Source of the DNA: Spirochaetales bacterium Spiro_03
GTDB lineage: Bacteria; Spirochaetota; Spirochaetia; Sphaerochaetales; Sphaerochaetaceae
Assembly: GCA_001603105.1 (NCBI GenBank)
Contig: LVBE01000119.1
Coordinates: 1-40,215, forward strand
Length of the DNA: 40,215 nucleotides
Direction of reading: 5' to 3'
Under the pieces are notes generated by a model that saw only the letters and a program-made list of their open reading frames with translations, was not told the origin of the DNA and searched no databases. Below are positions 1 to 40,215 of the stretch, piece after piece. How positions within the stretch are numbered: the stretch's first letter is position 1; each line of letters starts with the position of its first letter. The translations under genes and the position numbers were made by a program.

Positions 1-75
1 GTCAATTTAACGGTGTTAAATTTGTTATTTTCTCAGTTGCCTGATTTTTTAGGTATTCTTTTATCGTAATTTCTT

Positions 76-104
76 TTGACACCTCCGCCATCTCAACCTA
101 TACT
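76..104 (+). promoter_or_regulatory. Sigma70-type promoter TTGACA-N17-TATACT upstream of the BMP-family lipoprotein gene
   Basis: TTGACA at 76-81, TATACT at 99-104, spacer exactly 17 nt; ATG at 157. Confidence 0.75.
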
Positions 105-115
105 GAAAGAAATTT

Positions 116-134
116 CCTCCCACTTGGTGGGAGG
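116..134 (+). other. Perfect 5'UTR stem-loop CCTCCCAC-TTG-GTGGGAGG
   Basis: 8-bp perfect inverted repeat starting about 5 nt after the predicted transcription start. Confidence 0.7.
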
Positions 135-156
135 CACCCTGTAGAGGAGAACCCGT

Positions 157-1188
157 ATGAAGAAAACCTTGACTATCGTGCTCTGCCTTGCCCTTGTGTG
201 CACCTCCCTCTTCGCCGCCGGCTCGAGTGAGAAGACCCCAGCGAAAAAGGACTCAAACGTGGTAAAGATCGCCCTGATCATCGAAAATACCATCGATGAC
301 AAAGGCTGGTGCCAGTCGATGCACGACGGCATCACTGAGGCGATGAAACAACTTCCCGGTCGCATCGAGTACAACTACACCGAGAAGATGAACCTCGTCG
401 ATGCCGGGACCGCCGCCCGCCAGTACGTCGCCCAAGGCTATGACATCATCATCGCCCACGGAGCGCAGTACAAGAACCTGACCCTCGAGATGGCTGAAGA
501 GTACCCCGACGTGACCTTCGCCTTCGGTACCTCCAGCGAAAAGGGACCGGCCAACGTCTTCACCTACATGCCCGAGAGTGAAGAGACCGGCTACCTCAGC
601 GGCCTGATCGCCGGCATGACCACCAAGACCAAGGTCCTCGGCCTCGTCGGACCGGTGGACAGCGGTGATGCTGCCCGCTACAACCGTGGCTTCGTCCTCG
701 GCGCCAAGGCGATCGATCCCACCATCAAGGTGATGGTCGCCCACTCCGGCTCCTTCAGTGACTTCGTCAAGGCTGGCGAGATCGCCCAGTCGCAGATCAA
801 GGCAGGAGCTGACGTGCTCACCGGCAGCAGCCAGCAGGCCCTTGGAGCTCTGCGCGCCGTCGCTGACCACCGCAACGCTGATATCTGGTGGGTTGGCCAA
901 GAGACCGCGCAGCTCGGAATCCCCGAAGGATACAAGGTCATCGGAGCATCGGCTTACAACTATGCCGCAGTTATCATCGGCCTGGTGGAGAAGCTCGATG
1001 CCGGCATCAAGGGTGGAGAGGTCATTCCGATGAACTTCCATAACGGTGGCTTCCGCTTTGAGTTCAATCCTAGCCTGAAGAACAAGTGGGAGGGTGCCGT
1101 CGAGAAGAAGATCAACGAGACCCTCGCCTCCTTCCGCGCCAAGAGCGGGACCATCGACTATATGAGCGTCGACTACTCCAAGCTCTGA
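157..1188 (+). CDS. BMP/PnrA-family basic membrane lipoprotein, nucleoside ABC transporter substrate-binding protein
   Basis: Signal peptide and lipobox-like N-terminus (MKKTLTIVLCLALVCTSLFAAGSSEK); BMP-family body (DKGWCQSMHDGI, GLVGPVDSGDAARYNRGFVLGAKAIDP, GSSQQALGAL); followed by matching ABC genes. Confidence 0.9.
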   Translation: MKKTLTIVLCLALVCTSLFAAGSSEKTPAKKDSNVVKIALIIENTIDDKGWCQSMHDGITEAMKQLPGRIEYNYTEKMNLVDAGTAARQYVAQGYDIIIAHGAQYKNLTLEMAEEYPDVTFAFGTSSEKGPANVFTYMPESEETGYLSGLIAGMTTKTKVLGLVGPVDSGDAARYNRGFVLGAKAIDPTIKVMVAHSGSFSDFVKAGEIAQSQIKAGADVLTGSSQQALGALRAVADHRNADIWWVGQETAQLGIPEGYKVIGASAYNYAAVIIGLVEKLDAGIKGGEVIPMNFHNGGFRFEFNPSLKNKWEGAVEKKINETLASFRAKSGTIDYMSVDYSKL

Positions 1189-1198
1189 TCAATCGGAT

Positions 1199-1223
1199 GG
1201 TGGCCATGGTCCTCATGGCCACC
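1199..1223 (+). other. Intercistronic stem-loop GGTGGCCATG-GTCCT-CATGGCCACC between BMP gene and ABC ATPase gene
   Basis: 10-bp perfect inverted repeat with 5-nt loop in the 1188-1255 gap; no U-tract. Confidence 0.8.
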
Positions 1224-1254
1224 TGCCACCCTCGGTTACGGAGAGAACACCCTT

Positions 1255-2781
1255 ATGCACAAGATCACCAGCCTCAGGATGGAGCACATCACCAAACGCT
1301 TCCCCGGAACACTTGCCTGCGACGATATCACCCTCTCGGTGGGTGAGGGGGAGATCCTCGCCCTCGTCGGTGAGAACGGGGCGGGCAAGACCACCTTGAT
1401 GAACATCCTGATGGGACTCTACCAAAGCGATGAGGGGCGGATTCTCATCAACGGCGAGGAGGTTCGCTTCAAGAGCCCCAACGACGCCTTCAGTGCCGGA
1501 CTGGGAATGGTCCACCAACAGTATATGCTCGTCTCCAACATGACCGTGACCGAGAACATCGCCCTTGGGTACAAGGCGGCGTGGTCGGCTCTCAAGCTCG
1601 ACCTGGCCAAGGTCAGAGCCCGAATCGTGGAGATTTCCGACAAGTACGGCCTCGCCGTCGACCCCGATGCGTATATCTGGCAGCTCTCCGTCGGAGAGCA
1701 ACAGCGCGTCGAGCTGGTCAAGACCCTCTGTCTGGGCGCTCGTTTTTTGATCCTCGACGAGCCGACCAGTGCCCTCACTCCCCAGGAGACCGATGAGCTC
1801 ATCGTCCTGCTCAAGCGGATGAAGCGCGAGCTCTCCATCATCTTCATCAGTCACAAACTGCAGGAGGTGAAGAACCTCTGCGATAACCTCTTGATCCTCC
1901 GCCATGGGGCGGTGGTCTACGAAGGGAAGACCGCCGACCACTCGATGGCGGATATCGCCGCCCTGATGACCGGCCACGAGGTCGAGCTGCCGGTCAATGA
2001 AGAGGAGGCGTGTAGCGGCGCCGTTGTGCTGGACATCAGGGACCTTGATGTCAAAAGCGACCGTGGCTTCCTCGCCCTCGATGGCTTCAACCTCGCCGTC
2101 CGCTGTGGCGAGATCGTCGGCCTCGCCGGCGTCTCAGGCAACGGACAGCGAGAGCTCGCCGAGGCGATCAATGGCCTGAGGAGAGTCGAACGAGGCCAAA
2201 TCCTCTTCTATGGTGAGGATCTTGCCAACAAGAGCCCGCATCACATCATCGACAGCGGCATGGGCTACATCCCCGAAGAGCGCAACACCGAAGGAATCGT
2301 GCCCTCCTTCAGCCTGAAGGAGAACCTCATCCTCAAGGACACCGAGCGCGAAGAGTTCTCCAACCACCACTTCCTCAAGAACAAGGCCATCGAGGAAAAC
2401 GCCACCGAGCTCAGGGTCAAGTTCGATATCCGTAGCCCCAACACCTCGGTCGCCGCCGGATCTCTGTCAGGGGGCAATATCCAGAAGGTGATCCTCGCCC
2501 GCGAGATCAGTCGAAAGCCGAAGTTCCTCCTGGCAGTCTACCCCATCAGGGGCCTGGATCTCGGAGCGGCCGAGTTCATCCACAAACAGCTTCTGGAGAA
2601 GCGGCGCGAGGGGGTCGGGATCCTGCTCATCAGCGAGGAGCTTGACGAGATCCTCGATCTCTCCGACCGCGTCGCGGTGATCTTCAAGGGCAAGATCCAG
2701 CAGATCCTCGATCGCAAGGACGCAAACCGGCGTAAGCTCGGTATCTTGATGGCAGGAGTGGGCGATGACCAAGCACTTTAA
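1255..2781 (+). CDS. Nucleoside/sugar-type ABC transporter ATP-binding protein with two ABC domains
   Basis: Walker A GENGAGKTT, signature LSVGEQQRVEL, Walker B LILDEPTSALT; second domain signature LSGGNIQKV with IRGLD. Confidence 0.93.
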   Translation: MHKITSLRMEHITKRFPGTLACDDITLSVGEGEILALVGENGAGKTTLMNILMGLYQSDEGRILINGEEVRFKSPNDAFSAGLGMVHQQYMLVSNMTVTENIALGYKAAWSALKLDLAKVRARIVEISDKYGLAVDPDAYIWQLSVGEQQRVELVKTLCLGARFLILDEPTSALTPQETDELIVLLKRMKRELSIIFISHKLQEVKNLCDNLLILRHGAVVYEGKTADHSMADIAALMTGHEVELPVNEEEACSGAVVLDIRDLDVKSDRGFLALDGFNLAVRCGEIVGLAGVSGNGQRELAEAINGLRRVERGQILFYGEDLANKSPHHIIDSGMGYIPEERNTEGIVPSFSLKENLILKDTEREEFSNHHFLKNKAIEENATELRVKFDIRSPNTSVAAGSLSGGNIQKVILAREISRKPKFLLAVYPIRGLDLGAAEFIHKQLLEKRREGVGILLISEELDEILDLSDRVAVIFKGKIQQILDRKDANRRKLGILMAGVGDDQAL

Positions 2782-3871
2782 ACTTATCTACAAGATCACG
2801 ATCATCGCCCTGGCCATCGCAGCTGCGATGGGGGCCGGCTCGATCATCCTCCTGTCCATCGGAGCCGATGTGGCCAAGACCTACCTGGTCATCCTCCTTG
2901 AGCCGCTGAAGAGCACGCTGCAGATCAGCGAGGTACTGCTCAGGGCGATCCCGCTGTCGATCATCGCCTTGGGCATCAGCGTGGCGTACCGCAGCGGCAT
3001 CATCAACATCGGCGCCGAAGGACAGATGATGATGGGGATATTGGGCACTACGATGGTCGCCCTCTCTCTTCCGACGCTGCCCAAGGTCATCCTCATTCCC
3101 CTGGCCATCCTCACCGGAGCGCTCTTCGGTGGGGCGTGGGGTTTCATCGCAGGCATCCTCAGAGCAAAGCTACAGGTCAGTGAACTGCTCTCGACGGTCA
3201 TGCTCAACTACATCGCAGCGCAGTTCTACACCTTCATGCTGCGCGGCCCCTTCCTCGACCCGGCCGAAAAAACCCTCGGAGGAGCCGGCACTCCCCAGTC
3301 GATGCGCCTGACGCGCAACCTCTGGCTGACGCGCTTCATTCCCCGAACACGCCTGCACACCGGCCTCTTCATCGCCCTCGCCCTTGCTGCTTTCATCTAC
3401 TTTCTCTTGTGGAAGACAGACTTCGGCTACAAGATGCGTGCAAGCGGGGCAAGCGGCCGCGCTGCACGCTACGGGGGCATCAGCGTGGCGTGGTACCTGG
3501 TCGTCTCGATGGTCATCAGCGGCGCCTTTGCTGGCATCGCCGGCGCCATTGAGGTGGCGGGGGTGCACCGTCGCGCCCTTGAGGGCATCACCGCCGGCTA
3601 CGGCTTCAGCGGCATCGTCGTCGCCCTCTTCGGCGGCCTGTCGCCGATCGGCATCATCCCGGCCTCCTTCTTCTTCGGCCTCTTGATCGTCGGCTCCGAT
3701 ATGACCCAGCGTCTGGTCGGTGTTCCGGCGAATATGATCAACGTCCTGCAAGGCATCATCATCCTGGTCATCGTCGCCACGAAGATGATCCTCGCCGACC
3801 CCTACCTGGCCGAGCGCGTCTGGCGCTGGTACCAGAGGCGCTGTACCGTACGCGCGGAGGTGGAAGCATGA
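2765..3871 (+). CDS. ABC transporter permease, nucleoside (BPD_transp_2 type)
   Basis: Multi-TM; GIINIGAEGQMMMG motif; overlaps upstream CDS by 17 bp. Confidence 0.92.
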   Translation: MTKHFKLIYKITIIALAIAAAMGAGSIILLSIGADVAKTYLVILLEPLKSTLQISEVLLRAIPLSIIALGISVAYRSGIINIGAEGQMMMGILGTTMVALSLPTLPKVILIPLAILTGALFGGAWGFIAGILRAKLQVSELLSTVMLNYIAAQFYTFMLRGPFLDPAEKTLGGAGTPQSMRLTRNLWLTRFIPRTRLHTGLFIALALAAFIYFLLWKTDFGYKMRASGASGRAARYGGISVAWYLVVSMVISGAFAGIAGAIEVAGVHRRALEGITAGYGFSGIVVALFGGLSPIGIIPASFFFGLLIVGSDMTQRLVGVPANMINVLQGIIILVIVATKMILADPYLAERVWRWYQRRCTVRAEVEA

Positions 3872-4812
3872 ACACCGCTGTCAATATCCTGAGCCTCGGC
3901 ATCCCCTTCTCAGTAGCCCTTCTGATCGCAAGCCTCGGGGAGATGTTCAACCAGCGCAGCGGGGTCTTCAACCTCGGCTGCGAGGGCATCATGGCGATGG
4001 GCGCTTTCTTGGGCATGCTGGTGCCCTACTCCGTCGGCCATGGTGGACCGACCGCCGAGATCTACAATGTGCTCGGCCTCCTACTCGCCATGGGAGTGGG
4101 CGCTCTCTTTGGCACCCTCTTTGGCCTGGTCGTCGTCACCTTCCGCGCCCCGGAGGGCATCGCGGGCATCGGGCTGCAGATGTTCGGTGTCGGCGTTGCC
4201 GGCACGCTATTTCGCCACTTCATCGGTGGCACCCAGTCGGTCATCGGCATCGACCGCACCCCGATCCCGCTGCTGTCAGCGATCCCGATCATCGGCCCGA
4301 TCTTCTTCAGCCACAACGTGGTCGTCTACCTCGCCTTCCTCTTTGTCCCCCTGTCCTGGTACATCCTCTTCAAGACCCCATGGGGCCTACGCGTTCGTGC
4401 GGTGGGGACCAACCCACGGGCCGCTGACTCGATCGGCATCAACGTCAACAGGGTACGCTACCAGGCCCTCGCCGTCGGCGGCGCCCTTGCAGGCCTTGCC
4501 GGAGCGTACCTCTCGCTCTGCCAGGCAAAGATGTTCAGCGACGGCATCATCGCCGGCCGCGGCTTCATCGCCGTCGCCCTGGTCTACTTCGGCCACTGGC
4601 ACCCGGTGAAGATCATGGGAGGGGCGCTACTCTTCAGCCTCGCCCAGAGCCTGCAGCTGGCCATCCAGGGCCAGGGCATCGCCTTCCCCTATGAGTTCGC
4701 CGTAATGCTGCCCTACGTGCTGGTCATCGTCGTATTGGCCTTCAGCCGGGAGAGTCAGCTCTTGGGCCCCAGTGCGCTGGGCAAGCCCTTTAATCGGGAA
4801 AAACGGATTTAG
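3868..4812 (+). CDS. ABC transporter permease, nucleoside (BPD_transp_2 type)
   Basis: GVFNLGCEGIMAMGAF motif; ATGA overlap with upstream CDS. Confidence 0.92.
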   Translation: MNTAVNILSLGIPFSVALLIASLGEMFNQRSGVFNLGCEGIMAMGAFLGMLVPYSVGHGGPTAEIYNVLGLLLAMGVGALFGTLFGLVVVTFRAPEGIAGIGLQMFGVGVAGTLFRHFIGGTQSVIGIDRTPIPLLSAIPIIGPIFFSHNVVVYLAFLFVPLSWYILFKTPWGLRVRAVGTNPRAADSIGINVNRVRYQALAVGGALAGLAGAYLSLCQAKMFSDGIIAGRGFIAVALVYFGHWHPVKIMGGALLFSLAQSLQLAIQGQGIAFPYEFAVMLPYVLVIVVLAFSRESQLLGPSALGKPFNREKRI

Positions 4813-4904
4813 CCCTCTGGCTAAGCGCCTTCGATTGCAGTATCACAGACCGAGGCAGATCCTGCCGAGGCTAAGCGGCTGGCATATAGAGTAGAGAAGA
4901 AGCT

Positions 4905-7472
4905 ATGTATGCATTCAGCGTGAACGGAAACCCGATCGAGTATCATGGCCCTGACAAGAAGCTGCTCACGTTCCTGCGTGAGGAGCTCGCCCTCACCGGC
5001 ACCAAGGATGGGTGCAGTGAGGGGGCGTGCGGCACGTGCATGGTCATCATCGATGGCAAGAAGGTCAAGGCGTGTGCAGTTCGCCTCTCAAAGCTCCAAG
5101 GCAAGAGCGTGACCACCATCGAAGGCCTCAGCGCCCGGGAAGCTGAGGTCTACACCTGGGCCTTCGCAGTCGAGGGGGCTGTGCAGTGTGGCTTCTGTAC
5201 CCCCGGCATGGTCATCAGCGCCAAGGCCCTGATCGACCAAGAGCCAAACCCGACTATCCAGCAGGTCAAGGAAGCGATCAAGGGGAACATCTGCCGCTGT
5301 ACCGGCTACAAGAAGATCGAGCTGGCGATCTTGCGTGCCGCCCAGATGCTGCGCGAAGGCTTGCCTGTCCCACAGCAGAGCAATGACCTGGCTCTCGGCT
5401 CCCACTACCCACGCATCGACGCCGAGGCGAAGGTCCTCGGAACCGGCCTGTATACCGACGATATCCGCATCGATGGGATGCGCTATGCCAAGGCGATCCG
5501 CTCTGCCTATCCACGAGCCCGCGTCCTCTCCATCGACGGCAGCAAGGCAGAGGCGCACCCCCACTTCATCCGTCTCATCACCTCAGACCAGGTACCGCAC
5601 AACATCATCGGCCACCTCGTCCAAGATTGGCCGGTCCTCATCCCAGTCGGGGAGATCACCCGCTACACCGGCGATGCAATCGCCTTGGTGGTATCTTCCT
5701 CTCTTGACAGCCTCGATGAGATTGCGCACTTGGTGAGCATCACCTACGAGCCGCTGAAGCCGATGCTCACCATCGACGATGCCCTTGCCGATGGGGCACC
5801 AGCGATCCACAAAGGCGGCAATATCCTCAGCTACCAGCACATTAAGCGCGGTGACGTCGAAGAGGAGCTAGAGAAGAGCGCCCACGTCATCAGCCGCCAC
5901 TTCTCTACCCCCTTCACTGAGCACGCCTTCTTGGAGGTCGAGTGCGCTGTCGCCCTCCCTGACGGTGAGGGAGGGCTCTTGGTCCACACCAGCGGCCAGT
6001 CGATCTACGATGAGCAGCGTGAGATCTGCACGATGCTCGACCTGCCGCCACACAAGGTGCGCTGCCACTCGATGCTCGTCGGCGGAGGATTCGGTGGCAA
6101 GGAGGACATGAGCGTACAGCACCACGCAGCCTTGGCAGCGTATCTCTGCGACGAGCCGGTCAAAGTCAAGCTCAGCCGCCAGGAGTCGATCGCTGTCCAC
6201 CCCAAGCGCCACCCGATGGAGATCGACCTCACCGTCGGCTGTGACAAGGACGGACGGCTTACGGCGATGAAGGCATCGATCTACTCCAACACCGGCGCCT
6301 ACGCCTCCTTGGGAGGCCCGGTCCTCCAGAGAGCCTGCATCCACGCCTCCGGGCCTTACCGTATCCCCGCCTTCGAGAGCGAAGGGCGTGCGGTCTACAC
6401 CAACGTCGTGCCGGCCGGAGCGTTCCGAGGCTTTGGGGTGACGCAGAGCTGCTTTGCTATCGAGACGGTGATGAACCTGCTCGCCGATGCAGTCGGCATC
6501 GACCACTGGCAGATCCGCCGCCTCAATGCACTCAAAGCCGGCGATACGATCCCCAATGGCCAGATCGCCGGACCCGATACCGGCATCATCGAGTGCCTTG
6601 AGGCAGTCAAGGATGCGTTCTACGCATCTCCGACTGCCGGTATCGCCGCTGCGTTCAAGAACACCGGCCTCGGTGGAGGCTACCCGGATACCGGACGCTG
6701 TATCCTCTCAGTCGAAGGAGGGATGGTCCACATACGCACCAGCGCCGCCTGCATGGGTCAGGGTGTGGCCACTGTCTGCATGCAGATGGTCGGCGAAAGC
6801 TGCGGCCTCAGAAGCGACCAGATTGTCGTCGAGGAGCCCGATACCGCCCGTACCCCGGACAGCGGCACCTCAACGGCGAGCCGACAGACCCTCTTCACCG
6901 GTGAGGCGGTGCGCCGGGCGTCACTGAAGCTCAAGGAGGCGTTGGCCACTCGGACATTGGACGAGCTTGAGGGGATGGAGTTCGACGGCGAATACATTGG
7001 AGAGACCGATGTCTTTGGCAGTACCAAAGAGCACCCGGTCAGCCACGTCGCCTATAGCTATAGCGCCCAGGTCGCTACCCTTGACGACGATAGGCGGGTA
7101 GCGAAGATCGTCGCCGCCTGTGACGTCGGGCAGGTGGTGAACTACCAGAGCCTCACCGGCCAGGTCGAGGGCGGAGTTGCCATGGGGATGGGCTACGCCC
7201 TCACCGAACACTTCCCTATCGACGAGGAGGGCAATCCGGCAGTCAAGTTCGCCACCCTCGGCCTGCTGAAGGCAACCGAGGTACCCCCGATCGAGGTCAA
7301 GGTCGTCCAAGGACCTGAACGCCACCCCATCGCCTATGGGGCAAAAGGGGTCGGCGAGCTAACCACCTTGGCTACCGCCCCAGCGATTGCGGCAGCGTAC
7401 TATCGCACCGACTTCATCGAGCGCAACTCACTGCCGTTGAAACAAACACCGTATGAACGGAAAAAGGGCTAG
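4905..7472 (+). CDS. Molybdopterin-dependent xanthine dehydrogenase-type hydroxylase with fused N-terminal 2Fe-2S domain; resembles the selenium-dependent XDH family
   Basis: CSEGACGTC and CGFCTPGM...NICRCTGYKKI Fe-S motifs; GGGFGGKEDMS, GAFRGFG, GAKGVGELT Moco-domain motifs; no FAD domain. Confidence 0.88.
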   Translation: MYAFSVNGNPIEYHGPDKKLLTFLREELALTGTKDGCSEGACGTCMVIIDGKKVKACAVRLSKLQGKSVTTIEGLSAREAEVYTWAFAVEGAVQCGFCTPGMVISAKALIDQEPNPTIQQVKEAIKGNICRCTGYKKIELAILRAAQMLREGLPVPQQSNDLALGSHYPRIDAEAKVLGTGLYTDDIRIDGMRYAKAIRSAYPRARVLSIDGSKAEAHPHFIRLITSDQVPHNIIGHLVQDWPVLIPVGEITRYTGDAIALVVSSSLDSLDEIAHLVSITYEPLKPMLTIDDALADGAPAIHKGGNILSYQHIKRGDVEEELEKSAHVISRHFSTPFTEHAFLEVECAVALPDGEGGLLVHTSGQSIYDEQREICTMLDLPPHKVRCHSMLVGGGFGGKEDMSVQHHAALAAYLCDEPVKVKLSRQESIAVHPKRHPMEIDLTVGCDKDGRLTAMKASIYSNTGAYASLGGPVLQRACIHASGPYRIPAFESEGRAVYTNVVPAGAFRGFGVTQSCFAIETVMNLLADAVGIDHWQIRRLNALKAGDTIPNGQIAGPDTGIIECLEAVKDAFYASPTAGIAAAFKNTGLGGGYPDTGRCILSVEGGMVHIRTSAACMGQGVATVCMQMVGESCGLRSDQIVVEEPDTARTPDSGTSTASRQTLFTGEAVRRASLKLKEALATRTLDELEGMEFDGEYIGETDVFGSTKEHPVSHVAYSYSAQVATLDDDRRVAKIVAACDVGQVVNYQSLTGQVEGGVAMGMGYALTEHFPIDEEGNPAVKFATLGLLKATEVPPIEVKVVQGPERHPIAYGAKGVGELTTLATAPAIAAAYYRTDFIERNSLPLKQTPYERKKG

Positions 7473-7779
7473 GTAGGGCGCTCGCGGAAAAACCGCTTGG
7501 GCATGAAGGTGAGAACGTATAGGATGAGGCAACTCGACCACCTCCTGCATCGAAGGCGATGGGTTCTCATGGACTTTGGCTTCGATCAAGATCAATGTAT
7601 CGACATCTCTGACAAGAATCGCCAATGAGGCCCTTGTCATACACCGCGAACAGAGGAAAGCTCATGCAATCCATACCCCGCAAGCCATGGTGCGATAGAC
7701 TCCTCAATTGTTAATCTTACACTATTACACTTTTTGTTATTGTGTTATATTAAGCCTATCCTTTGCTTTGGAGGTGCCT

Positions 7780-9201
7780 ATGACGCACACTACCCTCCCT
7801 TCACTGCTCACATACTTCAAGGAAACTGTCCAACAGACCAATATCCACCTCTCAGTCAAAAAGAGCATCGACCGGCTGCTCGCATCAACCCCATCATGGC
7901 CGGCACTGACAATCGGCGATCTGGTGGCCCCCACCCCGATCATCCAGGGGGGAATGGGTGTTGGGATCTCCCTCAGCGGCCTTGCCAGCGCTGTCGCCAA
8001 TGCCGGGGGCATCGGGGTCATTGCAGCCAATGGCATCGGGCTCATGGAGAAGGGCTACTTCCAAGATGGGCAGGCCGCCAATATCCGAGCTCTTCGTAGC
8101 GAGATCAAAAAGGCGCGCTCCCTGACCGATGGGATCATCGGGGTGAACATCATGGTGGCCATCAGTGACTTTGACCAGTTCCTTGCCGTCTGCATCGAAG
8201 AGCGGGTCGACCTGATCTTCCTTGGAGCCGGGCTTCCGATCAAGGGGATGCCGGTTACGCAGCTGCGTGAGGCGAACATCAAGGTCGTTCCGATCGTCAG
8301 CAGCGCCCGCGCCGCCTCGATGATCTTTCGCATGTGGGAGAAGCTGTACAACGATATCCCCGACGCCATTGTCGTCGAGGGGCCGAAGGCAGGCGGCCAC
8401 CTAGGCTTCACTGCCGAGCAGCTCGACGATCCTGCCTACCAGATCGAACGCCTTGTGGTCGAGGTCGTGGACGCCCTTAGGCCATTTGAGTCGAGTCGGG
8501 GCTCTGCCATCCCGGTCATCGCAGCCGGTGGCGTGTACAGCGGAGCGGATATCCACCGCCTCCTCTGTCTTGGCGCTTCGGCGGTGCAGATGGGCACCCG
8601 CTTTGTCGCCACAAAGGAGTGCGATGCCGACATTCACTTCAAAGAGGCGTACATCAAGGCACGCAAAGAGGATATCGGCCTCATCGACAGTCCGGTTGGG
8701 ATGATCGGCAGGGCAATCCGCAATCGTTTCATCACCGACAGCGAAGCGGGTCTACGCCCGGCCTTTCGCTGTGCCTATCAGTGCCTCTCTTCGTGCAAGG
8801 CCCAAGAGGCTCACTACTGCATCTCAATTGCGCTGAACAACGCCCGTAAAGGGACCATGGAGAGCGGCTTTGTCTTCGCCGGAACCAATGCCTACCGCAT
8901 CAAGCGCATCGTAGCAGTAGCAGACTTGGTCGATGAGCTACTAGTCGGGTACCAGCGGGCTGCGCTTGGGCGCCTTACCCGACTTTTGAGGCGCTTTGAG
9001 CGCCTGAAGGCCGACTACGCCACCATCGAGGCACAGGTCGCCTCCCTCGCCTCAGTCTACGAGGAACTGATCTTACGATCGCTGCCTGAGCAGGCAAAGC
9101 GCGCGAAGGCGCACTATCGTCGCGCTTGCCTGGGCCTAGAGCGGATCCGCCTCGCTCTCGGAGAGACCATCGCCCAGGGTGCGGCGCTGATGAAGGCCTA
9201 A
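7780..9201 (+). CDS. Nitronate monooxygenase / FabK-like flavoprotein with long C-terminal extension
   Basis: PTPIIQGGMGVGISLSGLASAVANAGGIGVIA, GPKAGGHLGF, IPVIAAGGVYSGADIHRLLCLGASAVQMGTRFVATKECDA; start moved to ATG 7780 (GGAGGTGCCTATG). Confidence 0.87.
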   Translation: MTHTTLPSLLTYFKETVQQTNIHLSVKKSIDRLLASTPSWPALTIGDLVAPTPIIQGGMGVGISLSGLASAVANAGGIGVIAANGIGLMEKGYFQDGQAANIRALRSEIKKARSLTDGIIGVNIMVAISDFDQFLAVCIEERVDLIFLGAGLPIKGMPVTQLREANIKVVPIVSSARAASMIFRMWEKLYNDIPDAIVVEGPKAGGHLGFTAEQLDDPAYQIERLVVEVVDALRPFESSRGSAIPVIAAGGVYSGADIHRLLCLGASAVQMGTRFVATKECDADIHFKEAYIKARKEDIGLIDSPVGMIGRAIRNRFITDSEAGLRPAFRCAYQCLSSCKAQEAHYCISIALNNARKGTMESGFVFAGTNAYRIKRIVAVADLVDELLVGYQRAALGRLTRLLRRFERLKADYATIEAQVASLASVYEELILRSLPEQAKRAKAHYRRACLGLERIRLALGETIAQGAALMKA

Positions 9202-9569
9202 AGCAGACGGACCGATCCTTTGTAGATCTCAGTGGCGTGCAGCACGGCAGCTGCATGGCCTGGGTATTTGGGCGGGGTGACTTCTTTCATGAAGGCATAG
9301 AAGGGGCCGGAAGTGTGGTAGCTCAGCCTCCCCTTGAGTTGGTAGCTCACCCCGTCTTTGGTGATGAAGAGCACCGCCCCTATGCCGGTGGCCAGGATAT
9401 TGGCCCGCGTCTTGTCAAAGTAGTTGTCGGCGATGACGATATGCTCATCGCTGTACAACCCTGAGCTGATGACCCACACGCTGTTGGGCTTTCCGCTCTC
9501 GTCTACAGTGGTCAACACGAATGCCATCTCGCGCATCGCCCAGGCATCGATGATCTCTTGTGGTAGCAT
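9198..9569 (-). CDS. Pyridoxamine 5'-phosphate oxidase-like FMN-binding protein
   Basis: MAFVLTTVDESGKPNSVWVISSG...HIVIADNYFDKTRANILATGIGAVLFI; AAGGAGT SD before ATG 9569. Confidence 0.75.
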   Translation of the reverse strand: MLPQEIIDAWAMREMAFVLTTVDESGKPNSVWVISSGLYSDEHIVIADNYFDKTRANILATGIGAVLFITKDGVSYQLKGRLSYHTSGPFYAFMKEVTPPKYPGHAAAVLHATEIYKGSVRLL

Positions 9570-9643
9570 AGACACTCCTTATGCCCGCTATGATACACCT
9601 CATCGCTCTGGTGCGCCAATGTCTGTGAGCGGTTTTGACCAGA

Positions 9644-9678
9644 TAAAAAACATGCTTCCAGGAGTTCTCCTGGAAGCA
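9644..9678 (-). terminator. Rho-independent terminator of the TRAP operon
   Basis: 11-bp perfect stem TGCTTCCAGGA/TCCTGGAAGCA, 4-nt loop, followed on the minus strand by TGTTTTTT; downstream of the dctM-like stop. Confidence 0.9.
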
Positions 9679-9706
9679 GAGGAAGGGAGTGTGAATATGC
9701 GAAATC

Positions 9707-11002
9707 TTACATCATGACCTTGGGCAGCCACAGCGTCATGGCCGGTATGAAGGTCACCAAGAGCAGGTCCATGACCATCACGACATAGAAGGGCAGCACC
9801 GCCTTGGTCGCTGTCTCGATGGAGATCTTTCCGATCGAGCAGCCGACAAAGAGCGCCGACCCTACCGGCGGGGTGGTCAGGCCGATGGCCAAGTTGAGGA
9901 TCAACATCACACCGAACTGGATCGGGTCCATGCCCAGATACCCCACCACGACCGGGTAGAGGATCGGGGTGGTGATGATGATCAGGGGGGCCATGTCCAT
10001 GACGGTACCGAGGACCAAGAGCATGAGGTTGATCAACAGGATCAAGGCGATCTTGTTCTCGGTGATCGTCAACAGGCCGTTGGTCACCGCCTGCGGGATT
10101 CTCAGGTAAGCCATCAGGTAGCCGAAGGAGGAGGCTGCTGCGATCAGGCTCATCACCATCGCCAGTGTCCTCAGTGAGTTGGAGAGGATCGGCCACATCT
10201 GCTTGACCGGGATCTCCCGGTAGACGAAGAAGGTGATGACGAAGGCATAGACAGCGGCTACCGCTGCAGACTCAGTTGCAGTGAAGACTCCGCTGATGAC
10301 CCCTCCCATGATGATGATGATCGTAAAGAGGCCGAAGAACGCATCGCGGGCGAGCAAAAGACTCTTCTTCCATCCATACGGTTTCTGCTTGGGGTAGCCG
10401 CGCTTGTAGGCGAGGATCGCGGTGGGAATCATCAAAAAGAGCCCCAGCCCGACACCGGGGATCAGGCCACCGAGGAAGAGCTTGCCTACCGACACACCGC
10501 CACCGGCTGCCATCGCGAAGATGATCATGTTGTGGCTCGGCGGGATCAGGACCCCCTGACAGGCGCTGGTGACGGTGACGGCGACAGAGAAGTCGGCGTC
10601 GTAGCCATCATCGACCATCATCGGGATCAACATCGCACCGATGGAGCTGACGTCAGCGACCGCCGACCCGCTGATGCCACCGAAGAACATCGAGGCGAGG
10701 ATGTTCACCTGGGCAAGGCCGCCACGCACCCATCCAATGAGGGCGTTTGCAAAGCCGACCAGGCGGCGCGAGATTCCTCCCTGGCTCATGATCTCACCGC
10801 TGAGGATGAAGAACGGGATCGCCAAGAGGCTGAAGGAGTTCACGCCACTGACCAGACGCTGCACGATCGACATGAGCGGAATATGCAGGTATATCGCCGT
10901 GAAGATCGAGGAGATAAAGAGGCTGAAGGTGATCGGGAACTTGAGCAGCATCAAGCCGACAAAGGAGCCGATCAAAATGAACGTACCCATCTGCGCATTC
11001 AT
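9707..11002 (-). CDS. dctM: TRAP transporter large permease (DctM family)
   Basis: Multi-TM; MSQGGISRRLVGFANALIGWVRGGLAQVNILASMFFGGISGSAVADVSSIGAMLIP. Confidence 0.95.
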   Translation of the reverse strand: MNAQMGTFILIGSFVGLMLLKFPITFSLFISSIFTAIYLHIPLMSIVQRLVSGVNSFSLLAIPFFILSGEIMSQGGISRRLVGFANALIGWVRGGLAQVNILASMFFGGISGSAVADVSSIGAMLIPMMVDDGYDADFSVAVTVTSACQGVLIPPSHNMIIFAMAAGGGVSVGKLFLGGLIPGVGLGLFLMIPTAILAYKRGYPKQKPYGWKKSLLLARDAFFGLFTIIIIMGGVISGVFTATESAAVAAVYAFVITFFVYREIPVKQMWPILSNSLRTLAMVMSLIAAASSFGYLMAYLRIPQAVTNGLLTITENKIALILLINLMLLVLGTVMDMAPLIIITTPILYPVVVGYLGMDPIQFGVMLILNLAIGLTTPPVGSALFVGCSIGKISIETATKAVLPFYVVMVMDLLLVTFIPAMTLWLPKVMM

Positions 11003-11493
11003 GCAGCACCTCCTCGTTTGTGGAATTTCTTCAAGTCTTCATAGAAGTAGAGAGCGGCATAGAGGATGATGAAGATACCGACGATCGGCAGGACCAGGTA
11101 GTTCACCGAGTTGGGGATATGGGTCGCCGGCAGCCGGCTCTTATGACCGTTGACGGTCAGCCTCCATCCATAGATGACCAAGATTGAGCCGAGGAAGACC
11201 TGCAACCCATTCTTCAAGAGGTCGAGGACGACAAAAAAGTTGTATCCGAGCTTCCGGGGAAGCAGGGAGATGTTGATATGCAGGTTCTCCTTGACACCGA
11301 GGGCCATGGAGATGAATGTAAACCAAATGACAATGACCAGGCTCATCTCTTCGGCCCATCGAATCCCGGATTTGAATCCGTATCGCAGCACTACGTTGGT
11401 GAAGACGATGATCACCATCGCCACCAAGAGCACCATAGCCAACTTGAGAACCCAGGAAAAAACGGAGTCCAGTATCGTCTTGAACCGCTCCAT
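10999..11493 (-). CDS. dctQ: TRAP transporter small permease (DctQ family)
   Basis: RWAEEMSLVIVIWFTFISMALGVKENLHINI; start set at ATG 11493 with GGAGG SD; overlaps dctM start. Confidence 0.92.
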   Translation of the reverse strand: MERFKTILDSVFSWVLKLAMVLLVAMVIIVFTNVVLRYGFKSGIRWAEEMSLVIVIWFTFISMALGVKENLHINISLLPRKLGYNFFVVLDLLKNGLQVFLGSILVIYGWRLTVNGHKSRLPATHIPNSVNYLVLPIVGIFIILYAALYFYEDLKKFHKRGGAA

Positions 11494-11511
11494 GGGGTAC
11501 CTCCACAAAAA

Positions 11512-11553
11512 GTTGTGAACACAACGATGTGGGACCTTTGGGCCCCACATCGT
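11512..11553 (-). other. Tandem intercistronic stem-loops between dctP and dctQ, the second followed by UUUUU
   Basis: ACGATGTGGG/CCCACATCGT 10-bp stem (11524-11533 with 11544-11553) and GTTGTG/CACAAC (11512-11525) followed on the minus strand by CTTTTTG. Confidence 0.75.
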
Positions 11554-11568
11554 AGATACAGTGCGCCC

Positions 11569-12567
11569 TTACTTCACCGCCTTGATCTTCTCGACCCAGC
11601 TCTTCTGCTCGGCATTGAGCATCGACTGGTAGAGCGGAGCCATGGCAGCGGCAAACTCGGCCTGGTCGTTGATCGTGTTGATCTTCGAGCCAGCGGCGCG
11701 GACCTTTGCCTCACTGACTTTCTCGAAGTCAGCCCAGCTCTTGATCTGGACGGCCTGGCTCTCGCGAGCTGCGCGCTTGATGATCGCCTGATCCTCGGCG
11801 CTGAGCTTGTCCATCGTGATCTTGCTGGCAATGATCATCTCAGGAACACGGGTGTGCTCATCGATGGAGAGGAACTTGGCTACTTCGTAGTGGCTGGAGG
11901 TGTCGTACGAGGGCCAGTTGTTCTCTGCCCCGTCGATGACGCCGGTCTGCAGTGCGCTGTAGACGTCGCCGTATGCCATCGGGGTGGGGACAGCGCCGAG
12001 GGCCTGGACAAGACCCATCATCAGGCTGGACTCCTGGACACGGATCTTCATTCCCTTCATGTCAGCGACCGTGTAGATCGGCTTCTTGGTGGTGTAGAAG
12101 TTACGAGCCCCACTGTCGTAGTAGACAAGGCCGACGAAGCCCTTCGCTGTCATCGAGTTGAGGAAGTAGTCGCCGATCTCGCCGTTGAGGACCTTCCACA
12201 TGTGGTCGGCATCGCGGTAGAGGTACGGCATCTGCAGAGCATTGAGCAGCGGCTGGAAGTCGCTGAGCGGGGAGATGGAGACACGGGTGAAGTCGATGCC
12301 ACCGAACTGGACCTGCTCGATCGCGCTCTTCTCATCTCCGAGCTGCCCCTGGGGGTACACCTCGACCTTGATACGGCCGTTGGTGTACTCGCCTACGCGG
12401 CGGGCGAAGTCCTCATCACCGACGACGGTGGGGTACCCGATGGGCTGGTTGTCAGCGAGGCGCAGAACGATCGGCTTTGCGCTAGCCCCTTTCTCCTGGC
12501 CACCCTGTGCAAACGCCACACCGGCGAGCAGGGTAACCACCAACAGCGTTACTAGTACTTTCTTCAT
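11569..12567 (-). CDS. dctP: TRAP transporter solute-binding protein (DctP family)
   Basis: MKKVLVTLLVVTLLAGVAFAQ signal peptide; FKLADNQP-like start, MKGMKIRVQESSLMMGLVQALGAVPTPMAYGDVYSALQTGVIDGAENN motif. Confidence 0.95.
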   Translation of the reverse strand: MKKVLVTLLVVTLLAGVAFAQGGQEKGASAKPIVLRLADNQPIGYPTVVGDEDFARRVGEYTNGRIKVEVYPQGQLGDEKSAIEQVQFGGIDFTRVSISPLSDFQPLLNALQMPYLYRDADHMWKVLNGEIGDYFLNSMTAKGFVGLVYYDSGARNFYTTKKPIYTVADMKGMKIRVQESSLMMGLVQALGAVPTPMAYGDVYSALQTGVIDGAENNWPSYDTSSHYEVAKFLSIDEHTRVPEMIIASKITMDKLSAEDQAIIKRAARESQAVQIKSWADFEKVSEAKVRAAGSKINTINDQAEFAAAMAPLYQSMLNAEQKSWVEKIKAVK

Positions 12568-12569
12568 AG

Positions 12570-12598
12570 GTTCCTCCTTAAGGAACAATAATGTTGTT
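12570..12598 (-). promoter_or_regulatory. Two mutually exclusive short hairpins overlapping the dctP Shine-Dalgarno region
   Basis: GTTCC/GGAAC (12570-74/12582-86) encloses AGGAGG; AACAA/TTGTT (12584-88/12594-98) shares bases with it. Confidence 0.4.
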
Positions 12599-12708
12599 TC
12601 TCCTACAGTATGGATGACCGCTGTCTCTCAAGGTAGTCGGAATAATGGGAAAAACTGAGCGAATTTTCTCCTTTTCTGCTACTCTACCCCGAGTATCAAT
12701 ACATAGCG

Positions 12709-14268
12709 ATGACGATCAATTGCCTTGAAAACCCCATCTCTCTACGATATTGTTGGCCTATGGGTACAGCGGCTAAGCGACAGCGGGGAACATTACAGGG
12801 GTGGCTCCTCTCCTACAACCTGGGCATGCTCATCATCATCCTCGCCTCTGTCATCATCCTCTTTGGCCTATTGTTCACCCTGCTGGCCCAAATGCAGAGC
12901 AGAAACTCCCAGTACGAGGCGATCAACACCCTCAGCCGCCAGATCAGCCAACACCGCCTTCTTTTCACCCAGATCATAGGCGAGGATGATCCGCTTGCCG
13001 CCTCGTCTCTGAACGAGGAGCTTGAGATCCTCAACCATGACCTACGCATCACCCTCCACCGCCTCGCTGTCGACTATGAGAGCGACAGTAGCCGATACTT
13101 CATCCAAAAAGGAATCGCCAACGGCCTACAGTTCATCGCAGAGAGCCTAGAAGCTCTGCTGTCCATGGAGGACCGGCAGAGTCCTGAGTACTTCAGTCGC
13201 TTTTATGCCACCGACAAGGTCTATACATACCTGCAGGAGTATACCGTCAACCGCTACCTTCCCCTGATCGTCAGAGCCGACATCGCCTGGATCCTCACCA
13301 CCGAGCACAAGATCCTCAACTACCGGGCCATCACGATTTTGCTCTTCGTCCTGATCGCCATCACATACACCATCGCCACCTATGAGATGACCATGCGCCT
13401 GGTGCGCCCGGTCGATACAATGGTGCAGAGCGCCCGCCAGATCATCAACGGCCACTTCGATGGGCCTGAGATCCCAATCGAAGGGCCGGTTGAGCTGCAG
13501 TACCTGGAGCAGTCGATGAACCAGATGCGCGAAAGCCTACGCGAGCGCATGGAGATGATCGAGGAGAACGCCCAGCTGGAAAAGCGGATCCACCGCCAGG
13601 AGGTCGAGCGCATAAGAACGACGCGGGAGCTTGAGAAGGCGCGCTACAACGCCCTGCAAAGTCAGATTAATCCCCACTTTCTCTTCAACACCCTCAATGT
13701 CATCAGCCGCACCGCGCTCTTTGAGGGTGCCGACGCCACCGTCGACCTCTTGGACACCCTCGCCTCGATCTTTCGCTACACACTGCAGCACCACGACGAT
13801 GTCACCCTCGCCGAAGAGCTGCTCTTTGTGCGTAAGTACCTGACCATCCAGCAGTACCGCTTCAAGGAGCGCCTCACCTTCTCAGTCGAATGCCCACCCC
13901 AGCTCAGTGACCTGCGAATCCCGCCGCTGGTGGTCCAACCGTTCGTCGAAAACGCGATGATTCACGGTCTTGAGCCAAAGGTCGAGGGCGGCAGTGTGAC
14001 GATCGCTGTCGCCGAGGTGGCCAAGAGCGTGGTCATCACCATAACCGATACCGGGGTAGGGATCGACCTTGAGCAGCTAGGTCGAGCTCAGAAGGAGGGC
14101 AAGCAGCACATCGGCATCAAGAATATCACCGACCGGCTCAATCTCTACTACAAAGGCAAGGCTCAGGTCGATATCGGTCGCGTCAATGAGGCGGGGGGCA
14201 CGACGGTGACCATCACCCTGCCCTACCGAAGCGGAGGAAAGAAGAGTGTACACCCTACTGATCGCTGA
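12709..14268 (+). CDS. YesM-type sensor histidine kinase (HAMP plus His_kinase)
   Basis: Two TMs, HAMP-like linker, LQSQINPHFLFNTLNVISR, VVQPFVENAMIHGLEP, DTGVGI; alternative ATG at 12760. Confidence 0.92.
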   Translation: MTINCLENPISLRYCWPMGTAAKRQRGTLQGWLLSYNLGMLIIILASVIILFGLLFTLLAQMQSRNSQYEAINTLSRQISQHRLLFTQIIGEDDPLAASSLNEELEILNHDLRITLHRLAVDYESDSSRYFIQKGIANGLQFIAESLEALLSMEDRQSPEYFSRFYATDKVYTYLQEYTVNRYLPLIVRADIAWILTTEHKILNYRAITILLFVLIAITYTIATYEMTMRLVRPVDTMVQSARQIINGHFDGPEIPIEGPVELQYLEQSMNQMRESLRERMEMIEENAQLEKRIHRQEVERIRTTRELEKARYNALQSQINPHFLFNTLNVISRTALFEGADATVDLLDTLASIFRYTLQHHDDVTLAEELLFVRKYLTIQQYRFKERLTFSVECPPQLSDLRIPPLVVQPFVENAMIHGLEPKVEGGSVTIAVAEVAKSVVITITDTGVGIDLEQLGRAQKEGKQHIGIKNITDRLNLYYKGKAQVDIGRVNEAGGTTVTITLPYRSGGKKSVHPTDR

Positions 14269-15709
14269 CGACGAACCGCTGGAGTGCGATGCCATCGAGC
14301 TGTTGGTTCGTCGTGCCCGCCTGCCGCTGAGGATCATCAAGGCAAAGAACGGCGTTGAGGCGGTCGCATTGACCGACCAGCACAAGCCCGAGATCGTCTT
14401 TTTGGATATCCGCATGCCCGGCATGGATGGCATCGAGGCTGCCCGCATGATCCGTGAGCACCACGATGAGTGCCAGATCGTCTTCCTCACTGCCTGGTCT
14501 ACCTTCGAGTTCGCCCAGCAGGCGATCCGCCTCAATGCCAGCGAGTACCTAGTCAAGCCGGTGCAAGCCAAGGAGGTTTATGACCTGCTCGACCGCCTGA
14601 TCACAAACCTCGATCAGCGTCGCCAGGATGAGCAGGAGCACAGTGACCAGATGCGCCAGGTACTGAAGGTCTTCAGCCGTGAGTTCTTCGCAGCGCTGAA
14701 GTACGGGCGGGTGAGTTCTGAAGCGATGGAGAACTTTTTTGCGGTCCAAGGGATCCGTGACCGCCAGGGCGTTGCGCTGGTCATCAAGGGCCTTGACAGC
14801 GAAGCGCTCAAGCGCGTGCTGAGGCCACTACGCGCCCAGGCGTGTTACTTCCCCTCCCCCGACCGCACCACCGTCCTGCTCTTTACCACCCAGGAGGCCA
14901 AGCTGATCGAGCAACTACCGCGCGAGGATGGTGGGGCGATCGCCATCGGCAGCGGTGTTCCCTTCACATCACTGCAACAGATTCCCAACGCCATCGCCAC
15001 CGCCTCAATCGCCTTCAACTGGGCCCAGCAACACCACCTGGGCCTCCAACGCTACAGCCAGGTCCTCCTTCAGCCCCTAGAGCAGGTCCACACCCACACC
15101 CTCATGACCCAGATGGTGGCCCACACCCTTAGTGGCGATGGTGAGAAGGCGCGCACCATCGCCCACCAGATCATCGACACCCTCCTGTCGGCACAAGAAG
15201 AAGATGAGGCAGCCCAGGACCTAGGCGAGCTGGTCAGTCTCTTTGCCTGGGAGATCACCAAGGCCATCGCCCTCTTGGCGGTCGGCAAGGTGCCCAAGGA
15301 GAGTGTGATGGAACTTGAGATATTCTTGATGGACCTCATCGACCTGGCAAGCCAGGCAGTCCTCATCGACCGCCGAGACCGCTATGAGCGCCCCTTTGCC
15401 TTCGTCAGGCAGTACATCGATGAGCACCTGAACCTCTCCCTCTCCGTTGAAGAGGTCTCAAATCTGGTAGGCATCAACGCCAAGTACTTTTCAAAGCTCT
15501 GCAAGAGTTACCTCGGCTCGACGTTTGTCGAGTACGTCAACACCAAGAAGATGGAGAAGGCTCGACTCCTTCTTGACGAGGGGGCCACTACCGTCAAGGA
15601 GGTAGCTGAGGCAACGGGATTTTCCGATACCAACTACTTCAGCCGCCTCTTTCGCCAACACTGGGGCATCTCCCCCTCTTCGCTCAAGGATCAACCAACA
15701 GACTCCTGA
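14246..15709 (+). CDS. YesN-type response regulator with AraC-type HTH
   Basis: Receiver domain LIADDEPL...VFLDIRMPGMDG...LVKPV; C-terminal AraC HTH (VKEVAEATGFSDTNYFSRLFRQHWGISPS); GTG start overlapping the kinase. Confidence 0.93.
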   Translation: MYTLLIADDEPLECDAIELLVRRARLPLRIIKAKNGVEAVALTDQHKPEIVFLDIRMPGMDGIEAARMIREHHDECQIVFLTAWSTFEFAQQAIRLNASEYLVKPVQAKEVYDLLDRLITNLDQRRQDEQEHSDQMRQVLKVFSREFFAALKYGRVSSEAMENFFAVQGIRDRQGVALVIKGLDSEALKRVLRPLRAQACYFPSPDRTTVLLFTTQEAKLIEQLPREDGGAIAIGSGVPFTSLQQIPNAIATASIAFNWAQQHHLGLQRYSQVLLQPLEQVHTHTLMTQMVAHTLSGDGEKARTIAHQIIDTLLSAQEEDEAAQDLGELVSLFAWEITKAIALLAVGKVPKESVMELEIFLMDLIDLASQAVLIDRRDRYERPFAFVRQYIDEHLNLSLSVEEVSNLVGINAKYFSKLCKSYLGSTFVEYVNTKKMEKARLLLDEGATTVKEVAEATGFSDTNYFSRLFRQHWGISPSSLKDQPTDS

Positions 15710-16490
15710 TGAGCCGACTCTCATGGACCGAGGCAACCACTTCGCTGAGCACGGTAGGGTTGTGAATCAACGGTCCGTCGTAGTGGATGGCATCAAGACC
15801 GCGTCGCACCGCCGTCCAGTCGATCGTCCCCTCGCCGACCCGCCCCTGGTTGCTGTCACGCACATGGACCGTCTTCACATAGACTCCGGCTTGTACGATC
15901 GCCGCCTCGATACTCGCTTCCTCCTTTGCCATGTGGTAGGTATCGAGGTCGAGGCTGACCGAGCTGTGGTTGACTGCCTGCACGCACGCCAAGGCACGCT
16001 CGACGGTGGGGATGAGGAAGTGCTCATCAGATGCGATCGGCTTGATGTTCAGTAGCACATCTTCATCTTCGGCGACAACAGCCAATGCCCTCAATGACTT
16101 GACCAGTTGGCCCAGTAGGCGCTCACGATCCCCGCTGAGCTCCCATCTGGGAGGAAAGGGAGCGTAAAAGGCGCCGTTGAGTACCCCTCCGCCCATCTGC
16201 CCGATCGTCTTGATGAGCGTGCCCAGGTGGGCGGTCGCGTCGCGACGCGCTGTCTCATCGAGGGAGGCGAGGTCGGTTGTCTGGTCACTAGTCCATCCAT
16301 AGCTGAGGTAGATGCGGTGGGTACGTGCCTCAAAGCCGATACGAGTACGGGTGAGGATCGAGCTCTCCATGAGCGCGCGTGCATCGAGTTCCACCTGGTC
16401 GTAGCCGAGCTCACGAGCCCAGGCGATGAAGAGCGAGGCATCGTAGGGGTGGTACGCCCACCGTTTGTAGTGAACGCCAACGCTTCTCAT
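15684..16490 (-). CDS. Sugar phosphate isomerase/epimerase, xylose isomerase-like TIM barrel
   Basis: VNHSSVSLDLDTYHMAKEEASIEAAIVQAGVYVKTVHVRDSNQGRVGEGTIDW. Confidence 0.82.
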   Translation of the reverse strand: MRSVGVHYKRWAYHPYDASLFIAWARELGYDQVELDARALMESSILTRTRIGFEARTHRIYLSYGWTSDQTTDLASLDETARRDATAHLGTLIKTIGQMGGGVLNGAFYAPFPPRWELSGDRERLLGQLVKSLRALAVVAEDEDVLLNIKPIASDEHFLIPTVERALACVQAVNHSSVSLDLDTYHMAKEEASIEAAIVQAGVYVKTVHVRDSNQGRVGEGTIDWTAVRRGLDAIHYDGPLIHNPTVLSEVVASVHESRLIRSLLVDP

Positions 16491-16534
16491 GACGCCGTTC
16501 CTACCTCGATGGTAGCAGAGCAGGGACAGGGGCG

Positions 16535-17350
16535 CTAGCCTTTCACTGCCCCGGTAGTCAGACCCTTGATCACGTACTTCTGGAAGAACATCGTCAACAC
16601 GATCGCCGGTGCCATGATCACCACCGCAGCGGCCATGACCGCCCCCCAGTCAACCTCGACGTAGGAGAGGAAGTTGTAGACTGCGATGGGCAGAGTGCGG
16701 GTCTTCTGTTGGCTGAGGACCTGGCTGAACATGAAGTTGTTCCAGCTGAAGATGAACGAGAGGGTTGTCGCCGTCACTACCCCCGGCCCACTCAGAGGCA
16801 GGAGAATCTTCAAAAAGGCTGCCTGCTGGGTCAGGCCATCGACCATGCCGGCCTCTTCAAGTTCCCGAGGCACAGCGTCGAAGTACGGGCTCATGACCCA
16901 GACGACAAGCGGCAAGGCGATGAGCATGTGGCTGAGGATCAGGGCGATGTAGCTGTCCATCAGGTGCAGACGGCTGAAGACGATGTACCAGGGCATCAGA
17001 AAGGAGATGCCGGGCATCAGGCGGGCGACGAGGATGAAGATAGAGAGCTTCTTTTGCTTGTAGCGGGCGATCGAATAGGCTGCGGGCAGGCCGAGGATCA
17101 GTGACAGCGCCACCGCTGACACCGAGACAATCACCGAGTTCTTCATGTAGTGGAGGAAGTCCTGTTCGATGAAGACGCGCTGGTAGTTGCGCATCACCGG
17201 ATTGAAGATGAAACGCGGCGGCCAGCTGATGATGTCGACCTGGGTCTTGAAGGAACTCATCAGCATCCACACAAAGGGAAAGAGGATCGGGATGACGATG
17301 AGGATGATGACAAGGTAGAAGAGGGCCGTGTTGAGGGTTCTTTTGTTCAT
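16535..17350 (-). CDS. Carbohydrate ABC transporter permease (MalG type)
   Basis: EEAGMVDGLTQQAAFLKILLPLSGPGVVTA EAA loop; TM profile. Confidence 0.94.
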   Translation of the reverse strand: MNKRTLNTALFYLVIILIVIPILFPFVWMLMSSFKTQVDIISWPPRFIFNPVMRNYQRVFIEQDFLHYMKNSVIVSVSAVALSLILGLPAAYSIARYKQKKLSIFILVARLMPGISFLMPWYIVFSRLHLMDSYIALILSHMLIALPLVVWVMSPYFDAVPRELEEAGMVDGLTQQAAFLKILLPLSGPGVVTATTLSFIFSWNNFMFSQVLSQQKTRTLPIAVYNFLSYVEVDWGAVMAAAVVIMAPAIVLTMFFQKYVIKGLTTGAVKG

Positions 17351-17359
17351 CGACTCCCC

Positions 17360-18238
17360 CTACATCTCAAAGGCGCGTCTGAGGCGCATCACGACGAGGC
17401 TGAATGCCATCACGATGACAAAGAGGAAGACGAGCATGACGGCGCTCTGTCCCATGCGGAAGTACTCGAAGCTGTACTTGAAGGCCAACACGTTGAGGTT
17501 CTCACTGGCGTAGCCAGGACCTCCTCTGGTCATCGAGTAGATGATATCGTACGTCTTGAGGGCATCGATGGCCCTCAGTATCACAGCGGTGAGGATGGTG
17601 GGCATCAACATCGGCAGCGTGATGCGAAAGAGGACCTGGCGACTATTGGCCCCATCGACCATCGCCGACTCATACGGTTCGGTCGACAAGCCGGCAAGAC
17701 CGGCGAGGACGATGATCGTGATCATCGGTGTCCACTGCCAGATGTCGACGATGATCAGTGAGGGCATGACGGTTTTTGCGTCACTGACCCATCCACTTTG
17801 CGGCAGCCCCAAGACGCTGAGCACGTAATTGAGAATGCCGATCGTCGGATCATAGAAGAGGTTGAAGACAATGCCGATGGCAACCGGTGTTGCGACCAGT
17901 GGCAGGAGCAGTAGCGTCTTCATCAGATTCTTGCCGGCAAACGATCGGTGCAGGACCAGAGCCAAGGCAGTGCCGAGGACCATCTCGGCGATGACGGCGG
18001 CGAACGTAAAGTAGAAGGTCCGTCCTAACGCCTCGATAAAGCGTGGCTCCTTCAGGACCTGGATGTAGCTTGCCAAGCGGACGACCGCCAACGGCCTACC
18101 GCTGGTCAACGTCCAGTTGGTGAAGGAGAGGAAGAAGGTATACCCTACCGGAAAGACCATCAGCACCACCACAAAGATCACCGCGGGCAGCGGGAAGAGG
18201 AAGCGGAGGTTCTTTTCAACAAAGCCTTGGCGGATCAT
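17360..18238 (-). CDS. Carbohydrate ABC transporter permease (MalF type)
   Basis: YESAMVDGANSRQVLFRITLPMLMPTILTA EAA loop; TM profile. Confidence 0.94.
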   Translation of the reverse strand: MIRQGFVEKNLRFLFPLPAVIFVVVLMVFPVGYTFFLSFTNWTLTSGRPLAVVRLASYIQVLKEPRFIEALGRTFYFTFAAVIAEMVLGTALALVLHRSFAGKNLMKTLLLLPLVATPVAIGIVFNLFYDPTIGILNYVLSVLGLPQSGWVSDAKTVMPSLIIVDIWQWTPMITIIVLAGLAGLSTEPYESAMVDGANSRQVLFRITLPMLMPTILTAVILRAIDALKTYDIIYSMTRGGPGYASENLNVLAFKYSFEYFRMGQSAVMLVFLFVIVMAFSLVVMRLRRAFEM

Positions 18239-18259
18239 GGTGATCTCCTTGGAGCACGG

Positions 18260-18285
18260 CTGGCCGACCGCAATCGGTCGGCCAG
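18260..18285 (-). other. Intercistronic stem-loop CTGGCCGACCG-N4-CGGTCGGCCAG between sugar SBP gene and permease gene
   Basis: 11-bp perfect inverted repeat with 4-nt loop in the 18238-18302 gap; no U-tract. Confidence 0.85.
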
Positions 18286-18301
18286 TACGTTTAGGCAGAA
18301 A

Positions 18302-19573
18302 TCAGAGGCCGTATTCACCATCGGCCTTGAGCAATTCGTCAACAGCACGAGCCTTCTCGCGTGCCAGCGCCTCGAGACGGGTGCTGGTGCCCTTGGTGTT
18401 AATCGACTCGATGATCACCTCACCGATCAGGTCGCGTGCCGCTCCGACAGCGCTCATGAAGGGGCGGTCGAAGGGGTAGCCGTTCTTGGCAGCGTGAGCC
18501 TGGGTCTCGACGAGGCCCGGGTTCATGATCGCCCGTACGTCCTTGTCAGCCCATGCGCTGTTGCGAGCCATGGTGATGTTGGCAAACATCCCTTCCTTGG
18601 CCAATGCCTTGCTCGTCGCCCAGTCGAGGAACTGCTTGGCAGCATCCTTGTTCTTCGAGGCGGAGGACATTGCCATGCCCCAGCTGACCACGATGAAGGG
18701 ACTGTCGCCCTTTGGGCCACGGGGAAGCTGGGCTACGCCGATGTCGCTGGCCGGAATTGAAGTCTTGGCCGGGTCGACGATCTGGCCATAGAAGACCGAG
18801 GCGTCGGTCCACATGGCAGCCTTGCCTGCCTGGAAGACCGGCATGATGTTCTCCCACGACATGCTGGTCACGCCCTGCGGGCCGTAGTTGCCCAAAAGCT
18901 TGCCGTAGAATCGGATGCCCTCGATCGACTCGGGAGTATCGAAGACTGCCTTACCACCCTCAAGGTAGTTGCCACCGTAGTTGTAGAGGTAGGAGGAGAG
19001 CTGGGTTACCGCTGCAGCTCCACTGCCGCGGCTCGCAAGACCGGCAACGCCATCGCGCGTGAGGACCTTGGCTGCGTTCTCAAGCTCAGCGAAGGTGGTC
19101 GGCACCGCTAGGCCCGCCTTCTTGAAGAGGTCCTTGCGGTAGTAGAGCACCTGCCACTCAGTTACCAGCGGTACGATGTAGGCGACCCCACCCTTTCTGC
19201 CGATATCAACCGAGTTTGCGGGATAGTCGGAGAAGTCGTAGGAACTCAGGCCCTCGTACCAGCCGTTCTTGATGAACATCAACCCCTCCTGAAGGGGTCG
19301 GGTCATGAAGACATCGACGGTGGAACTCTTGGTAGCGAATTCGGTGGTCAGCTTCTGTGTCAGCTGACTTTCCTGCAAGCTCTCATAGTTCACCTTGATG
19401 CCAGTCTGTGCCTCAAACTCGGGAATCTTGGTCTTCAGTAACTCCCCATAGGGGTGGTTGGCCAACAATACGCGAATCTCCGGCTTTGCAGCTTCCTTCG
19501 TCCCTTGGGCGAAGAGCGGCAGAGCCAGCAGAAGGGCGAGCATGAGCACAACAACAAACCGATTTGTTCTCAT
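18302..19573 (-). CDS. Carbohydrate ABC transporter extracellular solute-binding protein (family 1)
   Basis: Signal peptide MRTNRFVVVLMLALLLALPLFAQG; IPEFEAQTGIKVNYE; VPLVTEWQVLYYRKDLFKKAGL; adjacent permeases. Confidence 0.94.
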   Translation of the reverse strand: MRTNRFVVVLMLALLLALPLFAQGTKEAAKPEIRVLLANHPYGELLKTKIPEFEAQTGIKVNYESLQESQLTQKLTTEFATKSSTVDVFMTRPLQEGLMFIKNGWYEGLSSYDFSDYPANSVDIGRKGGVAYIVPLVTEWQVLYYRKDLFKKAGLAVPTTFAELENAAKVLTRDGVAGLASRGSGAAAVTQLSSYLYNYGGNYLEGGKAVFDTPESIEGIRFYGKLLGNYGPQGVTSMSWENIMPVFQAGKAAMWTDASVFYGQIVDPAKTSIPASDIGVAQLPRGPKGDSPFIVVSWGMAMSSASKNKDAAKQFLDWATSKALAKEGMFANITMARNSAWADKDVRAIMNPGLVETQAHAAKNGYPFDRPFMSAVGAARDLIGEVIIESINTKGTSTRLEALAREKARAVDELLKADGEYGL

Positions 19574-19603
19574 TGGTACACTCCTTTGTATGTGATCCTT
19601 TTT

Positions 19604-19692
19604 CTTCAGTATACCCTGTTTTTTCCAATTGTGAAGCGCAAAATGAATATTTTTTCTAATTGCCTGAATATTTTTTTCATACTATACTGAAG
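19604..19692. promoter_or_regulatory. Divergent promoter/operator region between sugar ABC operon and rpiR operon
   Basis: 10-bp perfect inverted repeat CTTCAGTATA (19604-19613) / TATACTGAAG (19683-19692) holding both -10-like TATACT boxes; TGAATATTTTTT direct repeats at 19644 and 19665. Confidence 0.65.
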
Positions 19693-19707
19693 TACAAGGA
19701 GAAGCCA

Positions 19708-20550
19708 ATGCACGAGGCAAGTGCCATCTACACCATCAGGGCCAACTACTCCTGCCTTAGTACAAAGGAGAGGAAGATCGCCGACTTCATCCTTGCCCAC
19801 CCCAAGGAGTCAGTGAATCCCTCCATCGAGGAGCTGGCCGAACGCATCGGCATCAGCGAGTCGACGATGGTCCGCTTCGCCAAGAAACTTGGCTACAGCG
19901 GCTACCAACGCTTTCGGATCGCCCTTGCACGCGAGACGATTCCGGCTGAGTTGCAACTCTTTGAGACCGAAGTCCATGAGGGTGACGATGTGGTGGACAT
20001 CGTCTTCAAACACGCCTGCGCGACCTTGGAGGAGACCCACGCCAAGCTCAACCGCGCCACCATCAAGGAGGCGGCGCGCCTGATGGCCAACGCCCACTGC
20101 CTCTATCTCATGGGGCTGGGTGGCAGCAACATCATCGCCTGTGATGCATACCATAAGATGATCAGGACCGGCCTGGTGTGCCAGTACAGCGGCGACTACC
20201 ATATGCAGCTGATGCTCGCCAGCCAGGGGAGACGCGACGATGTGGCCCTGTTGATCAGCCACACCGGCAGTGGTCACGACACCCTCGCCCTGGCCGAAGA
20301 GCTGAAGGCCAACGGCTGTCGCCTCATCGTCATGACCAGTAACCCACGCTCTCCGCTGGCCAAGGCCACAGATCTGGTCATCGCCGTCAATGCCGGGCGC
20401 TCATCGGTGGTCGCTGAGTCCTTCTCGGCGCGGATCACAACCCTGGTCCTCATCGACGTGCTCTATGTTGAAATATTGGAATTAATGGGCGACCGAGGGG
20501 TCGAGAACCTGAATAAGATGCGATCGGTCATCGCAAAGCGACGAATATAA
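19708..20550 (+). CDS. MurR/RpiR-family transcriptional regulator (HTH plus SIS domain)
   Basis: KERKIADFILAHPKESVNPSIEELAERIGISESTMVRFAKKLGYSGYQRFRIAL; SIS domain GLGGSNIIACDAYHKM; start at ATG 19708 with AAGGAG SD. Confidence 0.95.
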   Translation: MHEASAIYTIRANYSCLSTKERKIADFILAHPKESVNPSIEELAERIGISESTMVRFAKKLGYSGYQRFRIALARETIPAELQLFETEVHEGDDVVDIVFKHACATLEETHAKLNRATIKEAARLMANAHCLYLMGLGGSNIIACDAYHKMIRTGLVCQYSGDYHMQLMLASQGRRDDVALLISHTGSGHDTLALAEELKANGCRLIVMTSNPRSPLAKATDLVIAVNAGRSSVVAESFSARITTLVLIDVLYVEILELMGDRGVENLNKMRSVIAKRRI

Positions 20551-20565
20551 CCAAGAGGAAACTAC

Positions 20566-22011
20566 ATGAAAGCAGACATCGGCCTGATCGGCCTGGCAGT
20601 GATGGGTGAAAACCTCGTCCTGAACCTGGAGAGCAAGGGCTATCGCGTAGCGGTCTACAACCGCTCAACCGATAAGGTGGACTCATTTATCCAAGGCAGG
20701 GCCAAGGGCAAGAAGATCATAGGCACCTATAGCCTCGATGAGCTCGTCGGCTCCCTTCAAACGCCACGTACCGTGATGATGATGGTCAAGGCCGGAGGTC
20801 CGGTCGATCAGACCATCGAGGCGTTGATCCCTCTCTTAGATAAGGGGGACATCATCATCGACGGGGGCAACTCCAACTGGGAAGATAGCCAACGACGCAT
20901 GGCCGTGGTAGAACACCATGGACTGCTATACATCGGCACCGGGGTCTCAGGCGGAGAGGAAGGAGCGCTTTTAGGCCCCTCAATCATGCCTGGTGGCTCA
21001 AAGGAGGCGTGGCCCCATGTCAAGGAGATGCTACAGACGATCAGCGCCCACGTCGATGGGGTGCCGTGTTGCGCCTGGGTCGGCAGCGGTGGAGCCGGCC
21101 ACTTCGTCAAGATGGTGCATAACGGCATCGAGTACGGGGACATGCAGCTCATCGGTGAGGTCTACGATCTGATGAGGCGCCTCTTGGGCCTCTCAAACGA
21201 GCGGATGCATGAGATCTTCAGCTTGTGGGGCCGCGGACGGCTCGACTCCTACCTCATCGAGATCACCGCTGACATCCTCGCCTACAAGGAGGAGGATGGC
21301 AGCTACCTCGTGGACAATATCCTCGATGCAGCGGGGCAGAAGGGAACCGGCAAGTGGACCGGCATCAACGCCCTGCATGCAGGCGTCCCCCTCACCCTGA
21401 TCGTCGAGTCAGTCTTTGCCCGCAGCCTCTCCGCCCTCACAGACCAACGCAAGGCAGCATCGCAACGCTTCGATTTTTCCCTCAATGCACCGCCTGTCGA
21501 TACCAAGGCGTTCATCACAGCCTTGGAGGCAGCGCTCTTTGCAGCGAAGATCATCAGCTACGCCCAGGGCTTCGCCCTGATCAAGGCCGTCGGGGAAGAG
21601 CAGGGCTGGGATCTGGATCTCAGCTCGATAGCCTTGCTCTGGCGCGGTGGCTGCATCATCCGCTCGGCGTTTTTAGGCAACATCAGCGAGGCATTCAAGG
21701 CAAATGGCCAGTTGGAGAACCTCGTACTGGACCCGCACTTTGCCCAAATTCTTGCTGAAGCGCACCAGAGCTTGAGAGAGGTAGTCGCCCAGGCAGCGCT
21801 GAGCGGCATCCCCACCCCGAGCCTCGGATCAGCACTGTCGTGGTTTGACGGCTATCGCACCGAGCGCCTACCGGCGAACCTGCTACAGGCGCAGCGTGAC
21901 TATTTTGGCGCCCACACCTATGAGCGGGTCGACCGCCCTCGAGGCGAGTTCTTCCATACCAACTGGACCGGCCGGGGCGGCGACACCGCTTCGACGATCT
22001 ACTCAGTCTAA
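20566..22011 (+). CDS. gnd: 6-phosphogluconate dehydrogenase, decarboxylating
   Basis: GLAVMGENLVLNLESKGYRVAVYNRS, DGGNSNWEDS, GGEEGALLGPSIMPGGSKEAW, GGAGHFVKMVHNGIEYGDMQLIGE. Confidence 0.97.
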   Translation: MKADIGLIGLAVMGENLVLNLESKGYRVAVYNRSTDKVDSFIQGRAKGKKIIGTYSLDELVGSLQTPRTVMMMVKAGGPVDQTIEALIPLLDKGDIIIDGGNSNWEDSQRRMAVVEHHGLLYIGTGVSGGEEGALLGPSIMPGGSKEAWPHVKEMLQTISAHVDGVPCCAWVGSGGAGHFVKMVHNGIEYGDMQLIGEVYDLMRRLLGLSNERMHEIFSLWGRGRLDSYLIEITADILAYKEEDGSYLVDNILDAAGQKGTGKWTGINALHAGVPLTLIVESVFARSLSALTDQRKAASQRFDFSLNAPPVDTKAFITALEAALFAAKIISYAQGFALIKAVGEEQGWDLDLSSIALLWRGGCIIRSAFLGNISEAFKANGQLENLVLDPHFAQILAEAHQSLREVVAQAALSGIPTPSLGSALSWFDGYRTERLPANLLQAQRDYFGAHTYERVDRPRGEFFHTNWTGRGGDTASTIYSV

Positions 22012-22024
22012 AGGAGGCAGGCAC

Positions 22025-23125
22025 GTGGCACTAGTGCACCTGATGAAAAAAGAGGAGGCATCTGTCGACCTCATGGCCCTCGGAGCCCTGGTCATCCGTC
22101 TCGACCCGGGCATTACGCCCTTTGAGTACGCATCATCCTTCGACCTGCACGTAAGCGGCGGTGAGTTCAATGTGGCGGCGAACCTCAGCCGCGCCTTTGG
22201 CCAGAGGACCGCCATCGCTACAGCGATGGTGGACTACCCGCTAGGGCTGCGCATTGAAGCAGAGGTGCGACGGATGGGAGTGAAGCCCTTCTACAAGCGC
22301 TTTGCCCACGACGGGGTTCGGGGCCCGAATATGGCCCACGTCTATAGTGACCGTGGCCAGGGCCTCAGGGCCCCGCAGGTCTTCTACAACCGATCGGGCG
22401 AAGCGGCTGCTCTATTGGATGAACAGAGCTTCGACTACGACACGCTCTTTGAGGGCGGGGTACGCTGGCTCCATAGCGGCGGGATCTTCGCAGCCCTCTC
22501 CCCCACTACCCCCGCCCTGATCATCCACATGATGCAGAAAGCCAAGGAGCAGGGGGCGATCATCTCCTTCGACCTCAACTATCGCCACAAACTGTGGCAA
22601 TCGATGGTCAAGGCGGGCCAGGATCCCCAAAAAGAGGGACAGCGTGTCCTCTCCTCCATCGTCGAGCACGTCGATGTGCTGGTCGGCAATGAGGAGGACC
22701 TGCAGATGGGGCTGGGCCTGAAGGGCCCGGACGTGCACACCAAAAGCAAGCTCGACCCCTCAGCCTTCTGGGCGATGATGGAGCAGGTGTACCACCGCTA
22801 CCCACAGATGCAGGCAGTGGGCACGACGATGAGGCAGGTCCACTCAACCAACCGCCACAGCTGGAGCGCGGTACTGCATATCAACGGGGTCGGCTACCAA
22901 GCCCCAACCTGTGAGCTTGATATCTACGACCGCGTCGGCGGCGGCGATGGCTTTGCCAGCGGCCTGATCTACGGCCTGCTCAGCGGCAAAGAGCCCCAAG
23001 AGGCGCTGAACCTCGGCTGGGCGCATGGGGCACTGCTCACCAGCTATCCAGGTGATACGACGATGGCGACACTAGAGCAAGTCGAAACGCTGGCCGGCGG
23101 TGGATCGGCGCGAATTCAGAGGTAG
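22025..23125 (+). CDS. PfkB-family sugar kinase, 2-keto-3-deoxygluconate kinase-like
   Basis: GGEFNVAANLSRAFG; C-terminal DRVGGGDGFASGLIYGLL; GTG start at 22025 after AAAGGAGG, well inside the longer track ORF. Confidence 0.88.
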   Translation: MALVHLMKKEEASVDLMALGALVIRLDPGITPFEYASSFDLHVSGGEFNVAANLSRAFGQRTAIATAMVDYPLGLRIEAEVRRMGVKPFYKRFAHDGVRGPNMAHVYSDRGQGLRAPQVFYNRSGEAAALLDEQSFDYDTLFEGGVRWLHSGGIFAALSPTTPALIIHMMQKAKEQGAIISFDLNYRHKLWQSMVKAGQDPQKEGQRVLSSIVEHVDVLVGNEEDLQMGLGLKGPDVHTKSKLDPSAFWAMMEQVYHRYPQMQAVGTTMRQVHSTNRHSWSAVLHINGVGYQAPTCELDIYDRVGGGDGFASGLIYGLLSGKEPQEALNLGWAHGALLTSYPGDTTMATLEQVETLAGGGSARIQR

Positions 23126-23128
23126 GAT

Positions 23129-24154
23129 ATGAAAGCACTGGTATTGACTGAGTATAAACGCCTGGAGTATCGCGAAGTTGCCAAACCTACGATCACTGGC
23201 CCTACACAGGTTCTGCTAAAGATCAAAGCTGCTGCGATCTGTGGCAGCGATGTCCACGGCTGGGATGGGTCGACCGGACGCAGAAGGCCGCCGATCATCA
23301 TGGGCCATGAGGGATCGGGGGTGATCGAAGCGGTGGGAGAGCTTGTCACCGACTTCAAGGTCGGCGATCGGGTAACCTTCGATTCGACGATCTTCTGCGG
23401 CTCCTGCTCCTTCTGCAGAAGCGGGCTCTTCAACCTCTGTGACCGACGGCGGGTGTTGGGTGTCAGCTGTGAAGAGTATCGACATGATGGGATTTTTGCC
23501 GAGTACGCAATCGTCGAGGAGCGGACTCTCTTTCACCTCCCAGAGGGTCTCTCCTTCGTCGAGGCGGCCATGGCCGAACCGGCAGGGGTGGCAGCTCATG
23601 CCATCTCCCTCGCCCATCCAAAGCTCGGCGAGGATGTGGCGGTCGTTGGTGCCGGTCTCATCGGCCTCTTGATCATCAAACTCCTCAGAACGGTGACCAG
23701 CGGTAGAATCTTCGCCATCGAGGTCGATGAGCACCGCCGCAAAAAGGCCCTCGAGGTAGGGGCCGACTGGGCCCTCGACCCCTCAGAAGCCAGTAGGATT
23801 GTTACGATCACCGATGCGGCGATGGTGCCAACGGTCTACGAGGCGGTAGGAGCCAGTGGTCCGATCAAGACAGCGGTATCTATAACGCGCAAGGGCGGCA
23901 CTGTTGTCTTGGTGGGGAACGTCAGTCCCCAGGTCGAGATCCCGCTACAGAGCGTGGTCACTCGCCAGATCAGATTGCAAGGCAGCTGCGCCATCAACGG
24001 CGAGTACCCTGCAGTCCTGTCGATGATGGCACGTGGCGCACTCAATGTACGCGACCTGGTCAGCGCTACGGCCCCTCTCAGTGAGGGTGAGGCGTGGTTC
24101 AAGAAGCTCTACAACAAAGAGGAGGACCTGTTGAAGGTCGTCCTCATCCCGTAA
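23129..24154 (+). CDS. Zinc-dependent alcohol dehydrogenase (sorbitol/threonine/idonate dehydrogenase-like MDR)
   Basis: CGSDVHGWDG, GHEGSGVIEAVGE, structural Zn cysteines CGSCSFCRSGLFNLC, GAGLIGLL. Confidence 0.93.
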   Translation: MKALVLTEYKRLEYREVAKPTITGPTQVLLKIKAAAICGSDVHGWDGSTGRRRPPIIMGHEGSGVIEAVGELVTDFKVGDRVTFDSTIFCGSCSFCRSGLFNLCDRRRVLGVSCEEYRHDGIFAEYAIVEERTLFHLPEGLSFVEAAMAEPAGVAAHAISLAHPKLGEDVAVVGAGLIGLLIIKLLRTVTSGRIFAIEVDEHRRKKALEVGADWALDPSEASRIVTITDAAMVPTVYEAVGASGPIKTAVSITRKGGTVVLVGNVSPQVEIPLQSVVTRQIRLQGSCAINGEYPAVLSMMARGALNVRDLVSATAPLSEGEAWFKKLYNKEEDLLKVVLIP

Positions 24155-24167
24155 AGAAGGAACAGTC

Positions 24168-25241
24168 ATGAGTACAGTACGCTATGGTCTTATCGGCTAC
24201 GGAAAGGTTGCCCACGTCCACGCCAAGGCGATCAGGGCGGCAGCGGACAGCACCCTGGTCGCCGTTTGGGGCCGGGATCGAGAGAAGAGTGCCGCCTTTG
24301 CCAAAACGTGGGATATCCTCCCCTTCACCGACATTGGCCAGATGGTGGACGAAGGGCGCGTCGATGCATTGATCATCACCACACCCCATCCACTGCACAA
24401 GGAGCACACCATCGCTGCCTTGGAGGCAGGGGCCCATGTGCTGGTGGAAAAGCCTATGGCCCTCACCGTCAGCGACTGTACAGCGATGATCGAGTGTGCC
24501 AACCGGGTTGGCAAGAAACTCTCGGTGGTCAGCCAGCGGCGCTGGCTTCCTGCTAGCCGGCGCATCAAGACGGCGATCGAGGCCGGCAAGATCGGAAAGC
24601 CGATGATCGCTCAGGTGACGATGCTCGGCTGGCGCGATGAGGAGTACTACAACAGCGATCCGTGGCGCGGCAAATGGGATCTTGAGGGTGGTGGGGTCCT
24701 GATCAATCAAGCTCCCCACCAACTCGATCTTTTGCACTGGTTTCTCGGGCCAGTGAAGGAGGTGTACGCCCAGTGGGACAACGTCAACCACCCGTACATC
24801 GAGGTGGAGGATACTGCGGTAGCCACCGTTCGCTTTGAAAGCGGGGCGATGGCTTCGATCCTTGTCTCCAACTCCCAGAAACCCGGTATCTACGCCAAGG
24901 TCCACGTCCACGGCTCCGCTGCCTATTCGGTGGGGGTGCAGACCGATGGGGGTGCGATGTTCATTGCCGGGCGCAGCTCGGTGTTGGAGCCTCCGGTCAA
25001 TGACCTATGGACCGTGGAAGGCGAGCAGCACCTCTTGAAGGTGTGGGAAGGCGAAGATACTGCCTTCTTCAACACCATCGACCCGGTGTCGTACTTCTTC
25101 ACCCGCCAGATCGAAGCCTTCAGCAAGGCCATCCTCACCGATACCATCCCGCCATCCCCCGGAGAAGAGGGGCGAGAGACCGTCAAACTCATCGAAGGGA
25201 TGTACCGCAGCCAGCGCGAGGGATCTCCCATCCGATATTGA
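24168..25241 (+). CDS. Gfo/Idh/MocA-family oxidoreductase
   Basis: YGLIGYGKVAHVHAKAI; HVLVEKPMALTVSDC; GGGVLINQAPHQLDLLHWFLGPVKEV. Confidence 0.95.
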   Translation: MSTVRYGLIGYGKVAHVHAKAIRAAADSTLVAVWGRDREKSAAFAKTWDILPFTDIGQMVDEGRVDALIITTPHPLHKEHTIAALEAGAHVLVEKPMALTVSDCTAMIECANRVGKKLSVVSQRRWLPASRRIKTAIEAGKIGKPMIAQVTMLGWRDEEYYNSDPWRGKWDLEGGGVLINQAPHQLDLLHWFLGPVKEVYAQWDNVNHPYIEVEDTAVATVRFESGAMASILVSNSQKPGIYAKVHVHGSAAYSVGVQTDGGAMFIAGRSSVLEPPVNDLWTVEGEQHLLKVWEGEDTAFFNTIDPVSYFFTRQIEAFSKAILTDTIPPSPGEEGRETVKLIEGMYRSQREGSPIRY

Positions 25242-25298
25242 CGAAGTGGTGTTGCATAGTAGCTGAACCTTGAGGATAATCAGCCTAGGGGGAGTTTT

Positions 25299-25820
25299 AT
25301 GGCCCAAGACGTACGGATCATCACCACCGGCGGGACCTTCGACAAGCAATACGATGCCATCAGCGGAGAGCTGACGTTCAGAGAGAGCCAGCTGCCGCGA
25401 ATCCTCGGCCAGGCCCGCTGTACCCTGACGGTCCACCTCGAAGGGCCGCTTGCCGTCGACAGCCTCTATATGACCGAAGAGCAGCGCCAGGAGATCGCCA
25501 ACGCCTGCCTCCATAGTGCAGAGGACCGTATTGTCATCATCCACGGCACGGACACCATGTGCAACACAGCCGCGGTCATCGCCCGCACCCTTGCATCCGA
25601 GCATACCAAGACCGTGGTCCTCACCGGTGCGATGATCCCCTACTCCCTTGAGGGATCGGATGCGATCTTCAACCTCGGCTGTGCCATCTCAGCTGTCCAA
25701 CTCCTCCCTGCCGGTGTCTTTTTGACAATGAGCGGAAGGATTTTCTCGTGGGACAACTGCCGCAAGAACAAAGAGAAAGGAATCTTTGAACCGATCGACT
25801 CTGCTCGGTTGGCCTATTGA
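25299..25820 (+). CDS. Single-domain asparaginase-like protein (asparaginase N-terminal domain only)
   Basis: RIITTGGTFDKQYD; IIHGTDTMCNTAAVIAR; VVLTGAMIPYSLEGSDAIFNLG; only 173 aa. Confidence 0.82.
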   Translation: MAQDVRIITTGGTFDKQYDAISGELTFRESQLPRILGQARCTLTVHLEGPLAVDSLYMTEEQRQEIANACLHSAEDRIVIIHGTDTMCNTAAVIARTLASEHTKTVVLTGAMIPYSLEGSDAIFNLGCAISAVQLLPAGVFLTMSGRIFSWDNCRKNKEKGIFEPIDSARLAY

Positions 25821-25839
25821 GCTATCCGCTTCGCCTGCC

Positions 25840-25956
25840 CTACTTCTTCTTCCCCAATACCAAGATAACGAGGTAGATGACAAGGATGACGACAAAGATT
25901 GCAGCCATTCCACGCCCCATGAGAATGAGCGATACATTGAATGCGCTCTGATCCAT
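25840..25956 (-). CDS. OadG-like small membrane subunit of a Na+-translocating decarboxylase (38 aa, not in supplied ORF track)
   Basis: Reading gives MDQSAFNVSLILMGRGMAAIFVVILVIYLVILVLGKKK*; AGGAGGGCAGAAG SD before ATG 25956; 11 nt downstream of the oadB-like stop. Confidence 0.75.
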   Translation of the reverse strand: MDQSAFNVSLILMGRGMAAIFVVILVIYLVILVLGKKK

Positions 25957-25967
25957 CTTCTGCCCTC

Positions 25968-27104
25968 CTACAGCAAGCCTGGCACGAGGCCTAGGATGAC
26001 GCCGCCTGCGATGACGCTGGCGATCTGGCCGGCGACATTGGCACCCACCGCATGCATCAACAGATGATTCTGGGGGTCAGCCTCCTGTCCCATGCGCTGG
26101 ATGACCCGCGCAGACATCGGAAAGGCGGAGATTCCTGCAGCCCCCACCATCGGGTTGACCTTGTTCTTGCTAAAGAGGTTCAAGAACTTGGCAAAGAGCA
26201 CGCCGGCGATTGAGTCGAAGACGAACGCCAAGAGCCCCAGGGCCATGATCATCACCGTCTGGATAGTCACAAACTGTTCGGCTTTCATCGTCGAAGCGAT
26301 GGTAATGCCCAACAGCAATGTGATGAGGTTGACCAAGGTCGTCTGCGCTGTCTCTGAGAGCGAATCCAGGACCGAACACTCACGGATGAGGTTGCCGAAC
26401 ATCAACAGGCCGACCAGCGAGACCGAGGCAGGGGCTACATAGCCGGCGACGACGGTGACGATGATCGGAAAGAGGATCTTGGCACGCTTATCCACCGAGC
26501 GAGGGTTGTAGCTCATACGGATCATCCGCTCCTTCTTGGTGGTCACCAGCTTGATGGCAAAGGGTTGGATGATCGGCACCAGGGCCATGTAGGAGTACGC
26601 CGCGATGGCGATCGGACCCATGTACTTGGATCCCAAGACCTGGGCAACCAGAATTGAGGTTGGCCCATCAGCTGCTCCGATGATCCCGATAGATGCGGCA
26701 TCGACGAGGTTGAAGCCCAACAGCGTCGCCACGCTGATCGTGGCGAAGATCCCCCACTGGGCGGCGGCTCCAAAGAGGATCAGCTTGGGATTGACCAGAA
26801 GCGGGCCAAAGTCGATCATCGCCCCGATGCCGATGAAGAGCAACAGCGGCATCGCCTCAGCGGCATTGATCCCGATGCCAAAGAGCCAGTCAAGAATTCC
26901 CTCGACCTCTCCGATGCCACTCATCATCTGCGTGACTGCCCCACTGAAGGGCAGGTTCACCAAGATGGCACCAAAGCCCATCGGCAGCAGCAGCGCCGGT
27001 TCCAGTTTCTTGGAGATGGCAAGGTAGATGAGTAGGCCACCCACCCCATACATAATCAGTTGCTTGAACGTTGTAGCGAGAAGGCCATCCAGCAAAAAGC
27101 TCAT
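25968..27104 (-). CDS. Na+-translocating decarboxylase beta subunit (OadB/MmdB/GcdB family)
   Basis: LEPALLLPMGFGAILVNLP; LLFIGIGAMIDFGPLL; DAASIGIIGAADGPTSILVA; NHLLMHAVGANVAGQIASVIAGGVIL. Confidence 0.95.
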   Translation of the reverse strand: MSFLLDGLLATTFKQLIMYGVGGLLIYLAISKKLEPALLLPMGFGAILVNLPFSGAVTQMMSGIGEVEGILDWLFGIGINAAEAMPLLLFIGIGAMIDFGPLLVNPKLILFGAAAQWGIFATISVATLLGFNLVDAASIGIIGAADGPTSILVAQVLGSKYMGPIAIAAYSYMALVPIIQPFAIKLVTTKKERMIRMSYNPRSVDKRAKILFPIIVTVVAGYVAPASVSLVGLLMFGNLIRECSVLDSLSETAQTTLVNLITLLLGITIASTMKAEQFVTIQTVMIMALGLLAFVFDSIAGVLFAKFLNLFSKNKVNPMVGAAGISAFPMSARVIQRMGQEADPQNHLLMHAVGANVAGQIASVIAGGVILGLVPGLL

Positions 27105-27120
27105 CAGGACCCCCCAGATG

Positions 27121-27172
27121 AATAAAAATAGGGGGAGAAGTTGACTTCGCCGACCGGCTATGAAGCTCCCCC
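27121..27172 (-). other. Terminator-like stem-loop in the oadB leader
   Basis: Minus strand GGGGGAG ... CTCCCCC (27172-27166 with 27137-27131) followed by TATTTTTATT. Confidence 0.55.
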
Positions 27173-27181
27173 GACACCCCC

Positions 27182-27210
27182 ATCATAGATGGTGGGCCCG
27201 CCTTGGTCAA
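27182..27210 (-). promoter_or_regulatory. Sigma70-type promoter TTGACC-N17-TATGAT for oadB
   Basis: TTGACC at 27210-27205, TATGAT at 27187-27182, 17-nt spacer. Confidence 0.6.
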
Positions 27211-28140
27211 ATGGAAGTGACCAACACCCTGTCACTTTGCCGCCTTGACAAAGAACCTACCGTATTGGACCATTTCGCCATGGAGCCGACCATCCTGCAA
27301 GAGAGCACCTACTTCCATGACCCCTCCCTTCCGCTCAAAGTCATGAAGCGTGACCCCGAGATCACCTACCGCCTCCATGGCCATGAATTCCATGAGTTGG
27401 TCGTCGTCATCGGCGGTCGGGGCACCACCTACACCGCTGACGGCGAGTTCGCCATCGGCGAGGGCTCGGTATTGTATGTTCCCCCTGGCTGCCAGCACGG
27501 CTACAAGGAGCTCGACCACCTGGTGCTCTACAACATCATCTGGGGAGAGAACCTTGTCAAAAAGCAAACTCTCGACCTTGAACAGCTTCCTGGCTTCTCA
27601 TCAATCTTCAAAGCCAAGAACCTGGTCTTGATGCACCTCGCCCCTGCCCAGTTCGCTGACCTGGTGCCGCTGGTTCTTCTTCTTGAGAAGGAGGGTGATG
27701 ATTTTTCCTACGGAAGCGGCAGCCGCATCCTCTCTTGGGCATACCTGTTGCAGATCCTGGTCCTGCTGAGTCGGATCTTCGACCAGACCCCGTCAGCTGC
27801 CAACCGCACAGCCCGCCAACTCTGGGATGTCTTTGCCTATATGGATGAGCATCTGGACACTCCCCTCTCGACCGAGGAGCTGACGGCTGTGGCGGCAATG
27901 AGCAGCAGCACCCTCAACCGCACCTTCAAGCACGCCACCGGTCTCTCACCGATTGAGTTTCACATCCACAAACGAATCGGCCGCGCCTGTACCCTGATCC
28001 AGGAGCGCGGCCTTTCGATGGCAGAGGTGGGAGAGGCGTGCGGGTTCTCCGACCCAAACTACTTCTCCCGGCAGTTTCGCAAGGTCATGGGGATGAGCCC
28101 CAAGCAGTATCAGCGGATCTTCACCAGCCGCTTTACGTAA
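27211..28140 (+). CDS. AraC-family transcriptional regulator with N-terminal cupin
   Basis: Cupin-like HGHEFHELVVVIGGRGTTYTADGEFAIGEGSVLYVPPGCQHGY; HTH SMAEVGEACGFSDPNYFSRQFRKVMGMSPKQYQR; start uncertain (27160, 27211 or 27280). Confidence 0.9.
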   Translation: MEVTNTLSLCRLDKEPTVLDHFAMEPTILQESTYFHDPSLPLKVMKRDPEITYRLHGHEFHELVVVIGGRGTTYTADGEFAIGEGSVLYVPPGCQHGYKELDHLVLYNIIWGENLVKKQTLDLEQLPGFSSIFKAKNLVLMHLAPAQFADLVPLVLLLEKEGDDFSYGSGSRILSWAYLLQILVLLSRIFDQTPSAANRTARQLWDVFAYMDEHLDTPLSTEELTAVAAMSSSTLNRTFKHATGLSPIEFHIHKRIGRACTLIQERGLSMAEVGEACGFSDPNYFSRQFRKVMGMSPKQYQRIFTSRFT

Positions 28141-29758
28141 GCGACTCCAAGGCGATGACCGCTGAAGAGAAGATCCGCTCTTCTCCGATGAGATGGATGA
28201 AGTCAAGGCGCTCCATCAGCGAGCGTACCGGCTTCTGCAGTCCCACCAGGTAGACATCCACGCCCTTTGAGCGACAGAGGCGCACGATATCACTGAGCTC
28301 GTTGATCGAGCTGTGGTCGATCGAGGGCACGCCCCTGAGGCTGAAGATGATCCGCTCTGCCCCATCGCCAATCAATGACTCGGTGACCTCGGTCAGCTGG
28401 TTCTGGCTGCCGAAGAAGAGCTGGCCGTCGACATAGACAACCTTGGTCCGCTTGGCTCCGGCTCCGAGCTCGGCGGTCACCGGATCGATCTCGATGGAGA
28501 TCTTGTGGCTCTTGACGATGAACATCACCATCGAGAAGGCGATGCCGGCAAAGATCGCCACCGTCAGATCAAAGAAGACCGTCGCCCCCATCGTGATGAG
28601 GAACTGGGCCATCGAGGTCTTGATCCGCTTACGGAAGATCCTCCTGATGGCAATCCAATCATTCATCCGCCAGGCAGTGACGATCAGCACTCCTGCGAGA
28701 GCGGCCAAGGGGATGCGACTGAGGAAGGGGCCGAGGAGGAACATCGACAAGAGCAGGCCGATGGCGTGGATGATGCTCGTCAGCCGTGTCTGCTGCCCTG
28801 CCCTGATGGCCACCGAAGTACGGGCGATAGCTGCAGTGGCGGGAATGCCTCCGAAGAATGGGATGATCACGTTGCCGATGCCTTGGGCGTAGAGCTCACG
28901 GGTCGCATTGAACTTCTCCTTCTTCATCTTTGAGGCGTAGGTGCCGCACAGCAGGCTCTCAACCATCCCCAGGGCGGCGATTGAGATCGCCGGGGAGATG
29001 AGTGAGCCGAAGTGGTGCCACGGCATCGACAGCAGATGCAGCCGGTCGGCTGCAACGAGGGTGCGGGGAATCGACCCTACCTCAGCGACAGGGAGGTTGA
29101 GCACCATCTGGGCAACGAGGGCGATGATGAGGCTCAGTAGACTTGCGTGGACCTTGGCGTTCCACTTCTTCGGCCAGAAGATCATGAAGAGGACAACAAA
29201 GAGGCCGTAGGCGAGGGCCGGCAGGTGAATCGCAAACCCATCACGGACATAGGAGGCGATCATCTGTGGAATCTGGGTTCCGGTGCTCGTCACCCCGAAG
29301 AAGGGATCGATCTGGCCAAAGGCGATGATGATCGCAATCCCGCTGGTGAAGCCGGTGACCACCGGAGAAGGAATGTATGAGACAAGGGCTCCGACGCGTA
29401 GCACCCCGGCCAAAAGCCGCACCACACCGCTGAGGAAGGTTGCAAAGAGCACCCCCTCGATGCCATAGTGGGCACCGACGGTGATGAGGATCATCGCCAT
29501 CGTCCCGGTCGGCCCACTGATCTGATAGGAGGCCCCACCGAGGCCTGCGATGACCAAACCACTGATGATCGCCGTGATCATCCCGCTGGCCGCACTCTGG
29601 CCGGAGCTCACGGCAAAGGCGAGGGCCAACGGCAGCGCGACCGCAGCAACGGTGAGGCCCGCCATCAGGTCCTTGGTGAATGTACTGGTTGAGTACCCTG
29701 AAAATTCCCGCTTGAGATCCGAAAGAAATGAAGCCGGCTTCGGCTTACAGACATGCAT
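28133..29758 (-). CDS. SulP/SLC26-family anion transporter with C-terminal STAS domain
   Basis: DLMAGLTVAAVALPLALAFAVSSG; SGPTGTMAMILI; C-terminal STAS VDGQLFFGSQNQL...LRGVPSIDHSSINEL. Confidence 0.94.
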   Translation of the reverse strand: MHVCKPKPASFLSDLKREFSGYSTSTFTKDLMAGLTVAAVALPLALAFAVSSGQSAASGMITAIISGLVIAGLGGASYQISGPTGTMAMILITVGAHYGIEGVLFATFLSGVVRLLAGVLRVGALVSYIPSPVVTGFTSGIAIIIAFGQIDPFFGVTSTGTQIPQMIASYVRDGFAIHLPALAYGLFVVLFMIFWPKKWNAKVHASLLSLIIALVAQMVLNLPVAEVGSIPRTLVAADRLHLLSMPWHHFGSLISPAISIAALGMVESLLCGTYASKMKKEKFNATRELYAQGIGNVIIPFFGGIPATAAIARTSVAIRAGQQTRLTSIIHAIGLLLSMFLLGPFLSRIPLAALAGVLIVTAWRMNDWIAIRRIFRKRIKTSMAQFLITMGATVFFDLTVAIFAGIAFSMVMFIVKSHKISIEIDPVTAELGAGAKRTKVVYVDGQLFFGSQNQLTEVTESLIGDGAERIIFSLRGVPSIDHSSINELSDIVRLCRSKGVDVYLVGLQKPVRSLMERLDFIHLIGEERIFSSAVIALESLT

Positions 29759-29795
29759 CCCACCCACCCCCGCGCCAAGTCATCGGCGTGGGTAT

Positions 29796-29824
29796 ATGAT
29801 AGCCATTGTGGCCTATAAACTCAA
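29796..29824 (-). promoter_or_regulatory. Sigma70-type promoter TTGAGT-N17-TATCAT for the SulP gene
   Basis: TTGAGT at 29824-29819, TATCAT at 29801-29796, 17-nt spacer. Confidence 0.5.
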
Positions 29825-29836
29825 GGCGATATGCCC

Positions 29837-30211
29837 TCAGCGCTTGGTAGGCACTATCTCGATCCAGTAGCCGTCTGGGTCGACGATGAAGTAGATTCCC
29901 ATCGCCTTGTTCTCGTAGATGATGCAATCCATCTTTCTGTGCTTCGCCCGCGCCGCCTCAAGGTCATCGGTCTCGAAGGCGAGGTGGAACTCATTGTCCC
30001 CAAGGTTGTAGGAGTCCTTCTCCCAGTCTCGCAACCACGTCAATTCCAGCTTGTGGGCCGACTCGCCATCGCCGAGGAAGACGATACTATAGGAGCCATC
30101 ACTGGCCTCCTTGCGCCGTGTCTCGGTCAGGGCGAGGGCATCACGGTAGAAGGCAAGAGAACGCTCAAGGTCGATGACGTTGATGTTGTTGTGTGAAAAC
30201 CGAAACTTCAT
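29837..30211 (-). CDS. VOC/glyoxalase-family protein, lactoylglutathione lyase-like
   Basis: FSHNNINVIDLERSLAFYRDALAL; HLAFETDDLEAARAKH; FIVDPDGYWIEIVP; ATG 30211 overlaps the upstream stop as ATGA. Confidence 0.9.
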   Translation of the reverse strand: MKFRFSHNNINVIDLERSLAFYRDALALTETRRKEASDGSYSIVFLGDGESAHKLELTWLRDWEKDSYNLGDNEFHLAFETDDLEAARAKHRKMDCIIYENKAMGIYFIVDPDGYWIEIVPTKR

Positions 30212-30891
30212 GCAATCCTCCATGTATAGGGACTCTTGTCCAATTGTACTATCTCACCCTCATAGCTATCCAGATCACGTCTGAGCCGACTGCAGACGGT
30301 GCTGTCACCCCAAAAGTGCATCGGTACCAGGGTCTTTACCGTGGCCCGCTGCAGAAGGTCCTTCGCCCCGAGGCTATACGCCTTCCCAAGGCGAGGATCG
30401 ACGGGAACAAAGGCGATATCCAGGCTCTTGGGCAGGCGCTCTAGCTCGGCGCGATACGCCGTGGCCATCGCACTGTTATACGCCTCGCTCTCCCCATCCC
30501 AATGCCAGTGGTTCAAATCCCCGCTATAGTAGAGCTTCATACCCTCAAGATCCAAAATGAAGGCCACCCCCTCGTCAGTAGAGCGCAGTGTCGCAACAGC
30601 GATGCCCAATACCTCGGCTCTCTCATGGACTCCCATCCACGTTACATCAAGGCCTGACGGCACATCGGAAGCAGGGATATCGTCTGAGAGGACAAAATTG
30701 GCCCCACCTGGATGGGAGGCAAAGCCAAAGATCGATTGGCTGTAGTGATCGCCATGGCGATGGCTGGCAAAGACCACCAACGGCTTCTCTGCTGAAGGAA
30801 GGCCGATAGGCCCGGTGGTGTGGTCAAAGAGCAGCAGGTGGTGCTCACTCTCCACCAAGAATGCGCTGTGTCCGAGGTAGGTACAATTCAT
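30208..30891 (-). CDS. MBL-fold metallo-hydrolase (UlaG/ZnD-like)
   Basis: TYLGHSAFLVE; ASHRHGDHYS (HxHxDH variant); YSGDLNHWHW. Confidence 0.87.
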   Translation of the reverse strand: MNCTYLGHSAFLVESEHHLLLFDHTTGPIGLPSAEKPLVVFASHRHGDHYSQSIFGFASHPGGANFVLSDDIPASDVPSGLDVTWMGVHERAEVLGIAVATLRSTDEGVAFILDLEGMKLYYSGDLNHWHWDGESEAYNSAMATAYRAELERLPKSLDIAFVPVDPRLGKAYSLGAKDLLQRATVKTLVPMHFWGDSTVCSRLRRDLDSYEGEIVQLDKSPYTWRIA

Positions 30892-30933
30892 ACCATTACC
30901 ATGGGCTATTGATTGTAGGCTGTCAAGCAGCCT

Positions 30934-31845
30934 TCATCGTTCCAAGAGCCATTCAATGACATGTTGCACCCTGATGCCCTCGTACGTACCCACAGTATAT
31001 CGATCGAGGGTAAGGACGGTCTTCGGCCAGTTGTCCATGATTTTCCGAAGCGGCTCCATTTCACGTTCAAATGTCCGTGCATCGCTCATATTTGCAGTCA
31101 CTTGATAATAGGCGTATTGACCGTTCTTCCGAACCACGAAGTCAGTTTCCACACCACCTGACCGTCCGGTGAATACCTCATACCCCCTGCGATTAAGCTC
31201 GAGGTACACGGCGTTTTCCAAAGAGCGTCCCAGATCATATCCGCTTCGTCGGCTCGTTTGGTTTCTCAGGCCCAAATCTACGCAATACCATTTCCGCTGA
31301 CTTAGAAGGATCTCTTTTCCCTTGGTATCAAACCCATGGACCGGATAGAATACAAACGCTTCGGCCAATGCCTCGAGGTAGTCAGATACGGTATTTGCAG
31401 AGACCCTTCTGACATGTGTGCAAAGATAGTCGGTAATGCGTTTCACCGGTACTATGCTCGATATTGAGTCAGAAAGGAACGCAGCAATCGCCTTAAGCAG
31501 ACCGATATCAACCACATTCCTGCGGGTTCGGCCAGCAGTAACACGCGTATTACGTCCGACAATATCATTGACGATGACCGTATTGTATATTCCGTCCATG
31601 TACATTCGGAACCGCTCATCATCATATCGGCCAACGACCAATGCCGGCATTCCCCCTCGCTTCAGGTATTCTACCAATGTCTCGTCAGAACTATCGCCAG
31701 CTACCATACAATACTCTTTGAAGGAGAAGGGGAGGATCGGGATCTCAACATACCGCCCCGAGAGCAGCGTTGCTAGCTCAGTTGATAGCATGTATGCGTT
31801 GGAGCCTGTGATATATAGGTCTATAGTATCAATATAAATTCCCAT
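30934..31845 (-). pseudogene. 5'-truncated AAA_14/DUF4143 ATPase lacking the Walker A region
   Basis: Begins inside the conserved IDLYITGSNAYMLSTELATLLSGRYVEIPILPFSFKEY segment; downstream DUF4143 with NRRGYEVFTGRSGGVETDFVV retained. Confidence 0.82.
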
Positions 31846-31862
31846 TTGGGAGCGTAATCTTC

Positions 31863-33137
31863 TTACACCAACCCTTCCAATGCGTTCAATGCACGTTCAA
31901 AGAGACCCAACTCATAGTAGAGATCCAAGATGGTGTAGCGGTTACGTATCATCTGAGCGCCGCGCACCGCCCGCTTCAGTCCATTCAAATCCGACCCAAT
32001 CTCCATTGGAGTCGTGGGAGCGCCGACAAGGCGTAGCGCCTTCCGAAGCTCCTCAAAGGGTGGCAATTGCTCTCCTATACGCTCCTTGAGCGTAGGAAGG
32101 AGCCCTGCCAATAGACGCCTACGCTCCATAAGCGCCTCACCCTCCAAGAACTTCTGTCGAGCGATACGCAGTGTCTGTTCTATGATACGTACATCGTCAA
32201 AGAGCGAGCGGATATCCGCTTCCCGCTCGCTCCAAAGCTGCTCAGGCTGCCCATAGCACTCACTCACATCGAGTCGCAATAGATCCTCATAGAGCAAGAC
32301 GATGGCCATGGTGCCAACTGAAACCTTGAAGCCATGGCTAGGCTCCTCTCCATCCAGGGCAAGGCCCTCCATCTCCCAGACGTGGCTGATCAGATGCTCG
32401 GCTCCGCTGGCAGGGCGACTGTCCTCGGTGATCTGCATCGCAAAGCCGCTTGCGGCGAGGGCCTCGAAGAGGTTAGCGATGGCCCGACCATCGCCCTGGG
32501 CGATCTCTTTGGATTGGCTGTAGACACGGCGCAAGGGCATCTGCACCATTTCCCACACATCGCGGCGTATGGGGTGAAGGCCCATCAGGTCGGCCAGAAT
32601 CCAATCCATCCCTGCAGTGAACTTGGCCATGCAGTCGGCAAAGCCTGAGCCAATCATCATCACAGGCGCCTCTTTGAGGATATCCGTATCACCTAATACC
32701 ACTACCGGTGCAGAACAGGCCATCGTTTGCTTGAAACCTTCAAAGTTGATGGCTGCCCCAAATGAGGTATACCCATCCATCGAGGGGGCGGTAGCGACGA
32801 CCATGTATGGTCGCTTCAATTCAAAGCTGGCTCGCTTGGTCACATCGTTGAGCGTGCCAGATCCGAGGACCACGGCAATTGAATCGTCCAATTCCAGGTT
32901 CATGCGGATCTTGCGGATAGTGTGTTCATTGGCATAGGGACGAGGATGGGCATCAAAGACGAGGTGGCGCACCTCAAGGCCGGCCTTTTCCAAGGAGCGA
33001 ATGGTATCAAAGCCTGCCACTCTCATCGTATTGCCATCGGCAACCAACAGGGCCGAGGCATTGCCAAATGCCTCGACAAAGAGCTTTCCGGCCTTTTGGA
33101 CAGCCCCGGCTTCTATGAGTGAGATCTTGGTATCCAT
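31863..33137 (-). CDS. sn-glycerol-1-phosphate dehydrogenase-like (AraM/EgsA family)
   Basis: VLGSGTLNDVTKRASFELKRPYMVVATAPSMDGYTSFGAAI; GSGFADCMAKFTAGMDW; GAEHLISHVWEM. Confidence 0.85.
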   Translation of the reverse strand: MDTKISLIEAGAVQKAGKLFVEAFGNASALLVADGNTMRVAGFDTIRSLEKAGLEVRHLVFDAHPRPYANEHTIRKIRMNLELDDSIAVVLGSGTLNDVTKRASFELKRPYMVVATAPSMDGYTSFGAAINFEGFKQTMACSAPVVVLGDTDILKEAPVMMIGSGFADCMAKFTAGMDWILADLMGLHPIRRDVWEMVQMPLRRVYSQSKEIAQGDGRAIANLFEALAASGFAMQITEDSRPASGAEHLISHVWEMEGLALDGEEPSHGFKVSVGTMAIVLLYEDLLRLDVSECYGQPEQLWSEREADIRSLFDDVRIIEQTLRIARQKFLEGEALMERRRLLAGLLPTLKERIGEQLPPFEELRKALRLVGAPTTPMEIGSDLNGLKRAVRGAQMIRNRYTILDLYYELGLFERALNALEGLV

Positions 33138-33171
33138 GAGCAGAGGGTATCACAAGGAAGAACGGCACGAA

Positions 33172-33200
33172 AGTATAGGGATCTCCAATTACGCACTCAA
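33172..33200 (-). promoter_or_regulatory. Sigma70-type promoter TTGAGT-N17-TATACT for the G1P dehydrogenase-like gene
   Basis: TTGAGT at 33200-33195, TATACT at 33177-33172, 17-nt spacer. Confidence 0.6.
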
Positions 33201-33303
33201 CGCTCACGTTTCCTACAGGATGAGAGACCAATCGTCATCTGACGTGGTTTGACAGACAGGTACGCCACTTGTCCTTCACAATCCACTGCGATAGAGTTGC
33301 CTC

Positions 33304-33948
33304 ATGAGCAAACGAACCTTCTCCATCCTCGGTGACTCGATCTCGACCTTCAGTGGCTACAACCCCGAGGGAAATGAGATCTTCTATCCCCGTGAAGGCT
33401 ATGACGTCACACTCGTCGACCATACCTGGTGGGCGATTCTTGCCAAGCGGATGGGCTTGAACCTGGTGGTCAACGAGGCGTACTCCGGCTCTCGCATCAG
33501 CCGCACCGGCATACGCCCGCTCTCATCGTGCTTTATCGACGAGAAGCGGCAGCGCCACCTCGGCGGCGATCTCATCATCGTCTTCGGTGGTACCAACGAC
33601 TGGGGGCAGGCAGACCAGCCCACGACCTTGGAGATCTTTCGTAGCGCCTACCGCGACCTGGTAGAGGCGATGACAAGAGCGCACAGCACTAGCACGCTCT
33701 TCTTCTGCACCCCGCTACAGCGCACCGAACGATCGCTTACCACCGCGAACATCAACGGATGGACCCAATTGGATTTGGCAGAGGCGATTCGACAGGTCGT
33801 GGCCGACTACCCTGAGGCCCACCTCATCGACCTCGCCTCCTACCCCATCAGGGCACAAGACGGACTGTTGGTCGATGGCGTACACCCCGGGCGTAAAGGA
33901 ATGGAGATCGTGGCCTCATTGATGCAGGCGGGCATTGAGGGCCGCTAG
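33304..33948 (+). CDS. SGNH/GDSL-family hydrolase
   Basis: SILGDSISTFSGY (block I), VFGGTNDWG (block III), DGVHPGRKGMEIVA (block V). Confidence 0.92.
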   Translation: MSKRTFSILGDSISTFSGYNPEGNEIFYPREGYDVTLVDHTWWAILAKRMGLNLVVNEAYSGSRISRTGIRPLSSCFIDEKRQRHLGGDLIIVFGGTNDWGQADQPTTLEIFRSAYRDLVEAMTRAHSTSTLFFCTPLQRTERSLTTANINGWTQLDLAEAIRQVVADYPEAHLIDLASYPIRAQDGLLVDGVHPGRKGMEIVASLMQAGIEGR

Positions 33949-34779
33949 ACGCATCGTAGCCATCTCGGCCTCCAGGCGATTCTGGGGGGCAAGCTTCTCC
34001 AAGATCGTGGTGACCAATACATCAAGGGCACTACCTTGACGGTAGTCGCTTGGGGTGTAGTAGTTGATCCGCCCCTCATTCATCAGTCGCTGGGCGACAG
34101 GCAGCGTTTGGTCGGTATGCACGGCGATCGACGAGCCGCCGCTCTCCTTGACCAGCTTCATCGTCGGCACATCAGTCAGCCCGTCGCCGATGTAGATCAT
34201 GTTTCGAAACGGGACCGGGCGGTCTGCCTCAGCGGTGTAGGCGTTCAGCATCTCGTCCTCGCTCACTGACAGCACTCCCTTGTTGATCCGAAAGAGAAAC
34301 TGGGTCTTGGCGGTGTAGTTGACGGCAAGCTTTGGCCACACAGCCACCCCGTTCTCATCATAGAGGTACTCACAGGCGTAGATACGCTCAAAGAAATGCC
34401 CGATCGGAGAGCCTTCAATGATCTCGGCAAGACCGCTGGAGATGATGAAGTGTTGAACGGCGAGGCCCAAGGCTCGCCCTCGCTCGCTGATGCGCTCAAA
34501 CCACGTCTCGACACCCGGGTAGAACTCCAATGCAGAACCCAGGGCCACAAAGTCACTGCGCCTGATCGGCTTGCGTTGGCGCCTGGACTCGTCGAGCATC
34601 AGCTTCATGTAGGCGAGGATCCGATCCATCTGCTGAGAACGGGCCAGCTCGTTGGCCTGCTTCCAGAACTGGTCGGCACTGAGGCCGAGCTCAGGGATGA
34701 ACGTATACTCCTGCATGTCACGGGTGGTGAGCGTCTTGTCAAAGTCGTACAGAAGGGCGACGGTCGCAACAGTACTCAT
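33916..34779 (-). CDS. HAD-superfamily phosphatase
   Basis: LLYDFDKTLTTRD motif I; FIISSG motif II; MIYIGDGLTDVPTMKLVKE motif IV; start set at ATG 34779. Confidence 0.9.
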   Translation of the reverse strand: MSTVATVALLYDFDKTLTTRDMQEYTFIPELGLSADQFWKQANELARSQQMDRILAYMKLMLDESRRQRKPIRRSDFVALGSALEFYPGVETWFERISERGRALGLAVQHFIISSGLAEIIEGSPIGHFFERIYACEYLYDENGVAVWPKLAVNYTAKTQFLFRINKGVLSVSEDEMLNAYTAEADRPVPFRNMIYIGDGLTDVPTMKLVKESGGSSIAVHTDQTLPVAQRLMNEGRINYYTPSDYRQGSALDVLVTTILEKLAPQNRLEAEMATMRLAALNARLHQ

Positions 34780-34833
34780 AGTGGACCAAGTATAGCACAT
34801 CGACGCAGGAGCGGAAGAAATAGTGTATCCAAA

Positions 34834-34851
34834 TAGTTGACGTGTCAACTA
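34834..34851. promoter_or_regulatory. Probable MarR operator palindrome TAGTTGAC-GT-GTCAACTA
   Basis: 8-bp perfect arms, 2-bp centre, 22 bp upstream of marR ATG; overlaps a TTGACG-N17-TACAGT promoter. Confidence 0.75.
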
Positions 34852-34872
34852 AATATCACTACAGTAGCGCGT

Positions 34873-35286
34873 ATGAACGAAAGCCTTGGACGGTTGGTGG
34901 CGATCCTCCACCGACGCAACATCGCCTACCTCAACACGGCCCTCAAACCTTTTGGCATCACCAGTGCCGAGGTTGGGGTGCTGCGGATGTTGTACCTACA
35001 GGAGGACCGCTCCCAGGAGGAGCTTTCGCTCACCTTGACCATCGACAAAGCCGCCATCGCACGGGCGGTGAAGTCACTGGAGCAGAAAGGGTACGTCAGG
35101 CGCATCAGCGATGAGCGCGACAGGCGGTGCAACCGCCTCTTTCTCACCGCCAAGGCTAAGCGCCTGCAAGACAAGATCGAACCGGTGATCGATCAGTGGA
35201 ATGAGCAGAGCAAGGCTCTGGTCGGAGACAGTGAGTACAAGAGCCTCTGCACTACCTTGACTGTAGTGCTCAGCGGCATGGAGTAG
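34873..35286 (+). CDS. MarR-family transcriptional regulator
   Basis: winged-helix QEELSLTLTIDKAAIARAVKSLEQKGYVRRISDERDRRCNRLFLTAKAK. Confidence 0.94.
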   Translation: MNESLGRLVAILHRRNIAYLNTALKPFGITSAEVGVLRMLYLQEDRSQEELSLTLTIDKAAIARAVKSLEQKGYVRRISDERDRRCNRLFLTAKAKRLQDKIEPVIDQWNEQSKALVGDSEYKSLCTTLTVVLSGME

Positions 35287-35292
35287 CAATTG

Positions 35293-36666
35293 ATGAGTGT
35301 ATCAGCACAAGCACAAGCACAGAACCCCCTCGGCACCGAGCCGATCCCCCGCCTCCTATGGCGCTTCAGCCTTCCGGCGATCGTCGGTATGCTGGTCAAC
35401 GCCCTCTACAACGTCGTTGACCGCATCTATATCGGCAACGCCCCCGGCTTGGGTGCCAACGGCATCGCCGGCATCACCATCAGCTTTCCCATCATGATCA
35501 TCCTCTTGGCCATGGGTGTGCTCTACGGCATCGGCGGTGCAACGCTCTTCTCCATCCGCCTCGGCCAAGGCAAGGAGGATGAGGCTGAGACGGTGCTGCA
35601 AAACGCCGTCATCCTGCTCTTCGCCACCGGTATTGTGATCATCGTCGTCGGCATCCTCTTCCTTGAACCACTGCTGAGCGCCTTCGGAGCGAGCGAGCAG
35701 ATCATGCCATTTGCCAAAAGCTACTTGAGCATCATCATCTTTGGGGCGGTCTTTGCCGTCACCAGTATGGGATTGAACCACTTCATCCGCGCCGATGGCA
35801 GCCCCAAGGTGGCGATGCTCTCGATGTTCCTTGGAGCCGGCACCAACATCATCCTCGACCCGATCTTCATCTACGCCCTGGGCTGGGGGATGGAGGGCGC
35901 AGCCCTCGCTACGATCATCAGCCAGTTCTTCTCCTTCATCTGGGTCATCTCATACTTTCTTGGCAAGCGCAGCCGAGTGCGGCTGAAGCTCAAAGGCGCC
36001 AGGCCCAGGTGGTCGGTGATGACCATGATCATGGCTTTAGGCATCCCACCCTTCTCGATGCAGCTGATCAGCAGCCTCCTCAATGTCATCCTCAACAAGA
36101 CCCTCATGGCCCACGGTGGGGATCTGGGCATCAGCGCGATGGGGATCGTCAACAGCCTACAGACGCTGTTGCTGATGCCGGTCATCGGTATCAACCAAGG
36201 AGTGCAGCCGCTGGTGAGCTTCAACTTTGGGGCGAAGAAGTATGACCGGGTGCGCCAAGCCGCCCGGCTCGGCATCATCTTCGCTACCCTGGTCGTGTTG
36301 GTAGGCTGGATCGCAACCCGCCTCTGGCCACAGGCGATGGTCGGTCTCTTCAACCGCGAACCGGATCTTTTGCAGCTCGGCACCTACGCGCTGACCAAGT
36401 GGTTCATGCTCACACCCTTGATCGGTTTTCAGATAATCGCAGGCTCGTTCTTCCAGGCAATCGGGCGCAGCAAGACTTCGCTGCTGCTGATCCTCAGCCG
36501 CCAAGGCCTCTTTTTGATCCCCGGAATCTTGATCTTCGCGCAGCTGTACGGCCTGAGGGGAATCCTCTGGGCAGCGCCGGTGAGCGACGCGCTCTCCTTC
36601 ATCGTCACCACCACCTTCTTTCTGTGGGGGTACAAGAACCTTGAGCGCATCGCCCCAGAGATCTAG
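35293..36666 (+). CDS. MATE-family efflux transporter
   Basis: PRLLWRFSLPAIVGMLVNALYNVVDRIYIG; GLNHFIRADGSPKVAM; GINQGVQPLVSFNFGAKKYDRV. Confidence 0.96.
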   Translation: MSVSAQAQAQNPLGTEPIPRLLWRFSLPAIVGMLVNALYNVVDRIYIGNAPGLGANGIAGITISFPIMIILLAMGVLYGIGGATLFSIRLGQGKEDEAETVLQNAVILLFATGIVIIVVGILFLEPLLSAFGASEQIMPFAKSYLSIIIFGAVFAVTSMGLNHFIRADGSPKVAMLSMFLGAGTNIILDPIFIYALGWGMEGAALATIISQFFSFIWVISYFLGKRSRVRLKLKGARPRWSVMTMIMALGIPPFSMQLISSLLNVILNKTLMAHGGDLGISAMGIVNSLQTLLLMPVIGINQGVQPLVSFNFGAKKYDRVRQAARLGIIFATLVVLVGWIATRLWPQAMVGLFNREPDLLQLGTYALTKWFMLTPLIGFQIIAGSFFQAIGRSKTSLLLILSRQGLFLIPGILIFAQLYGLRGILWAAPVSDALSFIVTTTFFLWGYKNLERIAPEI

Positions 36667-37559
36667 GAGAGGCTCTCGGTCTTGCCGAAGACACCCAACA
36701 GTGGCTTCCACCACGTCTTGGCGATGCCGCTGACCTCTCCGATACCGCGGATCTTACGGATCCGGTAGCGCACCAGGTGCGTATGCGGCTTGGAGCAGAG
36801 CACAGCCAAGTCGCGCACGATGATTGCCTTGATGCACGCGGCGGTCTCCTCTGCGCTCCCTTCCTCAATGATGTCGTGGATGACCCCAAACTCCCTGAGG
36901 TGGTGGGCGGTCATCTTCATCGCCTCAGCCGCCTCAGCTGCCTTGGATGGATCGCGCAGCAGGATCGAGGCGAAGCCCTCGGGGGTGATGACCGAGTAGA
37001 CGGCATGCTCCAGCATATAGAGCTTGTCCCCCACCCCGATACCCAGCGCCCCACCTGAGCCGCCTTCGCCGATGATGAAGACGAGGATCGGGGTCTTGAG
37101 GGTCGAGAACGCCTTCAGGTTCTGGGCGATCGCCTCCCCGATGCCCCGCTCCTCGCTACCGAGGCCCGGATAGGCTCCGGGGGTGTCAATGAAGCACACG
37201 ATCGGGCGGCCGAACTTCTCTGCCTGTCGGGCCAGGCGCAGTGCCTTACGGTACCCCTCGGGGTTGCTCATCCCGTAGTTGTAACGCACGTTCTCGCGCA
37301 GGTTCGCTCCTTTGCGGTTGCCGATGAAGGTCACTGCCTGCCCATCGACGAGGCCGATGCCGCCGACCATCGCCGGATCATCGCCATAAAAGCGGTCCCC
37401 ATGCAGTTCCATGAAACTATCGCAGATCAAGTTGATGAAGGTCATCGCCCCAGGTCGACCGAGGCGTCGGCTCAGCTGTACGCTCTCCCACGAGGAGAGC
37501 TGGGTGTGCTCCACCATTTTATCAACTGCATCCTTGAAGCGTGGACTCTCATCCAACAT
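36663..37559 (-). CDS. accA: Acetyl-CoA carboxylase carboxyltransferase subunit alpha
   Basis: ELHGDRFYGDDPAMVGGIG; FIDTPGAYPGLGSEERGIGEAIAQNL; GEGGSGGALGIGVGDKLYMLEHAVYSVITPEGFASIL. Confidence 0.97.
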   Translation of the reverse strand: MLDESPRFKDAVDKMVEHTQLSSWESVQLSRRLGRPGAMTFINLICDSFMELHGDRFYGDDPAMVGGIGLVDGQAVTFIGNRKGANLRENVRYNYGMSNPEGYRKALRLARQAEKFGRPIVCFIDTPGAYPGLGSEERGIGEAIAQNLKAFSTLKTPILVFIIGEGGSGGALGIGVGDKLYMLEHAVYSVITPEGFASILLRDPSKAAEAAEAMKMTAHHLREFGVIHDIIEEGSAEETAACIKAIIVRDLAVLCSKPHTHLVRYRIRKIRGIGEVSGIAKTWWKPLLGVFGKTESLS

Positions 37560-38322
37560 GGCTCACCTCCCGTCCTTTGTGGGTCTTGATCAAGAAGGAG
37601 AGGGTCTTCTTCAGATGCTTACGCTCGACGATTGCATCGACGAACCCGCGCTCCAATTGAAACTCTGCGCGCTGAAACCCCTGTGGCAGCTGCTCTCCGA
37701 TCGTCCCCTCGATGACCCGGGGTCCGGCAAAGCCGATGACTGCCCCAGGTTCGGCGAGGATCACATCGCCGAGCATCGCAAAGGAGGCAGTCACCCCACC
37801 GGTGGTCGGGTTGGTCAACACAATGAAGAGCGGCGTCCGTGTTTCCTCCAGCAACGCAGCGGCGCTTGCCGTCTTGGCCATCTGCATGAGGCTGAAGATC
37901 CCTTCCTGCATCCGCGCCCCGCCGCTTGCTGTGAACAAGATCACCGCACAGTGGTTCAACGCCCCCTCTAAAATCGCCTGGGTGATCTTCTCACCGACGA
38001 CCGACCCCATCGAGCCGCCCATGAATGAGAAGGCCATGACAGCGACGATCGCCGCCTCGCCTTCGATGGTGCAGCTGCCGATCGTCACCGCATCGGTGAG
38101 CGCCGACTTCTTTTGGCTCTCCTTCAACTTCTCCTCATAGCCGGCGAGGCTGATCGGGTTCACCGACTGCATCGAGCCCTCCATCTCCACGAAGGAGCCT
38201 TCATCGGCGATGAGGGCGATTCGCTGTTCAGGGCTGAGGGGAAAGTAGTGCCCACATGAGGGGCAGATTCTCAGCTCATCCACTGTGACGGTATGTCCGC
38301 ACACACTGCATAGTTCAGCCAT
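37549..38322 (-). CDS. accD: Acetyl-CoA carboxylase carboxyltransferase subunit beta
   Basis: CSVCGHTVTVDELRICPSCGHYFPLSPEQRI zinc finger; FTASGGARMQEGIFSLMQMAKT; GFAGPRVIEGTIGEQLPQGFQRAEF. Confidence 0.97.
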   Translation of the reverse strand: MAELCSVCGHTVTVDELRICPSCGHYFPLSPEQRIALIADEGSFVEMEGSMQSVNPISLAGYEEKLKESQKKSALTDAVTIGSCTIEGEAAIVAVMAFSFMGGSMGSVVGEKITQAILEGALNHCAVILFTASGGARMQEGIFSLMQMAKTASAAALLEETRTPLFIVLTNPTTGGVTASFAMLGDVILAEPGAVIGFAGPRVIEGTIGEQLPQGFQRAEFQLERGFVDAIVERKHLKKTLSFLIKTHKGREVSHVG

Positions 38323-39646
38323 GGCGTTTCCTTGTTGCAATGACCTCTTCGTAGAGGTTCGTAGTGACTTTGCCGCTGACAAAGCGCTTGCTCTTGAGGA
38401 TCAGGCGCTGCTCGTCGAGGTTCGTGGCAATGCCTTCGATGAGCACCTCATCGAGGGCCCGCTCCATGATGGTGAGTGCATCTCGACGCTCTGGTGCCCA
38501 GACGATGATCTTCGCCAACAAGCTATCGTAATAGGGAGAGATGACCGAACCGGCCTCCAGGTATGTATCGATGCGCACGTGCGGCCCACTTGGCAGCCGT
38601 AGGAAAGTGATCGTCCCTGCCCCCAGCGCGTTGAGGCGACACTCCAGCGCGTACCCGTTGAGGCGGATCTGCTCTTGAATGAAGGGCAGCCGGCGGCCTT
38701 GGGCAATCTCGATCTGGGTACGGACCAGGTCGACACAGCTGACCATCTCACTGACAGGGTGCTCGACCTGTAGGCGCGCGTTCACCTCCATAAAGTAATA
38801 CGACGAGCCATCGACGAGGAACTCCACCGTGCCGGCTCCCCGGTAGTGTAGGGCCTTGAAGAGCGCGACCGAGGAGCTACCCATCGCCGCTCGCATCGCT
38901 GGATCGAGGGCAAAGGCAGGAGACTCCTCAAAGAGTTTTTGGTGGTTCTTCTGCACCGAGCAGTCACGCTCGCCGAGGTGGACCACCCCGCCCTGCCCAT
39001 CGCCGATGACCTGCACCTCGACGTGCCGAGGATTTTGGATGTATCGCTCCATATGGAGGGCCGAGTCGCCAAAAAAGAGGCCAGCCTCCTTGCGCGCAAG
39101 GGCGAAGGCGCTCGCCATCTCCTCCTCTCTATGCACGATCCGCATCCCCCTCCCACCTCCTCCGGCCGATGCCTTGAGGATGATGGGGTAGCCCAGTCTC
39201 TGGGCGGTCAGGCGCGCATCGTCGAGGTCGGCCAGCGCCTCTTGGCCACCGGGGGTGATGGGAACGCCAGCTTCTTGGGCGACTTTGCGCGCAGCGACCT
39301 TATTGCCCAACAAGGCGATGGTCTGGCTCTTCGGTCCGATGAAGATCAGGCCGGCATCCTCCACCATCTTGGCAAAGTTTGCGCTCTCACTGAGAAAGCC
39401 GATGCCTGGGTGGATCGCATCACAGTGGGTCAGACACGCTGCCATGATGATGTTCTCTGCCTTCAGGTAGCTCTGGTCGGTAGGGGCAGAGCCGATGCAC
39501 ACCGCCTCATCGGCGAGCTCGACGGCCAGCGTGTCGCGATCGACGCTGGAGTGGGCCACTACGCTCTTGATCCCAAGATCCTTGCAGGCGCGAACGATGC
39601 GCAAGGCGATCTCTCCGCGATTGGCAACGAGGATCTTCCGGATCAT
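38315..39646 (-). CDS. accC: Biotin carboxylase
   Basis: KILVANRGEIALRIVRACKDLGI; GGGGRGMRIV; MEVNARLQVEHPVSEMV. Confidence 0.97.
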   Translation of the reverse strand: MIRKILVANRGEIALRIVRACKDLGIKSVVAHSSVDRDTLAVELADEAVCIGSAPTDQSYLKAENIIMAACLTHCDAIHPGIGFLSESANFAKMVEDAGLIFIGPKSQTIALLGNKVAARKVAQEAGVPITPGGQEALADLDDARLTAQRLGYPIILKASAGGGGRGMRIVHREEEMASAFALARKEAGLFFGDSALHMERYIQNPRHVEVQVIGDGQGGVVHLGERDCSVQKNHQKLFEESPAFALDPAMRAAMGSSSVALFKALHYRGAGTVEFLVDGSSYYFMEVNARLQVEHPVSEMVSCVDLVRTQIEIAQGRRLPFIQEQIRLNGYALECRLNALGAGTITFLRLPSGPHVRIDTYLEAGSVISPYYDSLLAKIIVWAPERRDALTIMERALDEVLIEGIATNLDEQRLILKSKRFVSGKVTTNLYEEVIATRKRHG

Positions 39647-40071
39647 AGGCGCTTGACCTCAAAGAGCGGAGAGCCGAACTCGACCATCGTCTCAGGTTTG
39701 GCCAGGATCTTGACGATCTGGCAGCTGTACTCCGCCTCAAGTTGGTTCATCAGCTTCATCGCCTCGATCGTGCACAGCACATCACCACGTTTGACCGTGC
39801 TGCCCACACTGATGTATGGAGGAGCATCAGGGGCAGGGGTGAGGTAGAACGTGCCGACGATCGGGCTGGTGATGATCTCAACATTCGCCTCAGGCTGGGC
39901 TTTTGCAATCGGTTTGGTCTCTGTGGGCAAGGAGGGCGCTTCGCCTGCCCCCTGGCCCTGGCGCTTCATCACCACCGTCAAGTCAGAGGCGGTGAGGCTG
40001 AACTCTGTAAGGCTGCTGTGCTCAAAGAGGGTGAACAGGGTTTCAATGTCAGGGATGTCTGGTGTTCTCAT
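39643..40071 (-). CDS. accB: Biotin carboxyl carrier protein
   Basis: TSPIVGTFYLTPAPDAPPYISVGSTVKRGDVLCTIEAMKLMNQLEAE biotinylation motif. Confidence 0.97.
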   Translation of the reverse strand: MRTPDIPDIETLFTLFEHSSLTEFSLTASDLTVVMKRQGQGAGEAPSLPTETKPIAKAQPEANVEIITSPIVGTFYLTPAPDAPPYISVGSTVKRGDVLCTIEAMKLMNQLEAEYSCQIVKILAKPETMVEFGSPLFEVKRL

Positions 40072-40096
40072 CTAGGGTTCCTCGAAGGATCGGGTG

Positions 40097-40114
40097 AAAC
40101 GGATCGGTCCGTTT
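40097..40114 (-). other. 5'UTR stem-loop AAACGGA-CCGA-TCCGTTT of the acc operon
   Basis: 7-bp perfect stem with 4-nt loop, about 4 nt after the predicted start site. Confidence 0.6.
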
Positions 40115-40124
40115 GATGAATTTT

Positions 40125-40153
40125 ATAATAACAATGACAGACATATGTGTCAA
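40125..40153 (-). promoter_or_regulatory. Near-consensus promoter TTGACA-N17-TATTAT of accBCDA
   Basis: TTGACA at 40153-40148, TATTAT at 40130-40125, 17-nt spacer. Confidence 0.8.
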
Positions 40154-40161
40154 TATTGACA
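40148..40161. promoter_or_regulatory. Perfect 14-bp palindrome TGTCAATATTGACA overlapping the acc -35 element
   Basis: Self-complementary over all 14 positions; contains the -35 TTGACA. Confidence 0.65.
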
Positions 40162-40215
40162 AATATCACTACTTTGTAATATCAATGAAGCTATGTACCA
40201 CGACCCCTCCCATAC

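Follow-up and report, generated by a model that had tools for sequence, protein, structure and literature searches.

Three transporter operons with hairpins after their SBP genes

The window, the whole stretch of 40,215 nucleotides analysed here, carries three transporter operons in which the gene for the solute-binding protein (SBP) is followed by a perfect stem-loop. On the plus strand, the gene for a BMP/PnrA-like SBP of an ABC transporter (157..1188; PF02608, E 1.7e-38) is followed by hairpin 1 (1199..1223, plus strand), which has a 10-bp perfect stem, a 5-nt loop, a folding energy of -18.7 kcal/mol and a tail, TGCCACCCTCGG, without a U-tract. The gene calls place the ABC ATPase gene of the transporter at 1255..2781 on the same strand, and after it lie two permease genes (2765-3871 and 3868-4812) with overlapping ends (gaps of -17 and -4). 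The TRAP operon lies on the minus strand and comprises the SBP gene dctP (11569..12567, start from the gene caller; PF03480, E 1.5e-83), hairpin 2 (11524..11553), the 10-bp perfect stem of which extends to 13 pairs (-23.3 kcal/mol) with weak U content on its 3' side (TGTGTTCAC), dctQ (10999..11493; PF04290) and dctM (9707-11002; PF06808), the latter overlapped by dctQ. The operon ends in a terminator-like hairpin of 11 bp (9653..9678, minus strand) that runs into TGTTTTTTAT. The longest reading frame of dctQ starts at 11550 and would set hairpin 2 partly within the gene; a start at 11493 stands behind a GGAGG ribosome site and is the better one, so the dctQ start was reset and hairpin 2 is intergenic. 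Also on the minus strand, a sugar-type SBP gene (SBP_bac_1, 18302..19573; PF01547, E 1.3e-45) precedes hairpin 3 (18260..18285; 11-bp perfect stem, 4-nt loop, -22.6 kcal/mol, no U-tract), a BPD_transp_1 permease gene (17360..18238; PF00528) and a second permease gene (16535-17350), which by gap measurement lies 9 nt past the first.

An earlier note on this DNA had reported perfect stem-loops with arms of 10, 10 and 11 bp at these positions, at the same site in three transporter classes (BMP-ABC, TRAP and sugar ABC), and we confirmed both the coordinates and, by Pfam, the flanking genes. Its remark that the remaining short same-strand gaps of the window have nothing comparable holds as well: the best hairpin in the other tandem gaps of less than 100 nt reaches -7.9 kcal/mol, versus -18.7, -23.3 and -22.6 kcal/mol after the SBP genes. 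The window has six distinct perfect stems of 10 bp or longer that close a loop of 3-12, namely the three SBP hairpins, the post-dctM terminator and two intragenic stems; among eight dinucleotide shuffles of the window, six contained none and the other two contained one and two, respectively. The folding z-scores of SBP gaps 1, 2 and 3 were -1.8, -3.1 and -4.5, and with z = -1.8 the gap of hairpin 1 is marginal by energy if taken alone. The Rfam 15 scan of the window returned no match at the gathering score.

Two further genes of the window were recorded. The gene at 4905-7472, after the BMP transporter and on the same strand, encodes a xanthine dehydrogenase-type [2Fe-2S]/molybdopterin fusion protein, and this neighbour suggests a purine or nucleoside as the substrate of the transporter. 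The 173-aa ORF at 25299-25820 has an asparaginase N-terminal domain as its only domain; the gene may thus be truncated.

Enrichment of hairpins in SBP gaps of four genomes

The sample comprised 743 kb of the window's draft genome and, for each of three closed genomes from its genus, a further 400 kb. Genes were taken from a home-made gene caller, SBP genes were identified by profiles of six families combined with a hydrophobic N-terminus filter, and hairpins are thermodynamic predictions, termed strong at dG <= -12 kcal/mol and at least 7 bp in gaps of 40-130 nt. The earlier note had named the comparison of SBP gaps with other gaps as one that might refute it, and its observation stood up to it. 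In these sampled, SBP-rich stretches a strong hairpin was predicted in 83 of 91 SBP-to-next-gene gaps, whereas among the other same-strand gaps 63 of 247 had one (odds ratio 30, p 4e-29). The enrichment was present in each of the four genomes, with 29/31 SBP gaps versus 24/101 others in the window's own genome. When same-strand gaps of 40-80 nt were considered, z-scores below -2 were found for 88% of the SBP-to-transporter gaps (n=48) and 17% of the other-gene gaps (n=100), and perfect stems of at least 10 bp for 54% and 4%, respectively.

Pfam scans of 20 hairpin-bearing "others" showed that ten of these genes encode SBPs that had escaped the initial identification: members of Bmp, DctP and SBP_bac_1/8, some of them cut by contig ends, one NMT1-like protein and two TctC proteins. 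Among the matches listed for the 108 hairpin-free "others", no such SBP family had two or more members. Moving the ten genes changes the counts to 93/101 SBP gaps versus 53/237 others; as the hairpin-free genes received a less complete check, the first counts are nevertheless the unbiased ones. The hairpin-bearing SBP families are SBP_bac_1, DctP, Peripla_BP_4, Bmp, SBP_bac_3 and SBP_bac_5, and also NMT1 and TctC. SBP genes lacking a hairpin exist, mostly at gaps of less than 40 nt.

That the hairpins are due to chance, or are a general feature of intergenic gaps in these genomes, has practically no probability left. Hairpins are indeed found at longer gaps and operon ends too, but the odds ratio of 30 in the four genomes is length-limited and shuffled sequence yields few such stems. 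We rejected this explanation on the SBP-gap enrichment, which persisted after the reclassification.

At L273:821-904, after an SBP_bac_3 gene, we observed a 15-bp perfect A/T-rich stem (ATAATTATGCACGCA); the other hairpins of the window's own genome are GC-rich.

Distribution among spirochaetes

The window's BMP protein is 93% identical to that of Spirochaetales bacterium Spiro_04 and 76% identical to that of S. halotolerans, and by such named BMP matches the window's genome is in or next to Sphaerochaeta. From named genome contigs we obtained 78 BMP loci whose gap is 30 nt or longer; nearly all bear a spirochaete label, and three that of Synergistetes or Synergistaceae. A strong hairpin lies within 85 nt of the stop codon in 67 of these. 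Sugar-SBP orthologues in three relatives keep the core of the hairpin 3 stem, also without a U-tract, and a hairpin is likewise present at most SBP loci that we inspected in the other families of this class. The spread over Spirochaetales and the frequency relative to other gaps thus bear out the earlier proposal of a lineage-wide device at the SBP/permease boundary; a role of this device in setting SBP:permease stoichiometry, through stabilisation as at the malE REP, is putative.

The loci in the MAGs labelled Synergistaceae or Synergistetes (L292, L293, L295) encode BMP orthologues 69-76% identical, with hairpin and U-tract, and may reflect gene transfer or mis-binned contigs. Furthermore, an inverted repeat, long and imperfect, recurs after the BMP gene in termite-gut Treponema MAGs (L319, L321, L323, L338 and L342, and L334 in part). 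It reads GTATGAAG..CCTTT...AAGG..CTTCATAC, is unlike the hairpins of other lineages and may be a dispersed or clade-specific element.

Selection on RNA structure

In the four-genome sample, the arms of non-orthologous hairpins are as unlike as shuffled sequence (similarity 0.348 versus 0.343), in keeping with the earlier view that these are not a dispersed REP family; no related dispersed palindromes of the REP type were found. The malE-malF intercistronic region, a REP region according to the earlier note, differs in this respect, as the arms here are unrelated between operons. Among orthologue pairs with a hairpin in either member, both members had one in 122 of 127, with a median arm identity of 0.59. 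Stems diverged half as fast as their flanks (0.116 versus 0.239, in pairs that are uncorrected for phylogeny and not independent).

Pairwise covariation over all orthologues amounted to 24 two-sided changes versus 14 expected. As this excess is only modest, we take the BMP family as the basis for covariation, in which 6 of 12 stem pairs are altered on both sides. The covariation check proposed in the earlier note was positive for the BMP stem, with a score of 0.266 versus 0.116 for shuffled and at most 0.082 for slid alignments. Pair counts were made on alignment A3; the MAFFT alignment A4 was left out, its 5' arm being mis-registered between clades.

Folding both strands of whole gaps showed the transcribed strand to be more stable in 63 cases and the other strand in 14, and the 8 UUCG loops were all on the sense strand. 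The sense-strand bias and the UUCG loops therefore favour an RNA element over a DNA site. Protein-binding DNA palindromes or REP-like mobile repeats would account for perfect inverted repeats at a fixed place, yet the shuffled-like dissimilarity of the arms between operons and the better folding of the transcribed strand, with UUCG loops 8 to 0, make them very improbable. Selection acts on RNA structure, as seen from the unrelated sequences, the conservation, the BMP covariation and the sense-strand folding. The earlier note had likewise proposed convergent selection on structure and not on sequence, with which orthologue conservation, covariation and strand asymmetry agree.

Proposed function of the hairpins

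The SBP hairpins start at a median of 13.5 nt past the stop codon, with median values of 12 bp, a 4-nt loop and -21 kcal/mol, and their ends lie at a median of 24 nt from the next start. Downstream translocator genes mostly abut or overlap (median gap -1). The place of the hairpins between both genes would also fit translation control, in which the hairpin hides the permease ribosome site or blocks ribosome read-through. However, with a median of 24 nt to the next start the ribosome site is mostly outside the stem, and only 12 of 96 hairpins end within 12 nt of the next start; masking of the permease ribosome site is therefore not the usual mode, and we regard translation control as improbable.

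The predicted structure, position, SBP specificity, conservation, covariation and strand bias of the hairpins are shown here by the sequence analysis. From position, conservation and precedent we infer an effect on expression, and its division between termination and decay likewise. It is quite probable that these intercistronic 3'-end hairpins increase SBP mRNA relative to permease mRNA, whether through leaky termination, through decay protection or through the two together. The hairpin, placed some 14 nt past the stop codon with about 24 nt left to the following start, would serve the SBP message as a 3'-end element in RNA form. Part of the transcripts would terminate there or be shortened to that point by trimming, and 3'-to-5' exonucleases would be blocked by the hairpin. 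The remaining transcripts would read through to the permease genes, the ribosome site of which would be outside the hairpin. SBP mRNA would consequently exceed the translocator mRNA of the same operon, probably via both routes.

U-tails, scored with a gentle stem trim and a background control, had median scores of 2.26 for operon-end hairpins, 1.76 for SBP hairpins and 1.17 for background. The SBP tails exceed the background (p 4e-8), but T is raised on both sides of SBP stems (0.39 and 0.42), so the intermediate U-tail is not clean evidence of termination. Hairpins 1, 2 and 3 of the window scored 0.93, 1.91 and 0.72, and the BMP orthologue median was 3.69. At least 6 T in the 9 positions after the stem were found in 75% of the hairpin-bearing BMP orthologues, for example GCATGACTGCTTTTTTTT in Sphaerochaeta relatives; most BMP orthologues thus combine hairpin and U-tract and would resemble a leaky intrinsic terminator. 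The BMP stem of the window's clade has diverged in sequence, and neither the window nor L284 has a U-tract. The TRAP operon shows the contrast within one transcription unit, with a U-poor hairpin after dctP versus a canonical terminator with TGTTTTTTAT after dctM.

Leaky intrinsic terminators alone, ending a fixed fraction of transcripts after the SBP gene at the level of transcription, are conceivable, though we would not expect them to be the whole explanation. The U-tracts of the BMP orthologues and the SBP tails above background are what such terminators would have, and in Clostridia stem-loops with poor U-tracts still terminate 21-96% of transcripts (PMC9045158). Against this, two of the three window tails are at background level, the sugar-SBP orthologues retain the stem without a U-tract, and the terminator-pattern scan of the window listed the operon-end hairpin after dctM and none of the three SBP hairpins.

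Decay barriers alone, of the malE-malF type, would involve a downstream cut and a hairpin that stops exonucleases and leaves a stable SBP mRNA, with no termination. The strong stems and weak U-tracts in the window, the presence of genes for PNPase and RNase Y in the genus, where four genomes were searched, and the E. coli precedent (PMC5927463) are in line with this. On the other hand, most BMP orthologues have U-tracts at the same place, and RNase E/G was not found in the four genomes searched (G000, G001, G002, G005), which leaves decay barriers alone a doubtful explanation. With the enzyme of the malE model, RNase E, not found there, the cleavage step would need another enzyme. Within the favoured combination of termination and decay protection, the latter probably plays the larger part at the three window loci, because the U-tract is absent or weak there.

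Comparison with known systems

The arrangement is less novel than the earlier note suggests, as both mechanisms have already been published for SBP genes (PMC9045158, PMC5927463). In Clostridia, stem-loops after the SBP genes of ABC importers, including those with poor U-tracts, end 21 to 96% of transcripts and lower downstream transcripts, as determined with reporters and Northern blots in Gram-positives; 191 SBP-downstream stem-loops were predicted in eight species and at least 15 were noted in E. coli (PMC9045158). As here, these clostridial terminators are single stem-loops after SBP genes with long stems and unrelated sequences; their U-tracts are poor or graded. A stable stem-loop in the SBP-to-next-gene gap, as in the clostridial cases, is found in the three window gaps and in 83 of the 91 sampled gaps. 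They differ in being experimental, Gram-positive and limited to ABC transporters, whereas those described here are predicted, belong to spirochaetes and extend to TRAP and TctC-type transporters; moreover, two of the window hairpins have no U-tract at all.

In the E. coli ABC operons regulated by decay, the SBP is invariably the stabilised segment, the stable part being shielded by 3' hairpins (PMC5927463). That source, citing 1987 work, describes for malE-malF a stable hairpin 3' of the SBP gene with the SBP message favoured over the channel genes, as proposed here. A stable SBP-3' hairpin without a terminator U-tract, as in malE-malF, is present at all three window loci, the tail of hairpin 2 being weak and not absent. 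The malE-malF model uses RNase E (PMC5927463), in contrast to the four genomes here, in which RNase E/G was not found. According to work cited in the same source, the puf operon of Rhodobacter capsulatus also has an intercistronic hairpin, a decay barrier for the upstream cistrons, but this is a single photosynthesis case and carries no transporter-wide rule (PMC5927463).

The position rule and both mechanisms (malE-malF and the clostridial SBP terminators) are thus already known. Our literature search, largely without subscription papers, found no report of SBP hairpins in TRAP operons or in spirochaetes. Relative to that literature, what is new is the occurrence in spirochaetes, its near-universal frequency there and the inclusion of TRAP and TctC-type (TTT) transporters. 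A bolder reading, less likely than not, is a near-obligatory, sequence-independent hairpin rule over the mechanistically unrelated ABC, TRAP and TTT importers in Spirochaetales, which in part of the lineage might take the form of a U-tract-less decay barrier without RNase E. If the proposed effect on expression is real, the hairpin favouring SBP over permease would be a solution reached convergently in different importer classes and phyla, and one predictable from sequence. The approximately 100 natural hairpins with graded U-tracts would allow leaky termination to be separated from decay protection. Furthermore, being near-universal, the hairpin is a useful marker of SBP genes in draft spirochaete genomes, and several hairpin-bearing genes missed by the first pass did prove to be SBPs.
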